Of a DNA stretch of 64,000 bases, positions 1-64,000 are shown piece after piece. A model generated the notes under the pieces. It had not been told where the DNA came from. It ran no database searches and saw only the letters and a list, made by a program, of their open reading frames with translations. The stretch covers positions 778,172 through 842,171 of the forward strand of contig NZ_WTYI01000001.1 of assembly GCF_009827445.1 (NCBI RefSeq), given 5' to 3'. Numbering within the stretch: the first letter of the stretch is position 1; the number at the start of each line of letters is the position of its first letter. The stretch comes from Qipengyuania aquimaris. GTDB taxonomy: Bacteria > Pseudomonadota > Alphaproteobacteria > Sphingomonadales > Sphingomonadaceae. Made by a program: the position numbers and the translations under genes.

Positions 1-201
1 TTCAACTCCAATCGCATGATTGTTGTGGAAGGCCAGAGGATCCTAGATCACCCCGATCTTGCAGCATATGATCCGAAACTGTTCGCCGCATTGGGCTCGG
101 CATACGGTACGCGGCACCGGCTCAAATCCGACCCCTTCCACGCCAGCCCGGCGCGCGTACCGCCGGGCCCCATTCCGGAAAATACCGCCGAAGTCTGTTA
201 G
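1..201 (+). CDS. C-terminal fragment of an unidentified protein (5' end outside window)
   Basis: An open frame runs from the first base to a TAG at 199-201 and encodes at least 66 residues. It includes FNSNRMIVVEGQRILDHPD near its start and ends in PENTAEVC. The frame is already open at base 1, so the internal ATG at 16 is probably not the true start. I do not recognise the family; no catalytic motif or membrane segment is visible in this tail. Its stop codon overlaps the stop of the convergent cyclophilin gene (TTAG at 198-201), which argues that the frame is real rather than a shadow. Confidence 0.5.
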   Translation, partial: FNSNRMIVVEGQRILDHPDLAAYDPKLFAALGSAYGTRHRLKSDPFHASPARVPPGPIPENTAEVC

Positions 202-845
202 TCCTCGTTCGGAGAGGCGAGGCGGCGCGCCTCGATGATCTTCACCGGCTCGGCCAGCATCTGTCCTTTCATCCAGCCCTCTCCCTTTTCGGGATCGGTG
301 GGCATGGCATGGATTGTGGCGACCACGTCCATCCCTTCCACGACATATCCGAACACCGCGTAGCCGTTCTGCCAGACGGGGTCTTCGGACTTGTGATCGG
401 CGTCCATGCCGGTCGAATCCTGAAGGAAGATCGAGAAGTCCCCGTTGGCCGTTCCCGGTTCGCCCATCGCCATTGAGAGCGCACCCTTGGTGTGGCTGAG
501 GCCGGTTACCGTCGTCGGTTCATGTTGGATGCCGGGCAGCACCCGGTCCGGGTCCCACTGCGTGCCGCCCTGGATCAGCCCGTTGGGCTGGTCGCCCCAG
601 TCGAGCGTCATCGCGCGGTAGAAGACCGTGCCGTCAAAGCGGTCTTCGTCGACATAGCGCAGGAAATTGCCCGCCGTGATCGGTGCCCGCTCGGTCTCCA
701 GCTCCACGGTAATGTCGCCTGCCGTCGTTTCGAGAACGACGAGGACGGTTTCGGGTTCGCCAGGCTGGGGAGGGGCGACCTCCGCCTCCTGCGCGCCAAG
801 CGGTGCGGCAATCAGGGCGAGGGCGGGGAGGAAAATCCGAAGCAT
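198..845 (-). CDS. Periplasmic cyclophilin-type peptidyl-prolyl cis-trans isomerase
   Basis: The 215-residue protein begins with a signal peptide (MLRIFLPALALIAAPLGAQ), so it should act in the periplasm as a proline isomerase/foldase. A cyclophilin domain follows from about residue 33 (VVLETTAGDITVELE, then APITAGNFLRYVDEDRFDGT). Family landmarks are GTVFYRA, the GALSMAM segment where classical cyclophilins carry their substrate-binding core, FSIFLQD and FGYVVEGMDVV. It diverges from the classical F-H-R-V-I active-site signature (FYRAM here). That is common in secreted bacterial cyclophilins, so activity is likely but not certain. It is transcribed alone, away from the BlaI/M56 unit. Confidence 0.88.
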   Translation of the reverse strand: MLRIFLPALALIAAPLGAQEAEVAPPQPGEPETVLVVLETTAGDITVELETERAPITAGNFLRYVDEDRFDGTVFYRAMTLDWGDQPNGLIQGGTQWDPDRVLPGIQHEPTTVTGLSHTKGALSMAMGEPGTANGDFSIFLQDSTGMDADHKSEDPVWQNGYAVFGYVVEGMDVVATIHAMPTDPEKGEGWMKGQMLAEPVKIIEARRLASPNED

Positions 846-989
846 GCAAGGCAGGCTACATCAGCGTGGTGCGGCGTCAATCCTCAGCCTTGTTGCCGTT
901 CATCGATAGTCGGGCGTCCCATGCAGAGCCTTTGTTGCGCCCCGTGCGGCAATACTTTCTGCCAGATGCGGGTGCGGGAATGCGTTGAT

Positions 990-1026
990 GTTTACAGGCG
1001 TAGTCAAACAGTCTACAGCCGTAAAC
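990..1026. promoter_or_regulatory. Candidate BlaI-family operator (inverted repeat)
   Basis: GTTTACAGGCGTAG (990-1003) and CTACAGCCGTAAAC (1013-1026) form a 14-base imperfect dyad, 11 of 14 matching, around a 9-base spacer. It sits 34 bases before the start of the BlaI-like repressor gene. Each arm carries TAC/GTA blocks like those in known BlaI/MecI operators. This is a strong candidate site for autorepression of the repressor/M56 operon. Binding is inferred from position and symmetry. Confidence 0.62.
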
Positions 1027-1060
1027 GAAATCAGCGAATCCCGAGGGGAAGAGGTACGTT

Positions 1061-1450
1061 ATGGGACAGCGCAAGCAATCGCCGGGTGACCGGATCAGCG
1101 AAGCCGAACACGCGGTCATGGAGGCTCTGTGGACCGAAAGTCCGCTGTCGGCTGCCGAAGTGTGCGAACGCGTCTGTGCCGAAAACGACTGGTCCATCCC
1201 GACGGTAAAGACGCTTCTCGGTCGCCTCGTGGCGAAACGTGTCATTGGTACCGAGCCGCAAGGGCGCAAGTTCCTCTACCACCCGCTCATCGAGCGTTCC
1301 GACTATGTCGGCGGCGAATCGCGTAGGCTGGTCGACCGCCTGTTCGGCGGCCGCGCAGCGCCATTATTCGCCCATCTGGCCGAGAATGAAGCGCTCACGG
1401 ATTCCGACCTCGAAGAGATCGAGGCGCTCCTTAAGGAGATGCGGAAATGA
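1061..1450 (+). CDS. BlaI/MecI/CopY-family transcriptional repressor
   Basis: The 129-residue protein matches the family in length (about 120-130) and layout. The N-terminal winged helix opens with ISEAEHAVMEALWTESPLSA. It continues with the recognition region WSIPTVKTLLGRLVAKRVIG and the wing GRKFLYHPLI. A C-terminal dimerisation helix region (LVDRLFGGRAAPLFAHLAE, then DLEEIEALLKEMRK) follows. Family members repress by binding dyad operators as dimers and are inactivated by a partner M56 protease. The next gene is exactly such a partner and overlaps it by ATGA. GAGGGGAAGAGG upstream of the ATG serves as ribosome binding site. Regulation is probably autogenous through the dyad at 990-1026. 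Confidence 0.93.
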   Translation: MGQRKQSPGDRISEAEHAVMEALWTESPLSAAEVCERVCAENDWSIPTVKTLLGRLVAKRVIGTEPQGRKFLYHPLIERSDYVGGESRRLVDRLFGGRAAPLFAHLAENEALTDSDLEEIEALLKEMRK

Positions 1451-3141
1451 TCGAGCTCTTGCGCGAATATTGGGAATGGTTCCTGTTCGACACGCTAGTG
1501 TGGACGGGCGCCCTGATCGCGATGGTGATGGTGCTTCGTCGTCCCGTTGCAAAACACTTCGGCTCCGGCGCGGCCTACGCCCTGTGGTTCATCCCGCTGA
1601 TGCGCCTGTTCGTGCCCCCGCTCACGCTTCCGGCGTGGATGAACCTGACCCCGCGCACCGAGGTTTCTTTCGAAACCGCGCCGCTCGCCTTGGATGAGGC
1701 AGCGGGAGAACCGGCGGGGTATTTCGCGGATATGGTTGCCAATTCTCCGGCGCCGCAAACCTTCGCAGACCCGACCGATTTCGTGCTGCCGCTGGTGGCA
1801 ATCTGGCTGGTCGGTGCTGCGGTCATGCTGACTCGCCGTTTCTATCTTTACTTCGAACTGCGCCGCGACTTGCTCGACGATGCGCGCCCGGTGGGCGATG
1901 TCGGCAGCGTGCGCCTGATCGAAACGCCTGCCATTTCGGGGCCGATGGCCTTCGGTGTGCTGGACCGCGTGATCGCCCTTCCAGCGGGTTTCATGGCTAG
2001 CCGCGACAGGATCTCGCGCGATCTCGCGATTGCGCACGAGCTCGCTCACCATCGCGGCGGAGACCTGATCGTCAACATGGCCGTCCAGCCGCTGTTCGCG
2101 ATCCACTGGTTCAATCCGCTTGGCTGGCTGGGCTGGAACGCGCTGCGCCGTGACCAGGAAGCGGCCTGCGACGCGCGGGTAGTGGCCGCCCGCCCGCGCG
2201 AGGAACGCGCTACCTATGCCGGCATCATTGCCGATTTCGCTCGCCATCCGCAGGGGACGCCGCGACCGGCGCTCGCCGCGCCGATGGCGTGTCCAGTTCT
2301 GGGGGACAAGTCGATCATCCATCGTTTGAGGAGTTTGAACATGTCCGATATTTCGCCGCGCCGCCGCATCGCCGGCCGCGCCACCCTGGCAAGCGCGTTC
2401 CTCGCCGTACCGCTCACCGCCTCCGTCTGTTTCGCCGAAGTGTCGGCGATGACTCCCGTGGACGATGTAGCCGTTGCAGAGCCCGCTCCCCTGGCCGATT
2501 TTACCTATCCGTTGCCTCCCGCGCCGCCTGAAGCTCCTGAAGTGCCGGGCAATATCGAGGTTCCCGCGCCGCCCGTCGCTCCGCTCGCTCCGCCTGCTCC
2601 TGATGTGGAACGTGCGCAGGCCGATGCCAAGCGCGCCATGACCGAAGCACGTCGCATGCACGCAGAAGCAAAACGCGAAGAAAAGCGCTGGGCGGGTGAA
2701 GCCTATGGCGAAGGTCGCAAGGTGTGGGCAGATTCTCGCCTCGCCTATGCGGAAAGCCGCCAGGATTGGGCTGACAGCCGCATTTCCTATGCCGAAGCCA
2801 AGAAGGAAAAGGCCGAAGCATGGTCGGAGGCACGGCAGGAACAGTTGGAGGCTGAAACCGAAGCCGCGGTGGCTCACGCAGTCGCCGAAGCCATCGCTGC
2901 CGTCCCCGAAGTCATCGAGAAATGCGTCTATCCCGATCGGCCCGTGACGACCAAGGTCAAGGCCAATGGCAAGACGGTCATGTATGTTTGCGAGAGCGCG
3001 GGCGACCGCCTCGCCCTGAGCGCGATTCGCGGTGCGCGCAAGGCCATCGCCAAGGACAGGTCGCTATCTGCGGAAATCCGCGAGGAAATCTTGCGCGATC
3101 TGGACGAGGAAATTGCCGAACTCGAATCCTCGCTTTCCTGA
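1447..3141 (+). CDS. M56 (BlaR1-like) membrane zinc protease with a helical periplasmic domain
   Basis: This 564-residue protein is the expected partner of the preceding BlaI-type repressor. Membrane segments are visible near residues 10-30, 42-60, 110-130 and 310-330. The gluzincin motif HELAHH starts at H197 (H197, E198, H201), and the downstream segment REERATYAGII is typical of the family. After the last membrane span BlaR1/MecR1 carry a penicillin-binding domain, but none is visible here. Instead there is a proline-rich linker (about 352-388) and a long Ala/Glu/Arg-rich helix (about 389-482) containing a tandem 14-residue repeat beginning WADSR (427-440 and 441-454). A short C-terminal domain with Cys residues follows. 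What it senses is unknown; cell-envelope stress is inferred from creD next door. Confidence 0.88.
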   Translation: MIELLREYWEWFLFDTLVWTGALIAMVMVLRRPVAKHFGSGAAYALWFIPLMRLFVPPLTLPAWMNLTPRTEVSFETAPLALDEAAGEPAGYFADMVANSPAPQTFADPTDFVLPLVAIWLVGAAVMLTRRFYLYFELRRDLLDDARPVGDVGSVRLIETPAISGPMAFGVLDRVIALPAGFMASRDRISRDLAIAHELAHHRGGDLIVNMAVQPLFAIHWFNPLGWLGWNALRRDQEAACDARVVAARPREERATYAGIIADFARHPQGTPRPALAAPMACPVLGDKSIIHRLRSLNMSDISPRRRIAGRATLASAFLAVPLTASVCFAEVSAMTPVDDVAVAEPAPLADFTYPLPPAPPEAPEVPGNIEVPAPPVAPLAPPAPDVERAQADAKRAMTEARRMHAEAKREEKRWAGEAYGEGRKVWADSRLAYAESRQDWADSRISYAEAKKEKAEAWSEARQEQLEAETEAAVAHAVAEAIAAVPEVIEKCVYPDRPVTTKVKANGKTVMYVCESAGDRLALSAIRGARKAIAKDRSLSAEIREEILRDLDEEIAELESSLS

Positions 3142-3157
3142 TCAACCCATTCTCCTG

Positions 3158-3190
3158 AAAGGCCGGTTTCCGCGAGGAAGCCGGCCTTTT
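3158..3190 (+). terminator. Rho-independent terminator after the BlaI/M56 operon
   Basis: Arms AAAGGCCGGTTTCC (3158-3171) and GGAAGCCGGCCTTTT (3176-3190) pair over 14 positions with one G-T pair, closing a 4-base loop, and end in TTTT. The hairpin lies 17 bases after the M56 stop. It should separate that operon from creD. Confidence 0.82.
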
Positions 3191-3269
3191 GCTTGCCTTG
3201 CCGGGTTCACAAGGCATTCAGTTCGTCGCTCACAAAGAACGTTTCATCGCAACCAATGGAGATGAAACG

Positions 3270-4640
3270 ATGCGAGACAGATCCCCCACAGTCAAACTGG
3301 TCATCGCGGGGCTGATCGGCCTCGTCCTGCTGATACCGATCATCATGGTCTACGACCTGGTCAACGACCGGCAGAACCAGGCCCGTATCGCGGAATCGAC
3401 TATCACGGCAGGTGCGGGAGGCTCGCAGGTTATCTCTACCCCGGTCCTCGCTGTTCCCTACCTCTCGCAAAAGCAGGTCCCGGTTCTGGTGGATGGCAAG
3501 TCGGTGATGCAGACACAGCAGGTACGCTCGGAAATCGTACTTGCTCCGGTGCAGCATTCGCTCGAAACGCAGCTCGATACGGAGCGCAAGAAGAAGGCGA
3601 TCTACGAAACGGTTGTCTTCTCTGCCGATATGATTGGTCAGGCGCGGTTCGAATTGCCCGACGATCTTTCCGGCTATGAAGTGACGCGTGACCAGCTCGT
3701 CCTGTCCGAGGCGCAGCTGCGCTTCGGTGTGAGCGATGCGCGCGGCTTGCGGGGCGGCGCGAAAGCGAGCCTCGGCGGGGAAACGGTCGAGCTGGCACCC
3801 GGCCAGCGTGCCCGCGGCGAGGGCAGCGGCTTCCACGGCACCTACGACTGGAGCGAGAGCGACGCGCTCGACCTCGAATACAGCTATACCCTGCGCGGTA
3901 GCCGTTCTCTGTCATTGGCACCGGAGGGCGGCGACACGCGCTGGAACGTAACCTCGTCCTGGCAGCACCCCGGCTTCGAAGGTCGCTATCTGCCGGACAC
4001 CAGCGACATCTCCGACGAAGGATTCAGCGCCAACTGGTCGATCGGAACGCTCGCCATCGGGCAGGGTCCGGCGGAAAGCCCCGATGCGGAAATTGAGCGT
4101 CGCCAGATGTCCGAATACGCAGCAGTGGAAGAAGCCGCAGGCGTTGCCTGGGCCACCATCGCGCTGGTCGAGCCCGGCGACATCTACGCGCAGGTCGACC
4201 GCAGCGTGAAATACGGCTTCCTCTTCATCGGCTTCACATTCCTTGCCTTCCTGCTGTTCGACGTGATCGGCGGAGCCCGCGTGGCGGCGGCGGAGTATCT
4301 CCTGACGGGCGCCGGACTGGTGCTGTTCTTCGTCCTGTTGCTTGCCTTCGCCGAAGTCGCGGGGTTTGCCTTGGCATATCTGATCGCCAGTGCAGCCATT
4401 ATCGGGCTGCTGACCGCCTACAGCGCCGCAGTTCTTGGTGGGTGGAAACGGGCAGGCTTTATCGGCGGCTTGCTTATTGTTCTCTACGCGGGGCTGTACG
4501 TGCTGATGAGCCTCGAGGAAGCCTCGCTGATCGTTGGCTCGGTCGCGATGTTCTTCGCATTGGCGGGCGTTATGTACGCTACCCGCAATCTCGACTGGTC
4601 ACAGGCGGTAAGGGAGCCGGAGCAAACCTACGAAGCATGA
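3270..4640 (+). CDS. creD: CreD-family inner-membrane protein
   Basis: The 456-residue protein fits the usual CreD length (about 450). An N-terminal membrane anchor (KLVIAGLIGLVLLIPIIMVY) is followed by a large periplasmic region with family segments IYETVVFSADMIGQARFELP and SSWQHPGFEGRYLPD. The C-terminal half has a cluster of about five to six membrane helices beginning KYGFLFIGFTFLAFLLFDV. CreD belongs to CreBC/BlrAB-type envelope-stress regulons in gammaproteobacteria, and its role remains unclear. The ATG at 3270 is chosen because GGAG sits 8 bases upstream; an in-frame extension to 3189 would start inside the terminator. No creBC genes are nearby. The adjacent BlaI/M56 pair suggests a shared envelope or beta-lactam theme. 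Confidence 0.9.
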   Translation: MRDRSPTVKLVIAGLIGLVLLIPIIMVYDLVNDRQNQARIAESTITAGAGGSQVISTPVLAVPYLSQKQVPVLVDGKSVMQTQQVRSEIVLAPVQHSLETQLDTERKKKAIYETVVFSADMIGQARFELPDDLSGYEVTRDQLVLSEAQLRFGVSDARGLRGGAKASLGGETVELAPGQRARGEGSGFHGTYDWSESDALDLEYSYTLRGSRSLSLAPEGGDTRWNVTSSWQHPGFEGRYLPDTSDISDEGFSANWSIGTLAIGQGPAESPDAEIERRQMSEYAAVEEAAGVAWATIALVEPGDIYAQVDRSVKYGFLFIGFTFLAFLLFDVIGGARVAAAEYLLTGAGLVLFFVLLLAFAEVAGFALAYLIASAAIIGLLTAYSAAVLGGWKRAGFIGGLLIVLYAGLYVLMSLEEASLIVGSVAMFFALAGVMYATRNLDWSQAVREPEQTYEA

Positions 4641-4661
4641 CCTTCGTGGAGTGACACAAAG

Positions 4662-4694
4662 AAAGGGCGCGGACCGAGGAGGCCGCGCCCTTTT
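4662..4694. terminator. Bidirectional rho-independent terminator between creD and the metallopeptidase gene
   Basis: AAAGGGCGCGG (4662-4672) pairs with CCGCGCCCTTTT (4683-4694) around a 10-base loop. A-rich and T-rich flanks allow it to work in both directions. It separates the convergent creD (stop 4640) and zinc metallopeptidase gene (stop 4714). Confidence 0.82.
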
Positions 4695-4713
4695 CTGTGC
4701 CTAGGCTGGACTA

Positions 4714-5562
4714 TCAACCGATATTGGTGATCGCATCGCATTGGCGGTCATCACCCTGCAGGCCGAGGCGCAAGGCCTGGCTGCGCTGGGCGCTGGTGCC
4801 GTGAGTGAAGTTCTCGCTCGACACGCGGCCACCGGTAAGGCGGTCGTCACCGATGGCGGCGGCAGCTTCCATCCCTTCCTCGATATCGCCCGGTTCGATG
4901 AGGTTGCGGTTCTTGCCCGCCCATACGCCGGCATAACAATCGGCCTGCAGTTCCATGAGTACCTGCAGCTGGTTCGCCTGGCGGCGGTTCTGCGCCTGCG
5001 CACTGCGGATCTGCTGGGATACGCCGGTCAGCGTCTGGATGTGGTGGCCGTATTCATGGGCAAGCACGTAATAGCGCGCGAAATCGCCGCGATTGCCTGC
5101 CATGCGCGCAAGCTGGTCGTAGAAGCTGGTGTCGATATAGATCGTCTGGTCGGCCGGGCAGTAGAACGGACCGGCGGCCGAAGTCGCGCTGCCGCAACCC
5201 TGCGTGGTGACGCGGCCATTGCGGAACAGGTCGAGCGTGGGCTGGCGGAAGCTGTCGCCATAGCCCTGTTCCTGGAAAGTGCGCGCCCAGGTCTGGTTGA
5301 GCGATTGGAGGCCGTTGCACGCCTCGCGCGCATATTCGCTGGAGTTGCAGATTGCCTCTTCGTCGGTGTTGGCGGGGCCTGCCTGCTGCGAGCCTTGCTG
5401 CACGCTTTCGACCGTGCTGGCGGTCTGCATCGGGTCCAGCCCGAAGACGAAGTAGCCGATGGCGGCGATGATGATCGTGCCGCAGCCGATGCCGCCAGCC
5501 TTACCTGCGCCTCCGCTGGAGCGAACCTGGATATTGTCGGTATTGAATGGATTTAGCCGCAT
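4714..5562 (-). CDS. Neutral zinc metallopeptidase, YpfJ family
   Basis: With the ATG at 5562 the protein has 282 residues and starts MRLNPFNTDNIQVRSSGG, as family members usually do. GGGGGAT lies a suitable distance upstream, so the in-frame extension to 5604 is not favoured. A single membrane anchor (GCGTIIIAAIGYFVFG) is followed by a Gln-rich stretch. The peptidase domain then contains the gluzincin motif HEYGHH (VLAHEYGHHIQTLTG) and a downstream ELQADCYAGVWA segment that supplies the third zinc ligand. It should act at the periplasmic face of the inner membrane; its substrates are not known. It is a single-gene unit ending at the bidirectional terminator. Confidence 0.9.
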   Translation of the reverse strand: MRLNPFNTDNIQVRSSGGAGKAGGIGCGTIIIAAIGYFVFGLDPMQTASTVESVQQGSQQAGPANTDEEAICNSSEYAREACNGLQSLNQTWARTFQEQGYGDSFRQPTLDLFRNGRVTTQGCGSATSAAGPFYCPADQTIYIDTSFYDQLARMAGNRGDFARYYVLAHEYGHHIQTLTGVSQQIRSAQAQNRRQANQLQVLMELQADCYAGVWAGKNRNLIEPGDIEEGMEAAAAIGDDRLTGGRVSSENFTHGTSAQRSQALRLGLQGDDRQCDAITNIG

Positions 5563-5640
5563 TCCTGCATCCCCCGCGATTGACCGTTCAGCGCTGCTGC
5601 GCAATGGCTTGTATGTTAGTCACAACACTTGAGGCCACAA

Positions 5641-6396
5641 ATGTTTCTCGAAGGAAAGCGCGCACTTGTCACCGGATCGACTTCGGGCATCGGCCTGGCG
5701 ACTGCCCGGGCCCTTGCGGCAGAAGGCACCGAGGTAGTCCTCAACGGCTTCGGAGACGAGGGCGAGATCGCCAAGTTGTGCGAGGAACTGGGTGCGACCC
5801 ACTCGGGCGCGGACCTGACCGATGTCGCCCAGATCGAGGCGATGATGGCCGACAGCGGCGGGATCGACATCCTCGTCAACAATGCCGGCATGCAGCATGT
5901 CGCCCCGGTCGAGGAATTCCCCATCGCCAAGTGGGACACGATCATCGCGCTGAACCTGACGGCAGCTTTCCACACGACGCGGCTCGTTGTGCCGCATATG
6001 AAGGAGAAGGGCTGGGGCCGCATCATCAACACCGCCAGCGCCCACTCCAAGGTCGCCTCTCCGTTCAAGAGCGCATATAACGCCGCCAAGCACGGCCTCG
6101 ACGGTTTTACCAAGACCATCGGCCTCGAACTGGCGCCGCACGGCATCACCGCCAACTGCATCAGCCCCGGATATGTCTGGACCCCGCTGGTCGAAAACCA
6201 GATCCCCGACACTATGAAAGCGCGCGGGATGACCCGCGACGAAGTCATCAATGACGTGCTATTGGTGAAGCAGGCCACGAAGAAGTTCGTCCAGCCGGAA
6301 GAGATCGGTGCGCTCGCGGTATTCCTGTGCCGGGACGAGGCGCAAAACGTCAACGGCGCGAACTGGAGCGTCGATGGCGGCTGGACGGCGGAGTAA
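5641..6396 (+). CDS. bdhA: 3-hydroxybutyrate dehydrogenase (SDR family)
   Basis: This 251-residue classical short-chain dehydrogenase probably interconverts D-3-hydroxybutyrate and acetoacetate with NAD, as part of polyhydroxybutyrate or ketone-body use. Visible landmarks are the cofactor loop GSTSGIG, NNAGMQH, the catalytic SAYNAAKHG (Y146, K150) and the end VNGANWSVDGGWTAE. The segment SPGYVWTPLVENQIPD and the VLLVKQATKKFVQPEEIG tail are characteristic of BdhA rather than generic SDRs. The ATG at 5641 is preferred over a TTG at 5629 because GAGG lies six bases before the ATG. No PHB genes are next to it, so the substrate is assigned by family resemblance only. Confidence 0.85.
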   Translation: MFLEGKRALVTGSTSGIGLATARALAAEGTEVVLNGFGDEGEIAKLCEELGATHSGADLTDVAQIEAMMADSGGIDILVNNAGMQHVAPVEEFPIAKWDTIIALNLTAAFHTTRLVVPHMKEKGWGRIINTASAHSKVASPFKSAYNAAKHGLDGFTKTIGLELAPHGITANCISPGYVWTPLVENQIPDTMKARGMTRDEVINDVLLVKQATKKFVQPEEIGALAVFLCRDEAQNVNGANWSVDGGWTAE

Positions 6397-6418
6397 ACCT
6401 CCCCGAGCCACTAGCTAA

Positions 6419-7939
<1,521 letters not shown>

Positions 7940-7942
7940 CCC

Positions 7943-8206
7943 ATGGAACTTTTCGTCCCTTTCATGCTGTTCGTCCTCAAGATCGTGGACGAGCAGCCGG
8001 TGCACGTCGTTCTCGAACGCCAGGCTATCCTGTTCGAGAGCGAGGAAGAGTGCTTCGCTGCTGCGGACGCGATGCTCGACAGAATTGCGCATGAAGCCCA
8101 CATGGAGCGCGACGATTTGCGCCACTGGTGCCTCCCGATGCCCGATCCGAGCGAGTTCGAGCAGCTGATCGAACGGCGCGATACCGCGAAACGCGAAGGA
8201 AAATGA
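7943..8206 (+). CDS. Small protein of unknown function between guaB and the RsmB-like gene
   Basis: The 87-residue protein is not recognised. It starts MELFVPFMLFVLKIVDEQPV, a hydrophobic beta-rich opening rather than a clear signal peptide, and turns acidic and helical (ESEEECFAAADAMLDRIAHE). It has no metal or catalytic motif. It lies 3 bases after the guaB stop, with no strong ribosome binding site, and its own stop overlaps the next ATG (ATGA at 8203-8206). Translation is therefore probably coupled on both sides. That arrangement is the main evidence that it is a real gene. Confidence 0.7.
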   Translation: MELFVPFMLFVLKIVDEQPVHVVLERQAILFESEEECFAAADAMLDRIAHEAHMERDDLRHWCLPMPDPSEFEQLIERRDTAKREGK

Positions 8207-9381
8207 CCCCCGCCGCCAGAGTCCAGACCTCGATCGAACTGCTCGATGCGATTATCGCGTCGGCACGGTCGAAAGGTGCGCCTGCCGACCGCATTCTCGC
8301 GGAGTGGTTTCGTAGCAACCGGTTCGCCGGGTCCAAGGACCGCCGCGCCATTCGCGAACTGGTCTATGCGGCCATTCGCGCATGCGGTCCGGTCCCGGAA
8401 ACGGGCCGCGCCGCGATGCTGCGCCTCGCAGAGACGGACGAGCATATCCGCGCCCTCTTCGACGGATCGAACTATGGTCCGGCAGAATTGGCTGGCGATG
8501 AACCTGTCGCGGCAGGCGGAATTGCGCCAGACTGGCTGGAGCAAAGGCTCGCCGGATCGGATGTATCGGGAGCCGAAGCTCAAGCTTTGCTGGATCGCGC
8601 ACCCCTCGACATCCGCGTCAACACGCTGAGAGCCGAGCGCGCCACCCTCGCGCTCCCGGTCGAAAGCACATCTACCGCTGCGCCGAATGGCCTCCGCCTC
8701 GAGGCTGGCACGCAGGTCGAACAGTGGCCGGAGTGGCGCGAGGGCAAGATCGAGATCCAGGACACCGGATCGCAGATCGCCTGCCTTGCTGCCGGTGCGC
8801 AGCCCGGCGAGACTATTATCGACCTTTGCGCAGGCGGAGGCGGCAAGACCTTGTCGCTCGCAGCGGCGATGGACAATCTCGGTCGCCTTGTCGCCAGCGA
8901 CACCGACCGCAATCGGCTCTCGGCCCTCATGCCGCGTGCGGAACGTGCCGGGGCGACCAATATCGAGACGGTATTGCTCAATCCCGGACAGGAACTTGAT
9001 GCTCTTGCAAGGTTCGAAGGTCAGGCGGATGCCGTCCTGATCGACGCCCCGTGTTCGGGCGTGGGAACATGGCGCCGCAATCCCGAAGCGCGCTGGAGGC
9101 TGGACGACAAGGAACTGGCGCGCCTCACCGATTTGCAGGTTCGCCTGCTCGATATTGCTGCCCGGCTCGTCAAGCCCGGCGGGCGGTTGGTCTACGTGAC
9201 GTGTTCCCTGCTCGATGAAGAGGGTGCGGACCAGTTCGACGCCTTCCTTGCGCGCGATCCGGCATTCTCCGCATCCCCGATGGAACTTCCCGCCGGACGA
9301 GCGCGAGGGCAGGGCATTCGCCTCACGCCGCACCATGACGGGACGGACGGTTTTTTCATCGCTCGTGCAGAAAAGTCATGA
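8203..9381 (+). CDS. RsmB/NOP-family rRNA (cytosine-5) methyltransferase
   Basis: This 392-residue enzyme is expected to methylate C5 of a cytosine in rRNA, probably 16S, using S-adenosylmethionine. Residues 1-140 form the RNA-binding helical region. The methyltransferase core follows with the SAM motif DLCAGGGGKTLSLAAAM. The two catalytic cysteines are in DAPCSGVGTWRRNPEARW and in VYVTCSLLDEEG, the pair that defines the RsmB/NOL1/NOP2 class. The ATG at 8203 overlaps the upstream stop; an extension to 8128 lies inside the upstream gene and is disfavoured. Assignment to RsmB itself rather than a paralogue such as RsmF is not certain. Confidence 0.9.
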   Translation: MTPAARVQTSIELLDAIIASARSKGAPADRILAEWFRSNRFAGSKDRRAIRELVYAAIRACGPVPETGRAAMLRLAETDEHIRALFDGSNYGPAELAGDEPVAAGGIAPDWLEQRLAGSDVSGAEAQALLDRAPLDIRVNTLRAERATLALPVESTSTAAPNGLRLEAGTQVEQWPEWREGKIEIQDTGSQIACLAAGAQPGETIIDLCAGGGGKTLSLAAAMDNLGRLVASDTDRNRLSALMPRAERAGATNIETVLLNPGQELDALARFEGQADAVLIDAPCSGVGTWRRNPEARWRLDDKELARLTDLQVRLLDIAARLVKPGGRLVYVTCSLLDEEGADQFDAFLARDPAFSASPMELPAGRARGQGIRLTPHHDGTDGFFIARAEKS

Positions 9382-9441
9382 TAGCCTTGTGACATGGCCG
9401 ATCCGCGTCCATCTGCGACTACGCCCCTGACGGAGACGATA

Positions 9442-9948
9442 ATGCGTTTTGCCCCCGCCGCTGCTGCCCTTTCGCTAGCCCTCGCGCTTACGGCGAGCGT
9501 CAGCTGGGGGAACGAGCGCGATCCGGCCCCGCGCGCTGGTGTGTTGATTGCCGAGGGCAAGTCCGCGCTGGATGCCGGCGACACGCAGGGCGCGATCGAC
9601 GCGTTCGAAGCCGCGCTTGCAGTCGATCCGGGATATACGCCGATCTTCATCCACCTCGCCGAAGCGGCGCGGGCGGACAATCTCCAGGGCAAGGCGATCC
9701 GTTATTATCGCGAGGCGCTGGACCGCGATCCCCAGAACCTGGTCGCCATGGCTGGCGAAGGCGCCGCGCTTGCAGAGAAGGGTGCCTTGGAAAAGGCGCG
9801 CGAAAAGCTGGCGGCGGTTCAGTCGCTATGCGGCGAAACCTGCCCCGAAACGCAAGCGATCGAGGCCGCCATTGCCGCTGGTCCGCGCACCCCTGTCATG
9901 ACGGCAGAGGCCACGTTGCCGGAAACGCAGGGCGTTCAGACCAACTGA
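9442..9948 (+). CDS. Exported TPR-repeat protein
   Basis: The ATG at 9442 has GGAG seven bases upstream and opens a clear signal peptide (MRFAPAAAALSLALALTASVSWG), giving 168 residues. Two to three tetratricopeptide repeats follow. The first begins EGKSALDAGDTQGAIDAFEA and the second holds YYREALDRDPQNLVAMAGEG; such repeats normally mediate protein contacts. It is probably periplasmic. It lies 60 bases after the methyltransferase gene, so it may share its transcript. The molecular role cannot be deduced. Confidence 0.82.
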   Translation: MRFAPAAAALSLALALTASVSWGNERDPAPRAGVLIAEGKSALDAGDTQGAIDAFEAALAVDPGYTPIFIHLAEAARADNLQGKAIRYYREALDRDPQNLVAMAGEGAALAEKGALEKAREKLAAVQSLCGETCPETQAIEAAIAAGPRTPVMTAEATLPETQGVQTN

Positions 9949-9952
9949 CCGC

Positions 9953-10426
9953 TCAGACGAGCTCGCGGAAAGCTTCGACAACGGCGCGGTAGACGCGCTT
10001 CTTGAAGGGTACGATCAACTCGGGAAGCTGTTGGGGTTCGGCCCACTTCCAGTCGCAGAATTCCGCCGGGTCATGGGCTTCGAGGTCGATGTCCTCATCC
10101 TTCCCGGAAAAGCGTGCGAGGAACCAGACCTGCTCCTGCCCACGGTATTTTCCGCCCCATAGCTTGCCGATCAGTTCTTCGGGCAGGTCATAGCGGACGG
10201 GTTCGGCCATGCGGTCGATGATGGTCACGTGTTCGGGCCTAGCGCCCGTTTCTTCCGCCAGTTCGCGCAATGCCGCCTGGTTTAGGTCCTCGCCATCGTC
10301 GACACCGCCCTGGGGCATCTGCCACCAGTCGCCTTCCTTGTTGTCGATCCGGCGACCGACGAACACGCGCCCATCGCCATTGACCAGCATCACACCGACG
10401 CAGGGCCGGTAACCCAGTTCACTCAC
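9953..10426 (-). CDS. rppH: RNA pyrophosphohydrolase (Nudix)
   Basis: RppH removes pyrophosphate from the 5' end of primary transcripts and so triggers mRNA decay. The 157-residue protein has the RppH opening YRPCVGVMLVNGDGRVFVGR and the WWQMPQGGVDDGE segment. Its Nudix box runs from G40 to about G61 (G40, E46, R54, E55, E58, E59, G61 all present). The start is GTG and overlaps the stop of the upstream hydrolase gene by four bases, indicating coupled translation. It ends 4 bp from the convergent TPR gene. Confidence 0.95.
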   Translation of the reverse strand: MSELGYRPCVGVMLVNGDGRVFVGRRIDNKEGDWWQMPQGGVDDGEDLNQAALRELAEETGARPEHVTIIDRMAEPVRYDLPEELIGKLWGGKYRGQEQVWFLARFSGKDEDIDLEAHDPAEFCDWKWAEPQQLPELIVPFKKRVYRAVVEAFRELV

Positions 10427-11373
10427 CTGTAACGCTCCACCATCAGCTTGATCGCATCGAGGAAGGCATCGAGATCCTTCTGCCCGCTCGGTATCGCTTT
10501 TCTTAGCGTGGTAAAGCCGTGAATGATCCCGGGAAATTCAAGATAGATGACTTCGGTGCCCTGCTGGATCAGGTGCGCGGCGTATTCGCGGCCTGAATCG
10601 CGCAAGGGATCGAGGCCTGCGGTGCAGACCACGGTGGGCGGGGTATTGCTGCAATCGCCGACCATCGGCGTGTTGCGCGGATCCTTGGGGTCGCCGCCAT
10701 ATTGCTCGGTAAACCAGGCCATAGCCGCGCCGGTGAGGAGGAAACCTTCGGCAAAGTCCTTGAGGCTGCGATGTTGCGACACGTCGCTTGCCACCGGATA
10801 GATCGGAGCCTGGACGATCACCGGCACGTCGGCGGGTTCGTTCACGAGCTGGTTCGTGGTTACGATGGTGAGATTACCGCCCGCACTATCGCCGGTGATT
10901 ACGAGCCCGGTGATTTCGCGGCCCAACGCCTCGGGCGAAGATGCCACCCAACGTGCCGCGGCTTCGCAATCGTCCGGCGCAGCGGGGAAGGGGTGTTCGG
11001 GGGCGAGACGATACTCGACCGACACCACCGGCAGGTCGAGCTGGTGGGCGATTTCCGTACACAGCGAATCGTAAACCTCGATATCGCCAATGACGAAACC
11101 GCCGCCATGGATGAAGATCACGCAGGGACCGGCTTCGCGCGTGTCCTTGGCGTCATAGAACCGCAGCGGGATATCGCCTGCGGGGCCGGGGCAGGAGAGG
11201 TCCTTCTTGATCGGCAGGTCGCGGGCCGGGGCTTCTGCCAGCTGGCCCATGGTCTTCATCTGCACACGGCCTTCGACCGCGCCCACTTCTTCGACGCCCT
11301 TGCCCCCGATCTGCTCCAGCATATCCAGGAAGCCGCGCACATCGTCGCGCACAAAATGTTCGGTATCGGCCAT
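10423..11373 (-). CDS. Alpha/beta hydrolase, hormone-sensitive-lipase family
   Basis: The 316-residue carboxylesterase shows the HSL-family signatures: oxyanion-hole motif HGGGF at residues 89-93 and nucleophile motif GDSAGG with S163. A YRLAPEHPFPAAPDD segment and a C-terminal GFTTLRKAIP histidine region are also typical. It should hydrolyse short-chain acyl esters in the cytoplasm. The ATG at 11373 has AGGAGA upstream, whereas the much longer frame to 11937 runs antisense into korA and is rejected. It forms a two-gene unit with rppH through a 4-base overlap; a functional link is not evident. Confidence 0.9.
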   Translation of the reverse strand: MADTEHFVRDDVRGFLDMLEQIGGKGVEEVGAVEGRVQMKTMGQLAEAPARDLPIKKDLSCPGPAGDIPLRFYDAKDTREAGPCVIFIHGGGFVIGDIEVYDSLCTEIAHQLDLPVVSVEYRLAPEHPFPAAPDDCEAAARWVASSPEALGREITGLVITGDSAGGNLTIVTTNQLVNEPADVPVIVQAPIYPVASDVSQHRSLKDFAEGFLLTGAAMAWFTEQYGGDPKDPRNTPMVGDCSNTPPTVVCTAGLDPLRDSGREYAAHLIQQGTEVIYLEFPGIIHGFTTLRKAIPSGQKDLDAFLDAIKLMVERYR

Positions 11374-11548
11374 GGCGTCTCTCTCCTCTTTCGTTGCGAA
11401 AAGAGACTTAGCGTGTCGGCTACGCTTTTCCACTGCGCTTTTTGCGGCTAGCAGAGAAACTTCATTGCGAGAGGAGGGAGCGGGTCCTAGGTGGCGCTCC
11501 CATTGACAATGCGCCGTGAAACTCGGTGCGCGACAAGGAATTGACCGG

Positions 11549-13495
11549 ATGGCAACAGCCGCCCCGAGCGACGCCGACCGGCCGCATAGCGGCCTTCCCG
11601 CAAGCCCCGAAGCCGTGGTTGTGCGCTTCGCCGGAGATTCCGGCGATGGTATGCAGCTGACCGGCGGGCAGTTCACGCTCTCCACCGCACTGGCCGGTAA
11701 CGACCTGGCGACTTTCCCCGATTTTCCGGCGGAAATCCGCGCGCCGCAGGGCACGCTGTTCGGTGTTTCGGCTTTCCAGATCAATTTCGGCAGCCGCGAA
11801 ATCAACACGGCAGGCGATGCGCCCGATGTGCTTGTGGCGATGAACCCGGCGGCGCTGAAGGTGAACATTGCTGCATTGAAGCCCGGCGGACTGATCATCG
11901 CCGACACGGGCGCCTTTACGAAGCGTAATCTGGACAAGGCGCATTACGACGCCAACCCGCTGGAAGACGGCAGCCTCGCCAAGTTCGACGTGCTTGCGTT
12001 CGACATCAGCGAGAAGACGATTGAGGCGGTGAAGCCTTTCGGCCTCGGCAACAAGGATGCGCTGCGGTCCAAGAACATGTGGACGCTGGGCCTCGCGCTG
12101 TGGATGTTCGACCGTCCGCGCGATCCTATCCATGACTGGCTGAAGGCCAAGTTCAAGTCCAAGCCCGATATCGCCGACGCCAATATTGCCGCGCTCGATG
12201 CAGGTCATGCCTATGGCGAGACGGCGGAACTCGCCGGACCGCTCAAGCAGGTCCATATCGACCCGACGCCCAGCGCGCCCGGCCTTTATCGCACCGTCAC
12301 CGGCGCGGAAGCCGTCAGCCTTGGGCTGGTCGCAGGCGCGCAGCTGGCCGAGCTGCCGATGTTCTTCGGCGGCTATCCGATCACGCCCGCTTCGGCGATC
12401 CTCCACCACCTCGCGCGGCTCAAGGAATTCGGCGTCACCACCTTCCAGGCGGAAGACGAGATCGCCGCGATCTGCGCTGCCATCGGCGCAAGCTATGCCG
12501 GCCAGCTTGGCGTGACCTCGTCCTCCGGTCCGGGCATTGCGCTGAAGACCGAAGCGATCGGGCTCGGCATCATGACCGAGCTGCCGCTGGTTATCGTGAA
12601 CTCGCAGCGCGGTGGCCCCTCGACCGGCCTGCCGACCAAGACCGAACAGAGCGACCTTTACCAGGCCGTCTATGGCCGTAACGGCGATGCCCCCATGCCG
12701 GTCATCGCTGCGCGCAGCCCGTCCGACGCGTTCGAAGTCGCTATCGAGGCCTGCCGCATCGCGACCCAATACATGACGCCCGTCATGCTGCTCACTGACG
12801 GCTACATCGCCAATGCGGCCGAGCCGTGGAAGGTGCCGAACCCGGCCGATTTCGAGCCGTTCCCGGCCCAATTCCTGACCGAACCGCGCGGCGAGGAACT
12901 GCTACCCTACAAGCGCGACGAAAAGGGCGCGCGTCCGTGGATCAAGCCCGGTACGCCCGGCATGATGCATCGCATCGGTGGGATCGAGAAGCACGAGCTG
13001 ACCGGCAATATCGATTATTCGCCGGACAACCACCAGCGCATGACCGACCTGCGCAAGGCCAAGGTCGACAATATCGCCGTGCCCGACCAGGACGTCTGCC
13101 TTGGCGAGACGTCCGGCAAGCTGGCAGTCGTTGGCTGGGGTTCGACCTATGGCCCAATCCACCGCGCAGTCGACAACTGCCGCGCCAACGGCATGGACGT
13201 GAGCCACATCCACGTGCGCCATATCTGGCCGATGCCGAAGAATCTCGGCGACCTGCTGCGTGGCTTCGACCACGTCCTCGTGCCGGAAATGAATACGGGC
13301 CAGTTCAAGACCGTACTGCGCGACCAGTTCCTCGTCGATGCGCAGCCGCTCACCAAGACCAGCGGCCAGCCCTTCCAGATCGCTGAATTGGAACGTGAAA
13401 TCGGCAAGTTCTTCGACGATATCCCCGGCAACGAAGGCGGGCAGGTCCCGGCCAACGACCAACAGCTTCCGAGCACGGATGGAGGTGCGAAATGA
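11549..13495 (+). CDS. korA: 2-oxoacid:acceptor oxidoreductase, alpha subunit with fused gamma domain
   Basis: This 648-residue subunit, with the beta subunit next to it, oxidatively decarboxylates a 2-oxoacid (probably 2-oxoglutarate) to acyl-CoA and reduces ferredoxin or a similar acceptor. Residues about 20-200 are the gamma-type domain (VRFAGDSGDGMQLTGGQFTL). The alpha/pyrimidine-binding domain follows (FFGGYPITPASAILHHLARL, then SSSGPGIALKTEAIGLG). RGGPSTGLPTKTEQSDLYQA is the family signature. The ATG at 11549 with AAGGA upstream is chosen; a GTG at 11516 is possible. 2-oxoglutarate specificity is inferred from the two-subunit fused architecture. Confidence 0.92.
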   Translation: MATAAPSDADRPHSGLPASPEAVVVRFAGDSGDGMQLTGGQFTLSTALAGNDLATFPDFPAEIRAPQGTLFGVSAFQINFGSREINTAGDAPDVLVAMNPAALKVNIAALKPGGLIIADTGAFTKRNLDKAHYDANPLEDGSLAKFDVLAFDISEKTIEAVKPFGLGNKDALRSKNMWTLGLALWMFDRPRDPIHDWLKAKFKSKPDIADANIAALDAGHAYGETAELAGPLKQVHIDPTPSAPGLYRTVTGAEAVSLGLVAGAQLAELPMFFGGYPITPASAILHHLARLKEFGVTTFQAEDEIAAICAAIGASYAGQLGVTSSSGPGIALKTEAIGLGIMTELPLVIVNSQRGGPSTGLPTKTEQSDLYQAVYGRNGDAPMPVIAARSPSDAFEVAIEACRIATQYMTPVMLLTDGYIANAAEPWKVPNPADFEPFPAQFLTEPRGEELLPYKRDEKGARPWIKPGTPGMMHRIGGIEKHELTGNIDYSPDNHQRMTDLRKAKVDNIAVPDQDVCLGETSGKLAVVGWGSTYGPIHRAVDNCRANGMDVSHIHVRHIWPMPKNLGDLLRGFDHVLVPEMNTGQFKTVLRDQFLVDAQPLTKTSGQPFQIAELEREIGKFFDDIPGNEGGQVPANDQQLPSTDGGAK

Positions 13496-14526
13496 ACGCT
13501 CCTGTGAAAATCGAAACGACCCTCAAGGACTGGGAAACTGATCAGGAGGTTCGCTGGTGTCCGGGGTGCGGTGACTATGCCATCCTGAAGGCCGTGCAGC
13601 GCACGTTGCCGCAGCTGGGGGCGGACCCTGCGAACACGGTGTTCATTTCGGGCATCGGCTGTTCGAGCCGTTTCCCCTATTACATCGAGAGCTACGGCTT
13701 CCACACGATCCACGGGCGCGCGCCTGCTTTCGCGACCGGCGCAAAGCTTGCCAATCCGGACCTCGACGTGTGGCTGGTAACAGGTGACGGCGATGGCCTG
13801 TCCATCGGCGGCAACCACTTGATGCATGTCCTGCGCCGCAACGTGAACATGCAGATCATGCTGTTCAACAACGAGATCTACGGCCTCACCAAGGGTCAGG
13901 CCTCGCCGACCAGCCGCGAAGGCACCAAGTCGCCATCGACTCCGATCGGCAGCTACGACCATCCGGCACGCCCGGCGGCATTCGCCCTCGGTAGCGGTGC
14001 GCGTTTCATCGGACGCGGGTTCGACGTGTCGAAGCACTTGCCCGATGTCCTCAAGGCAGCCCATGCCCACAAGGGTGCGGCTTTCATCGAGATTTTCCAG
14101 AACTGCATCGTCTACAACAAGGACGTCTTCAACGATTTCGCCGCGCCCAAGGGGGCGGAAGATCGCCAGCTCTGGCTGGAGAATGGCAAGCCGATGCTGT
14201 TTGCAGGCGACACCAAGGGCATCGCGCTCAATCGCGAAACGCTGAGCCTGGAAGTCGTCGATGTGACGGATGGCGATTGGGAAGCGGCGGGCGTGATCGT
14301 CCACGACGTTACCAACCGCTCTGTCGCGCATATGCTGATCGAAATGCCCTTCGGCCCGTTCCCGATGGCGCTCGGCGTGCTTTACGACGATCCGCGCCCG
14401 ACCTTCGAGGACGCGGTGATCGAAGAGCGCAAGAAGGCGAGCGAGGGCAAGGAAGCCAACCTCGCCAAGCTGCTCGGCAAGGGTCAGACCTGGACCGTCA
14501 GCGGTACGGCGCAGGACCCGGTTTAG
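13492..14526 (+). CDS. korB: 2-oxoacid:acceptor oxidoreductase, beta subunit
   Basis: The 344-residue beta subunit binds thiamine diphosphate and an iron-sulfur cluster. Visible are the cysteine motif WCPGCGDYAIL, CSSRFPYYIESYG, and the ThDP/Mg loop GDGDGLSIGGNHLMH with NNEIYGLTKGQASPTS. Its ATG overlaps the alpha-subunit stop (ATGA), as expected for equimolar subunits. No separate delta (ferredoxin) or gamma gene accompanies the pair; the gamma function is fused into the alpha subunit. The complex offers a ferredoxin-linked alternative to the NAD-dependent 2-oxoglutarate dehydrogenase, which is not in this window. Confidence 0.94.
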   Translation: MNAPVKIETTLKDWETDQEVRWCPGCGDYAILKAVQRTLPQLGADPANTVFISGIGCSSRFPYYIESYGFHTIHGRAPAFATGAKLANPDLDVWLVTGDGDGLSIGGNHLMHVLRRNVNMQIMLFNNEIYGLTKGQASPTSREGTKSPSTPIGSYDHPARPAAFALGSGARFIGRGFDVSKHLPDVLKAAHAHKGAAFIEIFQNCIVYNKDVFNDFAAPKGAEDRQLWLENGKPMLFAGDTKGIALNRETLSLEVVDVTDGDWEAAGVIVHDVTNRSVAHMLIEMPFGPFPMALGVLYDDPRPTFEDAVIEERKKASEGKEANLAKLLGKGQTWTVSGTAQDPV

Positions 14527-14545
14527 GCCGGAATAGTCCTGCCTC

Positions 14546-15490
14546 ATGGATAATCTGACGCACAGCCTCGTCGGCGCACTGATCGGGCAGGCGGGGCTCA
14601 AGAAGAAAACCGGGCTCGCCATGCCCGCGCTGATCATCGGTGCGAACCTGCCGGATGTGGATGCGGCGTGCCTGTTCTGGCTGGAGGGCGTGGAGCATCT
14701 CGGCTTCCGACGCGGGATAACGCATGGCCCGCCAGCGCTGGTAATGCTGCCGCTGATATTGGCGGGGCTGCTCTACGCATACGACAAATGGCAGGCAGGT
14801 CGCGGCAAACGACCAGCCGCCCGGTTGCCGGTCAGCTTTAAATGGCTGTTCTTGCTGAGCTTCATTGGCTGCCTGACCCACCCGGCGCTCGACTGGCTAA
14901 ACGTCTACGGCATCCGCTTGCTTGAGCCTTTCTCCAGCCAGTGGTTCTACGGCGACACGCTTTTCATCATCGATATCTGGCTGTGGGTCCTCTTGGGCTT
15001 CGCCACCTGGTTTTCCTTGCGGCGCGAGAAGCGGGGCGGGGAGTGGAAGCAGCCAGCCAAACTCGCTCTCTCGATCGCCGGCATCTACATAGCGTTGCAG
15101 GGCTTCATCACCGGCAATGCCGAGCGCGGAGTCACGGGCAGTCCGACCGGGACCGAGATCGTCATCGCCAGCCCGCCGCCGCTGTGGTCATGGAAACGCG
15201 ACATGATAACCGGGGGCAACGGGCTGTACACGCTTGGCGAGGATACTACCTTTCCCGGCGTGCCGCTCGACCGCTGCGATCTGGAGCGTGCTCGCGCCTC
15301 CGACAGCCAGATCGATGCCTTCCTGTTCTGGGCGCGAACGCCCTACATCGTGCCCGAGGAAGACGGGACGCTGTGGCTGAGGGATGCGCGCTTTTCCGAT
15401 CCCCGCGCCACGGGGCGTTTCGAGGTGAGGCTGCCGTCCGACATTTGCGAAGGGGTCAAGACGGAACTCTCGGGAGGGAACAGCGGTTAG
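14546..15490 (+). CDS. YdjM-like membrane protein (predicted metal-dependent hydrolase)
   Basis: The 314-residue protein begins MDNLTHSLVGALIGQAGLKK, and the segments LIIGANLPDVDAAC and FRRGITHGPPAL fit the YdjM/DUF457 family. The conserved His and Asp residues probably bind metal at the membrane face. Membrane helices are visible around residues 60-80, 90-110, 135-155 and 170-190; a soluble C-terminal region follows. E. coli YdjM is a LexA-regulated inner-membrane protein of unknown reaction. The photolyase gene starts 6 bp downstream, so a DNA-damage association is plausible, but no LexA box was recognised. Confidence 0.82.
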   Translation: MDNLTHSLVGALIGQAGLKKKTGLAMPALIIGANLPDVDAACLFWLEGVEHLGFRRGITHGPPALVMLPLILAGLLYAYDKWQAGRGKRPAARLPVSFKWLFLLSFIGCLTHPALDWLNVYGIRLLEPFSSQWFYGDTLFIIDIWLWVLLGFATWFSLRREKRGGEWKQPAKLALSIAGIYIALQGFITGNAERGVTGSPTGTEIVIASPPPLWSWKRDMITGGNGLYTLGEDTTFPGVPLDRCDLERARASDSQIDAFLFWARTPYIVPEEDGTLWLRDARFSDPRATGRFEVRLPSDICEGVKTELSGGNSG

Positions 15491-15496
15491 GACCGC

Positions 15497-16891
15497 ATGA
15501 GCTCACCACAAATCGTCTGGCTGCGGCGCGATCTGCGCATGGCGGACCAGCCCGCACTCCATGCCGCCGCCCAGGCCGGTCCAGTCATACCCGTCTTCGT
15601 CCTCGATCAGGACCGGGCAGGCGATCATGCCTATGGCGGGGCCTCTCTGGTGTGGCTGCATTATTCGCTGGAGAGCCTCGGGAAGGGCTTAGGTAGCCGC
15701 CGCTCGAAGAACGTCCTGCGCAAAGGCGATGCGCCTCAGATCCTCGCCTCGATCGCCGATGAGGTTGGGGCAAGCTGCGTCCACGCCATGCGCCATTACG
15801 AGCCGTGGTGGAAAGAGGCAGAGGACGAGCTTCGCGATGCGCTTGGCGAAGATCGCAAGCTGTGCCTCTATGATGGTAATTACCTGCTGCCGCCAGGCTC
15901 GGTGACGACAGGCTCGGGCGATCCCTACAAGATCTATACGCCTTTCTCGAAATCCATGCTCGAAGTCATGCCCCCGCGCGATGTGCTGGGTGAGCCGGAA
16001 ACCATTTCGTCACCCGAAAGCTGGCCGGAAAGCGACGATCTGGGTGACTGGGATCTACTCCCGACAAAGCCCGACTGGGCGGGCGGCATCCGCGATTTCT
16101 GGGATTTCGGCGAGGCGGCCGGGCACGAGCGGCTCGAATGGTGGACGGACCAGGTAGCGGACTATGACGAGGGCCGCAACCTGCCGTCTAAGGACATAAC
16201 CTCGCGTCTGTCGCCGCATCTCCACTGGGGCGAAATCAGCCCGGCGCAGGTCTGGCACAAACTCAAGGACAGCCGCAGCGACGGTTGGAAAACCTATGCA
16301 AAGGAGATCATCTGGCGCGACTACGCCCAGAACGTGATCGACCAGTTCCCCGACTATCCACGCGAGAGCTATCGCGATTATGATGAGCGGACCTTGTGGC
16401 GTAATCCGAATGCCGGCCACCTGATCGAGGAAGACTTGAAATGCTGGCAGCGCGGGATGACCGGCTACCCAATCGTCGATGCGGGGATGCGCCAGCTGTG
16501 GCAGACGGGCTGGATGCACAACCGCGTGCGGATGATCTGCGCCAGCTTTCTCGTCAAACACCTGCTGATCGACTGGCGCTTCGGCGAGCAGTGGTACTGG
16601 GACTGCCTGGTGGATGCCGATTACGGTAATAACGGCGTCAACTGGCAATGGATCAGCGGCACCGGGGTCGACAGCAATATGTTCAGCCGGATCATGGCCC
16701 CGCTTACGCAGAGCGAGAAATTCGATGCCGCGGATTATATTCGTGAATACGTTCCGGAACTGGGAGGCCTGTCCGATGATGAAATCCACGATCCACCTGA
16801 TGACAAGCGCGGCGACTATCCGGTCAAGATGATCGGGCACAAGGAAGCGCGCGAACGGGCGCTGGAAGCGTATAGGGCAAGCAAGTCGTAG
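15497..16891 (+). CDS. phrB: Deoxyribodipyrimidine photolyase (class I cryptochrome/photolyase family)
   Basis: The 464-residue flavoprotein repairs UV-induced pyrimidine dimers using light. The N-terminal Rossmann domain starts IVWLRRDLRMADQPALHAA. The FAD-binding C-terminal domain carries WGEISPAQVWHKL, MTGYPIVDAGMRQLWQTGWM, HNRVRMICASFLVKHLLIDW and the DADYGNNGVNWQWISGTG segment that lines the FAD pocket. These features match CPD photolyases rather than FeS-type (6-4) photolyases, although substrate class cannot be proved by eye. It is co-directional with the YdjM-like gene 6 bp upstream and followed by a cyclopropane synthase gene. Confidence 0.95.
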   Translation: MSSPQIVWLRRDLRMADQPALHAAAQAGPVIPVFVLDQDRAGDHAYGGASLVWLHYSLESLGKGLGSRRSKNVLRKGDAPQILASIADEVGASCVHAMRHYEPWWKEAEDELRDALGEDRKLCLYDGNYLLPPGSVTTGSGDPYKIYTPFSKSMLEVMPPRDVLGEPETISSPESWPESDDLGDWDLLPTKPDWAGGIRDFWDFGEAAGHERLEWWTDQVADYDEGRNLPSKDITSRLSPHLHWGEISPAQVWHKLKDSRSDGWKTYAKEIIWRDYAQNVIDQFPDYPRESYRDYDERTLWRNPNAGHLIEEDLKCWQRGMTGYPIVDAGMRQLWQTGWMHNRVRMICASFLVKHLLIDWRFGEQWYWDCLVDADYGNNGVNWQWISGTGVDSNMFSRIMAPLTQSEKFDAADYIREYVPELGGLSDDEIHDPPDDKRGDYPVKMIGHKEARERALEAYRASKS

Positions 16892-16932
16892 CGGACTTGT
16901 CGCCCGCTTCGCCGCACGGCATAGCGGCGCCC

Positions 16933-18180
16933 ATGGACATGCCTACCAGCCAGCGCGGACGCAATCTCGTCGAAGGAGCGAAGCCCTTCGCCCGCAAGCC
17001 GGGGTTCCTGGCACGGCTAGTCGCTCCCGGCTTCGGCAAGATCCTCGATCGTATCGACGAGGCGGTCGTCTCCGGTGCGATCCGCGCAACTTTGCCAGAT
17101 GGTACGAAGCGTGTCCTTGGCGGCCGCAATCCCGGCTTCGAGTGCGACGTAGAATTGCGCAGCTGGAACGCGCTGGTCCGCCTTGCCAGCAACGGATCGG
17201 TGGGCTGGTATCAGGCGTGGGAATCGGGAGAGTGGTGGAGCCCCGATCCCGTACCACTGTTTGCACTGTTCATGAAGCATGCCTCCCGTCTCGGAGACAC
17301 GGCGCGGGCCAAGGGGCCTTTCCGCCACGGGTTGAAACTGGCGCATCTGGTCAATCGCAATACGCATGAAGGCGCGCAGAAGAATATCAGCGCCCATTAC
17401 GATCTCGGAAACGATTTCTACGCCGCTTGGCTCGATCCCACGATGAGCTATTCCTCCGGTCTCGGGATTGGAGACGACGCTCTCGAAGTCGGTCAGAGAC
17501 GCAAGTGGGATGCATTGGCATCGCGGCTTGGCGATCACGAGCGCCTGCTCGAGATCGGCTGCGGGTGGGGCGCTCTGGCCGATTTCTTTGCATCACGAGG
17601 CAGTGGCGTCACGGCGATCAGCCTGTCCGACGAACAGCTGCAATGGGCGAGGCAACGCCACGATCCGGCGGTCGATTTCCGCAAGCAGGACTATCGCGAC
17701 ACTGCGGGCAGCTACGACGCCATCGTCAGCGTGGAGATGGTCGAAGCGCTCGGCAGGGAATACTGGCCCACCTTCATGGACTGCATCGCGCGCAATTTGA
17801 AACCGGGTGGACGCGCCGCAATCCAGTACATCTCGATGCGCGACGAGTTGTTCGACGATTACGCAAAGAGCGCCGACTTCATCCAGGCCTACATCTTCCC
17901 CGGCGGCTTGCTGATCAGGACGAGCGAGTTCCGCAAACTTGCAGAGGAGCGCGGCCTTGAGTGGCGCGATCAGTCCGATTTCGGGCTCGACTACGCGGAA
18001 ACCCTGCGCATCTGGCGCGAGGCATTCGACCGCGCGGAACGCGATGGCGAACTGCCGCAAGGATTCGATGAGCAATTCTGCAATTTGTGGCGCTACTACC
18101 TGATGTATTGCGAAGGCGGCTTCCGTGGCGGCGGAATCGATGTGCACCAGATAACACTGGTGAATGAGGGAGAGAGATGA
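16933..18180 (+). CDS. Cyclopropane-fatty-acyl-phospholipid synthase family methyltransferase
   Basis: The 415-residue enzyme transfers a methylene from S-adenosylmethionine onto unsaturated fatty acyl chains of membrane lipids, or a related methyl transfer. Visible are the family opening to the catalytic core NISAHYDLGNDFYAAWLDPT, SAM motif I LEIGCGWGALADFFA, VSVEMVEALG, and FIQAYIFPGGLL. It ends with YYLMYCEGGFRGGGID. The start is uncertain: ATG at 16933 is used, while a TTG at 16897 would add 12 residues, and neither has a strong ribosome binding site. The stop overlaps the start of the downstream lipoprotein hydrolase, so the two are translationally coupled. Confidence 0.92.
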   Translation: MDMPTSQRGRNLVEGAKPFARKPGFLARLVAPGFGKILDRIDEAVVSGAIRATLPDGTKRVLGGRNPGFECDVELRSWNALVRLASNGSVGWYQAWESGEWWSPDPVPLFALFMKHASRLGDTARAKGPFRHGLKLAHLVNRNTHEGAQKNISAHYDLGNDFYAAWLDPTMSYSSGLGIGDDALEVGQRRKWDALASRLGDHERLLEIGCGWGALADFFASRGSGVTAISLSDEQLQWARQRHDPAVDFRKQDYRDTAGSYDAIVSVEMVEALGREYWPTFMDCIARNLKPGGRAAIQYISMRDELFDDYAKSADFIQAYIFPGGLLIRTSEFRKLAEERGLEWRDQSDFGLDYAETLRIWREAFDRAERDGELPQGFDEQFCNLWRYYLMYCEGGFRGGGIDVHQITLVNEGER

Positions 18181-19379
18181 TGCGTGCGATACTTGCTTCG
18201 ATGACTGCCTTGGCCGTGGCCGGATGCTCTGCAGCCTATTCGGGACCGGTCGAGACGGCCGATGCCGCGCCTCCCGCCGTAAGCCAGAGCATGCCGGAGC
18301 AGATGGCGAGCATGGATCCGGGCGATTCGATCCTGTTCTGGAGCGACGAGCGCCGATCCGCTGCTTTCCGCGACATGGAATCCCTGTTCCCGGGCCTGGA
18401 AGTTGCGCCGGCCAATACCGTGCGCACTTTCCCCCGCGGAGAAAGCCTCGATGCCGAAACCGTCGCCGCAATCCGCAGCTTCATGGCCGACACGCAGGCC
18501 GGCGGGGTAATGGTTCTCGAAGAAGGGAGGCTCCGGTTTGAGGAATATGGCCTGGGCCTTGGCGCGCAGGACCGCTGGACCAGCTTCTCCGTCGCCAAGA
18601 GCTTCACGTCATCCCTGCTCGGTTCGGCGATCGAGGATGGGCACATCGAAAGCCTCGATACGCCGGTGACGTCGATCATTCCCGCCCTCGCGGGCACCGC
18701 TTACGATGGCGTCACGGTTGGTCAGATCGCCACGATGACGTCGGGCGTGGCGTGGAATGAGGATTACACAGATCCCGACAGCGATGTTGCGAAGATGCTG
18801 GCCATCGCGCCGGTTGCAGGGGAATCGCAGGCAGTGACCTATGCCCGCACTCTGACGCGCGAGGCGCCGGCGGGTGAGAAATGGGTCTACAAGACGCTGG
18901 AGACCAATTTGCTCGGCCTCATCGTCGAGGAAGCTACCGGCAGGTCGCTCGCTGCCTATGCAGCGGAGAAGATCGTGGAGCCCGCAGGCTTCGAAGGCGG
19001 CTTGTTCTGGATGCAGGACCTGACCGGCGGCAATATCGGCGGCTGCTGCCTTTCGCTGCGCCTTTCGGACTATGCCCGTTTCGGCCAGTTCGTGCTCGAA
19101 GGTGGCGAAGGCGTAGTACCTGATGGCTGGTTTGCCGATTCAGGCGCGGCGCAGGTCTCCTTCGCCCCCAATGCACCGGGCTTCGGATACGGTTACCAGT
19201 GGTGGGCTTATCCGCAGGGTGCTTACGGCGCGCAGGGCATCTTCGGTCAGGCGATTACCATCGTGCCGGAAAGTGATCTGGTGGTGGCCGTGGTCAGCAA
19301 CTGGCCGACGGCTACGAGCAGCGCCTATCGAGGCAAGTTCCGCGATCTCGTCTATGGCATTGCAGCCGAGGCGGACTGA
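18177..19379 (+). CDS. Lipoprotein serine hydrolase of the class C beta-lactamase fold
   Basis: The 400-residue protein has a lipoprotein signal (MMRAILASMTALAVAGC), with the lipobox Cys at about residue 17, so it is probably membrane-anchored in the periplasm. The penicillin-binding-like domain has the SxxK nucleophile motif SVAK at S138-K141, followed by MTSGVAWNED and YKTLETNLLGLIVEEATG. GYGYQWWAYP lies near the C-terminus. Relatives include esterases, peptidases and class C beta-lactamases; nothing here proves beta-lactam hydrolysis. It overlaps the cyclopropane synthase gene by four bases, suggesting a lipid or envelope substrate. Confidence 0.87.
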   Translation: MMRAILASMTALAVAGCSAAYSGPVETADAAPPAVSQSMPEQMASMDPGDSILFWSDERRSAAFRDMESLFPGLEVAPANTVRTFPRGESLDAETVAAIRSFMADTQAGGVMVLEEGRLRFEEYGLGLGAQDRWTSFSVAKSFTSSLLGSAIEDGHIESLDTPVTSIIPALAGTAYDGVTVGQIATMTSGVAWNEDYTDPDSDVAKMLAIAPVAGESQAVTYARTLTREAPAGEKWVYKTLETNLLGLIVEEATGRSLAAYAAEKIVEPAGFEGGLFWMQDLTGGNIGGCCLSLRLSDYARFGQFVLEGGEGVVPDGWFADSGAAQVSFAPNAPGFGYGYQWWAYPQGAYGAQGIFGQAITIVPESDLVVAVVSNWPTATSSAYRGKFRDLVYGIAAEAD

Positions 19380-19393
19380 ACCCGAAAACGAGT

Positions 19394-19425
19394 GGTGGCG
19401 GAGGCCGCTAAGGCGCACCGCCACC
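19394..19425. terminator. Possible hairpin terminator between convergent genes
   Basis: GGTGGCGG (19394-19401) can pair with CCGCCACC (19418-19425) across a 16-base loop, just after the serine hydrolase stop and before the convergent PilZ gene. There is no T-run, so intrinsic termination is doubtful. Confidence 0.3.
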
Positions 19426-19508
19426 GACGACGAGATACCGGACGAAGGTTCAGGCCAGCGCCCAGCGGTCGCCGCCATTGCGTCGGCACTGTCGCCTGTC
19501 TTGCGAAA

Positions 19509-19856
19509 TCAGTAGGGGCGGTAGGCGCCTTCGCCGCTGTAACGGGCGAGGATGTTGTCATGGACGATCGGCGAGAGAAGCTCGCTGAATGCACAGCCGA
19601 CCATGCAGTTTTCCCACCAGACGACCTGCGCCTGCAACGATTCCAGGCCGGGTAGGGTCAGCCAGCACATCTGGCCCTCGTGCATGCGGTTGATCGCTGC
19701 TGCCGAGAAGCCGGAGATCGACAAATCGTGGACCACCGTCTGGAACGCGCGGCCACCGCTCGCGCGAAGCTGGCCGGGGATGGTGAGCTTGGTACGCGGT
19801 GCGCACCGGTCTTCTTGCGCTGCTACCGAGTAGCGATCCTGGGTCTGGTAGGTCAT
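19509..19856 (-). CDS. PilZ-domain protein (candidate c-di-GMP receptor)
   Basis: The 115-residue single-domain protein begins MTYQTQDRYSVAAQEDR. It shows the two PilZ ligand motifs in degenerate form: an arginine-containing N-terminal segment (EDRCAPRTKLTIPG) and DLSISGF, matching the (D/N)xSxxG motif. PilZ domains bind cyclic di-GMP and control motility, adhesion or exopolysaccharide. The ATG at 19856 is chosen with AAGG upstream; a GTG at 19865 is possible. It is monocistronic. With an exopolysaccharide locus in the same window a regulatory link is attractive but unproven. Confidence 0.85.
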   Translation of the reverse strand: MTYQTQDRYSVAAQEDRCAPRTKLTIPGQLRASGGRAFQTVVHDLSISGFSAAAINRMHEGQMCWLTLPGLESLQAQVVWWENCMVGCAFSELLSPIVHDNILARYSGEGAYRPY

Positions 19857-19975
19857 ATCCGGCACCTTGCTGAGACTGAATTTTTCCGAAACTGCACGTC
19901 CGGGTAAAAACGCGCGTGTTGTTTAGCGGAATCTCTCTCAGGAGGATTACGGAAGAGTCGCGGTATAAGGTTAAC

Positions 19976-20686
19976 CTAACTTTCGATCCGCTCTCGGTGA
20001 CGGGTCTCGAAATCGTTAACAAGCAGCTCCACTAGCCGCGAGCCGACCGCTTGAGGCGGCTTGACTGTCTGTGGGTCTTCCCCGGGATAGGCCTTTGCCC
20101 GCATCGTGGTGCGCGTTGCACCCGGATCGATGATGGCTACGCGCACACCGGAAATTTTCTCGACTTCCTGCGCATAGGATTCGAGCAGGTTGTCGAATGC
20201 GGCCTTCGTACTGCCATAGGCAGACCAATAGGCGCGGGGCGTCTCGCCGACACTGCTGGTCAGCCCGATCACGCGAGCGGCATCCGCGCGCTTCAACAGT
20301 GGGTCGAAATTCGCCAGCAACGCCTGCGTTGCCAGCACGTTGACCGTAACCGCCTGGCTCAATTGCTTGCCGTCGATCTGGGTAACCGGTGTCAAGGCCG
20401 GAAGGTAAGCTGCAGAAATAACAAGGATATCGAGCTTTTCCCAGCGGCTGGAAATAGCCGACGACAAGCGTGCGATCCCGTCGCTTTCAGCCAGGTCGAC
20501 AGGAGCGATGGTCGATGCCCCACCGACGGCATGGATCTGGTCCTCGACCTGTTCGAGCGCCCGGACATCCCTGCCGGTAAGGACCACGTGCGCGCCCGCT
20601 TCGGCAAGGGCGATGGCCGTTGCGGCTCCGATACCCTTGCTCGCACCCGTGACCAGGGCGAGTTTTCCATCGAGCGGTTTCGTCAT
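19976..20686 (-). CDS. Short-chain dehydrogenase/reductase of unknown substrate
   Basis: The 236-residue SDR has the cofactor motif GASKGIGAATAIALAEAG, the strand DILVISAAY in place of NNAG, and the catalytic motif YWSAYGSTKAAFDNL (YxxxK). The C-terminal IDPGATRTTMRAKAYPGEDP is typical of the YciK-like group. The substrate cannot be deduced. It starts one base after the purF stop on the same strand, so it is probably expressed with purF; this pairing is recalled from other sphingomonads but was not checked. Confidence 0.87.
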   Translation of the reverse strand: MTKPLDGKLALVTGASKGIGAATAIALAEAGAHVVLTGRDVRALEQVEDQIHAVGGASTIAPVDLAESDGIARLSSAISSRWEKLDILVISAAYLPALTPVTQIDGKQLSQAVTVNVLATQALLANFDPLLKRADAARVIGLTSSVGETPRAYWSAYGSTKAAFDNLLESYAQEVEKISGVRVAIIDPGATRTTMRAKAYPGEDPQTVKPPQAVGSRLVELLVNDFETRHRERIES

Positions 20687-20687
20687 G

Positions 20688-22175
20688 TCAGGCGACCTTG
20701 TTTACCGGAAATGCGAGCTGTTTCTGCTTGTCTTCGCGCCGGTTGAGATCGGTCAGCGAGGTCGGGTAGTCCCCGGTGAAGCAGGCGTCGCAGAATTGCG
20801 GACAATCCTTCACGCGCGGCTTTTCGCCGACGGCGCGATAAAGTCCGTCGATCGATACGAAGGCGAGGCTGTCCGCCTTGATGAATTCGCGCATGGGTTC
20901 GACATCCATGCGTGCAGCCAGCAACTTGGAGCGTTCGGGCGTATCGACGCCGTAATAGCAGCTGTGTGCGGTCGGCGGGCTGGCCACGCGGAAATGCACT
21001 TCCTTGGCGCCCGCATCGCGCATCATCTCCACGATCTGCATCGAAGTGGTGCCGCGCACGATGGAATCATCGATGAGGACGATCCGCTTGCCTTCCACGA
21101 GCTTGCGGTTGGCGTTGTGCTTGCGCTTCACGCCGGCATGGCGCGCGCCGTCGGAAGGCTGGATGAATGTCCGGCCGACATAGTGCGAGCGGATGATGCC
21201 CAGTTCGAACGGGATGCCCGCTTCCTGCGCATATCCGATAGCGGCCGGTACGCCGCTGTCCGGAACGGGCACGACGAGATCGGCTTCCACCGGCTTTTCC
21301 TTGGCGAGTTCCGCGCCGATGGCCTTGCGCGCTTCGTAGACGCTGCGGCCTGCGAAAAAGCTGTCGGGACGGCTGAAATAGACGTGCTCGAAAATGCAGG
21401 GGCGCGGCTTGTGTGTACCGAAGGGGTGAAGCGAATCCACATTACCGTCATAATCGACCCTGATCAGTTCGCCCGGCTCGACCTCGCGCACCATTTCCGC
21501 GCCGACTACGTCGAAGGCGACGCTTTCACTGGCAAAGGCGATGGCATCGCCGATCCGGCCCATGACGAGCGGACGGATACCGAGCGGGTCGCGGCAGGCG
21601 ATCATGCCTTCCGGCGTCATCACGATGAGCGCATAGGCCCCTTCCAGCAGACGCAGCGCGTCCACGAGGCGGTCAACGATTGTGGGGTACCGGCTCGTCG
21701 CGACGAGGTGGATGATGACTTCGGTGTCGGAGGTCGACTGGAAAATCGCCCCGCGCTGCACCAGTTCTTCGCGCAGCTTGCCCGCGTTCGAGATATTGCC
21801 ATTGTGTGCGACGGCGAACCCGCCGCTGGCGAGATCGGCATACAGAGGCTGTACGTTGCGCAGGCCCGCGCCGCCAGTCGTCGAATAGCGTACGTGGCCG
21901 GCAGCCATATGGCCTGGCAGTTCGGCGATTGCCTCTGCGGAAGAGAAATTTTCGGCAACGTGGCCGAGGCCGCGACGGGCGCGGAATTCAGCGCCGTCCC
22001 AAGCAACGATACCGGCCGCTTCCTGGCCGCGATGCTGCAGGGCATGAAGTCCGAGCGCGGTGGCCGCCGACGCGTCCGCCGCGTTGATAACGCCGAATAC
22101 GCCGCACTCTTCGCGCAGCTTGTCGCCATCCTCGTCGAGGAAAGGGTGGGTGAGGTTCCCAAGGGGCGTTTTCAC
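20688..22175 (-). CDS. purF: Amidophosphoribosyltransferase
   Basis: PurF makes phosphoribosylamine from PRPP and glutamine, the first committed step of purine synthesis. The 495-residue protein has a 23-residue leader and then the class II glutaminase nucleophile C24 in REECGVFGVINAADA, so propeptide removal is expected. Glutaminase landmarks VRYSTTGGAGLRNVQPL and AHNGNISNAGKLR are present. The phosphoribosyltransferase motif is RIVLIDDSIVRGTTS. Cysteines that could hold a 4Fe-4S cluster occur in the C-terminal part (PPTAHSCYYGVDTPE, CPQFCDACFTGDYP), as in the B. subtilis type. Its promoter must lie in the 167 bp shared with divergent lolC. Confidence 0.97.
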   Translation of the reverse strand: MKTPLGNLTHPFLDEDGDKLREECGVFGVINAADASAATALGLHALQHRGQEAAGIVAWDGAEFRARRGLGHVAENFSSAEAIAELPGHMAAGHVRYSTTGGAGLRNVQPLYADLASGGFAVAHNGNISNAGKLREELVQRGAIFQSTSDTEVIIHLVATSRYPTIVDRLVDALRLLEGAYALIVMTPEGMIACRDPLGIRPLVMGRIGDAIAFASESVAFDVVGAEMVREVEPGELIRVDYDGNVDSLHPFGTHKPRPCIFEHVYFSRPDSFFAGRSVYEARKAIGAELAKEKPVEADLVVPVPDSGVPAAIGYAQEAGIPFELGIIRSHYVGRTFIQPSDGARHAGVKRKHNANRKLVEGKRIVLIDDSIVRGTTSMQIVEMMRDAGAKEVHFRVASPPTAHSCYYGVDTPERSKLLAARMDVEPMREFIKADSLAFVSIDGLYRAVGEKPRVKDCPQFCDACFTGDYPTSLTDLNRREDKQKQLAFPVNKVA

Positions 22176-22342
22176 AGGGTGCTGTCCGCGCTGCCAACCG
22201 ATGGCGGTCCAATGGCGATGTTACGGCCCGATTACAAGGGTATTGGTCAGGAGAATGGTGGACCAAACGGCGCAATTCATTGCGCGGCCAGATTTGTCTG
22301 CCTAAACGCTCTGGCCACGGACAACGACAGACAAGAGCCGCC

Positions 22343-23584
22343 TTGATCCTTTCTCCATTCGAACGTGCCATCGCCAAGCGCTACCTGCTCCCCGGCAGGA
22401 GCGAAGCATTCATTGCGCTTGTCGCAGGCATTTCCATCACCGTGGTCATGCTCTCGGTGGCCATGCTGGTCATCGTGATGAGCGTTATGAACGGCTTCCG
22501 CGCCGAGTTGCTCGACAAGATCGTGGGCCTGAACGGTCATGCCATCGTGCAGGCTTATGGCGGAAAGCTGGATGACTGGGAAAATGTATTGCAGGAAGTC
22601 CGCGAAACTCCCGGCGTTGTCGAAGCATCTCCCTTGATCGAACAGCCGCTGCTTGTCACATTCAACGGCCGCGCAAAGGCGATCCTGCTGCGAGGCAATA
22701 CGCTGGAGGACCTGCGCGAACTGGGCCAGAAGACGGTCAGCGGTAACATGGACGCGCTTCAGCCCGGCTCATCCAAGGTCGCCATCGGCGTGCGGCTTGC
22801 AGAGGACATCGGCGCAAGGGTCGGCGATACGATCACGGTTATCAACCCTCAGGGACGCTCGACCCCTTTCGGCACGGTCCCGCGCCAGGTCGGCTACGAG
22901 GTGGCAGCGATCTTCGAGATCGGTGTCTATGATTATGACGGCGCTTTCGTAGTCATGCCGATGCAGGACGCGCAGACCTTGCTGTTGATCGGTGACACGG
23001 TCGGCATGATCGAGGTGAAGGTCACCGATCCGGACGAAGTCGAAACCATCCTCGAACCGGTACAGATGCAATTGGCGGGCAGGGCAGTCGTCCAGGATTG
23101 GAAGACGATCAACTCGACCCTCTTCGAAGCGCTCCAGGTCGAACGCGCTGCGATGGCTTTCGCATTGAGTTTCATGGTCTTGGTTGCCGCTTTCAATATT
23201 CTTTCGAGCTTGGTCATGCTGGTCCGTGCCAAGACGCGCGACATCGCGATCATGCGCACGATGGGGGCGACGCGCCGCAGCCTGACCAAGATTTTCGTGA
23301 CGACCGGCTTCACTGTCGGCGCGCTCGGCACCCTTGCGGGTCTGCTGCTCGGGGCGCTGGTGCTCGCATTCAGGGAGCAGATCGTGAAGGGCATCAGCTG
23401 GCTGACCGGCGCGGACCTGTGGGACCCGCAGGTTCGCTTCCTCAGTGCGATCCCTGCCAAGGTGGATCCGGTCGAGATCGCCATGATCGTCGGGCTTGCG
23501 CTGGTGATGAGCTTCCTCGCTACTCTTTATCCCGCGCTCAAGGCGGCGAGCACGGACCCCGTACAGGTGCTTCGCTATGAGTAA
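22343..23584 (+). CDS. lolC: Lipoprotein-releasing ABC transporter permease (LolC/E)
   Basis: The 413-residue permease extracts outer-membrane lipoproteins from the inner membrane for LolA. The TTG start at 22343 gives [18 protein letters not shown], the usual beginning of alphaproteobacterial LolC; the longer frame to 22280 lacks this conservation. The first membrane helix ([20 protein letters not shown]) is followed by [20 protein letters not shown], a large periplasmic domain, and three C-terminal FtsX-type helices with [19 protein letters not shown]. Alphaproteobacteria often use a single LolC/E hybrid (LolF), and no second permease is seen here. It overlaps lolD by eight bases. Confidence 0.94.
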
Positions 23585-24251
23585 TCCCGTCGTCGAACTC
23601 AAAGGCCTGACCCGCAGTTTCGAGCAGGGCGGCGAACGGATCGACGTGCTTCGCGGGGTCGATCTGAAGATCATGCCCGGCGAGATCGTGGCGCTGCTTG
23701 GACCATCGGGGTCGGGCAAGTCTACGCTGCTGCAAGCGGTCGGCCTGCTCGAAGGCGGCTTCGGCGGTGAGATCGTGATCGCTGGGAATTCGGCAGAGAA
23801 ATCCGATGCCAATGCCCGCACGACTCTGCGCCGCGATCATCTCGGCTTCGTCTACCAGTTCCACCACCTCCTGCCGGACTTCGATGCGCGCGAGAACGTG
23901 GTCCTGCCCCAGCTCGTCGCAGGACGCCCACGCGCCGAAGCGGAAGACCGTGCGGAGCAACTGCTGACCGCGCTGGGCCTCGGCCACCGCCTCACCCACC
24001 GGCCAAGCCAGCTCTCCGGCGGCGAACAGCAGCGCGTTGCGGTCGCACGCGGTCTCGCCAACCGCCCGGCACTGGTTCTGGCCGACGAACCCACCGGCAA
24101 CCTCGACGAGGCGACTTCTGACAAGGTGCTGGAGCAGTTCCTGCAGCTTGTCCGCGGGGAAGGCAGTGCGGCGCTGGTCGCGACGCATAACGAACGCCTC
24201 GCCCAGCGAATGGATCGCGTCGTCCGCTTGCACGAGGGCGTGCTGGGTTAG
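23577..24251 (+). CDS. lolD: Lipoprotein-releasing ABC transporter ATPase
   Basis: The 224-residue ATPase powers the adjacent permease. Motifs in order are Walker [10 protein letters not shown], the LolD-type Q-loop region [20 protein letters not shown], the ABC signature [15 protein letters not shown], Walker [14 protein letters not shown] and the H-loop region [13 protein letters not shown]. The FHHLLPEF-like stretch distinguishes LolD from generic MacB-type ATPases. Its ATG lies inside the end of lolC (8-base overlap). Confidence 0.96.
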
Positions 24252-24298
24252 TGGACCCGAAGGTCTCTTCGCTCGTTGCTTGGGAAAGGAGACAATCG

Positions 24299-24577
24299 AT
24301 GACCGACCACCCAAGCACATTCAAGGCGGATGACACGCACACGCCCGGCATCCAGTGGGATGACAGGGCATCCTTGCATCGCACTGGCGACGGCGACGGT
24401 GTCCTCGACGCAGCCAAAGGCTTTCGCTCCGGCACATTCGCCGACCTCGTGAAGCATTTGATGCTGCTGCCTGAGGAAGAGCGGGCCGGCTATTACATCG
24501 AGAAGGCCGGCGACCGTGAGTACCATGCAGAAGAGATAGCCGAGCTCTCCAAACGTCCGGATTTTCCACGCTCGTAG
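24299..24577 (+). CDS. Small hydrophilic protein of unknown function
   Basis: The 92-residue protein starts at an ATG with AAAGGAGA seven bases upstream, which makes it a credible gene. It is hydrophilic and charged, with no signal peptide, membrane segment or metal motif. The middle part (AAKGFRSGTFADLVKHLMLL) and the acidic tail look helical. I do not recognise the family. It begins 47 bases after lolD on the same strand and may be read from the same transcript. Confidence 0.65.
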   Translation: MTDHPSTFKADDTHTPGIQWDDRASLHRTGDGDGVLDAAKGFRSGTFADLVKHLMLLPEEERAGYYIEKAGDREYHAEEIAELSKRPDFPRS

Positions 24578-24657
24578 GGGTTACTTGCCAGTCGGTCGAA
24601 AGCTTGTGACCTGGCGGAGCGCCTCAGGCTACGGCGGGATCAGGGAGGACCTTCTGC

Positions 24658-25191
24658 ATGATCACGACGAGTATCGCGCTGCTATTCCTGCAAGCCGCCA
24701 GCACCGACGCGCCTCAACCAGCAACGCCACCTCCGCCACCGCCTCGCTGCGAGGGGGAGAATTACGAGGCCTTCGATTTTTGGGTCGGCGAATGGCAGGT
24801 GACCCCTGCTGCAGGAGGCGATCCGATCGCCGACAGCCGGATAGAGAAAGTCAGCGCGAACTGCGCAATTCGCGAGACCTGGATGCCCTATCGCGGCGGT
24901 CACGGGACGAGCCTGTCGGCCTATGATCCGGAAACGAACAACTGGCACCAGCTATGGGTCGGTGCGCGCCCGGGACGCGTTTTCTTCGACGGTGGGCCGC
25001 ACGAGGGGACGATGATCCTCACCGGCTATTGGGGCAAGGATGCGCATGGCAATTCGCAGCTTGTGCGTATGACCTACAGCGTGCAAGGCGACGGTTCGGT
25101 CCGCCAGTATGGACAGGCCAGTATCGATCACGGCCAGACCTGGACCGACAGTTTCGACCTCATATATCGCCGCAAGGACGCAGCCGAATGA
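24658..25191 (+). CDS. Exported DUF1579-like protein
   Basis: The 177-residue protein has a short N-terminal hydrophobic segment (MITTSIALLFLQAAS), then a proline-rich linker. The globular domain begins with FDFWVGEWQVTP, a beta-strand opening seen in DUF1579/lipocalin-like proteins. Repeated beta-rich segments follow (YDPETNNWHQLWVGARPGR, then MILTGYWGKD). It is probably periplasmic; its ligand or activity is unknown. GGGAGG lies 10 bases before the ATG. Its stop overlaps the glutathione peroxidase start (ATGA), so translation of the two is coupled. Confidence 0.75.
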   Translation: MITTSIALLFLQAASTDAPQPATPPPPPPRCEGENYEAFDFWVGEWQVTPAAGGDPIADSRIEKVSANCAIRETWMPYRGGHGTSLSAYDPETNNWHQLWVGARPGRVFFDGGPHEGTMILTGYWGKDAHGNSQLVRMTYSVQGDGSVRQYGQASIDHGQTWTDSFDLIYRRKDAAE

Positions 25192-25667
25192 CAACCATCG
25201 CCGATTTCACCGTAGCCAACAACAAGGGCGAGGAAGTCGACCTGTCGGAAAAGCTCGGCAAGGTCCTGCTGGTGGTGAATACGGCCAGCAAGTGCGGTTT
25301 TACGCCGCAGTATGACGGGCTGGAAAAGCTGTTCCAGAAATACTCGAACAAGGGGTTCGAGGTCATGGCCTTTCCCTGCAACCAGTTCGGCAACCAGGAA
25401 CCCGGCGACGCCGAAGAGATCGAGCAATTCTGCAAGGTGAACTTCGGCCTGACATTCCCTCTGATGGCCAAGGTCGACGTCAATGGCGATGATGCCAGTC
25501 CGCTGTTCGACTGGATGAAGAATGAAAAGCCCGGCCTCATGGGCTCCCGGTCCATCAAATGGAACTTCACCAAGTTCCTGATCGATCGTGATGGCAAGGT
25601 GGTGAAGCGCTACGGTCCGAACGATGCGCCCAAGGCCATCGCCAAGGATATCGAGAAGCTGCTGTAA
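25188..25667 (+). CDS. Glutathione peroxidase family thiol peroxidase
   Basis: The 159-residue enzyme reduces hydroperoxides. The active-site Cys is C36 in VVNTASKCGFTPQY, a cysteine and not a selenocysteine. The Gln of the catalytic triad is in PCNQFGNQEPG and the Trp is in KWNFTKFLIDRDG. Bacterial members often use thioredoxin rather than glutathione, and the sequence does not decide this. The ATG at 25188 overlaps the preceding stop; the longer frame to 24954 is a shadow of the upstream gene. It acts in oxidative-stress defence in the cytoplasm. Confidence 0.95.
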   Translation: MTTIADFTVANNKGEEVDLSEKLGKVLLVVNTASKCGFTPQYDGLEKLFQKYSNKGFEVMAFPCNQFGNQEPGDAEEIEQFCKVNFGLTFPLMAKVDVNGDDASPLFDWMKNEKPGLMGSRSIKWNFTKFLIDRDGKVVKRYGPNDAPKAIAKDIEKLL

Positions 25668-25698
25668 CCGCGCAGGCGTAGCGAGCGAAGGATAGGCC

Positions 25699-26028
25699 AT
25701 GCTTGCCGATATCAATCAGTGGTTTCTGTCGCTTGGTGCCGAATATGGCGTCAATCCGTACATCTTCGGCGCCATTTATGTTGGCGCGATCCCTTTTTTC
25801 CTCGCCTCGATGGCGTGGCTCGTGAAACGGGCGAGGGCGAAGAAATCCACGGTCCTCCCGACGCTGTGCGCAGGGTTCTGCTTTGTGTCGGCCTATCTCT
25901 ATCTCGCCATCGCGGGCCGCAATATCCCGGTCTGGGTGTGGGTCTTCCTCGGCGTGCTGGTCGCCTATGGCGCGTGGTCGACCATCCGCGACGCACGGCG
26001 CAAGATCGCGGCGGTGAGGGACGACTGA
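25699..26028 (+). CDS. Small integral membrane protein of unknown function
   Basis: The 109-residue protein has about three membrane helices: around residues 20-41 (PYIFGAIYVGAIPFFLASMA), 52-70 (VLPTLCAGFCFVSAYLYLAI) and 75-92 (VWVWVFLGVLVAYGAW). A basic tail (RDARRKIAAVRDD) follows. Basic residues between helices one and two suggest that loop faces the cytoplasm. AAGGATAGG lies just upstream of the ATG. The family is not recognised. It sits between the glutathione peroxidase and dnaE genes, all on the same strand. Confidence 0.75.
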   Translation: MLADINQWFLSLGAEYGVNPYIFGAIYVGAIPFFLASMAWLVKRARAKKSTVLPTLCAGFCFVSAYLYLAIAGRNIPVWVWVFLGVLVAYGAWSTIRDARRKIAAVRDD

Positions 26029-26102
26029 TTTTCTCCACCGTCTGTGGAGAATAAGACTTGCCTCGCTCTTCCGAATTGGTGGGAAATCACTAATTTGGAG
26101 CG

Positions 26103-29100
26103 ATGCCCTACAAGCCCTTCGTTCCCCTGCGTGTCCTGTCCGCCTATTCGATGCTCGAAGGGGCGATCGACCCCAAGGCAATGGCCAAGCTGGCGAAGGA
26201 ACGCGGCTTTCCCGCGATCGCGATTGCGGACCGCAACGGGCTCTATGGCGCGGTCATGTTCGCCAATGCCTGCAAGGCGGAGGGCATCCAGCCGATCACC
26301 GGCACGCTCCTCGGCGTCGCGCGTGACGAAGAAGGGCGAGTTGTCGATTACGTGCCGCTCTATGCGCAGGACGAGAAAGGTTATGACAACCTCTGCCACC
26401 TCGTCAGCCGCGCGCATCTCGATCGGCCGCTCGAATTCGAGCCGCATATCAGGATCGAGGATTTCGAAGGCCACACCGACGGTCTGATCGCCCTTACCGG
26501 TGCCAGCGAAGGCGGCGTAACGCGCTTGCTCGCCGAAGGTCAGGTAAGTCACGCGACTGCCATGCTCGACAAGCTCGAAGCGCTTTTCCCGGGCCGGCTT
26601 TATGTCGAACTGGCGCGCCGAGGAAACGCGGTGGAAGAGGTCGCCGAGGCGGCGCTGATCGATCTGGCGTATGACCGCGACCTGCCGCTGGTCGCCACCA
26701 ATCCGGCCAACTTCGCCGAACCGCACATGTATAAAGCGCATGACGCCATGCTGTGCATTGCCAATTCCACGCATGTCGACGCGGAGGAGCGGCCCAAGTC
26801 CAATCCGGAAGGCTATGTTAAGACCGCGCATATGATGGAAGAGGCCTTCGCCGACCTTCCCGAGGCGACGGCCAATTCGCTCGTGATCGCGCAGCGGTGT
26901 GCTTACGCGCCGCCCTATCGGGATCCGATCCTGCCCAGCCTCGCGGGCGACCTCGAGGGCGAGGCGCGTATGCTCGAAGCCGATGCCCGCAAGGGGCTGG
27001 AGGCGCGCCTCGAACCCTATGGTGAAATGTCGGAGGAAGAGCGCAAGGTCTATCTCGACAGGCTCGATTACGAGGTCGGGATTATCAACCAGATGGGCTT
27101 TCCCGGCTACTTCCTGATCGTTGCCGACTTCATCAAGTGGGCAAAGGATCACGATATCCCCGTCGGGCCGGGCCGTGGCTCGGGTGCAGGCAGCCTGGTC
27201 GCTTGGGCGTTGACGATTACCGATCTCGATCCCATCCAGCTGGGCCTGCTGTTCGAACGCTTCCTCAACCCGGAACGCGTTTCGATGCCAGACTTCGATA
27301 TCGACTTCTGCGAAACCCGCCGCGGCGAGGTGATCCGCTACGTGCAGCAGAAATACGGGCACGACCACGTCGCGCAGATCATCACCTTCGGTAAGCTGAA
27401 GGCCCGTGCCGTGCTGCGCGATACGGGCCGCATCCTGCAGATGAGCTACGGCCATGTCGACCGCATCTGCAAGATGGTGCCGAACCATCCGACCGACCCG
27501 TGGACACTGCCGCGCGCACTCAACGGGGCGGCAGATTTCAAGGCCGAATACGACAACGACAACGAGGTCAAACGCCTCATCGACCTCGCGATGCAGCTGG
27601 AAGGTTTTCCCCGCAACAGCTCGACCCACGCGGCAGGTGTGGTGATCGGCGATCGACCTTTGGCGCAGCTTGTGCCGCTTTACCGCGATCCGCGCTCGGA
27701 TATGCCGGTCACGCAATACGACATGAAGAATGTCGAGAGCAGCGGCCTCGTCAAATTCGACTTTCTCGGGCTGAAGACCCTGTCGGTTCTCAAGAAGGCG
27801 ACCGACCTGCTTAAGAAGCGCGACATCACGATCGATTTATCTCAGCTCGAGCTCGACGATCCGGCTGTCTACGAATTGATGAAGGCGGGTAACACTGTCG
27901 GCGTCTTCCAGCTGGAATCGGAAGGCATGCGCCGCACGCTGACGGCGGTGAAGCCGACCAATTTCGGCGACATCATCGCACTCGTCTCGCTATATCGTCC
28001 GGGCCCGATGGACAACATCCCGCTCTTCGGCAAGCGCAAGGCGGGTGAGGTGCCGATCGAGTATCCGCACGAGAAGCTGGAGGGCATCCTCGCCGAAACC
28101 TACGGCATCTTCGTCTATCAGGAACAGGTCATGCAGGCCGCGCAGATCCTCGCCGGATACTCGCTCGGCGATGCAGACTTGCTGCGCCGCGCGATGGGTA
28201 AGAAGGTCCAGGCAGAAATGGACATCCAGCGCGAACGCTTCGTGACCGGGTGCAAGGAAGTCTCGGGCATCGAGAAGGCCAAGGCGAATGAGCTTTTCGA
28301 CTTGATCGACAAGTTCGCGGGCTACGGCTTCAACAAGTCGCACGCTGCCGCTTACGCACTGCTTGCTTACCAGACCGCGTGGATGAAGGCGCATTACCCC
28401 GAGGAGTTCTTCGCCGCTTCCATGTGCTTCGACATGCACCAGTCGGAAAAGCTGACGATCTTCGTCGATGATGCGCGGCGGCAGGGTATCGCGGTCGAGC
28501 CACCGTGCCTCAACAAGTCCGAGGCCGAATTCACGGTCGAACAGACCGATGACGGCTATGCCGTGCGTTATGCGCTGGCAGGCATCCGCAATGTCGGCGA
28601 AAAGGCGATGGATGCCATTGTCCATGAGCGCCAGGTTTCGGGCCAGTTCGAAAGCCTGCAGGACCTGTTCCAGCGCATTCCCAAGGGCTCGCTCAATTCG
28701 CGGCAGCTGGAAGCGCTGGCGAGTGCAGGCGCACTCGACGCGTTGGAGTCCAACCGTGCCAAGGTCTTCGAGAATGCCGACCTCCTCTTGGCCGTGGCCG
28801 ATGCCGCGGAACGCGAACGCTCGAGCGGGCAGGCCGGCCTGTTCGGAGGTGAAGAAGAACAAAGCGACACGCTGCGTCTGAAAGAAGTCGAGGACTGGCC
28901 GCGGGTCGAACGCATGGCGCGCGAACGCGAGAATTTCGGGTTTTACTTCTCCGCCCATCCGGTGGCAGCGTGGAAGGACGTAGCCTCTGCCAATGGCGCG
29001 CGGACCTTCGCCTCGCTCATGGCGGGCGGTGCGCCTGCTGGTGGCCGCTCGAACGCGGTCATGGCGGCCATGGTGGAGAAGGTGAACAAGGGCACCACGC

Positions 29101-29576
29101 GGCGCGGCAAGCCCTTTATCCGCGCGGACTTCTCGGATGCCACAGGCCAGTTCAGCGCAGCCTGCTTTGAAGAAAGCATGGTCGACAAATTCCTCACCTG
29201 GGCGGAAGAGCAGACCTGCATCCTGCTGCAGGTGGAGCTGGATTCCCCCAGTCCCGACGAGCCGCCGCGGATCACCGTTCGCGGAGGCACGCCGCTTGCC
29301 GAAGTGCGTGGGTCCATGCCGATGATCATGACGCTGGACGTGCACGATGCGGCAGCGCTTGAGGCCCTGAAAGCAGAATTGCTCGAGGCCGTCGGGGGCA
29401 AGGACGAAGTGCTCGTGACGCTACGGACTGGCGAGGCTGCCGATCCCGTCATGCGTCTTGGCCGCAATTTCGCGCTCGACGGGGAGCTAGCCGAACGCTT
29501 GGCAAGCGTGCCGAGCCTTGCCAAGGTGCAGCTCGACAAGCGGCGCGGCGGAGCACATCTTCGACTCGTCAGCTAA
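26103..29576 (+). CDS. dnaE: DNA polymerase III alpha subunit
   Basis: The 1157-residue protein is the replicative polymerase catalytic subunit. It opens with a PHP domain (VPLRVLSAYSMLEGAIDPKA), whose start is shifted from the classical FVHLHxHS; the metal-binding histidines look partly replaced. The polymerase core follows, with the VGPGRGSGAGSLVAWAL motif and catalytic aspartates D397 and D399 in MPDFDIDFCETRRGEVI. Next come the fingers (YQEQVMQAAQILAGYSLGDA), GYGFNKSHAAAYALLAYQTA, a helix-hairpin-helix region and a C-terminal OB fold. Length and order match DnaE1 rather than the error-prone DnaE2. GGAG precedes the ATG. Confidence 0.97.
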   Translation: MPYKPFVPLRVLSAYSMLEGAIDPKAMAKLAKERGFPAIAIADRNGLYGAVMFANACKAEGIQPITGTLLGVARDEEGRVVDYVPLYAQDEKGYDNLCHLVSRAHLDRPLEFEPHIRIEDFEGHTDGLIALTGASEGGVTRLLAEGQVSHATAMLDKLEALFPGRLYVELARRGNAVEEVAEAALIDLAYDRDLPLVATNPANFAEPHMYKAHDAMLCIANSTHVDAEERPKSNPEGYVKTAHMMEEAFADLPEATANSLVIAQRCAYAPPYRDPILPSLAGDLEGEARMLEADARKGLEARLEPYGEMSEEERKVYLDRLDYEVGIINQMGFPGYFLIVADFIKWAKDHDIPVGPGRGSGAGSLVAWALTITDLDPIQLGLLFERFLNPERVSMPDFDIDFCETRRGEVIRYVQQKYGHDHVAQIITFGKLKARAVLRDTGRILQMSYGHVDRICKMVPNHPTDPWTLPRALNGAADFKAEYDNDNEVKRLIDLAMQLEGFPRNSSTHAAGVVIGDRPLAQLVPLYRDPRSDMPVTQYDMKNVESSGLVKFDFLGLKTLSVLKKATDLLKKRDITIDLSQLELDDPAVYELMKAGNTVGVFQLESEGMRRTLTAVKPTNFGDIIALVSLYRPGPMDNIPLFGKRKAGEVPIEYPHEKLEGILAETYGIFVYQEQVMQAAQILAGYSLGDADLLRRAMGKKVQAEMDIQRERFVTGCKEVSGIEKAKANELFDLIDKFAGYGFNKSHAAAYALLAYQTAWMKAHYPEEFFAASMCFDMHQSEKLTIFVDDARRQGIAVEPPCLNKSEAEFTVEQTDDGYAVRYALAGIRNVGEKAMDAIVHERQVSGQFESLQDLFQRIPKGSLNSRQLEALASAGALDALESNRAKVFENADLLLAVADAAERERSSGQAGLFGGEEEQSDTLRLKEVEDWPRVERMARERENFGFYFSAHPVAAWKDVASANGARTFASLMAGGAPAGGRSNAVMAAMVEKVNKGTTRRGKPFIRADFSDATGQFSAACFEESMVDKFLTWAEEQTCILLQVELDSPSPDEPPRITVRGGTPLAEVRGSMPMIMTLDVHDAAALEALKAELLEAVGGKDEVLVTLRTGEAADPVMRLGRNFALDGELAERLASVPSLAKVQLDKRRGGAHLRLVS

Positions 29577-29580
29577 TTCG

Positions 29581-29598
29581 GGCCCGCACGGACGGGCC
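29581..29598 (+). terminator. Short GC hairpin after dnaE
   Basis: GGCCCG (29581-29586) pairs with CGGGCC (29593-29598) around a 6-base loop, starting 5 bases after the dnaE stop. There is no T-run, so it may weaken rather than end transcription into the following synthetase gene. Confidence 0.3.
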
Positions 29599-29620
29599 GG
29601 GGACGAGAGAGGAGAGACGA

Positions 29621-31219
29621 ATGCTCGGAGCGATGCAGGACTGGACTATGCGCGTAACCCACGTGATCGATCACGCGGCGCGCGAAGCACCGGATCGCGA
29701 AATCGTCACACGCTGGGCGGACGGAAGCGAGACGCGCACGAATTGGGCCGGAATTCGCACCGATGCGCTGAAGATGGCGCAGGCGCTGCAGGCGCTCGGG
29801 CTGAAGAAGGGCGACAAGGTTGCCAGCCTCGCGATGAACCACTCCCGCCACCTCGTCAGTTGGTATGGTGTCGCGGGGATGGGCGGCGTCCTCCACACGG
29901 TGAACCCGCGCCTGTTCGAGGACCAGCTCGAATACATCGTCAATCACGCCGAAGACCGCGTGATGATTTACGATGCCGCCTTTCAGCCGATCGTCGACAA
30001 GATGCGCGACCGGTGGAAGACGGTGCAGCATTACATCTGCTTCGATAGCGGCGAGCATACGACCTCGTTCGAAGACTGGATCGGCGAGCAATCGGGCGAC
30101 TTCCAATGGGTTGAAGGAGACGAGCGCGATCCGTGCATGATCTGCTACACCAGCGGAACCACGGGCAATCCCAAGGGTGTCCAGTACGAACACCGCAGCA
30201 CGGTGCTGCATGCGCTTGCGGGCTTGCAGCCCTCGACTTTCAATTTCAGTGCATCCTCGGTGATGCTGCCGGTGGTCCCGATGTTCCACGCGGCCAGCTG
30301 GGGGCTTCCCTATGCAGGCGCGATGGCGGGCATCAAATTCGTCTTCAGCGCGGTCAACGACCCTTCGGTGCTGCACGAGATGATGCTCAAGGAAGGCGTT
30401 ACCGACAGCGCGGGCGTTCCCACCGTCTGGCTCGCCCATTTCCAGTATTGCGACGCGGAGGGTATCGACCTGCCGCCGCTCAAGGCCGCCACCATCGGGG
30501 GGTCTGCCGCGCCGAGGTTCATGATCGAGCGGTTGATGAAGAACGGCACGCGTGTTCAGCACGCCTGGGGCATGACCGAAACCTCTCCCATCGGCACGGT
30601 GGGCGGCCCGACGCATGACTGGGACCAGCTCAGCTTCGAGGAAAAGGTCCTCAAGACCATGAAGCAGGGCCGTCCGATCTTCGGCGTCGAGCTACGTACT
30701 ATCGACCTCGACGATCCGACCAAGGTTCTGCCGCGCGATGGCGAGACTTCGGGCGCCTTGCAAATTCGTGGTCCCTGGGTGGTGAAGCGTTACTTCAAAG
30801 CGGAAGAGGATGCGGTGACCGAGGATGGCTGGTTCGACACCGGCGATGTCGGCATGCTGCATCCCGACGGCACCCTGCAACTGACCGACCGCACGAAGGA
30901 CGTGATCAAGTCCGGCGGCGAATGGATCAGCTCTGTGGAGCTTGAAAACGCGGCCGTGGGCCACCCCGGCGTCGCCGAGGCTGCCTGCATCGGTATGTAC
31001 CATCCCAAGTGGGACGAACGCCCGGTCCTGTTCGTGGTCAAGAAAGAGGGGCAGGACGTCACCGCAGAACAGGTCGTCAACTTCCTGTCTGACAAGATCG
31101 CCAAGTGGTGGCTGCCCGATGCGGTCGAATTCGTGGACGACATCCCGCACACCGCCACCGGCAAGATCAGCAAGAAGGACCTGCGCGACCGGTTCGCCGA
31201 CTACAAGCTCGAGACGTGA
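29621..31219 (+). CDS. Fatty-acyl-CoA synthetase (AMP-forming)
   Basis: The 532-residue enzyme activates a fatty acid to its CoA thioester through an acyl-adenylate. Motifs are the P-loop-like YTSGTTGNPKG, the adenine-binding GMTETSPIGTVGG, DGWFDTGDVGMLHPDG and LTDRTKDVIKSGGEWIS (A8 hinge). The C-terminal catalytic lysine lies in HTATGKISKKDLRD. It resembles medium/long-chain synthetases used in beta-oxidation. The GAGAGGAGAG before the ATG is a strong ribosome binding site. The start of rluE overlaps its stop (GTGA). Confidence 0.92.
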   Translation: MLGAMQDWTMRVTHVIDHAAREAPDREIVTRWADGSETRTNWAGIRTDALKMAQALQALGLKKGDKVASLAMNHSRHLVSWYGVAGMGGVLHTVNPRLFEDQLEYIVNHAEDRVMIYDAAFQPIVDKMRDRWKTVQHYICFDSGEHTTSFEDWIGEQSGDFQWVEGDERDPCMICYTSGTTGNPKGVQYEHRSTVLHALAGLQPSTFNFSASSVMLPVVPMFHAASWGLPYAGAMAGIKFVFSAVNDPSVLHEMMLKEGVTDSAGVPTVWLAHFQYCDAEGIDLPPLKAATIGGSAAPRFMIERLMKNGTRVQHAWGMTETSPIGTVGGPTHDWDQLSFEEKVLKTMKQGRPIFGVELRTIDLDDPTKVLPRDGETSGALQIRGPWVVKRYFKAEEDAVTEDGWFDTGDVGMLHPDGTLQLTDRTKDVIKSGGEWISSVELENAAVGHPGVAEAACIGMYHPKWDERPVLFVVKKEGQDVTAEQVVNFLSDKIAKWWLPDAVEFVDDIPHTATGKISKKDLRDRFADYKLET

Positions 31220-31761
31220 GCAGGCTTGTCCTGCTGAACAAGCCTTTCGGTGTCCTGTCGCAGTTCACCGGGGGCAAGGAAGGGGTGGACGATACGCTGG
31301 CGCATCTGGTCGATGTGCCGGGCGTCTATCCTGCGGGCAGGCTCGACAAGGATAGCGAAGGGCTGCTCCTGCTGACCGACGACGGCAGGCTGCAATCGCG
31401 CATTGCAGAGCCGCGCTACAAGATGGCGAAGACCTATCTGGTGCAGGTAGAAGGCGAGGCTGACGACGATGCTCTGGAGAAACTGGCACACGGCGTGGAG
31501 CTCAAGGACGGCATGACGCGGCCTGCCCGTGCGAAACGTATCGAACCGCCGCCTGTCTGGGATCGCGATGCACCGGTGCGCTATCGCAAGAGCGTGCCCG
31601 ATAGCTGGATTGCGCTGGAGATCACCGAGGGGCGCAACCGCCAGGTCCGCCGCATGACAGCTGCGGTTCGGCTGCCGACGCTGCGCCTGATCCGCTGGCG
31701 CATCGGGGACTGGAGCGTCGACGGTATCGCGCCAGGCACCTACCGTGAAATCGAAGTCTGA
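31216..31761 (+). CDS. rluE: 23S rRNA pseudouridine synthase, RluE-like
   Basis: The 182-residue enzyme isomerises a uridine of 23S rRNA. The catalytic aspartate is D44 in PAGRLDKDSEGLLLLTDDG. The N-terminus LVLLNKPFGVLSQFTGG lacks the S4 domain and matches RluE (U2457) more than RsuA or RluB. The C-terminal motif EGRNRQVRRMTAAVRLPTL is typical of the RsuA/RluE group. The GTG start at 31216 overlaps the preceding stop; the longer frame to 31105 lies inside the synthetase gene and is rejected. Confidence 0.9.
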   Translation: MSRLVLLNKPFGVLSQFTGGKEGVDDTLAHLVDVPGVYPAGRLDKDSEGLLLLTDDGRLQSRIAEPRYKMAKTYLVQVEGEADDDALEKLAHGVELKDGMTRPARAKRIEPPPVWDRDAPVRYRKSVPDSWIALEITEGRNRQVRRMTAAVRLPTLRLIRWRIGDWSVDGIAPGTYREIEV

Positions 31762-31771
31762 GGAGAGAGAC

Positions 31772-32203
31772 GTGAGCGCAACCTACATCAACCCGAGCCC
31801 CGCCAACTTCCAGTCGTTCAAGGACCTCCCGCGCGACGAGCCTATCCACATGCTCAACCTCCTCCAATATCGTGATGAGGCGGAATATCCCGAGGGGCAC
31901 GAGCACCACGGCAATGGCTGGAGTGGCCGCCGCGCCTACGAGGAATACGGCAAGACCAGCGGTCCGATCTTCCGGAGGGTCGGAGGCAGCATCGTGTGGC
32001 GCGGCGCGTTCCAAACTGTTGTGACCGGGCCGGAGGCGATGCAATGGCACGACGGCTTCGTTGCGCAATATCCCAATGCAGGGGCCTTCTTCGAGATGAT
32101 CAAGGATACCGACTACCAGAAGGCGGTGATCAATCGGACGGCGGCTCTGGCAGACAGCAGGTTGGTGCGGTTTGCACCGGGTGAGGCGGGGGAGGGGTTC
32201 TAA
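31772..32203 (+). CDS. DUF1330 family protein
   Basis: The 143-residue protein has the ferredoxin-like (dimeric alpha/beta barrel) layout of DUF1330. The strand HMLNLLQYRDEAEYPEG is followed by SGRRAYEEYGKTSGPIFRR and GGSIVWRGAF. A C-terminal FVAQYPNAGAFFEMIKDTDY then VINRTAALADSRL completes the fold. No enzymatic function is established for the family. The start is GTG at 31772, set by AGGAGAGAG eight bases upstream; the extension to 31745 overlaps rluE. It ends 11 bp from a convergent low-GC gene. Confidence 0.8.
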   Translation: MSATYINPSPANFQSFKDLPRDEPIHMLNLLQYRDEAEYPEGHEHHGNGWSGRRAYEEYGKTSGPIFRRVGGSIVWRGAFQTVVTGPEAMQWHDGFVAQYPNAGAFFEMIKDTDYQKAVINRTAALADSRLVRFAPGEAGEGF

Positions 32204-32214
32204 TGAACCTAGGA

Positions 32215-32826
32215 TTAGATGCCGAAGAATGTCCGTATCATTGGTTCCGCAGCGCTCCATGCCCCTGAAACGCTAGAAATCGCATCCGCCCCCTCCTTGA
32301 TGGCACCCACGATAGCCTTAACTTGGCCCGGCTTTCTATCGTCAGGTTTCGCTGCTGCTTGCTCGGTCACAAGGGCGATTTGTTCGACAAGTTCGTTCTT
32401 AGAGTTTTCATCTACATCTTCAGCGTTGAGGATCGCATTGGTCAGTTCCGCCAACGTTTCTGACAGCGCAACATTACCACTCTCGGTTAGGACTTGCAGG
32501 TGAGATTGAATATCCCTTGCGACGCCCAAGTTGATATTACCGACAGTGCTGCCGGAAACGTTCACGCTCTGACTATTGAAGTATATCGGGGGCACCGGCG
32601 CCGGAGGAATGGCTATGCGTGGTGAAGGTGGACCAATGCCAACCACCGCGTCTAGCTCTTGGCTGGCAAGATTCATCATGGCAGCGTTTTGTGCAAATTG
32701 CATATACCTGCTTTGCTGAAAAACATGCTCGCACTGAATACAAACAGGTTCGGAACCAATCGTGCAAATTGCCCCGCGTTTACCGCACTGGCTGCAGAGC
32801 TCTCGTTTTTCACTTTTTTTATTCAT
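32215..32826 (-). CDS. Low-GC zinc-ribbon protein with a GNIN-type motif, possibly horizontally acquired
   Basis: The 203-residue protein is not assigned to a named family. Residues 11-32 form a zinc ribbon (C11xxC14 and C29xxC32, with an extra C21). A linker rich in Gly/Pro/Ile leads to NVSGSTVGNINLG at about 88-100, then acidic helices (SETLAELTNAILNAEDVDEN). It closes with SGAWSAAEPMIRTFFGI. I recall similar GxxxGxxNxG blocks with a terminal W-P-I-FFG helix in varied bacterial accessory proteins, some defence-associated, but this is memory and not a search. Base composition is clearly lower than its surroundings: two sampled 60-base lines are 47% and 42% GC against 60% in rluE. Function is unknown. 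Confidence 0.7.
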   Translation of the reverse strand: MNKKSEKRELCSQCGKRGAICTIGSEPVCIQCEHVFQQSRYMQFAQNAAMMNLASQELDAVVGIGPPSPRIAIPPAPVPPIYFNSQSVNVSGSTVGNINLGVARDIQSHLQVLTESGNVALSETLAELTNAILNAEDVDENSKNELVEQIALVTEQAAAKPDDRKPGQVKAIVGAIKEGADAISSVSGAWSAAEPMIRTFFGI

Positions 32827-32870
32827 AAATGTTCAATAACCTATTCTTGGCTCGTTGCTAACATCCGATT

Positions 32871-33959
32871 TCAGATTAACCGTAACTGCCCACCGACAGC
32901 AGGCGGCCTGAACTGCGTGCAATCCAGTTCGAATTTCGCCTTGCCCAATCCTGCCCGCTTGCAGGCCACGCGGAACCTGGCGCGGAAGAGGTCGGCCCAG
33001 ACGCCGGTCGGTTTGAGGCGCGAGAAGAAGTTGGGGTCGTTGTCCTTGCCGTTGCGGATCGACTGGACGATGCTCATCACCTTGTCGCCGCGTTCGGGGT
33101 AGTGGACGGATAGCCACTCGCGGAACAGCGGGGCGACTTCGTGCGGCAGGCGGAGCGGAATCCAGCCCACGCTGCCCACCTTGATGGCGGCGGCGCGCTG
33201 GACGATCTCCTCCATGAATTCGTCGGTGATAGCCGGGATGACCGGCGCGACGGAGCAGTGGGTCGGCACACCTGCCTCGGCCAGTTTCTGCAATGCGGAG
33301 AGTCGCTTGGCAGGCGATGCTGCGCGCGGTTCGAGCTTTCCCGACAGCTTGGGGTCGAGGCTGGTCACCGAAATGGCAACCGCGACAAGCCTGCGCTCTG
33401 CCATTTCTGTCAGCAGGTCCAGATCGTCGCACACCCTGTCCGACTTGGTGGTGATCGTGACGGGGTGGCGCGCGTCGAGGCAGACTTCCAGCATTTGACG
33501 CGTGATGCGATAGCGCCGCTCGATCGGCTGGTAGGGGTCGGTGTTGGTCCCCATGGCAATGGGCCTCGGGCGGTATTTGGGCTTCGACAGTGTCGCGCGA
33601 AGGAGTTCCGCCGCTTTCGGCTTCGCGAACAACCGGGTCTCGAAATCCAGCCCGGGCGACAGATCGTGATAGGCATGGGTAGGGCGGGCAAAGCAATATA
33701 CGCAGCCATGCTCGCACCCTCGATAGGCGTTGATCGACCTATCGAAGAAGATGTCAGGCGATTGGTTGAAGCTGAGGATGGTGCGCGGCTTTTCCTCCGT
33801 CACATGCGTGCGCAGCTTTACCGGCGGACCATCCAAAGCTTCCATGTGATCGCGCCAGTCCCCATCGACCTCGCGCGTGGCAAGGCCGAAGCGGGTAGGG
33901 ACCGCGCCTGACTGCGCACCGCGGCCCGCAACAGGCGACTCAGGGCTTTTCTCCATCAT
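32871..33959 (-). CDS. PA0069-family radical SAM protein
   Basis: The 362-residue protein carries the radical SAM cluster motif CxxxCxxC in AYRGCEHGCVYCFARP and the family segments ILSFNQSPDIFFDRSINAYR and GTNTDPYQPIERRYRITRQM. It resembles spore photoproduct lyase-like enzymes and the PA0069/Rv2578c group, whose reaction is not established. The start is one of two adjacent ATGs (33959 or 33956), with only a weak ribosome binding site. The frame stays open to 34112, but that extension would run into the divergent gene. It faces the YcxB-like gene across 87 bp. Confidence 0.88.
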   Translation of the reverse strand: MMEKSPESPVAGRGAQSGAVPTRFGLATREVDGDWRDHMEALDGPPVKLRTHVTEEKPRTILSFNQSPDIFFDRSINAYRGCEHGCVYCFARPTHAYHDLSPGLDFETRLFAKPKAAELLRATLSKPKYRPRPIAMGTNTDPYQPIERRYRITRQMLEVCLDARHPVTITTKSDRVCDDLDLLTEMAERRLVAVAISVTSLDPKLSGKLEPRAASPAKRLSALQKLAEAGVPTHCSVAPVIPAITDEFMEEIVQRAAAIKVGSVGWIPLRLPHEVAPLFREWLSVHYPERGDKVMSIVQSIRNGKDNDPNFFSRLKPTGVWADLFRARFRVACKRAGLGKAKFELDCTQFRPPAVGGQLRLI

Positions 33960-34046
33960 GAGAACATAAGAGGAACAAAGGGCGGCGTCCAGACAATGTG
34001 CGGCGGTGTCTTGTATCCGCTTGCATGATGCGCGAAGCTGTCGGCG

Positions 34047-34559
34047 ATGGCATTGAACGGACCCTATACCTATCGCGTGGCAGAGGCTGAACTGGCGGAG
34101 GCCGGGCGCCATTATTTTCAGCGCCGCGTGTTCCAGAAACCGATGCGCTACCTCTTCATCGCCGTCATCCTGCTGGCGGTCGTCCTGGTGGCACTCGATC
34201 TATACGAGGATGGCGCCTTGCGGTTGACGACCATTCTCCTGGTGGTTCTGGGTATCCCGCTGATCTGGCTGATCCCCTATCTCATCGCCCCGATCATAAT
34301 GCGCAGGCAGTATCGACAAAGCGCCGCGCTGCGCGACGAAAACCAGATCGAGTTCGACAATGAGGCGGTCCGCTTCTCCAATCGGCGCGGCCATGCTCGT
34401 ATCCCGTTTGATGAGCTTTACGCCTGGTCGGAAACGGGCACCATGATCCTGCTCCACCAGACGGAAGCGTTTTTCAATCCGATCCCGAAGGAAGCTCTGG
34501 GCGATAGTTGTCGAGCGCTGATTGCTGCGCTCGAATCGGCAGGAATCAAGCGTTTCTAG
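34047..34559 (+). CDS. YcxB-like membrane protein
   Basis: The 170-residue protein has two adjacent membrane helices (about residues 34-52, YLFIAVILLAVVLVALDLY, and 60-82). A soluble C-terminal domain of about 80 residues follows. That domain (IEFDNEAVRFSNRRGHARIP, FDELYAWSETGTMILLHQT, FNPIPKEAL) matches the C-terminal YcxB domain. Its role is unknown. Its TAG overlaps the stop of the convergent moaB gene (CTAG, 34556-34559). Confidence 0.8.
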   Translation: MALNGPYTYRVAEAELAEAGRHYFQRRVFQKPMRYLFIAVILLAVVLVALDLYEDGALRLTTILLVVLGIPLIWLIPYLIAPIIMRRQYRQSAALRDENQIEFDNEAVRFSNRRGHARIPFDELYAWSETGTMILLHQTEAFFNPIPKEALGDSCRALIAALESAGIKRF

Positions 34560-35083
34560 CGCTCCCGCAGGCGCGGCATGATGTCGACGAAATTGCAGGG
34601 GCGGTGGCGGCTGTCGAGTTGATAGGCGAGGATCTTGTCCCACCCATCTTTCACGGCACCATTCGATCCGGGAAGCGCGAATATGTAAGTCCCGCGCGCG
34701 AGCACTGCACAGGCCCGGCTCTGGATGGTGCTCGTCCCGATGCTCTCGATACTGATGTAGCGGAAGTACTCCCCGAAACCCGGGATGTCCTTGTCCTTCA
34801 CGCGGTCCAAGGCCTCCGGCGTCACGTCCCTGCCGGTCAGCCCGGTCCCGCCGGTGGTGATGACGGCATCGACTTGTTCGTCGTCAATCCAGCGATGGAG
34901 GTGCGCCGCGATCTCGTTCTTGTCATCCTTGCTGATTTCGCGTGCCGAAAGGCGATGCCCGCTCGCTTCGATCCGGCCCGCAAGAATATCGCCAGAGGTA
35001 TCTTCGGCAACACTGCGGCTGTCGGAAATCGTCAGCAGCGCGATGTTCACCGGCTTGAACTCGAGGCTTTCGTCGATCGCCAT
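34556..35083 (-). CDS. moaB: Molybdenum cofactor biosynthesis protein MoaB
   Basis: The 175-residue MoaB/Mog-domain protein has NIALLTISDSRSVAEDTSGD, the nucleotide/molybdopterin loop VITTGGTGLTGRDVTPEAL and FGEYFRYISIESIGTSTIQS. FALPGSNGAVKDGWD is near the end. MoaB-type proteins adenylylate molybdopterin or play a related role. GAGGAGGG lies upstream of the ATG. It starts 13 bases after the lytic transglycosylase gene on the same strand; no other molybdenum-cofactor gene is in the window. Confidence 0.94.
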   Translation of the reverse strand: MAIDESLEFKPVNIALLTISDSRSVAEDTSGDILAGRIEASGHRLSAREISKDDKNEIAAHLHRWIDDEQVDAVITTGGTGLTGRDVTPEALDRVKDKDIPGFGEYFRYISIESIGTSTIQSRACAVLARGTYIFALPGSNGAVKDGWDKILAYQLDSRHRPCNFVDIMPRLRER

Positions 35084-35096
35084 CAGCGTGCCCTCC

Positions 35097-36818
35097 TCAT
35101 CGCGTCCGGGGGAATTGCGGCCAGTCGTTCTGGGTCAGCGCAGTGCGGCTTTCCGCCATGGCTTCGGCCTGGCGTAGGTACATCCAGTAGTTGCGCATCA
35201 CGATGGCGACATACCCGCGCGTCTCCCAATAGGGGATCGATTCCATCCAGAGCAGCGGATCGCCCTGGTCGTTGATTTCGCTGTTCCAGCGCGAAACCGG
35301 TGTCGGCCCGGCATTGTAGGCAGCCATGACCTTGGGCAAATGGCCCCGCGTGTATCCAGCATCGGCCAGTGCCTGGAGTGCCCGTTGACCGAAAGCAAGA
35401 TTGGTGCGCGCATCCTTGAGGTTGGCGCTGGAGCTCATGTTAATCGAGGCAGCATATTCGCGCGCGGCGATCGGGCGGATCTGCATCAGGCCGATGGCAT
35501 TGGCCGGGCTGACCACGGTCTCGCGGAAATTCGATTCCTGTAGCGCATGGGCGAAGGCGAGGGCGGGATCGACGCGCCAGCCGCCGGTCGGCTCGTGATA
35601 GGCGATCGGATAGCGCAGGTTCGGCGGCGAAGATGCCCCGCGCGGCGCATTGTAAGCCATGAAGGTCTGCGTCCCAGCTAGGCCGAGCGCGCGGGCTAGG
35701 CGGGTGAGTGCCGGGTAATCTGAGGCCTCGATATGGCGCGCCTGCCAGCGCAGCGCCTCGTCGGCGAGATCGCGGCGACCGACCTCGGCCAGCATGACCG
35801 CTTCGCGCACGGCAGCTTCATCCTGCAACCTGCGCCAGTCGTCGGACGTGAGATCGGGCGAGGCGTGGTCACCGGGCAGTTGCTGCGACAACTGCTCGTG
35901 CGCGAGCATGCCGTACAATGTTTCGTCGAAGCGCGCGGCCCCGCGTAGCTGCTCGTCAGCCTTCTCCGGTTGGCGGCAGCGGACCAATGCTCGCGACGCC
36001 CAATAGTGGGCAGCCGCAGTCAGAGAGGGGTTGGTCGACCCAGCGGCGCTGCGACGGAAGAAATCGGACGCGTTCGAACAATCACCGAGCCGCCAGGCTG
36101 CGAGACCCGCAACCCAGTCGCCTTCTGCCACCCATGCACCCGATCCCTGACCGACAAGCTGCGCCATGCCGAACGCTTCGCGATCGCGGTTTTCGATGTA
36201 GTAGGACCATGCGACGCGCTGGCGCCATTCCGCGCGCGCCTCGCGGGAAAGCGATGCATCGACGCCGTCGAGCAGCAAACGCGCACCATCCGGATCGTCG
36301 TTGGAAATGCGGTCGAGGATTGCGCTCTTGATATCGTCCCGCATGGTGCCGTCGTTCACGGTACGAGGCAGTATGCGCTTGGTCGAATAGGGCTGGCGCG
36401 ACAACTGTTGTGCGCGCGGGAGGGCAGGCGGACTTTCCAGGCCTCTCGTCTGGCCAAGCCGGATAATTCCAGCTGCTTCCGGAAGGCGAGAATAGCGGTC
36501 GAGCCAGGCCTCGATACGCGGCAGTTCGATCCGCGGGCTTTCGGGATGGAGATAGTAGGCCGCAAGCGCCGAGCCGTGGAGCGGCCCGTCGCTGCGCTGC
36601 TGGAGCATGACTTCGACGCGGTCCCAGTTACGTGCCTCGATCGCCTCGAACAGCGAGCGGTAGTAAAGCTGGTCGTCCTGCGAAAGCAGTTGCGGCAGCG
36701 CTGCCGAATGCGAGCGCGTGAAGTAACGCACACTGTCGGACGACTGCGCCATCACCGGATTTGCGAGCGTGCCTGCCGCTGATGCGAGACAGGCGAGGAT
36801 AAGCAGGCGTTTGGTCAT
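35097..36818 (-). CDS. Soluble-type lytic murein transglycosylase
   Basis: The 573-residue periplasmic enzyme starts with a signal peptide (MTKRLLILACLASAAGTLANPVMAQ). A long alpha-helical superhelical region resembling Slt70 takes up about residues 50-400. The C-terminal lysozyme-like domain has the catalytic Glu in LAFAHALQESNFRETVVSPAN, then IGLMQIRPIAAREYA and VMAAYNAGPTPVSRWN. It cleaves peptidoglycan to 1,6-anhydro products. The ATG at 36818 overlaps the upstream stop; an alternative ATG at 36827 lies within the upstream gene. Confidence 0.93.
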   Translation of the reverse strand: MTKRLLILACLASAAGTLANPVMAQSSDSVRYFTRSHSAALPQLLSQDDQLYYRSLFEAIEARNWDRVEVMLQQRSDGPLHGSALAAYYLHPESPRIELPRIEAWLDRYSRLPEAAGIIRLGQTRGLESPPALPRAQQLSRQPYSTKRILPRTVNDGTMRDDIKSAILDRISNDDPDGARLLLDGVDASLSREARAEWRQRVAWSYYIENRDREAFGMAQLVGQGSGAWVAEGDWVAGLAAWRLGDCSNASDFFRRSAAGSTNPSLTAAAHYWASRALVRCRQPEKADEQLRGAARFDETLYGMLAHEQLSQQLPGDHASPDLTSDDWRRLQDEAAVREAVMLAEVGRRDLADEALRWQARHIEASDYPALTRLARALGLAGTQTFMAYNAPRGASSPPNLRYPIAYHEPTGGWRVDPALAFAHALQESNFRETVVSPANAIGLMQIRPIAAREYAASINMSSSANLKDARTNLAFGQRALQALADAGYTRGHLPKVMAAYNAGPTPVSRWNSEINDQGDPLLWMESIPYWETRGYVAIVMRNYWMYLRQAEAMAESRTALTQNDWPQFPRTR

Positions 36819-37603
36819 GCGGTCCATTCGAGCCAGCGGTTCCAGAAATTGCGGCGGCGCTGCGGCGAGCGCGAAAGTTCGGCGAGATCGGGTGCGAGCA
36901 ACAGTGGAACCTTGCGCCCCGAGATATCGAGTGAACCGGCCTCACGTGCCTGAGCAGCGTCGATACCGAAGAGCGGGGCAAGTCCGCGCCCGAAGGCAAG
37001 CACGCGCTCCGGCTCGGCAAGTTTGATGTGATGCGCCAGCACTTCGGAGAGGCCGCTCGCTGCGCTGGCAGTCCAGTCGGGATAAGCCGTGGGCGCGGGT
37101 AGCGCGCTCGCCATATAGGCCTCGTGCGGGGCGATATTCATTGCCCGCAGGATTGCGCCTGCAAAACGTCCTGCGCCGCCCGAGAGCAATTCTCCAGCAT
37201 CATCGCCATAAGGTTCGGCCACGATAATCATCAGGCGCGACTTCGCGACTCCGCGCGGAGGAAGCCGGTCTTCGACCCGCGCATGGCCAAGCGAAGGCTC
37301 GCTCAACCACCATTCGCGAAATTTTGCGAGGTCTTGGGGCCAGCCTGTCCGATCGCCTCCAATGGACACCGATCGCGCGGTTCCCTCGAACGCCCTTTCG
37401 ACGGGTGTCTGCCTGGGCTCTTCGACGCGTTTGACGGGCTTTGGCGCCGCTACGGCTTCTTCGACTTCGGGTTCAGCCAGCCAGTTGGCGGTGTCATCGG
37501 AATAATCCATGTCGACACCCGCCTCGAGCCACCAGTCGAAGGCCGCTTCGAGAGCTTCTGCGGTGGCGAAATCGCCGTTTTGCTTGGGATTTTCGTGCAT
37601 CAT
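36815..37603 (-). CDS. Uracil-DNA glycosylase superfamily protein with degenerate motifs
   Basis: The 263-residue protein has an acidic N-terminal region of about 75 residues, then a UDG-like fold. Recognisable are RLMIIVAEPYGDDAGELLSG, GGAGRFAGAILRAM and AYMASALPAPTAYPD. HHIKLAEPERVLAFGRGLAP comes next, and the tail SPQRRRNFWNRWLEWTA resembles the UDG C-terminus. The usual motif I of family 4/5 enzymes (GEAPG) is AEPYG, and the usual HPS of motif III appears as APD, so catalysis is doubtful. Iron-sulfur cysteines of family 4 are missing. The start is an ATG pair at 37603/37600; a TTG at 37657 is possible. It overlaps the lytic transglycosylase gene by four bases. Confidence 0.75.
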   Translation of the reverse strand: MMHENPKQNGDFATAEALEAAFDWWLEAGVDMDYSDDTANWLAEPEVEEAVAAPKPVKRVEEPRQTPVERAFEGTARSVSIGGDRTGWPQDLAKFREWWLSEPSLGHARVEDRLPPRGVAKSRLMIIVAEPYGDDAGELLSGGAGRFAGAILRAMNIAPHEAYMASALPAPTAYPDWTASAASGLSEVLAHHIKLAEPERVLAFGRGLAPLFGIDAAQAREAGSLDISGRKVPLLLAPDLAELSRSPQRRRNFWNRWLEWTA

Positions 37604-37683
37604 GCGTCCAGCGCAGGTCTTGACCTCGAACGCTCCAACAATCAAGGCATCGCGCAAGCGAATAGCGACGAAAAGAGAGAGAC

Positions 37684-39330
37684 ATGAGCGAACGTGAATC
37701 CATGCCCTGTGACGTCGTCATCATCGGCGGCGGTGTGGCGGGCCTTGCAGCGGCAATCCGGCTTAAGCAGATCAACGAAGAACTCGAAGTCGTGGTGCTC
37801 GAAAAGGGCAGCGAAATCGGGGCGCACATCCTCTCAGGCGCGGTGGTCGATCCCAAGGCGCTCGACGAGCTGCTGCCCGAATGGCGCGACATGGACTGCC
37901 CGATGGCGCAGACCCCGGTGACGGAAAACCATCACTGGGTTCTGTCGGCAACCGGCAAGTCCGACCTGCCCGAATTCATGATGCCTCCCTTCATGTCGAA
38001 TGAAGGCAAGTACACCGGTTCGCTGGGCAACCTCGCTCGCTGGCTGGGCGAACAGGCCGAAGGGCTTGGCGTTATGGTCTTCCCCGGTTTCCCGGCCTCA
38101 GAAGTCCTGTTCGACGACAAGGGCGCGGTCACGGGTGTCGTGACGCAGGACATGGGCATTGCCGAGGATGGCAGCCAGAAGGGCGATTATCAGCCCGGTA
38201 TGGAAATCCACGCCAAGTATACGCTCTTCGCAGAGGGCGCGCGCGGCAATCTCACCAAGAAGATGAAGGCAAAGTACGACCTGGAGGCGGATTGCCAGCC
38301 GCAGGTCTACGGTCTCGGCATCAAGGAATTGTGGGACGTGGATTCGGCCAAGCACGAACCGGGCAAGGTGATCCACACGCAGGGCTGGCCCCTGTCGGAA
38401 AGCGATACCTGGGGCGGCGGTTTCATCTACCACCAGGCTGCAGGACAGGTCGCGATCGGCTTCGTGACCTCGCTCGACTACAAGAACCCCTATGTTTCGC
38501 CCTATCAGGAATTCCAGCGCTACAAGCACCACCCGGCCATCGCCGAGCTGCTCGAAGGCGGTAAGCGCGTGGCCTATGGCGCGCGCGTCATCAACGAAGG
38601 CGGCTGGCAGAGCGTGCCGAAGCTCGCTTTCCCGGGCGGCGCACTGATCGGCTGTGCGGCTGGTTTCGTGAACGTGCCGCGCATCAAGGGTAGCCACACC
38701 GCGATGAAGAGCGGCATGCTGGCAGCCGAAAGCATCGCAGCCGCCGTCGCAGCGGGCAGCGAACACACCGAACTGATGGATTACGACGAGGCCGTGCGCT
38801 CCAGCTGGATCGCGGACGAGCTCAAGCTGGTGAAGAACGCCCAACCTGCCGTTGCGAAATACGGCGGCGACATCGGCACCGTGCTCGCTGGTATCGACAT
38901 GTGGATGCGCACGCTCAAGATCGGCCTGCCGATCACGATGAAGCACCATCGCGACTACGAAACGCTCGAGCGAGCCGACCTGCACAAGAAGATCGCTTAT
39001 CCCAAGCCCGACGGCGTGCTAAGCTTCGACCGCCTGACCAACGTGGCCTACAGCTACACCAACCATGCGGAAGACCAGCCGGTCCACCTCAAGGTCTGCG
39101 ACCGCGAATTGCAGCGCGAAAGCGAGCTGGAAGTCTTTGCCGGTCCTTCGACCCGCTATTGTCCGGCTGGCGTTTACGAATGGATCGAGGAAGAGGGTCA
39201 GGAGCCCAAGTTCCAGATCAATTCGCAGAACTGCGTCCACTGCAAGACCTGCGACATCAAGGATCCGAACCAGAACATCGAATGGACCACGCCCGAAGGT
39301 GGCGGTGGGCCGAACTATCCGAATATGTGA
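37684..39330 (+). CDS. Electron transfer flavoprotein-ubiquinone oxidoreductase
   Basis: The 548-residue membrane-associated enzyme passes electrons from ETF to ubiquinone. The FAD Rossmann motif is CDVVIIGGGVAGLAAAIRL, followed by ISGAVVDPKALDE-type sequence (HILSGAVVDPKALDELLPEW). The domain ends with FVNVPRIKGSHTAMKSGMLA. The C-terminal 4Fe-4S module has CPAGVYEW and QNCVHCKTCDIKDPNQNIEW, supplying four cysteines. Length and order equal the mitochondrial homologue. No etfAB genes are nearby. The GAGAGAGAC upstream supports the ATG at 37684. Confidence 0.96.
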   Translation: MSERESMPCDVVIIGGGVAGLAAAIRLKQINEELEVVVLEKGSEIGAHILSGAVVDPKALDELLPEWRDMDCPMAQTPVTENHHWVLSATGKSDLPEFMMPPFMSNEGKYTGSLGNLARWLGEQAEGLGVMVFPGFPASEVLFDDKGAVTGVVTQDMGIAEDGSQKGDYQPGMEIHAKYTLFAEGARGNLTKKMKAKYDLEADCQPQVYGLGIKELWDVDSAKHEPGKVIHTQGWPLSESDTWGGGFIYHQAAGQVAIGFVTSLDYKNPYVSPYQEFQRYKHHPAIAELLEGGKRVAYGARVINEGGWQSVPKLAFPGGALIGCAAGFVNVPRIKGSHTAMKSGMLAAESIAAAVAAGSEHTELMDYDEAVRSSWIADELKLVKNAQPAVAKYGGDIGTVLAGIDMWMRTLKIGLPITMKHHRDYETLERADLHKKIAYPKPDGVLSFDRLTNVAYSYTNHAEDQPVHLKVCDRELQRESELEVFAGPSTRYCPAGVYEWIEEEGQEPKFQINSQNCVHCKTCDIKDPNQNIEWTTPEGGGGPNYPNM

Positions 39331-39342
39331 TCCGCGCCCCGC

Positions 39343-40155
39343 GTGACGATCGCAGAAACCGCATACGCCAAGATCAACCTCGCGCTGCATGTCCGCAAGC
39401 GGCGCGAGGACGGCTATCATGAGCTCGAGACGCTGTTCGCCTTCGTCGATGCGGGTGACAGGCTAACCGCAAGCCCGGCAAAGCAGGACGCGGTCTCCGC
39501 TGTCGGGGAGTTTGCATCCGGGCTCGACGATCCCTTCGACAATCTGGTGGCGAAGGCACTTGGCAAATTGCCACGTAATGGCGGGCTGGCTGTCACGCTG
39601 GAGAAGATCCTGCCCGTCGCGGCTGGCCTGGGTGGCGGCTCTGCCGATGCAGGTGCCGTGTTCCGCATCGTTCGCGAGCAACACGGTCTTCCGGACGATT
39701 GGCATGCACGCGCTACGGCCCTTGGTGCAGATGTACCCGCCTGTGTCGAGAGCCGGACGTGCATCGGACGGGGGACCGGAACCGACCTCGAACCGGCCGA
39801 CGACAGCCTTTCTGGCACACCCGTATTGCTGGTCAATCCGCGCCAGCCGCTCGCGACCGGGCCGGTCTTCAAGCTCTGGGACGGCGCAGATCACGGTCCG
39901 TTGCCGGAAGGCAATGCACGCGAAATCGCGCTTGCCGGTCGCAACGACCTCGAAAAGCCGGCGATTGAATTGTGCCCGGTCATTGCCCAGATACTAGATG
40001 AAATGCGCGGAACCGACCCGTTTCTGGCCCGTATGTCAGGCTCGGGTGCAACCTGTTTCGCACTCTACGACAATATTCCCGCACGGGATGCGGCAGCCGA
40101 AACCATCGCTGCCTCGCATCCCGACTGGTGGCAGTTGAAGGGCCTTCTCAGATGA
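39343..40155 (+). CDS. ispE: 4-diphosphocytidyl-2-C-methyl-D-erythritol kinase
   Basis: IspE phosphorylates CDP-ME in the non-mevalonate isoprenoid pathway. The 270-residue GHMP kinase opens ETAYAKINLALHVRKRREDGY. It has the ATP loop PVAAGLGGGSADAGAVFR at about residues 91-108 and a C-terminal FLARMSGSGATCFALYD glycine motif. The start is GTG at 39343, 12 bases after the ETF-QO stop, and the frame ends overlapping the next ATG. It appears to be the middle of a three-gene run with ETF-QO and the amidohydrolase. Confidence 0.95.
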   Translation: MTIAETAYAKINLALHVRKRREDGYHELETLFAFVDAGDRLTASPAKQDAVSAVGEFASGLDDPFDNLVAKALGKLPRNGGLAVTLEKILPVAAGLGGGSADAGAVFRIVREQHGLPDDWHARATALGADVPACVESRTCIGRGTGTDLEPADDSLSGTPVLLVNPRQPLATGPVFKLWDGADHGPLPEGNAREIALAGRNDLEKPAIELCPVIAQILDEMRGTDPFLARMSGSGATCFALYDNIPARDAAAETIAASHPDWWQLKGLLR

Positions 40156-40880
40156 TGATCGACAATTTGCCGTATCGCCAGGTCGGCACGGACGACCTGC
40201 GAGCCGGCGGACTGCTTTGCGTTGCCGACCACGCGTCAAATTTCGTGCCCGAGGATATCGAACTCGGCATTGATCCTGCGCTGCTGGACCAGCACATTGC
40301 CGTCGACATCGGGGTGGAAGGGATCGCCGACCGTCTTGCACGCCGTCACAATATCCCCGCTCACATCGCCTGCGTCAGCCGCCTGGTCTGCGACTTCCAT
40401 CGTACCGAGGACGACCCTGCCGTAGTTCCGACCGAAAGCGATGGCCGCCTTATAGCCGGCAACATCGGCGCAAACATCGAAGCGCGCCTGGAGCGCTTCC
40501 ACCGCCCGTACCATGACGCCCTGAGCAAGCTCATTTCCAAGGTGCAGCCGCGCATGATCGTGGCCCTGCACAGTTTTACCCCGAAGATGAAAACCAGTGA
40601 CGAGGACCGCCCTTGGGAAGTCTCGCTCCTCTACAACCAGGACGACCGTGCAGCACGTCACGCGATCCGCCTGTTCGGCGAACAGGGCCTGACCGTCGGC
40701 GATAACGAGCCGTATTCGGGCAAGGAACTCAACGCCACGATGGATCGCCACGCAGAGGCTGCGGGCATTCCCTATTGCACGGTCGAGATCCGGCAGGACC
40801 AGATCGCCAACGAGGCAGGCCAGGCACGCTGGGCTGTCATGCTGGCCGACGTCATGGGCCGCGTCGCGCTCGAAGTCTGA
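40152..40880 (+). CDS. N-formylglutamate amidohydrolase
   Basis: The 242-residue zinc hydrolase removes formate from N-formyl-L-glutamate or related amides. Family landmarks are LLCVADHASNFVPEDIELG, DIGVEGIADRLARRHNIPA and LVCDFHRTEDDPAVVPTES. MIVALHSFTPKM follows, then TVEIRQDQIANEAGQARWA. No histidine-degradation genes are adjacent, so the physiological substrate is open. The ATG at 40152 overlaps the ispE stop (ATGA). Confidence 0.88.
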   Translation: MMIDNLPYRQVGTDDLRAGGLLCVADHASNFVPEDIELGIDPALLDQHIAVDIGVEGIADRLARRHNIPAHIACVSRLVCDFHRTEDDPAVVPTESDGRLIAGNIGANIEARLERFHRPYHDALSKLISKVQPRMIVALHSFTPKMKTSDEDRPWEVSLLYNQDDRAARHAIRLFGEQGLTVGDNEPYSGKELNATMDRHAEAAGIPYCTVEIRQDQIANEAGQARWAVMLADVMGRVALEV

Positions 40881-40997
40881 TCTCGGCGGGCGCCTAAAGC
40901 CCAACTTGGGCGATCTGCGGTAAATCTGCCGCCGAATACCCGTTATCCCGCATCGATCTGTCTGCTAGAGCTAGGGCTCCAGACGGAGAAGATTGCC

Positions 40998-42854
40998 ATG
41001 CCCGCCTATCGTTCACGCACCACTACTCATGGCCGCAACATGGCTGGAGCGCGCGGCCTGTGGCGTGCGACAGGCATGAAAGATGAGGATTTCGGCAAGC
41101 CGATCATCGCCATCGTCAACAGCTTCACCCAGTTCGTGCCGGGCCACGTGCACCTGAAGGATTTGGGCCAGCTGGTCGCAAGACAGGTCGAGGCGGCCGG
41201 CGGTGTGGCAAAGGAATTCAACACCATCGCTGTCGATGACGGGATCGCGATGGGCCACGACGGGATGCTCTATTCGCTGCCCAGTCGCGACCTGATTGCC
41301 GACAGCGTGGAATACATGGTCAACGCTCACTGCGCCGACGCAATGGTGTGCATCTCCAACTGCGACAAGATCACTCCGGGCATGTTGATGGCGGCGATGC
41401 GGCTTAACATCCCTGCAGTGTTCGTCTCTGGCGGGCCGATGGAGGCGGGCAAGGTCGTGCTCGACGGCAAGGAAAAGGCGCTCGACCTTGTGGACGCGAT
41501 GGTGGCCGCCGCCGACGATTCCTATACTGACGAGCAGGTGACCGAGATCGAACGCTCCGCCTGTCCGACATGCGGATCGTGCTCAGGCATGTTCACCGCC
41601 AATTCCATGAACTGCCTGACTGAAGCACTGGGTCTTTCCCTGCCCGGCAACGGTTCCACGCTCGCCACACATGCAGATCGCCAGGGCCTGTTCGAGCGGG
41701 CAGGGCGGCTGATCGTCACGCTTGCGCGCCGCTATTACGAGGAAGACGACGCCAGCGTCCTTCCCCGCAGCATCGCCAGTTTCGAAGCCTTCGAAAACGC
41801 AATGAGCCTCGATATCGCCATGGGCGGGTCGACCAATACGGTTCTCCACCTCCTCGCTGCCGCGCACGAGGCAGGGGTCGATTTCACGATGAAGGATATC
41901 GACAGGCTCAGCCGCAAGGTGCCTTGCCTGTCCAAGGTCGCACCCGCGAAAGACGATGTGCACATGGAGGACGTCCACCGTGCGGGCGGGATCATGTCCA
42001 TCCTCGGCGAACTGGAGAAAGCAGGGCTGTTACACACGGCTTTGCCCACTGTGCACAGCCCCACGATGGGCGATGCGCTGGACGATTGGGACATCGGCCG
42101 CACGCAGAACAACAAGGTTCGCGAGTTCTTCTCCGCGGCGCCGGGCGGCGTGCCCACGCAGACGGCTTTCAGCCAGTCGCGGCGGTGGGAATCGCTCGAC
42201 CTCGACCGCGAGAAGGGCGTCATCCGCAGCGCAGAGCATGCCTTCAGCCAGGATGGCGGTCTTGCCGTACTTTACGGCAATATCGCCCGCGACGGGTGCA
42301 TCGTGAAGACCGCCGGTGTGGACGAAAGCATCCTGACCTTTTCCGGAACGGCGAAAGTCTACGAAAGCCAGGATGACGCTGTCACCGCGATCCTCACCGA
42401 ACAGGTGGTCGCAGGAGATGTGGTCGTCATCCGCTATGAGGGGCCGCGCGGGGGGCCGGGGATGCAGGAAATGCTCTACCCGACCAGCTATCTCAAATCG
42501 AAAGGGCTGGGGGCAGCCTGCGCCTTGCTCACCGACGGTCGTTTCTCGGGCGGAACCTCCGGCCTATCGATCGGCCACGTCTCGCCCGAAGCGGCGGAAG
42601 GCGGTGAGATCGCACTCGTCGAAAATGGCGACCGGATCGAAATCGACATCCCGAACCGCACGATCAACCTGATGATCGACGATTCCGAGATGGAGCGGCG
42701 GCGAGCGGCAATCGATGAGCAGGGCGATAATGCCTGGCAGCCTTTGAACGAGCGTCCCCGCGCCATCTCTCCGGCGCTGAAGGCCTATGCCGCAATGACG
42801 ACCTCGGCCGCGCGCGGTGCAATTCGCGATGTCGACCAGCTGAGGCGCCGCTGA
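40998..42854 (+). CDS. ilvD: Dihydroxy-acid dehydratase
   Basis: IlvD converts 2,3-dihydroxy-isovalerate and its homologue to 2-oxoacids in valine/isoleucine synthesis. The 618-residue iron-sulfur enzyme has [20 protein letters not shown] and cluster cysteines in [12 protein letters not shown] and [39 protein letters not shown] and the [20 protein letters not shown] end segment are also present. GGAGAAG precedes the ATG. It is preceded by 117 bp with no recognised leader peptide or attenuator. Confidence 0.97.
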
Positions 42855-42902
42855 GCCGAGCACGCTTGCACCTTGGCGCGCGAAGTGGCAGCGCCGCCAG
42901 CA

Positions 42903-43256
42903 ATGAGATTAGTGCTCCCGACCCTCGCCATCGGTCTTCTCGCGGCCTGTTCGCCAGAGCCAGAGGCTGCTCCCGGTATTGCCGAACAGGGCGGTATCGT
43001 GATCGAATGTGCTCTCAACGGCTCGGACGAGTTCGTTCGTCAATGTCGCCTCTCCGAGGAAATACCGGGCGCAAATGCCGAATTCGTCGTGCGCCATCCC
43101 GATGGGGGTTTCCGCCGGCTCGCCCTGTCCGAAAGCCCTGCCGGTTTCGACGTAGGTGACGGTGCCGGGGAGGCGAGCAGTGAGCGGCAGGGCGACTGGG
43201 TCGTTCTCACGATCGAGAATGACCGATATCGCTGGAAGGAGCCGGTCGGTGAATGA
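42903..43256 (+). CDS. Small putative lipoprotein
   Basis: The 117-residue protein starts at ATG 42903 with a lipoprotein signal MRLVLPTLAIGLLAACSP; the lipobox LAAC puts the lipidated Cys at residue 16. The rest is a small beta-rich domain (AEQGGIVIECALNGSDEFVR, then FVVRHPDGGFRRLALSES) with a second and third Cys that could form a disulfide. The family is not recognised. The stop lies inside the beginning of the NAD(P)HX repair gene (8-base overlap), indicating coupled translation. Confidence 0.75.
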   Translation: MRLVLPTLAIGLLAACSPEPEAAPGIAEQGGIVIECALNGSDEFVRQCRLSEEIPGANAEFVVRHPDGGFRRLALSESPAGFDVGDGAGEASSERQGDWVVLTIENDRYRWKEPVGE

Positions 43257-44634
43257 AGCCGTCTTGACCGTCGCACAAATGGTCGCGGCCGAGAAAGCGG
43301 CGATGGCTGCGGGTTCCAGCGAATGGGAGCTCATGCTCAAGGCCGGGCAGGGCGCCGCCCAATCGGTCCACCGCGCGGCAGGCGGAAGGCCGGTGACCGT
43401 CCTGTGCGGTCCGGGAAACAATGGCGGTGATGGATATGTGATCGCCGAGGATTTGCGGTCACGGGGATATGATGTCGACGTCATCGCACCGGTCGAACCC
43501 GCGACGGATACTGCCCAAACGGCGCGAAGCCAGTTTGGAGGCAACGTGCGCGAGGAGGGCCCGTTCGAGCATGCGATCGTGGTCGATTGCCTCTTCGGCT
43601 ACGGCCTGTCACGGCAAGTCGAGGGTGTGTTCCGTGAGCTGCTTGAAGAATTATCTGCAAGTCACTGTTTTAAAATAGCAATCGATGTCCCAAGCGCGGT
43701 ACGAAGCGATTGCGGTTCCACTCTCGGACCTTTGCCGCGATACGACCTGACGCTTGCACTGGGTGCGTGGAAGCAGGCGCATTTCCTGATGCCGTCCATG
43801 GCGATGATGGGCGCGAAAAAGCTGGTCGATCTTGGCTTGCCGCTCGACGACGCACATGGCGTCCTCTCCAGCCGGCCATCGCTCTCGGCACCGGCAGCGG
43901 ATGCGCACAAATATACGCGGGGCCTCGTCGCCGTTGTGGCTGGCGACATGCCCGGCGCGCCGATTTTGTCCTGCGAAGCGGCGATGCGCGCGGGTGCAGG
44001 ATATGTGAAGCTTTTCAGCGACCGATCACACCCGGACGCACCGGCCGACCTGGTGATCGTCGAGGACGATCTCGATGAAGCGCTGGACGACGATCGCATC
44101 GACGCTTTGCTGGTCGGACCAGGGCTGGGTCGAGGCGAAACCTCGCGCGAACGACTGGCAGCAGCTTTGACGTCAGGCAGGCAATGCGTACTCGACGCCG
44201 ATGCGCTTCACCTGCTCGACGACGACATTCTGGAAGGTGTCGATCCGTCCCGCATTCTGCTGACGCCGCACGAGGGCGAATTGGCGGCATTGTGCGAATC
44301 CTTCGGAGTCGAGAAGAACGGCAAGCTCGATGGGGCACGCTCATTGTCGGCGGCGACAGGCCTGACGGTCCTGGCCAAGGGGCCGGACACGATCCTGGTG
44401 GGTCAGGGCACTACGGTGTTCTTTCCGCAAGGAAGCAGCTGGCTGTCGGTGGCCGGGTCCGGGGATGTGCTCGCTGGGATATGCGCGGCGCGCCTCGCCG
44501 GATCGCGTAGTCCTATGGAGGCGGCACAGGACGCAGTCTGGTTGCATCACGAGGCAGCGCGCCTGGCCGGTCCGGCCTTTACCGCCTTGCAGCTTGCACA
44601 TTGCGTCAAACCGGCCATGGCGTCGTTCTCATGA
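43249..44634 (+). CDS. Bifunctional NAD(P)HX epimerase / ADP-dependent NAD(P)HX dehydratase
   Basis: The 461-residue repair enzyme restores hydrated NADH/NADPH. The N-terminal epimerase domain (to about 215) has VLCGPGNNGGDGYVIAEDL and DCLFGYGLSR; the IDVPSAV loop carries Ala where family members usually have Gly. The C-terminal ribokinase-like dehydratase has YTRGLVAVVAGDMPGAPILS, LDADALHLLDDD, ILLTPHEGELAAL and the signature SVAGSGDVLAGICAARLAG. The start is GTG at 43249; the longer frame to 43156 lies inside the lipoprotein gene. The gene ends in an ATGA overlap with the RNA methyltransferase gene. Confidence 0.93.
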   Translation: MNEAVLTVAQMVAAEKAAMAAGSSEWELMLKAGQGAAQSVHRAAGGRPVTVLCGPGNNGGDGYVIAEDLRSRGYDVDVIAPVEPATDTAQTARSQFGGNVREEGPFEHAIVVDCLFGYGLSRQVEGVFRELLEELSASHCFKIAIDVPSAVRSDCGSTLGPLPRYDLTLALGAWKQAHFLMPSMAMMGAKKLVDLGLPLDDAHGVLSSRPSLSAPAADAHKYTRGLVAVVAGDMPGAPILSCEAAMRAGAGYVKLFSDRSHPDAPADLVIVEDDLDEALDDDRIDALLVGPGLGRGETSRERLAAALTSGRQCVLDADALHLLDDDILEGVDPSRILLTPHEGELAALCESFGVEKNGKLDGARSLSAATGLTVLAKGPDTILVGQGTTVFFPQGSSWLSVAGSGDVLAGICAARLAGSRSPMEAAQDAVWLHHEAARLAGPAFTALQLAHCVKPAMASFS

Positions 44635-45827
44635 GCGAGACAGAGGAAATCGTCCGTATTGCCGCCAAGGGCGACGGCGTCACACAGTCGGGCAGGCACA
44701 TTGCGGGTGCCGTCACCGGAGACACAGTGACGCCGGATGGATCGATCGAAGCCGGTCCACATCAAGTGACGCCACCTTGCCGTCACTTCGGCAAATGTGG
44801 CGGGTGCCAGCTCCAGCACGCGGATGAAGCGGCCCTCATGCAATTCGTGACCGACCGTGTGGTCAATGCCGCGCGGGGCCAGGAGATCGAGATCGGCGAG
44901 GTCCTGCCGACCCACCTTTCACCGGCGCGCTCGCGGCGGCGTGCGACCCTCCATGCGCTCAAGGCGAGGAAGGGCGCCGTCGTCGGTTTCCGCGAAGCGC
45001 GCAGCAACCGCATCGTCGACATGCAGCAATGCGAGATCCTCGACCCGCGCCTGTTTGCGCTGGTCGCACCCCTTCGCAAGCTGGTCGCCAGCCATGCCGA
45101 ACGCACACCGGTGGATGTTTCGCTGACCCTTGCCGACCAAGGCATCGATTGCTCAATCAAGGGGATCGAGGCTGACGGACTGGCAGCCACCGAAGCCCTG
45201 CTGGACTTTGCGCGGGACCATTCCCTTGCGCGTCTCTCGCTTGACCAGGGGTTCGGCCCGGAAGTTGTCTGGGAACCCGAACCCGTGACGATTTCGCTCG
45301 GCGAGGTTCCGGTCGGCCTGCCGCAAGGCGCATTCCTCCAGCCGACGACGGACGGCGAGGAGGTGTTGCTCGCCGATGCGAAGCGCTGGCTGGCAGGGGC
45401 GAGCACGGTAGCCGACCTATTCTCAGGCCTCGGGACATTCGCATTCGCTCTCGCAGGCTCGGCCAAGGTTCTTGCTGCAGAAGCGGCGCGCGACGCGCAT
45501 CTCGCTTGCAATTCGGCCGCCAACAGCCGCGGCATCGCTGTGCACGCCATGCATCGAGACCTGTTCAGGAATCCATTGCAAGCGACCGAAATTTCGAAGT
45601 TTTCTTCTGTCCTTCTCGATCCGCCCCGTGCAGGGGCACGGGAACAGGTCGCGCAGATTGCCGCGAGCGAAATCGAACGGGTTGTGTATGTGAGCTGCAA
45701 CCCGTCAAGCTGGGCGCGCGATGCGAAGACGCTGATCGATGCCGGGTTCAAGCTGGAAGCGTTACGTCCGGTCGGTCAGTTCCGCTGGTCGACGCACGTC
45801 GAGCTTACCAGCTACTTCACGCGCTAG
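44631..45827 (+). CDS. TrmA/RlmD-family RNA (uracil-5) methyltransferase
   Basis: The 398-residue enzyme has a short N-terminal part without a full TRAM domain. Iron-sulfur cysteines lie in CRHFGKCGGCQLQH and in MQQCEILDP. The SAM motif is VADLFSGLGTFAFALAGS, followed by LLDPPRAGAREQVAQIA and the catalytic Cys in VYVSCNPSSWARDAKTL. It should make 5-methyluridine in 23S rRNA or tRNA; the target is not fixed by the sequence. Its TAG overlaps the stop of the convergent exosortase-associated hydrolase gene (CTAG). Confidence 0.9.
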   Translation: MSETEEIVRIAAKGDGVTQSGRHIAGAVTGDTVTPDGSIEAGPHQVTPPCRHFGKCGGCQLQHADEAALMQFVTDRVVNAARGQEIEIGEVLPTHLSPARSRRRATLHALKARKGAVVGFREARSNRIVDMQQCEILDPRLFALVAPLRKLVASHAERTPVDVSLTLADQGIDCSIKGIEADGLAATEALLDFARDHSLARLSLDQGFGPEVVWEPEPVTISLGEVPVGLPQGAFLQPTTDGEEVLLADAKRWLAGASTVADLFSGLGTFAFALAGSAKVLAAEAARDAHLACNSAANSRGIAVHAMHRDLFRNPLQATEISKFSSVLLDPPRAGAREQVAQIAASEIERVVYVSCNPSSWARDAKTLIDAGFKLEALRPVGQFRWSTHVELTSYFTR

Positions 45828-46597
45828 GACCGCAGCGCTGCGAGCACCTGCGTCCGCAGCCATTCACGGGCGTGAGATTCGGCATAGGCGTGGCCGGCCG
45901 AACTGCAGATGGCGATACGCTCGTCGAGGCCCCAATCGGCAGCGAAAACCTGCGCTGTCCGGTCGTTTTCGGCGACGAGGAAGCGGACTTTCCCTTCGAA
46001 TTGCGAAAGACCCTCGCGGAGCGGGGCGATAGGGGGATTGGTTGTCGGGCCGCTTCCGGACGCGTGCCGGATACCGCTTGCCAGTTTCTCAAGGTCGACC
46101 TTTCCGCTCAGCAGGCGCCAGATTTCCTTCGGCTTGCCGAGTTTTGCGAGATAGCGCGATCGTACAGTGGCGGCAGGCGGTAGCGTCTGCGAACTGTCAG
46201 CAATCGCCCAGGGGTTGCTCAGCACGAGACCATCGAACCCGGCACCCTCTGCCAACATGAGCGCCGAGGCACCATCGCAATTGCCGAAACCGACCACACG
46301 GTTCACCTGGGGCGAGAGCGCGCGAAAGGCCTGTAGTGCGGAGGTGATGTCCTTGCGCGACTTCTCGTATCCGCGATCTTCGCCTTCGCTATCGCCGATC
46401 CCGCGCCTGTCGAAGCGAAAGACGGGAAAACCAGCTTTGGCGACTTCGGCAGCAAGGCGTGCCTGCCATCCGAATGCCCCCGCGCGCGGCTCCTGACCGC
46501 CCGTCACGATCAGCAATCCGGTCGTGCCGGGCGCATTGTCGAGCGTTCCGCCGAGGCTCAGCCCACCGCAGTGGAAGGCAAGATGGAGGCGGCTCAT
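45824..46597 (-). CDS. Exosortase A system-associated hydrolase 1
   Basis: The 257-residue alpha/beta hydrolase matches the TIGR03100-type protein of XrtA loci. Landmarks are LLIVTGGQEPRAGAFGWQA, FRFDRRGIGDSEGEDRGYE and a nucleophile elbow GFGNCDGASALML. The nucleophile is therefore C107, not serine, as in dienelactone hydrolases. The catalytic His is probably in SSAGHAYAESHA near the C-terminus. Its substrate is unknown; it may cleave a thioester or release a product of the neighbouring carrier-protein pathway. It overlaps hydrolase 2 by four bases and is last in the leftward arm. Confidence 0.85.
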   Translation of the reverse strand: MSRLHLAFHCGGLSLGGTLDNAPGTTGLLIVTGGQEPRAGAFGWQARLAAEVAKAGFPVFRFDRRGIGDSEGEDRGYEKSRKDITSALQAFRALSPQVNRVVGFGNCDGASALMLAEGAGFDGLVLSNPWAIADSSQTLPPAATVRSRYLAKLGKPKEIWRLLSGKVDLEKLASGIRHASGSGPTTNPPIAPLREGLSQFEGKVRFLVAENDRTAQVFAADWGLDERIAICSSAGHAYAESHAREWLRTQVLAALRS

Positions 46598-47274
46598 GAG
46601 GCTCCAGCCTCTTTTGCGATGACAGCGGCGAGGGCTTTCGCCTGCTTTTCGTCTATGCCACCCTCGCTGCTTAGCCAGAGCGCGCGGCCTCCGATTTCCT
46701 CATGCGCGATAGTTGTGACCCCATCGCTCTGGTCCGTTTGCGTTTCGCAAAGCTGCTGCGCCATGGCAGGCGCGATCTGCCAACCCGCAATGGTACCTCC
46801 GCTTGCGCGGGCGCTATCGAGAATTTCCGAGGGGCTGCGGTGGTTGCCTGCCTCCTTCTCGGCAAGGCTCTGCGCACGTGCCATGGCGCGCAGCAGTTTT
46901 GCGGGATCGTGCGAGGCGTAATGGAAGGCGGGAACCGCGCCCGTGTCGAGCGTACAGGCCGATCTTACGAAGAGTGCGCGGCTGACACCGAAATGTTCGG
47001 TCGCTGAAGTAACTGCTGCGCGCCATGCCGACAGGGTTTGCGCGGCCTGGGGCTGGAGGCTTTCGTTCGTCCCCGGCAAGTCCGGCATGACGCTGGTTAG
47101 GCCGAGATCCTGCAAGGTGCGCATCAACAGGACGAGCTGCGCGCGCACCCGATTGGCCTCATCGAACAGCGGCGGAATTATCAGAAGGTCGGGATTGGCC
47201 TTGCGGGCAGTGGAGAGCGCCATTTCCATGCTCGTCCCGCCATCGGGAAGCGGGGCGGGCCATTCAATAAACAT
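46594..47274 (-). CDS. Exosortase A system-associated hydrolase 2
   Basis: This 226-residue alpha/beta-hydrolase-like protein fits the TIGR03101-type partner in XrtA loci. The early region (NPDLLIIPPLFDEANRVRAQ, then LTSVMPDLPGTNESLQPQ) matches the fold. At the expected elbow the sequence is ALFVRSACTLDTG, without a clear GxSxG, so it may be a non-catalytic partner. It lies between the ACP gene (12 bp upstream) and hydrolase 1 (4-base overlap), indicating one transcript. Confidence 0.8.
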   Translation of the reverse strand: MFIEWPAPLPDGGTSMEMALSTARKANPDLLIIPPLFDEANRVRAQLVLLMRTLQDLGLTSVMPDLPGTNESLQPQAAQTLSAWRAAVTSATEHFGVSRALFVRSACTLDTGAVPAFHYASHDPAKLLRAMARAQSLAEKEAGNHRSPSEILDSARASGGTIAGWQIAPAMAQQLCETQTDQSDGVTTIAHEEIGGRALWLSSEGGIDEKQAKALAAVIAKEAGAS

Positions 47275-47286
47275 GGAAAAGCGCGC

Positions 47287-47586
47287 TCAGCCTTCGATGA
47301 CCTTGGCTTCGGCAAAGGCCAGGAGAGCGCCGTAGGTCTCCAGCATTTCTCCGTCGACGTCGTCGTCTTCGATGATGATATCGAGGCGGTCTTCCATCTC
47401 GGTGAGAAGTGTTGCGACGGCCATAGAGTCGAGTTCCGGCAGGTGACCGAACAACCCGGTATCGCCGTCGAATTCGGCAACCTGCTCGGGATCGAGTGCC
47501 AGCACGTCGGACATGATGGACCGCAAGGCGGGATCGATGGCGGTGCGGCTCGGACCGGTCGGCTCGGATGTGGCGGTTTCGCCCAT
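47287..47586 (-). CDS. Acyl carrier protein of the XrtA locus
   Basis: The 99-residue carrier starts at ATG 47586; longer frames overlap the upstream gene. The phosphopantetheine attachment serine is S54 in LPELDSMAVATLLTEMEDRL, the typical DSM/DSL context. The protein is strongly acidic (IIIEDDDVDGEMLETYG). It would carry an acyl or aminoacyl group loaded by the ligase encoded divergently at 48603-50156. Such dedicated carriers are a known component of XrtA exopolysaccharide regions, but the cargo has not been established to my knowledge. Confidence 0.88.
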   Translation of the reverse strand: MGETATSEPTGPSRTAIDPALRSIMSDVLALDPEQVAEFDGDTGLFGHLPELDSMAVATLLTEMEDRLDIIIEDDDVDGEMLETYGALLAFAEAKVIEG

Positions 47587-47623
47587 AGGTCTGAAAGGTT
47601 CCCCTCTTGAAGCGGAGGCCGCC

Positions 47624-48610
47624 TTAGCCGTGCGCCTTGCGCGGTGCAAGGCGGCCAAGCATCCGCTTGGCAAGGGCCGGCCAGGCAGCCGGTTGCCGGA
47701 TGTCGAGGCAGGTAAGGTGGAAGCGAGGGCGGCACTCCTCCATCCAGTCGCGTTTGTAAGAGTCCGAACCCGTCCCGAAGTCGATCAGGTCTACGCGATC
47801 GACGTCGATTGCATATTCGAACAGCGCCGCAGTGAGGACAGTGCCTGCCGAATAAGGCTCCGCGCTCTCGAGGTGGGCGAGCTTGTGGATGGAGGCGACA
47901 CCGTTTTCGACGCTCCAGAACTGCGCGGCGACGGGGTCACCGTCTACCCGAGCGATGCCGAGACGGTAGGCTCCGCGACTGTCTTCCTGCCGTGCAAATG
48001 CCTTCAGGATGTCGGCCCGCTCCTCGCGTGGTTTCCAGCTCCTGTCATAGATTGCTTCGTAATTTTCCCACTCATCTTTCTGGAATTCAGTCGAAATTTC
48101 GATATCGACCTTGGGTGCCTTGCGCTTGACTGTCGTTTTCATCCGGCCCGGACGCGCGTTCCAGTATTCGGCGAAACTGCGTCCCTGGACGTAGAGGACG
48201 TGATTCTCATCGCACTGCTCGCCATGCACAGACCAACCTGCATGCTCGAAAGCTTCGCATAGCTCTTCGTAGCACCCGTCTTCCGCCGCTAGCGGGTACA
48301 GGTCGAGGCGATGCGTTGTCTTCTTCAGGTCGTGGGCGATCTCGACGAGAATGCGCGATGTATCGCCGCCGCTGGCAAGCGGTTTCCAGGAAAATGCGAA
48401 CCAGTTCGTGAGCGGCTCGAGACCTTTTTGCCCGCGCGTCAGCGGAAGGGCGACAGTCCTCTCCCCTTCGGTACCGACAGCGACCAGCGGCGCTGCGCCA
48501 TGCGTTTCCAGCAGGCGGTACCATTCATATCGGTCGAAAGGTCCCGCTTCCGGGCTGCCGAGCCCTTGCAGTTTTGTAACCGTGTCGTGATAGCTGACCG
48601 TGATGACCAC
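47624..48610 (-). CDS. GNAT/FemAB-like acyltransferase of the XrtA locus
   Basis: The 328-residue protein has the double-GNAT (CelD/BcsL-type) layout: LDLYPLAAEDGCYEELCEAF, ARPGRMKTTVKRKAPKV and the acceptor domain RLGIARVDGDPVAAQFWSVE. ASIHKLAHLESAEPYSAGTV and VDLIDFGTGSDSYKRDW follow. It probably transfers an acyl or aminoacyl group to a sugar or lipid. The GTG at 48610 is chosen (GGGGAG upstream, protein starting VVITVSYHD); the frame extends to 48649. Its start lies within the first codons of the divergent ligase gene. Confidence 0.82.
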   Translation of the reverse strand: MVITVSYHDTVTKLQGLGSPEAGPFDRYEWYRLLETHGAAPLVAVGTEGERTVALPLTRGQKGLEPLTNWFAFSWKPLASGGDTSRILVEIAHDLKKTTHRLDLYPLAAEDGCYEELCEAFEHAGWSVHGEQCDENHVLYVQGRSFAEYWNARPGRMKTTVKRKAPKVDIEISTEFQKDEWENYEAIYDRSWKPREERADILKAFARQEDSRGAYRLGIARVDGDPVAAQFWSVENGVASIHKLAHLESAEPYSAGTVLTAALFEYAIDVDRVDLIDFGTGSDSYKRDWMEECRPRFHLTCLDIRQPAAWPALAKRMLGRLAPRKAHG

Positions 48611-50156
48611 CGGTAACTCCCCGTCTGGATCGCTCCAGCCTGATCCCACGCCGCAACCGTTGGATCAACTCGCCGAGCTTGGCGATGCACAGTCACGCGC
48701 TCTCGTGTTGAGAGCCAAGGTGCTCACCTACGCTGACTTGCGCCAGGGTGTGGCGCTACTGGCAGGGTTGCTGGCCAGCAAATGCGAGCAGGGATCGCGG
48801 GTTGCCAGCTGGGCCGCGAAGGGAGAACTCACCTGCCTCCTGCCGCTTGCCGCTGCACGTGCGGGGATGATCCATGTACCTATCAATCCCCTGCTCAAGC
48901 ATGGGCAGGTTGCGCATATCCTGCGGGACAGCGGCGCCTGCCTGCTCATGGCGACGCCTGCACGCCTCAAATCGCTGGAAGAAGGCGACATCCCGCCGAA
49001 CTGCGAAGTAATCGCGGAGGACGATGTTTCCGGGCTGGCCAGCGCAGCCGGCCAGTCGCTTGGTCCTTCGGACCGCGACCCGGACGAGCTCGCTGCGATC
49101 CTGTACACCAGCGGATCCACCGGAGCGCCCAAAGGCGTAATGCTGAGCCATGCGAACCTGTGGCTGGGCGCGGTCTCGGTCGCCCACTACCTTGGCATGG
49201 AGGCGGACGATGTAACACTCGCCGTACTCCCCTTGAGTTTTGATTACGGGCAGAACCAGCTGCTCAGCACCTGGTACGCAGGCGGCTGCGTCGTGCCGCT
49301 AGATTACCTGTTCCCCAAGGACGTCGTGAAGGCCTGCGCCAAACATGCCGTGACGACCCTTGCGGCCGTGCCTCCGCTCTGGGTGCAGCTTACCGAGGTC
49401 GAATGGCCTGAAGAGGCTGTCGCATCGATGCGCCGGATGACGAACAGTGGCGGGGCATTGACCGAAGACTTGGTCGCAGACCTGCGCGCGATGTTCCCCG
49501 AAGCGCAATTGTTCCCGATGTACGGCCTGACGGAGGCGTTCCGATCGACTTATCTTGATCCCGCTCTTGTGAACACACATCCTACCTCGATGGGCAGGGC
49601 CATCCCGTTTGCGGAGATCCTCGTGATCGACGACGAGGGCGATCCCGCAAGGGCAGGGGAAGAAGGCGAACTGGTCCACTGCGGCCCTCTGGTTGCCCAA
49701 GGCTACTGGCAGGATCAGGACCGTACCGCCGAACGGTTCAAGCCGGCTCCCCCTTCTTCCAGCTATGGCGGCGTTGCCGTTTGGTCCGGCGACAGGGTTA
49801 AACGCGACCAAGATGGCCTGCTGTATTTTGTCGGACGCCGCGATGCGATGATCAAGAGCGCGGGAAACCGCATCAGCCCGCAGGAAATCGAAAGCGCGGC
49901 GCTGGCGACGGGACTGGTAGCCGAGGCGGTCGCCTTCGGTGTAGCGGACGCCAAGCTGGGCCACGCTATCCACGTGGTTTCGCGTCCCGACGGGGAAGGG
50001 GCCATCGAAGAACTGGAGAAGCAGTTGAAACGCCAGCTATCGCGGGAGTTGCCTAATTTCATGCAGCCGCACGTCTATCACTGGCGTGATACGATGCCGC
50101 TCAATCCGAACGGCAAGATTGACCGGACCGCGCTGAAAAAGGAGTTAGGGGCATGA
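48603..50156 (+). CDS. Exosortase A system-associated acyl-CoA ligase (AMP-forming)
   Basis: The 517-residue adenylating enzyme belongs to the ANL superfamily: YTSGSTGAPKGVMLSHANL, LFPMYGLTEAFRSTYLDP, YFVGRRDAMIKSAGNRISPQ and the C-terminal lysine in MPLNPNGKIDRTALKKEL. It matches the TIGR03098-type ligase which, in XrtA loci, is regularly next to the decarboxylase, as here (4-base overlap). It may load the ACP at 47287-47586. The ATG at 48603 is used although no good ribosome binding site precedes it; TTG at 48660 would shorten the protein by 19 residues. Confidence 0.88.
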   Translation: MTTGNSPSGSLQPDPTPQPLDQLAELGDAQSRALVLRAKVLTYADLRQGVALLAGLLASKCEQGSRVASWAAKGELTCLLPLAAARAGMIHVPINPLLKHGQVAHILRDSGACLLMATPARLKSLEEGDIPPNCEVIAEDDVSGLASAAGQSLGPSDRDPDELAAILYTSGSTGAPKGVMLSHANLWLGAVSVAHYLGMEADDVTLAVLPLSFDYGQNQLLSTWYAGGCVVPLDYLFPKDVVKACAKHAVTTLAAVPPLWVQLTEVEWPEEAVASMRRMTNSGGALTEDLVADLRAMFPEAQLFPMYGLTEAFRSTYLDPALVNTHPTSMGRAIPFAEILVIDDEGDPARAGEEGELVHCGPLVAQGYWQDQDRTAERFKPAPPSSSYGGVAVWSGDRVKRDQDGLLYFVGRRDAMIKSAGNRISPQEIESAALATGLVAEAVAFGVADAKLGHAIHVVSRPDGEGAIEELEKQLKRQLSRELPNFMQPHVYHWRDTMPLNPNGKIDRTALKKELGA

Positions 50157-51379
50157 AGCCGATCGGTCCGATACCCGAAGGTTTCGAAGCCCTGAACGGT
50201 GAACTTGCCTTTGGCGGTGTTCGCGTGTCGGAGATGGAAGCAAGGGCGGGGCGTACGCCGTTCTTCGCCTATTCCAAGTCCCTGATCTCGCAGAGGATCG
50301 CGGATCTGCGTGCATCTCTGCCCGAGCGTATCAAAGTCAATTACGCAATCAAGGCAAATAGTTACACGCCACTTCTCGAATTCATTTCGGGATTGGTCGA
50401 CGGTTTGGACATCGCCTCGGGCGGCGAGCTGGAGATGCTGCAGGACCTCGGCATCGACGGTCGCCGCGTCAGCTTTGCCGGTCCGGGCAAGCGCGACGCC
50501 GAACTGGAGGCCGCGATCGCCGCGGGGGTCACACTGAACCTGGAAAGCGAGAACGAGGCCTCGCGCGCGCTGGCCATTGCGGAACGCATCGGGAAGACGC
50601 CCCGGCTCGCGGTGCGGGTCAATCCGGATTTCGAGCTCAAGGGCTCGGGCATGAAGATGGGTGGCGGTGCCAAGCCCTTCGGTGTCGATGCCGAACGCGT
50701 TCCCGCGCTCATCCGCAGGATCGTGGACGCAGGCTGCGAATGGCGGGGTCTGCATATCTTCACCGGCAGCCAGGCCCTGAGTGCGGATGCGATTATCGAG
50801 GCGCAGGCCAATATCCTCGCACTGGCCCACAGGCTGGCGCGAGAGGCCGATATCACCTTGCCCAAGCTCAATATGGGCGGTGGTTTCGGCATTCCCTACT
50901 TCCACGGGGACGAACCACTCGATCTCGATCGTGTGGGAGAAGCCTTGTCCAAACATCTGCAAAAACTTCCGGATTCATTGAAGAGTGCAGAGCTCTTCGT
51001 GGAACTTGGCCGCTATCTGGTTGGCGAAGCAGGGGTCTATGTCACCCGCATCGTCGACCGGAAGGAAAGCCACGGTCAGACTTACCTCGTGACGGACGGG
51101 GGGCTGCACCACCAATTGGCCGCATCGGGAAATTTCGGCACCGTCGTTCGGCGGAACTACCCTGTCGCCATCGCCAGCCGTTTCGACGAGGAGCCTACCG
51201 AAGAGGTGAATATCGTGGGTTGCCTGTGCACCCCGCTCGACAGGCTGGCCGACAAGGCTTTCCTCCCGCGTGCGGAAGTGGGAGACCTTGTGGCGGTGTT
51301 CTGTGCGGGCGCCTACGGAGCGAGCGCTTCTCCCAGCGCATTCCTTGGTCAGGGCCCGGCTGCAGAAGTCCTGATTTGA
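50153..51379 (+). CDS. Exosortase A system-associated PLP-dependent decarboxylase
   Basis: The 408-residue enzyme is a fold-III (alanine-racemase-like) decarboxylase related to diaminopimelate and ornithine decarboxylases, of the TIGR03099 type. The PLP lysine is K67 in KVNYAIKANSYTPLLE. Phosphate-binding and active-site segments are GLDIASGGELEMLQDLGI, NMGGGFGIPYFHGDE and ELGRYLVGEAGVYVTRI. CLCTPLDRLADKAFLP is near the end. The substrate is unknown; it could be an amino acid attached to the carrier protein or a free one. It overlaps the ligase gene by four bases. Confidence 0.88.
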   Translation: MKPIGPIPEGFEALNGELAFGGVRVSEMEARAGRTPFFAYSKSLISQRIADLRASLPERIKVNYAIKANSYTPLLEFISGLVDGLDIASGGELEMLQDLGIDGRRVSFAGPGKRDAELEAAIAAGVTLNLESENEASRALAIAERIGKTPRLAVRVNPDFELKGSGMKMGGGAKPFGVDAERVPALIRRIVDAGCEWRGLHIFTGSQALSADAIIEAQANILALAHRLAREADITLPKLNMGGGFGIPYFHGDEPLDLDRVGEALSKHLQKLPDSLKSAELFVELGRYLVGEAGVYVTRIVDRKESHGQTYLVTDGGLHHQLAASGNFGTVVRRNYPVAIASRFDEEPTEEVNIVGCLCTPLDRLADKAFLPRAEVGDLVAVFCAGAYGASASPSAFLGQGPAAEVLI

Positions 51380-51538
51380 GACACTCTGATAATTCGTGCT
51401 AAATCCTAGCGATTCCGCGCGTTCGCGGGTCTATGACTAACGGTATGTTCACCTTTTTCGCGCAAGAAGCGGGGCGAATTTGGGATGATGCGTTTGTAGC
51501 GTTCGCTGCAGGTGCATCCACTATCAGGGATTTTCGGA

Positions 51539-52180
51539 ATGCAATCGTCGCGATCTGCCGCTCTCGCTCTCGTCCTTGGCGCAGGCGTTTCCTTGGGCGG
51601 CTGTGCCACCACCGGTGGTGAAGAACTGCCGCCGGCAACCTTCGTGTCCGCTCAGGAAGAGCCGGGTGCAGAATACATCATCGGACCGCTCGACGAGCTG
51701 ACCATCCACGTGTGGCGCAATCCGGAACTGGGTGCGGAAAACATCCAGGTGCGCCCTGATGGCCGCATTACGATCCCTCTGGTCAAGGACCTTGCTGCGG
51801 TCGGCAAGACGCCTTCGGAGCTGGAAGAAGACATCCGGGCGCAGTTGAGCCAGTATATCGAAGAACCGCTCGTGTCGGTCATCGTCAACGAGTTTGCGGG
51901 CACTTTCAGCCAGCAGATCCGCATTGTCGGCGCGACGGAGAAGCCTGCCTCGCTGCCGTATCGCGCGAATATGACCGTGCTCGACGCCATGATTTCGGTC
52001 GGCGGCCTCAGCGAATTTGCTGCGGGCAATCGCGCCAAGCTGATCCGGTTCGACAAGAACGCCGGAACGCAGCGGGAATATGCACTGCGTCTTACGGACC
52101 TGCTCAAGCGCGGCGATAGCGATGCCAACGTACTGCTCCAGCCCGGAGATGTGATCATCATACCGGAAAGCGCCTTCTAA
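51539..52180 (+). CDS. XrtA-locus polysaccharide export lipoprotein (Wza/OPX type)
   Basis: The 213-residue protein has a lipoprotein signal ending VSLGGC (lipidated Cys about residue 22) and then a Poly_export domain: EYIIGPLDELTIHVWRNPEL and VRPDGRITIPLVKDLAAVGK. A SLBB-like region (IRIVGATEKPASLPYRANMT) follows, and the end is LLQPGDVIIIPESAF. It forms the periplasmic/outer-membrane part of the exporter. The ATG at 51539 has AGGGA upstream; a 27-base longer frame is not supported. The 159 bp before it is the only sizeable gap in the rightward arm and probably holds the main exopolysaccharide promoter, although I could not identify one. Confidence 0.92.
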   Translation: MQSSRSAALALVLGAGVSLGGCATTGGEELPPATFVSAQEEPGAEYIIGPLDELTIHVWRNPELGAENIQVRPDGRITIPLVKDLAAVGKTPSELEEDIRAQLSQYIEEPLVSVIVNEFAGTFSQQIRIVGATEKPASLPYRANMTVLDAMISVGGLSEFAAGNRAKLIRFDKNAGTQREYALRLTDLLKRGDSDANVLLQPGDVIIIPESAF

Positions 52181-52195
52181 GGCGGAGCAGGGGGC

Positions 52196-53716
52196 ATGCA
52201 GGATATCATCGACCAGTTTCGCAGCGCGCTGCACACGATCTGGAACCGCCGCTGGATAGCGCTTGCGGTTGCCTGGGGCGTGTGCGTGCTGGGCTGGATG
52301 GCTGTGGCCCTGATCCCCAACAGCTACGAAAGCCGCGCGCGCATTTTCGTGGAACTGGAAGATGTGCTGGGTGAAGAGCTGCAGATCGCTAATGGCGGCG
52401 AGGAAGCGATCACGCGTGTTCGCCAGACCCTGACCAGCACGACCAATCTTGAGAAGATCATCCGCTCGACGCGATTGGGCGACAAGATCCAGACCGATCT
52501 CGAAATGCAGAACGCGGTTGCGGACCTGTCCGAGAATATCCGCGTCAGCCTGCAGCAGGAAAACCTGTTCGAAATCACCGCGACCATCGGGCGGAGCGGG
52601 TTTTCCGATGCTGAGAACGCCAAGCTGGCGCAGGAAGTCGTCCAGCGCATGATCGACCTGTTTCGCGAACAGAATATTGCCGACAATCGCGGCGACGTGG
52701 CGCAGACCATGATTTTTCTCGAGCAGGCCCTCGAAGAGCGCAAGGCCGAGCTCGAAGCGATCGAGGAGCGTCGCCTCGCCTTCGAAGCTGCAAATCCCGA
52801 AGCCGTTGCCGGAGCAGGTGCGAGCGCCATGCGCCTCCAGACGATGCGTAGCGAGATGCGCAATGTCGATTCGGATATCGCCGCGGCGCAAAGCTCGCTT
52901 GCCGCCATCAACGGCCAGATCGCCGGAACACCGCGTACCATCGTGACCGCAGGAGCCGGGGGCGGCCCGCAGGGCGCCTTGATCCAGGCGGAATCGCAGC
53001 TCGCAGCGATGCGCGCGCGCGGCCTGACCGACAGCCACCCTGATGTCGTGGCTCAGCTTCGGCAGGTAGAGGCACTGCGGCAGCAAGCCAGCGCAGCGCC
53101 AGCCAATTCCGGCGGCACGATCAATCCGGCCTATAGCTCGCTGGTATCAATCCGTGCCGAGCGGCAGGCCAACGTGCAGGCTCTACAGGCCCGCAAGGTT
53201 GCGCTGCAGTCCGATATCACGGCGCTGATCGCCTCGCAGGCCTCCGAACCGGCAGTTGCTGCCGAGGCGCGTCGCATCAGCCGCGATTATGAAGTCCAGA
53301 AAGAGAAGTACGACGAGCTGCTGCAAAGCAGGGAGCGTATGCGTGTGCGAGGGGATTATGAAACCAACCGCAACTCGTTCCAGTTCGACGTGATTGATCC
53401 GCCGATCCTGCCGCAGACACCTGCAGCGCCCAACCGGCCACTCCTGCTCGTGGGGGTCCTGATGGCCGGTCTTGCTATCGGAGCAGGCGTTGCTTTCATC
53501 CTCGGCTTGCTGCGCTCAAGCTTCACCACTGCCGAACGCCTCGAAAGTGCTCTGGACTTGCCCGTCATCGGGACGATTTCGCGATCCATGACCGACGCAG
53601 CTGCAAGGCACCAGAAATTGAGACTGAAGCAGTTCTTCGCCGGCAGTGGAGCGCTGGCCGCACTGTGCCTGCTGCTGCTGGTTGTCGAAATCGTGCAAGT
53701 AAGCTCGGTTGCGTGA
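52196..53716 (+). CDS. XrtA-locus polysaccharide chain-length determinant (PCP/Wzz family)
   Basis: The 506-residue inner-membrane protein has a first helix at about residues 18-40 (WIALAVAWGVCVLGWMAVAL), then YESRARIFVELEDVLGEELQ. A long coiled-coil periplasmic region follows (FLEQALEERKAELEAIEERR). The second helix at about 420-445 follows the proline motif IDPPILPQTPAAPNRPLLLV. A third hydrophobic segment ends the protein (ALAALCLLLLVVEIVQ). It sets chain length and joins the exporter. No kinase domain is fused; the next gene provides it. Confidence 0.93.
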   Translation: MQDIIDQFRSALHTIWNRRWIALAVAWGVCVLGWMAVALIPNSYESRARIFVELEDVLGEELQIANGGEEAITRVRQTLTSTTNLEKIIRSTRLGDKIQTDLEMQNAVADLSENIRVSLQQENLFEITATIGRSGFSDAENAKLAQEVVQRMIDLFREQNIADNRGDVAQTMIFLEQALEERKAELEAIEERRLAFEAANPEAVAGAGASAMRLQTMRSEMRNVDSDIAAAQSSLAAINGQIAGTPRTIVTAGAGGGPQGALIQAESQLAAMRARGLTDSHPDVVAQLRQVEALRQQASAAPANSGGTINPAYSSLVSIRAERQANVQALQARKVALQSDITALIASQASEPAVAAEARRISRDYEVQKEKYDELLQSRERMRVRGDYETNRNSFQFDVIDPPILPQTPAAPNRPLLLVGVLMAGLAIGAGVAFILGLLRSSFTTAERLESALDLPVIGTISRSMTDAAARHQKLRLKQFFAGSGALAALCLLLLVVEIVQVSSVA

Positions 53717-53726
53717 GGAGATGAGC

Positions 53727-54731
53727 GTGAACAAGCCCACCAATCTATCTCCTGACGGCAAGGCCGACGCGAAGGACAAGCGCGACTCGCTCCTCGAAAG
53801 GGCAAGCGGTGCTTATGGCCTGGACAAGCTGGCACCTGCTGCCGTTCCTGTCATGCTGGACGCGAACGCGAAGAAGAAATTCGCGCCTGCGCGCAAGCCC
53901 GCACAGGAGCCATCTCCCGTGGAGCGTCTCGCTGAAAAGAGCACACAGGGCGAACCCGCAGTGGAGGGTCGCCGCCGCAGCGATGCAAGCCCGGCGGTTC
54001 AATTCTGCGGTGAGAAACATCCCGTGTCGCGTGAACTTCTCCGCGAGCAGGGTCTGATCGATCCCGACGGGGGAGCCTCGCGGCTGCTTGAGGAATTCCG
54101 GATCGTGAAACGCCAGGTCCTGGCCTCTGCACGCTCCGAAGGAACCTCCGTTGCAAGGCGAGTATTGGTTTGCTCGCCGCATCCCGACGAGGGCAAGACT
54201 TTTTGTGCGCTGAACCTGGCACTGGCCATGGCTGCAGAGCGCGACAGCGAAGTACTGTTGATCGACGCCGATTTCGGAAAGCCCAGCATCCTCTCCAAGC
54301 TTGGCCTTACCAACGATACCGGTTTCATGGACGTGCTGGCAGATCCTGCCAGCCATGTGGAAGATCACGTAATCGGCACCGATATCCCTGGCCTTTGGGT
54401 GCTGGGGGCAGGCGCCCGTACGGGACGTGACAGCGAGTACCTCGCAAGCGAGCGGACGTGGGAAGTCCTCAACCGCCTCACGCGCGGGGCGCCGAACCGG
54501 ATGATCGTCTTCGACAGCCCGCCGGCTCTTGCAGCTACCCCTGCGAGCGAGCTGGCGAAGCACGTCGGCCAGGCGCTGCTGGTGGCGCGTGCGGACGTGA
54601 CCGGCCAGGTCGCGCTCGAAGATGCAATCGACCTGCTTTCGGCGTGTCCCGACATCCGCCTCTTGCTGAACGATGCCACGTTCAGCCCGAGCGGCCGCAA
54701 GTTCGGTAGCTATTACGGGTACGGGGATTAA
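53727..54731 (+). CDS. BY-kinase-like ATPase of the XrtA locus
   Basis: The 334-residue protein is the cytoplasmic CpsD/Wzc-type partner of the chain-length protein (TIGR03018-like). After a basic, low-complexity N-terminus come EFRIVKRQVLASARSE, the Walker A region CSPHPDEGKTFCALNLALAM with K157, and Walker A' VLLIDADFGKPSI. The Walker B-like strand is RMIVFDSPPAL. It ends GSYYGYGD, a very short tyrosine cluster that could be the autophosphorylation site. The GTG at 53727 fits GAGGAG spacing better than the ATG at 53721, but either is possible. Confidence 0.87.
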   Translation: MNKPTNLSPDGKADAKDKRDSLLERASGAYGLDKLAPAAVPVMLDANAKKKFAPARKPAQEPSPVERLAEKSTQGEPAVEGRRRSDASPAVQFCGEKHPVSRELLREQGLIDPDGGASRLLEEFRIVKRQVLASARSEGTSVARRVLVCSPHPDEGKTFCALNLALAMAAERDSEVLLIDADFGKPSILSKLGLTNDTGFMDVLADPASHVEDHVIGTDIPGLWVLGAGARTGRDSEYLASERTWEVLNRLTRGAPNRMIVFDSPPALAATPASELAKHVGQALLVARADVTGQVALEDAIDLLSACPDIRLLLNDATFSPSGRKFGSYYGYGD

Positions 54732-54735
54732 AGGC

Positions 54736-56376
54736 GTGGCCCGCCTCTTCGCTCTTCTTGCGACAGTGCTTGCGCTGTGTGCGGCTCCTGCGGCAGCGCA
54801 GGGCTATGGCAACGGCGAGCGTGAGGAAGAAGGCGCGAGCGCGGTCGATCGGACGCGTATCGATCCGTATATTGAAGCCTCGCAGATTTTCACTTGGCAG
54901 CTGTCGCCCGGCGACGATGTCGTGACCTACACGCAGGTTGCCGCCGGTGTCGACGCGCAGTTGCGCGGCCGGAACAGCGGGGCTGCGGTGTCCGTCCGCT
55001 ACGAACGCAATTTCGCCTGGGACGACAATGCCCGCGATACGGACCGCATTACCGGCATCGCCCGTGCTTACACGGCGATTATCCCGCGCACCTTGCAGGT
55101 CGAGGCGGGTGCTCTAGCCAGTCGGACGCGCACGGCCGGAACGGGCGGCTCCGTCATCGCTCCGATCATCGGCGACGACGATACGACGACCAAGACCTAT
55201 TCGCTTTATGCCGGGCCTACCCTGACCACCCGCGTCGAGGATGTGCAGATCGATGCGAATTACCGTATCGGCTATACAAGGATCGACGGTCCTGATTTCG
55301 TGACATTGCAAGGCGATGAAGTCGACCTTTTCGACGAGAGCGTTTCGCATTCCGCGATGGTTCGTGCCGCGACCTCCCCGGGAATGCCTTTTCCGGTTGG
55401 CGTGGGAGCGGGCGCAGGATTCTACCAGGAAGATATCGATAATCTCGACCAGCGGGTGAGGGATGCCTACGTGCGCGGAGACGTGACTATACCGGTTTCG
55501 CGCACGCTTGCGATTGTCGCCGGCGCTGGCGTCGAAGATGTCGAGGTCTCTTCCCGCGATGCGATACGCGATGTCGATGGCAATCCGGTTATCGGTTCGA
55601 ACGGTCGCTATCTTGTCGACAAGAGCAGCCCGCGGCGGATCGCCTATGAGGCCGACGGCCTGATCTGGGACGTCGGTGTTATCTGGCGCCCCAGCAGCCG
55701 TACCCAGCTCCAGGCCACCTTCGGTCGTCGCTACGACAGCGACACCTTCTATGGCAGCTTCAACTGGCAGCCGAGCAGCAGGTCCAACGTGTCGATTGGC
55801 GTTTACGATTCTCTGCAGGGTTTCGGCGGGCGCGTGAACGATGCGCTGGCCACGCTTCCGACCGATTTCGATGTGCTGCGCGATCCCGTTTCGGGCGATA
55901 TCACCGGCTGCACCAGCCCGACCGTGGGCAGCAATTGCCTTGCGGGCCTGCTCGGCTCGGTCCGTTCTTCGGTGTTCCGCGGACGCGGGGTTGTGGCGAG
56001 TTACTCGCACCGTGTGGGCCTGATGACCGCCGGCATTGCTGCCGGATACGACAATCGCAAATTCATCGCTGCGCAGGGCACCGTGCTGGCTGCGGCCAAC
56101 GATGTGGTGGACGAAAGCTACTACGTCACCGCTGGGGTCAGCGGACCTATCTGGGAAGGCAGTTTCAGCGTGAACACCTTCGGCAGCTGGTTCGACAGCG
56201 GTGTTGGCGAATTCGGCGATACCTTCTCTTACGGAAGTTCCGCTTCCTACTACCAGTCGATCTGGCAGAACCTTTCTGCCCGCGCTGCGGTTTCGATTTA
56301 TGCCGTTGATTCCGAACTCAGCGAGGCGGATATTCGCGCGGCAACCGCGCTTCTCGGCCTGCGCTACGATTTCTGA
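54736..56376 (+). CDS. XrtA-locus outer-membrane beta-barrel protein (TIGR03016-like)
   Basis: The 546-residue protein has a signal peptide (ARLFALLATVLALCAAPAAAQ) and then repeated amphipathic beta-strands with alternating aromatic residues, such as AAVSVRYERNFAWDDNARDT, ATFGRRYDSDTFYGSFNWQ and GVVASYSHRVGLMTAGIAAG. The last residues LLGLRYDF end in phenylalanine as outer-membrane barrels do. It is placed where the PEP-CTERM-system-associated barrel occurs in XrtA loci and probably helps the polymer cross or attach to the outer membrane. The start is GTG at 54736, four bases after the kinase stop. Confidence 0.85.
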   Translation: MARLFALLATVLALCAAPAAAQGYGNGEREEEGASAVDRTRIDPYIEASQIFTWQLSPGDDVVTYTQVAAGVDAQLRGRNSGAAVSVRYERNFAWDDNARDTDRITGIARAYTAIIPRTLQVEAGALASRTRTAGTGGSVIAPIIGDDDTTTKTYSLYAGPTLTTRVEDVQIDANYRIGYTRIDGPDFVTLQGDEVDLFDESVSHSAMVRAATSPGMPFPVGVGAGAGFYQEDIDNLDQRVRDAYVRGDVTIPVSRTLAIVAGAGVEDVEVSSRDAIRDVDGNPVIGSNGRYLVDKSSPRRIAYEADGLIWDVGVIWRPSSRTQLQATFGRRYDSDTFYGSFNWQPSSRSNVSIGVYDSLQGFGGRVNDALATLPTDFDVLRDPVSGDITGCTSPTVGSNCLAGLLGSVRSSVFRGRGVVASYSHRVGLMTAGIAAGYDNRKFIAAQGTVLAAANDVVDESYYVTAGVSGPIWEGSFSVNTFGSWFDSGVGEFGDTFSYGSSASYYQSIWQNLSARAAVSIYAVDSELSEADIRAATALLGLRYDF

Positions 56377-56389
56377 TAAGGACGCCCTG

Positions 56390-57586
56390 ATGTACGAGGA
56401 ATTCTACGGCTTTACCGAGCGCCCTTTCCAGCTCACCCCCGATCCCGCTTTCTATTTCGAAAGCATCACGCACAAGAAGGCGCTGAGCTATCTCGGTTAT
56501 GGCCTCAACCAGGGTGAAGGATTCGTCGTCATCACGGGCGAAGTTGGCGCGGGTAAATCCACGCTGGTTGCGCATCTCAAGCAGAAACTGGACGACCGCC
56601 GCATGACGGTGGGCGAAGTCGTGACCAGCGCGCTCGACGGCGAAGAGATGATCCACGTCGCGGCACGCAGCTTCGGCCTCGATGTCGAAGGCGGCGACAA
56701 GGCGAGTGCGCTGGCGGCGATTGAACTGTTCCTTCATGAAGAGGCGCGAGGCGGCCGCCGTGTCCTGCTGATCGTCGACGAAGCGCAGAACCTGTCCATC
56801 GGCGCGCTCGAAGAATTGCGGATGCTGTCGAACTTCCAGCTCGGCTCGCACCCGCTGCTGCAGACGCTCCTCCTCGGCCAGCCGGAATTCAAACACCTGC
56901 TTGCCCAGTCGGACGAACTCGAACAGCTGCGCCAGCGCGTGATTGCGGCACATCACCTGGAGGCCATGCAGCCGGGCGAGATGGAGCCTTATGTCACCCA
57001 CCGCCTCGAACACGTTGGCTGGACCGGTAATCCCGAATTCGCCAGCGCGATCTGGCCGCGCCTGCACAAGGCGACGCTCGGCATTCCGCGCAAGGTGAAC
57101 CAGGTGATGAACCGCCTTCTGCTGATGGGCGCGCTCGAAGAACAGTCGATGCTCGAAGTCGATATGCTCGACGCGGTGATCGAAGAGATGAGCGGCGATG
57201 CATCTGCCGAAGCACAGGAGGCGCCGCAGCGTGCGCGTCCCGATCGCAACCTGCCTGCCTCCGATGCGATCGCAAAGGCTCGTACGGAAGCTGCCCCCGC
57301 CATGTCGAAAGCCGACGAGGCTGCTCGCAAGAAAGGCCTTCTCGATCACCAGATCGAAGCGATCGAAGGCGCATTCGCCCAGCGGGACAAACACATGGCG
57401 GCGCTCCGCCGCGAGGTGGAAAAGCTTGCCGCCGCCAAGGATAGCGAGGGTGCCGTGCCCGAAGATCTCGACCAGCGCCTCTCCGCCATCGAACAGCGCC
57501 TCGACGACCAGGAACGTTCGCTGCGTCACGTGCTGACCATGATGATCGACTATTTCGAGTCGACCGGAACCCGCGAAGCGGCGTGA
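56390..57586 (+). CDS. XrtA-associated ExeA-like ATPase
   Basis: The 398-residue AAA-type ATPase (TIGR03015-like) starts MYEEFYGFTERPFQLTPDP. It has Walker A GEVGAGKST with K56, Walker B RRVLLIVDEAQNL, and LRMLSNFQLGSHPLLQTLLL. The ExeA-like sensor region LGIPRKVNQVMNRLLLMGAL follows. From about residue 290 a predicted coiled coil extends to the end (LDQRLSAIEQRLDDQERSL). It may energise assembly of the export apparatus. The ATG at 56390 with AAGGA upstream is chosen; the frame upstream is inside the barrel gene. Confidence 0.93.
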   Translation: MYEEFYGFTERPFQLTPDPAFYFESITHKKALSYLGYGLNQGEGFVVITGEVGAGKSTLVAHLKQKLDDRRMTVGEVVTSALDGEEMIHVAARSFGLDVEGGDKASALAAIELFLHEEARGGRRVLLIVDEAQNLSIGALEELRMLSNFQLGSHPLLQTLLLGQPEFKHLLAQSDELEQLRQRVIAAHHLEAMQPGEMEPYVTHRLEHVGWTGNPEFASAIWPRLHKATLGIPRKVNQVMNRLLLMGALEEQSMLEVDMLDAVIEEMSGDASAEAQEAPQRARPDRNLPASDAIAKARTEAAPAMSKADEAARKKGLLDHQIEAIEGAFAQRDKHMAALRREVEKLAAAKDSEGAVPEDLDQRLSAIEQRLDDQERSLRHVLTMMIDYFESTGTREAA

Positions 57587-57606
57587 CGGCGTCGGAGGGG
57601 GCGTCC

Positions 57607-58479
57607 ATGAAACCGGGTAAAATCGTGAACGGCCTGTCGGTCGACGTCGAGGACTGGTTCCAGGTGGGCGCTTTCGAAAAGACCCTCAAGCGCGAGGATT
57701 GGGACGGGCTGGAACTGCGTGTCGGCGACAATGTCGCGCGCATCCTCGACCTGTTCGACGAGGCTGGGGTTAAGGCGACCTTTTTCACGCTTGGCTGGAT
57801 TGCCGAACGCAACAAGGCCGCCATGCGGGCCATCGTCGAGCGGGGTCACGAACTCGCCAGCCACGGCTATGACCACACGCGGGTATTCACCTTCACGCGA
57901 CAGCAGTTTTCCGACGATCTCGCGAAATCGCGCGCCATCCTCGAGGATGCGGGCGGGTGCGCGATCACCGGCTACCGCGCACCGAGCTTCTCCATCGATG
58001 CGCGCAACGCCTGGGCGCACGAGGTCCTTGCCGAGCACGGCTACGCCTATTCCTCCAGCGTCGCACCGGTGGTGCATGACCACTACGGTTGGCCCGATGC
58101 CCCGCGATTTGCCTTCAATCCGGTTGCGGGCAGCGACCTCGTCGAAATCCCGGTGACCACCGCCGTACTCGCCAACCGCAGGCTGGCAGCGGGCGGCGGG
58201 GGCTTTTTCCGCGTGCTTCCATATGGCTTCAGCCGCTGGGCCATCCGGCAGGTCAATCGGGAGGAAGGTCGTCCGGCGATCTTCTACTTCCACCCATGGG
58301 AAATCGACCCCGAGCAACCGCGCGTTGCCGAGGCGCCGCTGCGTTCGCGCCTGCGCCATTACACCAATCTCTCGCGCATGGCGGGCAAGCTGGGCGACCT
58401 GCTTGAGGATTTTTCCTGGGGTCGCATGGACGAGATTGCCCGGATCGAACGGGCGCGCGCCATGGACTGGGCCGCGTGA
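57607..58479 (+). CDS. XrtA-locus polysaccharide deacetylase
   Basis: The 290-residue protein has the NodB-type fold with the DUF3473 C-terminus usual in XrtA loci (TIGR03006-like). The metal and catalytic motifs are LSVDVEDWFQVG (D13, D16), GHELASHGYDHTRVF and ITGYRAPSFSIDARNAW. The tail has FYFHPWEIDPEQPRV. It should remove acetyl groups from N-acetylated sugars of the polymer. The ATG at 57607 has GGAGG eight bases upstream; a GTG at 57583 is also in frame. The protein has no signal peptide, so it probably acts in the cytoplasm on precursors. Confidence 0.92.
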   Translation: MKPGKIVNGLSVDVEDWFQVGAFEKTLKREDWDGLELRVGDNVARILDLFDEAGVKATFFTLGWIAERNKAAMRAIVERGHELASHGYDHTRVFTFTRQQFSDDLAKSRAILEDAGGCAITGYRAPSFSIDARNAWAHEVLAEHGYAYSSSVAPVVHDHYGWPDAPRFAFNPVAGSDLVEIPVTTAVLANRRLAAGGGGFFRVLPYGFSRWAIRQVNREEGRPAIFYFHPWEIDPEQPRVAEAPLRSRLRHYTNLSRMAGKLGDLLEDFSWGRMDEIARIERARAMDWAA

Positions 58480-59537
58480 ATGCGCCTGTCGCCGTGAATG
58501 TATCGGTCGCGCTTGCAGATATCGGCAGCGCGCAGGATCGCGCGCGCATCGAGGATTTCGTGCACGATCGGAACGGCAACGTTTTTCAGCGTCCAATGTG
58601 GCTCTCCGCGATCGAAGCGGGCACCGGTCAGAAGGCTTTGGGATTGGTCGCGGAACGCGGCGGGGTAATATGCGGGTGGTTGCCGCTCAGCGACGTCCAT
58701 TCGCCGCTGTTCGGCAGGGCTCTTGTATCGAGCGGTTTCGCGGTCGGCGGTGGCCCTCTGTATTCCGACGAGTTGGCTCTAGAGGCGCTTCTTGCCTCGG
58801 CTGCCGAACTCGCCATGCGGAACAGCGTCTCGACCATAGAGCTACGCTCATCAGAAGCGGTCGAAGGCTGGGACCTGATCGAAGGTCAGCACGCTGGCTT
58901 CGAAAGACCTCTCGAAGGCGACGACGAAGCGCAATTGCTCGCCATCCCCCGCAAGGCGCGCGCGGAGGTTCGTAAGGGCTTGGCCAACGATGTGGAGGTC
59001 ACTGTCGGTCGCAGCGAGCAGGATCTGGAGGCGCACTACCAGTGCTATTCCGAAAGCGTGCGCAACCTCGGCACACCGGTCTTCCCGCGCAGCCTGTTTG
59101 CGGCCGTGATTGAGGCGTTCGGGGACGACGCGGACATCCTCACGGTGTCGCACGAGGGCCGCCCGGTCTCGAGCGTGCTGTCGCTCTATCACGATGGGGC
59201 GGTCATGCCTTACTGGGGCGGCGGCCGCTGGGAAGCGCGGAGCCTGCGTGCGAACGAGCGGATGTATTACGAACTGATGTGCCATGCCCGTCGCAAGGGA
59301 ATGGACCGGTTCGACTTCGGTCGCTCCAAGACCGGGAGCGGTCCCTTTGCATTCAAGAAGCACTGGGGATTCGAGCCGGAGCCGCTCACCTATCGGCGCT
59401 GGACTGCGCCGGGGGTTGAGGCGCGCAACATCGACCCCACCGACGAAGGCTATTCGGCCAAGATCGAGCTCTGGAAGAAGCTGCCTCTTCCTGTCGCGAA
59501 TCTGATCGGCCCGTGGATCGCACGCGGTCTGGGTTAG
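58476..59537 (+). CDS. FemAB-family XrtA-associated transferase
   Basis: The 353-residue protein (TIGR03019-like) contains two GNAT-like halves: FVHDRNGNVFQRPMWLSAIE, RKARAEVRKGLANDVEV, HEGRPVSSVLSLYHDGAVMP, YWGGGRWEARSLRANERMYY and FDFGRSKTGSGPFAFKKHWG. FemAB proteins usually transfer amino acids from aminoacyl-tRNA; whether this one uses tRNA or the locus carrier protein is open. It is distinct from the GNAT-like protein at 47624-48610. The start is GTG overlapping the deacetylase stop (GTGA). Confidence 0.9.
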   Translation: MNAPVAVNVSVALADIGSAQDRARIEDFVHDRNGNVFQRPMWLSAIEAGTGQKALGLVAERGGVICGWLPLSDVHSPLFGRALVSSGFAVGGGPLYSDELALEALLASAAELAMRNSVSTIELRSSEAVEGWDLIEGQHAGFERPLEGDDEAQLLAIPRKARAEVRKGLANDVEVTVGRSEQDLEAHYQCYSESVRNLGTPVFPRSLFAAVIEAFGDDADILTVSHEGRPVSSVLSLYHDGAVMPYWGGGRWEARSLRANERMYYELMCHARRKGMDRFDFGRSKTGSGPFAFKKHWGFEPEPLTYRRWTAPGVEARNIDPTDEGYSAKIELWKKLPLPVANLIGPWIARGLG

Positions 59538-59539
59538 GC

Positions 59540-60754
59540 ATGGGCGACATCCTCTTCCTTGCGCACCGGATGCCGTTTCCGCCTAATCGCGGAGACAAGA
59601 TCCGCTCGCATCACTTGATCAAGGCCCTGGCGCGCCTTGGCCCCGTGCATGTCGGCACATTTGCCGAGACGCAGGAAGACCGCGATCATTGCGCCGAGCT
59701 GTCCACTATCGCGGCGTCGAGCCATGTGGCGGACAGGAATAAGCCCCTGGTGCTCGCAGGCATTCAGGCGGTCTTATCGGGCAAGTCAGTGAGCCTCGCA
59801 GCTTTCCATGACTGTGGCTTGCAATACTGGGTAGAGCAGACGCTTGCCGCAAACGCGATCGACACCATCGTTATCTTTTCGGGGCAGATGGGTCAGTACC
59901 TGCCGGATAGCTTCGATGGCCGCGTCGTCATCGACCTGTGCGATGTCGATAGTGCGAAGTTCGAGGCCTATGCCGAAGCGGGAATCATGGCCTGGATCAA
60001 CGCGCGGGAGGGGCGCTTGCTAGCCGCTGAAGAAGAGTGGCTCGCCCGGCGCTCCGATGTGACAACCCTCATAAGCGAAAGCGAAGCCGATCTCCTGCGT
60101 TCGCGCTTGGCGCCCGAAACCTCCGCCGAAATCCGTGCCTTCGGAAATGGCGTCGACACGCATTTCTTCGATCCGCAGGCCGACTTGCCACCTTCGCCAT
60201 TCGAGCAAGCTGGCCCCAATATCGTGTTCACGGGGCAGATGGATTACGCCCCCAATGTCGCTGCGGTGGAGCGGTTCGCCCATCACGTCCTCCCGAAGCT
60301 TGTCGCCGCGCACGGAGCGCATTTCCACATCGTCGGGCGCGCGCCGACAGAAGCCGTCCGCGAGCTCGGGACGCTGCTCAATGTGACGGTATGGGGCGCA
60401 GTGCCGGACATGCGACCGTTCCTCGGCGCTGCAGACGCGGTCGTCGCACCTCTCTCGATTGCGCGGGGCGTGCAGAACAAGGTCCTTGAGGCGATGGCGA
60501 TGGCGCGGCCGGTCGTTCTTACCGCAGAGGCGGCAACAGGTATCCCTGCAAGGGATGGCGAACACTTCTTGGTTGCGCGGGATGACGCTGCCATGATCGA
60601 AACCCTGGAAAGTTTGCTGGAAGGTCGTCTCGACGGTGGTGCAATCGGAGCGAATGCGCGGCAATTTGTGGCAGACGAAATGAGCTGGGAGGCCATTTAC
60701 GAGCAAGTGGGCGAGCTTGTTAGGCCGTCAGGGAAGAATAGCCGTGCAGCTTGA
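59540..60754 (+). CDS. XrtA-locus family 1-type glycosyltransferase (TIGR03087-like)
   Basis: The 404-residue GT-B enzyme starts DILFLAHRMPFPPNRGDKIR, a hallmark of the PEP-CTERM/EpsH1-associated sugar transferase. Acceptor-domain sequence is followed by the donor domain NIVFTGQMDYAPNVAAVERF, RPFLGAADAVVAPLSIARGV and NKVLEAMAMARPVVLT. The last part contains the EX7E-like region expected to bind the nucleotide sugar. It is the only sugar transferase recognised in the locus. It begins two bases after the FemAB stop. Confidence 0.93.
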   Translation: MGDILFLAHRMPFPPNRGDKIRSHHLIKALARLGPVHVGTFAETQEDRDHCAELSTIAASSHVADRNKPLVLAGIQAVLSGKSVSLAAFHDCGLQYWVEQTLAANAIDTIVIFSGQMGQYLPDSFDGRVVIDLCDVDSAKFEAYAEAGIMAWINAREGRLLAAEEEWLARRSDVTTLISESEADLLRSRLAPETSAEIRAFGNGVDTHFFDPQADLPPSPFEQAGPNIVFTGQMDYAPNVAAVERFAHHVLPKLVAAHGAHFHIVGRAPTEAVRELGTLLNVTVWGAVPDMRPFLGAADAVVAPLSIARGVQNKVLEAMAMARPVVLTAEAATGIPARDGEHFLVARDDAAMIETLESLLEGRLDGGAIGANARQFVADEMSWEAIYEQVGELVRPSGKNSRAA

Positions 60755-61739
60755 TCTCGCTCCTGCAGACACACCGGCGGCAGAGGGTCGGAACTGGTCG
60801 GGCGCAGTCGTGCGCATGCTGCTCGCTTGGGCGGCCCTGTTTGCACTCACATTCCGAGAATGGACGCGCATGGCGCACCAGTGGTGGAATATCGATACCT
60901 ACAGCCACATCCTTCTCATCCCGGCGATTATAGCCTGCCTGGTGTGGCTGCAGCGCGAGGAATTGCGCAAGATCCGTCCCTCGGCAGGGTGGATCGGGTT
61001 TGCATGGCTGGTCCTCGGCCTGGTCGTCTGGCTTGCGGGGCGTGCACTCGACATCAATCTGATCGCGCAGGCAGGCACGCTGGCCGCATTCCAGGGGGCA
61101 GCGATGGCCCTGATCGGCGCGCGCGCCAGCCTCGTCCTCGCCTTTCCGCTGTTCTATTCCTCATTTCTGGTGCCCTTCGGCGACGAGATCATCCCGCAGC
61201 TTCAGGCGATTACCGCGCACATCACCACATGGCTGACAATTGCGAGCGGGATCGAAACGGTTTCGGATGGGATCTATATCGACACGCCTGCCGGACTGTT
61301 CATCGTGGCGGAGGCCTGTTCCGGGGTGAAGTTCCTGATCGCGATGGTGACGCTCGGCATCCTTGTCGCGCATGCCTGCTTCAACAGCTGGAAGCGGCGG
61401 TTCTTGTTTCTGTTTGCATGCGTAGTCGTGCCCATCATCGCCAATGGCATAAGGGCGTGGGCTACCATCTTCATCGCGCAATATGTCGGCGCGGAGGCGG
61501 CGGGCAGCTTCGACCACATCGTCTATGGCTGGTTCTTCTTCGGCATCGTGATCGCGCTGGTGCTGGGTGTGGCGTGGCGCTGGTTCCAGCGCGACCCGGA
61601 AGATGCGGGGTTCACCGCTGAAGAGGCTACCCGATTCCCGGCTATCGAGAGGTTCGACGGAGCACCCACTACCGCGCGTGTCGGCCTGGCTATCGCAGCG
61701 ATGCTAATCGCTTTTGCCGTTCTGGTGCGTCTGGTCTAG
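60744..61739 (+). CDS. xrtA: Exosortase A
   Basis: The 331-residue integral membrane cysteine protease/transpeptidase recognises PEP-CTERM signals. Eight to nine membrane helices are visible. The catalytic triad is complete: C192 in VAEACSGVKFLIAM, R237 in IANGIRAWATIFIA and H258 in SFDHIVYGWFFFG. The GTG at 60744 (GGGAAG upstream) overlaps the glycosyltransferase gene by 11 bases. It ends after one further hydrophobic helix; no EpsI/DUF3485 domain is fused to it, and none is encoded in the window. No PEP-CTERM substrate was found nearby. Confidence 0.94.
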   Translation: MQLDLAPADTPAAEGRNWSGAVVRMLLAWAALFALTFREWTRMAHQWWNIDTYSHILLIPAIIACLVWLQREELRKIRPSAGWIGFAWLVLGLVVWLAGRALDINLIAQAGTLAAFQGAAMALIGARASLVLAFPLFYSSFLVPFGDEIIPQLQAITAHITTWLTIASGIETVSDGIYIDTPAGLFIVAEACSGVKFLIAMVTLGILVAHACFNSWKRRFLFLFACVVVPIIANGIRAWATIFIAQYVGAEAAGSFDHIVYGWFFFGIVIALVLGVAWRWFQRDPEDAGFTAEEATRFPAIERFDGAPTTARVGLAIAAMLIAFAVLVRLV

Positions 61740-61750
61740 GGCACTCCGCC

Positions 61751-63649
61751 ATGTGCGGGATCGCGGGTATCTTCCATTACGAGACGGTGAAGCCGGTCGA
61801 TCCAAAGCGGGTCGAGGCTATGACCCTTGCACTGGCCCATCGGGGGCCGGACGGGGCGGGCGTATGGACTGCGCCCGGCGTAGGCCTGGGTCATCGACGG
61901 CTTTCGATCATCGATCTCGAAGGTTCGCCGCAGCCGATGCATTCGGCAGATGGCCGCGCGACGATCGTATTCAACGGCGAGATCTATAACTACCGCACAC
62001 TTCGCCGCCAGCTTGCGCAGGACGGGGCAAAGTTTCACACCGAAGGCGACACCGAGACCATCCTCGCCGCCTGGCAGAAATGGGGTCCGGATTGTCTTTC
62101 GCGTCTCGATGGCATGTTCGTCTTTGCTTTGTACGACCATGACCGGCGCCAACTGTTCATCGCGCGCGACCGTTTGGGTGTAAAGCCACTCTACATGGCT
62201 CAGCTTCCCGGAGGGACACTCGGCTTTGCGAGCGAGTTGAAGGGCCTGATGGCACACCCGACGATGCGGCGGGACATCGATCCGCTCGCGATCGAGGATT
62301 ACATGACCTGGGGCTATGTCCCCGATCACCGCGCGATCCTGAAGAATGTCACCAAGCTGCCGGCCGGGTATTTCATGTTGCTCGACCACGGACGGCCCCT
62401 GCCTGAGCCCAGACGATGGTGGGATGTGAGCTTCGAGGCGAGGGCGAAGGGCAAGACCGCCGACCGCTCCGCCGAATTGCTGCACCTGATGCGCGAAGGC
62501 GTGACCAGTCGCATGGTCGCAGACGTTCCGCTGGGCGCCTTCCTATCCGGCGGGGTGGACAGCTCCTCTGTCGTCGCCCTGATGAGCGAGGCGAGCAATC
62601 GCGCGGTGACGAGCTGCTCGATCGGCTTCGATGTCGAGAGCGTCGATGAAACGGCCCACTCCCGGCAGGTGGCGGAACTGTTCGCGACGGGCCATCATGA
62701 GCGCATCGTATCGTCCGACCAGTTCGGCGAGATCGACCGCATCGCCGCTATCTTCGACGAGCCTTTTGCCGATGCCAGCGCCCTGCCGACCTTGCGGGTC
62801 TGCGAATTGGCAAGGGAGCATGTTACGGTTGCCCTCTCCGGCGACGGGGCGGACGAGGCCTTTGCAGGCTACCGCCGCCATCTGTTCCAGCTGAGGGAAG
62901 AGCAGGCGCGCTCGGTTCTGCCGGCAGGGCTCAGAGGCGCTATATTCGGCGCGCTCGGCAAGGCATGGCCAAAGGCGGACTGGGCGCCGCGCCCCTTGCG
63001 CGCGAAAACGACTTTGCTGTCCTTGGCTGAAAGCGGGGAAAGCGGATATGCGCGCGCCCTTGCGATCCTTTCACCGGAGCTGCGCGAAGGCCTTTACGGA
63101 GACGCGCTGCTCAAGGCGCGGGGTGATTACCGCGCCGAACAGTCCTTCGAAAAGCTGATGCGCGATGCACCGGCGCGCTCCGGCCTCGACCGGGCGCAAT
63201 ATGCCGACCTCAAATTCTGGCTGCCCGGCGATATCCTCACGAAGACTGATCGCACCAGCATGGCAGTCGGCCTCGAAGCACGCGAGCCGCTGCTGGATCA
63301 TCGCCTAGTCGAGTTCGGTGCCACACTACCGCAGCGTGAGCGCATCCGTGGCAATGACGGCAAATGGCTGATGAAGCACACGATGGAGCGCTATCTCCCG
63401 CACGACATCCTTTATCGCAGGAAGCAGGGGTTCGTGACTCCGCTGGCGCAGTGGTTCCGCGGCCCGCTGGCCGACGAGGCGCGGCGTATCGCGTCGAGCA
63501 GCCTGCTGGTGGACAGCGGTTGGTTTCAGCGCAATGCGCTTGTCCGCCTCGCGGAAAACCATATCGAAGGGCGGTCCGACAACGGTCGCACCCTGTGGCA
63601 ATTGCTGATGCTGGAGCGCTCGCTGCGCCACCTGCGGCCGAGCGCCTAA
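61751..63649 (+). CDS. XrtA-locus asparagine synthase-like amidotransferase
   Basis: The 632-residue protein has an N-terminal class II glutaminase with the nucleophile C2 (MCGIAGIFHYETVKPVD) and FNGEIYNYRTLRRQL. The C-terminal AsnB domain has the ATP pyrophosphatase loop AFLSGGVDSSSVVALM, ALSGDGADEAFAGYRRH and KTDRTSMAVGLEAREPLLDH. In XrtA loci this TIGR03108-type enzyme probably amidates a carboxyl group of a sugar rather than aspartate. It lies 11 bases after xrtA and ends the rightward arm; its TAA overlaps the zapE stop. Confidence 0.94.
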   Translation: MCGIAGIFHYETVKPVDPKRVEAMTLALAHRGPDGAGVWTAPGVGLGHRRLSIIDLEGSPQPMHSADGRATIVFNGEIYNYRTLRRQLAQDGAKFHTEGDTETILAAWQKWGPDCLSRLDGMFVFALYDHDRRQLFIARDRLGVKPLYMAQLPGGTLGFASELKGLMAHPTMRRDIDPLAIEDYMTWGYVPDHRAILKNVTKLPAGYFMLLDHGRPLPEPRRWWDVSFEARAKGKTADRSAELLHLMREGVTSRMVADVPLGAFLSGGVDSSSVVALMSEASNRAVTSCSIGFDVESVDETAHSRQVAELFATGHHERIVSSDQFGEIDRIAAIFDEPFADASALPTLRVCELAREHVTVALSGDGADEAFAGYRRHLFQLREEQARSVLPAGLRGAIFGALGKAWPKADWAPRPLRAKTTLLSLAESGESGYARALAILSPELREGLYGDALLKARGDYRAEQSFEKLMRDAPARSGLDRAQYADLKFWLPGDILTKTDRTSMAVGLEAREPLLDHRLVEFGATLPQRERIRGNDGKWLMKHTMERYLPHDILYRRKQGFVTPLAQWFRGPLADEARRIASSSLLVDSGWFQRNALVRLAENHIEGRSDNGRTLWQLLMLERSLRHLRPSA

Positions 63650-64000
63650 CCCGCCAGGCCGTGGCCCCGCGCCATGTAATCCGCGCTCTGCATTTCCTTC
63701 AGGCGGCTGACGGTCCGCTCGAACTCGAACGATCCATCGCCCGATGTGTAGAGGTCTTCCGGCTCCGCCGCGGCGGTGGCGAACAGCTTCACGCTATTTT
63801 CGTAGAGCGCGTCGATCAGCTTGGTGAAGCGGATCGCTTCGTTGCGGTTCTCCGGTGACAGGCGCGGGATGCCGACGACGATTACCGAGTGGTATGCATG
63901 CGCGATGGCGAGATAATCGGCAGCGCCGCGATTTTCGCCGCAGAGGCGCTTGAAGCTGAACACGCCGACGCCCTTGAAGCTTTTGGGCACATGAAGGGTT
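63646..64000 (-). CDS. zapE: Cell division protein ZapE, C-terminal part (truncated by window end)
   Basis: At least 117 residues of the AFG1-type ATPase are encoded, reading from the window edge. The preserved part has HVPKSFKGVGVFSFKRLCGE, HSVIVVGIPRLSPENRNEAI and RFTKLIDALYENSVKLFATA, which are typical of the C-terminal region of ZapE. It ends SADYMARGHGLAG. The N-terminal P-loop lies outside the window. ZapE acts on the FtsZ ring during division. The gene converges with the amidotransferase gene with overlapping stops (CTAA). Confidence 0.92.
   Translation of the reverse strand, partial: TLHVPKSFKGVGVFSFKRLCGENRGAADYLAIAHAYHSVIVVGIPRLSPENRNEAIRFTKLIDALYENSVKLFATAAAEPEDLYTSGDGSFEFERTVSRLKEMQSADYMARGHGLAG

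Follow-up and report, generated by a model that had tools for sequence, protein, structure and literature searches.

The exosortase A (XrtA) locus of Qipengyuania aquimaris contains a core of three genes, encoding an acyl carrier protein (ACP), an AMP-forming ligase and a fold-III PLP decarboxylase, and this core trio is not tied to XrtA. Homology and active-site residues suggest that the trio converts aspartate or glutamate into an ACP-bound omega-aminoacyl thioester, a reading to which we assign a probability of about 0.7; for aspartate in particular as the substrate, the odds are roughly even.

Organization of the six-gene locus

The analysed window comprises 64,000 nucleotides. An ORF check of the window confirmed all six ORFs of the locus with their positions and orientations. 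We distinguish the core trio (ACP, ligase and decarboxylase) from the accessories, namely a GNAT-fold acyltransferase and two alpha/beta-hydrolase-like proteins:

45824..46597, minus strand: 'hydrolase 1', alpha/beta hydrolase (accessory); TIGR03100, 214.6 bits (cut-off 168.45)
46594..47274, minus strand: 'hydrolase 2'-like protein (accessory); TIGR03101, 39.2 bits, under the cut-off of 202.75
47287..47586, open frame up to 47673, minus strand: ACP (core); PF00550, 25.1 bits (cut-off 20.8); PDB 2lki, 1.5e-11
47425..47427, minus strand: ACP serine codon in the LDSM motif, phosphopantetheine site by motif; S in 57 of 58 ACP rows
47624..48649, minus strand: GNAT-fold acyltransferase (accessory); PF13480, 59.6 bits (cut-off 22)
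48600..50156, ATG also at 48603, plus strand: AMP-forming ligase (core); TIGR03098, 632.9 bits (cut-off 592.35)
49242..49244, plus strand: ligase D215 codon; invariant (25 of 25 rows), alignment counterpart of VinN D230 (amino group)
49446..49448, plus strand: ligase S283 codon, aligned with VinN S299 (alpha-carboxyl); S in 17, T in 7 and A in 1 of 25 rows
49542..49544, plus strand: ligase R315 codon; invariant (25 of 25 rows), alignment counterpart of VinN R331 (alpha-carboxyl)
50153..51379, plus strand: fold-III PLP decarboxylase (core); TIGR03099, 595.6 bits (cut-off 478.45); best PDB match BtrK
50351..50353, plus strand: decarboxylase K67 codon in the KAN motif; invariant in 24 of 24 rows
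51230..51232, plus strand: decarboxylase T360 codon in CTPxD, from motif comparison; invariant in 24 of 24 rows
51512..61739, plus strand: XrtA exopolysaccharide genes, from export protein to exosortase A (context); NCBIfam profiles

The XrtA genes follow downstream of the core and share its strand. Within this region TIGR03027, 03007, 03015, 03006, 03019, 03087 and 03109 score at or over their cut-offs, and TIGR03018 and TIGR03016 score below. The ORFs of hydrolase 2 and hydrolase 1 overlap by 4 bp, as do those of ligase and decarboxylase. The 5' ends of the divergent GNAT and ligase ORFs also overlap as called, so the true start of one or both must lie further inside the ORF. The ACP start was set at M30 of its open frame because the preliminary description of this DNA had numbered the serine S54. 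That description was borne out for an ACP with a DSM serine, seen here in the LDSM motif, and for a ligase gene overlapping that of a fold-III PLP decarboxylase, both proteins exceeding their family cut-offs.

Its assignment of the locus, including two small hydrolases, to TIGR03098-03101 held for the first three families, while 'hydrolase 2' stayed far under the cut-off of the fourth. In hydrolase 1 the nucleophile elbow (GxCD) has a cysteine, Cys107, that is conserved in 72 of 72 rows. In 'hydrolase 2', the place that we read as the elbow is taken by Arg104 (R in 60 of 60 rows), and a Pfam search returned no match at E<=0.01; the protein is probably not a hydrolase. For the GNAT transferase, neither NCBIfam nor a PDB sequence search gave a match at E<=0.01. 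Described earlier as GNAT/FemAB-like, it matches PF13480 and is not the XrtA FemAB: TIGR03019 (cut-off 260.35) instead identifies a separate gene at 58476-59537 with 318.9 bits.

Predicted chemistry of the core trio

A sequence search with the specificity core of the ligase returned VinN as the best PDB match (3wv4/3wvn, E 1.1e-8); when the full-length ligase is searched instead, two-domain NRPS chains (LgrA, 8xjz) outscore VinN in total. The D, S and R positions listed above were counted in 25 rows, with the window's own ligase among them. For VinN D230, a passage of PMC7756342 gives the amino group of the substrate as the binding partner. Together, the match and the residues point to a ligase for an acidic amino acid, whose distal carboxyl it would activate.

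The best solved relative of the decarboxylase is BtrK (PDB 2j66, 7ru7), with 236 bits versus 149 for the best DAP decarboxylase, and in a family-profile search BtrK reached 424 bits versus 290 for the next protein. The invariant K67 we take to be the PLP lysine. All 24 decarboxylase family rows have CT[PST]xD (CTPLD in the window) at the place where DAP decarboxylases have CE[ST]xD. Carrier enzymes are not alone in having the CT motif: 6knh, which is named a probable DAP decarboxylase, shows it as well, and so do the eight other non-LysA rows. The DAP decarboxylase LysA itself was rejected as an identity, given a TIGR01048 score of 239.3 bits (cut-off 297.9) and the absence of CE[ST]xD. In a tree built without the mis-framed LysA row L171, LysA rows were set apart with 100/100 support, and BtrK was found on a long branch with the distant relative L126; its placement is unsure. 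Scores and residues point to decarboxylation on the carrier, of the BtrK/VinO type.

In the first step of the proposed pathway, the ligase would charge the ACP with an acidic amino acid, activated at its distal carboxyl. On the ACP, the PLP decarboxylase would then remove the alpha-carboxyl of the bound residue to yield beta-alanyl-ACP (or GABA- or 3-aminoisobutyryl-ACP), and in a third step the acyl group would be passed on. In XrtA organisms, this transfer could fall to the GNAT or to the Cys-nucleophile hydrolase 1 together with the partner that carries Arg104. Relatives without XrtA, in which hydrolase 1 and GNAT are mostly missing, would in most cases need another acceptor or release enzyme. 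The preliminary description had the ligase charge the ACP with a carboxylic or amino acid and the decarboxylase turn this acid or a precursor into an amine; homology and residues favour an amino acid on the ACP and would place the decarboxylase in the same pathway. That description also proposed that the FemAB-like enzyme would transfer the group to the polymer, so that the carrier protein would stand in for aminoacyl-tRNA.

This logic resembles that of known systems. In vicenistatin biosynthesis, VinN, VinL and VinO are the 3-methylaspartate ligase, the ACP and the decarboxylase, and VinN loads 3-methylaspartate onto the ACP. The locus in the window has all three of these parts: its ligase core resembles VinN most and has the D, S and R residues in common with it, a freestanding ACP with a phosphopantetheine serine lies beside ligase and decarboxylase, and the decarboxylase, by score nearer to BtrK than to DAP decarboxylases, is likewise predicted to be of the type acting on an ACP-bound amino acid. 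In contrast to vicenistatin, no polyketide synthase is found among the annotated neighbours and no VinM/VinK counterpart was identified, and the decarboxylase, present over cut-off in 165 of the 199 genomes of a family sample, is not confined to one pathway. In the butirosin system (BtrI/BtrJ/BtrK), glutamyl-ACP is converted to GABA-ACP through decarboxylation by BtrK. The carrier protein is common to both systems and the decarboxylase is closest to BtrK, but BtrJ is not known as an AMP-forming ligase of the TIGR03098-type family. For bolagladin, a section of PMC7756342 proposes the conversion of aspartate to a beta-alanyl thioester by BolO/BolC/BolN, which share a freestanding ligase, an ACP and a BtrK-like decarboxylase with our trio. 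The Bol trio feeds an NRPS, whereas there is no NRPS among the annotated neighbours here.

Distribution of the trio and possible fates of the acyl group

All six genes occur in 61 of 80 named Sphingomonadales loci, so their grouping is not due to chance; the other 19 comprise 14 loci without exosortase genes and 5 that are short or cut off by a contig end. We then considered 14 relatives chosen for holding the trio without exosortase genes. The trio was together in all of them, XrtA and hydrolase 1 were over cut-off in none, and the GNAT was found in two and not found in 12. Further loci from XrtA-negative genomes had the trio together in 25 of 27 cases. In six of the 14 relatives the trio was under purifying selection, with a mean dN/dS of 0.13 for the ligase and 0.12 for the decarboxylase. 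On these counts we rejected one inseparable module, and the earlier view of the six genes as one functional unit is not supported. Since relatives without exosortase keep it, the core probably has an independent role. By cut-off, its ligase and decarboxylase, like hydrolase 1, are members of the exosortase A system-associated NCBIfam families TIGR03098, TIGR03099 and TIGR03100, but the core is also found without exosortase A.

A genuine link between the decarboxylase and the exosortase region exists as well, as 124 of the 129 XrtA genomes in the family sample have it, compared with 41 of 70 without XrtA over cut-off. In a phylum sample of 299 genomes, all 18 with the ligase over cut-off also had the decarboxylase over cut-off.

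It is possible, at somewhat less than even odds, that the outcome of the six genes is an aminoacyl modification of the XrtA exopolysaccharide or of a PEP-CTERM protein: the group would be made on the ACP, and the GNAT, the Cys hydrolase or both would transfer it. Besides the 124 XrtA genomes, the adjoining XrtA polysaccharide genes are in agreement with this idea, as are the hydrolase genes, which accompany XrtA and are mostly missing where XrtA is missing, and one genome (G107, locus L114) in which the trio lies without XrtA amid glycosyltransferases and a polysaccharide deacetylase. Against it speak the many relatives that keep the trio without XrtA, without hydrolase 1 and mostly without GNAT, and three XrtA genomes of the phylum sample (G267, G015 and G007) that have no decarboxylase over cut-off.

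In favour of the proposed chemistry, though in one genome only, a glutamate (methylaspartate) mutase (TIGR01503, 450 bits) is encoded between ligase and decarboxylase (locus L119 and its overlapping short locus L022); a glutamate mutase likewise belongs to vicenistatin, as described in part of PMC11284099. To search XrtA-negative genomes for partner genes, we ran scans on eight genes that represent the commoner groups of neighbours and on two more neighbours from L114, and among these ten no conserved extra partner beside the trio was found. Seven matched an AFG1-like ATPase, a pyridine-nucleotide oxidoreductase, an iron-sulfur protein, a formyltransferase, a pirin, a tRNA pseudouridine synthase and a peptide deformylase, all of them unrelated genes, and the other three had no match. 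An NCBIfam scan of neighbours in distant loci also returned mostly unrelated genes.

That the trio builds the starter unit of an unrecognised secondary metabolite or lipid is unlikely: the enzyme logic is shared with the vicenistatin and bolagladin starter units, and the distant relatives L126, L129 and L130 are adjoined by at least two ligase-like genes, but the eight common neighbours gave unrelated genes or no match, and the spread of the decarboxylase through the family would be unusual for a secondary metabolite. Equally improbable is a chance pairing of two ordinary separate enzymes, one an acyl-CoA ligase and the other a decarboxylase of free amino acids, as the NCBIfam name of TIGR03098 ('acyl-CoA ligase') and the lysA match at 239 bits, though below cut-off, might suggest, since the best solved relatives are carrier-protein enzymes, CTPxD replaces CE[ST]xD, and the three genes are kept together in both sets of XrtA-negative loci (14 of 14 and 25 of 27).

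A possible link to beta-alanine

An omega-aminoacyl-ACP made by the trio might also serve primary metabolism. PanD, the aspartate 1-decarboxylase, is a pyruvoyl enzyme acting on free aspartate; beta-alanine is a possible common product, here on the ACP, and the proteins are unrelated. PanD was found in none of the decarboxylase-positive genomes of three overlapping samples (0/22, 0/19 and 0/41) and in 8 of 34 decarboxylase-negative family members, and the pantothenate synthetase PanC in 162 of 165 decarboxylase-positive genomes. Another 17 genomes, negative for the decarboxylase, have PanC and lack PanD, and below-cut-off relatives of the ligase/decarboxylase pair do co-occur with PanD; the pattern is confounded by lineage. 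It is possible, though less likely than not, that the trio is a carrier-protein replacement of PanD, in which aspartate would be loaded via its beta-carboxyl and the resulting beta-alanyl-ACP would yield beta-alanine for pantothenate and coenzyme A. Table A2 of a survey (PMC7142369) lists strains with PanB and PanC and none of the alternative sources counted there, including Erythrobacter sp. SD-21, which carries the trio (L041). A literature search on exosortase and beta-alanine or pantothenate gave no exosortase or TIGR03099 paper among the matches listed.

The families TIGR03098-03101 are filed as exosortase-associated, and their model names give no substrate beyond 'acyl-CoA ligase'. Our analysis provides the core with a concrete candidate chemistry, the formation of an omega-aminoacyl-ACP from aspartate or glutamate. 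If the beta-alanine reading were true, the trio would be a candidate source of beta-alanine for PanD-less alphaproteobacteria and would fill the missing step in Erythrobacter/Sphingomonas-type bacteria with PanB and PanC but without PanD; in that case the XrtA loci would have either built up around a housekeeping module or taken one over.

Gene set and proposed carrier chemistry

All six genes of the module named in the preliminary description were found, arranged in two tight divergent groups. The XrtA (exosortase A) polysaccharide genes lie downstream of the core on the same strand:

45824-46597, minus strand, hydrolase 1
46594-47274, minus strand, hydrolase-2-like protein
47287-47586, minus strand, ACP
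47624-48649, minus strand, GNAT-fold protein
48600-50156, plus strand, AMP-forming ligase
50153-51379, plus strand, fold-III PLP decarboxylase
58476-59537, XrtA FemAB
60717-61739, plus strand, exosortase A, end of the XrtA polysaccharide genes

NCBIfam and Pfam profiles upheld the families proposed for the ligase (TIGR03098), the decarboxylase (TIGR03099), hydrolase 1 (TIGR03100) and the ACP (PF00550), but the second hydrolase scored far under the TIGR03101 cut-off (39.2 versus 202.75 bits). The transferase, described as GNAT/FemAB-like, indeed has a GNAT fold (PF13480), but it is distinct from the XrtA FemAB, encoded by a separate gene. The complete six-gene set is present in 61 of 80 named loci, and the closest among the named relatives found belong to Qipengyuania and other Erythrobacteraceae.

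Using the decarboxylase as a single query, the top solved match was BtrK, an L-glutamyl-[BtrI ACP] decarboxylase (236 bits; best DAP decarboxylase: 149), and a 24-member family profile also placed BtrK first (424 bits), followed by 6knh (290 bits). C359, T360 and D363 are unchanged across the 24 family rows, and the motif CT[PST]xD is common to this family and BtrK, whereas DAP decarboxylases have CE[ST]xD instead. In DAP and ornithine decarboxylases, the acidic residue at this motif senses the far amino group. Judged from the motif, its loss would fit a substrate with a tied-up far end, e.g. one bound to a carrier. The CT motif is not unique to carrier enzymes, as it is also present in 6knh and eight other non-LysA rows. 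In a tree of 38 rows, the four LysA rows were separated and the 13 TIGR03099-type rows grouped, each with 100/100 support; BtrK forms a long branch of unsure exact placement. In family f28, many genomes encode CT(G/S)AD-type decarboxylases that form a clade of their own (loci L133-L137 and L140, the latter outside the tree), and three neighbour genes recur in conserved order at L135, L136 and L140.

For the whole ligase, NRPS chains with two adenylation domains reached the highest total score and VinN was the best stand-alone enzyme. Restricting the query to the specificity core (residues 201-327) ranked VinN first (E 1.1e-8), with 4-coumarate ligases next (1.1e-6). In vicenistatin biosynthesis, VinN puts 3-methylaspartate on the ACP VinL, and VinO then decarboxylates on the carrier (PMC11284099). 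The VinN residues for the substrate's amino and alpha-carboxyl groups align with D215, S283 and R315 of the ligase (core alignment, chain numbers minus 16); D215 and R315 are unchanged in 25/25 rows including the window, and position 283 varies (17 S, 7 T, 1 A). The trio of ACP, ligase and decarboxylase resembles both VinN/VinL/VinO and BolO/BolC/BolN, and the decarboxylase resembles BtrK. Chemistry of such a kind is already known from secondary metabolism.

Two relatives of the ligase/decarboxylase pair are accompanied by a further enzyme:

L119:10645-12576, minus strand, fused methylaspartate (glutamate) mutase S+E protein (TIGR01503, 450 bits; genome G014)
L120:10638-12233, plus strand, KedN5-like cobalamin radical SAM protein (150.9 bits, under its own cut-off)

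The mutase gene sits between a TIGR03099-like decarboxylase and a ligase, as the vicenistatin route would need; no such mutase was found in the loci of any other genome examined. The KedN5-like protein is encoded directly 3' of the decarboxylase and hints at a C-methylated substrate or product. At L126, L129 and L130, distant decarboxylases adjoin at least two ligase-like genes, making these possible beta-amino-acid natural product loci.

Hydrolase 1 has a GxCD nucleophile elbow with Cys in 72/72 rows, and D212 and H236 are kept in at least 95% of rows. Cys replacing Ser is seen in acyl-transferring members of the same fold such as PhaC, and by this analogy acyl transfer from the ACP and hydrolysis would be equally likely. 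The hydrolase-2-like protein (window:46594-47274) has Arg at the presumed elbow position in 60/60 rows and is probably not a hydrolase. By eye, Arg occupies the same stretch in four distant proteins (L111, L112, L113, L115), with TIGR03101 membership confirmed for those of L111 and L112 only; such Arg-bearing proteins may pair with the Cys-bearing hydrolase 1 without being catalytic themselves. A sequence search of the PDB returned no GNAT relatives at E<=0.01.

The trio with and without exosortase A

Fourteen of the 80 named loci, selected for having ACP, ligase and decarboxylase (14/14) but no match to export, chain-length, kinase, FemAB, glycosyltransferase or exosortase genes, were compared with four named XrtA loci as controls; some of the 14 genomes are metagenome assemblies of unstated completeness. 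Genome-wide, XrtA exceeded its cut-off in 0/14 versus 4/4 controls, as did hydrolase 1 (0/14 versus 4/4; elsewhere weak matches of 19-30 bits), and the GNAT protein was present in 2/14 versus 4/4. A different exosortase (114-130 bits) occurs in four of the 14 genomes and a deacetylase match in one of the 14 loci. A TIGR03015-like ATPase match is still found near the trio in 10/14 (including L033, L034, L037, L038, L040 and L041), and was kept although the bulk of the polysaccharide locus is gone.

The ligase and decarboxylase are under purifying selection of similar strength in loci lacking XrtA (six loci; mean dN/dS: ligase 0.132, 10 pairs; decarboxylase 0.115, 15 pairs) and in those with it (six loci; ligase 0.120, 6 pairs; decarboxylase 0.105, 15 pairs), the values being rough at a mean dS >1.

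In a survey of 199 genomes of the family, 165 had the decarboxylase and 129 XrtA over cut-off; by hand tally, 124 had both, 5 XrtA only, 41 the decarboxylase only and 29 neither. The XrtA-only genomes are G402 and four with decarboxylase matches under cut-off yet above LysA level, where the gene may be split. Assembly gaps may account for a few of the 41 decarboxylase-only genomes: a partial XrtA-like match (198 bits) is seen in G500, and in G382 (L197) all six genes are present and the contig stops just behind the decarboxylase. At the 27 of these 41 loci that were examined, ligase and decarboxylase occur together in 27/27 and the ACP is present in 25/27 (not found at L191 and L200), while hydrolase 1 occurs in two, a GNAT relative in five and an export protein in two.

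Among 299 genomes sampled across the phylum, the decarboxylase was over cut-off in 19, the ligase in 18 (all among those 19) and XrtA in 20, with decarboxylase and XrtA together in 17. Two genomes had the decarboxylase without XrtA over cut-off. In G107, the trio lies amid glycosyltransferases and a polysaccharide deacetylase, so it may have a polymer role; the other, G155, is apparently the same genome as that of L106 (G312), with the different exosortase at an identical position in both.

PanD, PanC and the supply of beta-alanine

PanD (TIGR00223) was missing in 22/22 decarboxylase-bearing genomes first tried, and in the phylum sample it was found in 0/19 decarboxylase genomes versus 164/299 overall, a contrast that is weak alone because, by hand count, PanD occurs in just 13/73 of the remaining genomes of the class. 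Furthermore, 6/7 sampled members of family f30 have neither PanD nor the decarboxylase. PanD does co-occur with under-cut-off relatives of the ligase/decarboxylase pair (e.g. G010, G022, G130, G149, G185).

Within the family, the contrast is sharper. Among 75 genomes, PanD occurred in eight, all belonging to the 29 in which both XrtA and decarboxylase fell short of cut-off, and in 0/41 decarboxylase-only and 0/5 XrtA-only genomes (Fisher P 0.00045 for PanD versus decarboxylase, 70 genomes, kinship ignored); of the 124 genomes with both genes, the PanD search covered 12, in the phylum sample. In four of the eight PanD genomes (L203-L206, without decarboxylase over cut-off), PanD and PanC are separated by no more than about 1 kb; for three, the PanC position is absent among the matches listed. 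The genome G435 has PanD, not near PanC, and two other sampled members of its genus (g199) have decarboxylase and XrtA. By our own tally, PanC was over cut-off in 162/165 decarboxylase genomes, the remaining three being at most 70% complete, and in 25/34 others.

In the 19 Sphingomonadales and 3 Erythrobacter rows of Table A2 in PMC7142369, PanD is present in 0/22, PanC in 21/22 and beta-alanine synthase (PYD3) in 2/22. Erythrobacter sp. SD-21, whose record is our locus L041, is given there PanB and PanC without PYD3, PYD2, ADC, AAM, GabT or GAD; many other rows have AAM or GabT transaminases, counted as possible beta-alanine sources (PMC7142369). Zymomonas mobilis, which the table also includes, is auxotrophic for pantothenate due to missing PanD (Gliessman 2017, as cited in PMC10370309). 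In our survey, the 2.1 Mb genomes of genus g176 have neither decarboxylase over cut-off nor PanD. The effluent of Sphingomonas Leaf257 contained pantothenate at a mean of 180 nM (PMC13392072).

A supply of beta-alanine for CoA by the trio is a tentative reading, with a probability of roughly 0.3. Evidence against it comes from 13 genomes that have PanC but no PanD and in which XrtA and decarboxylase both stay under cut-off; they include nearly complete genomes from genera otherwise carrying the decarboxylase (G426, G489, G445, G499). Four further XrtA genomes without decarboxylase over cut-off show the same pattern. All of these must draw on another source or be auxotrophic. In addition, the eight PanD genomes could derive from no more than two lineages, and the route has no known release enzyme.

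How a non-orthologous aspartate decarboxylase can be tested is illustrated by the precedent of Desulfovibrio vulgaris DVU0867, whose function was shown by complementation of an E. coli panD mutant (PMC10102598). What is new is that the trio is widespread across a bacterial family, within and outside XrtA loci, together with its possible link to CoA.
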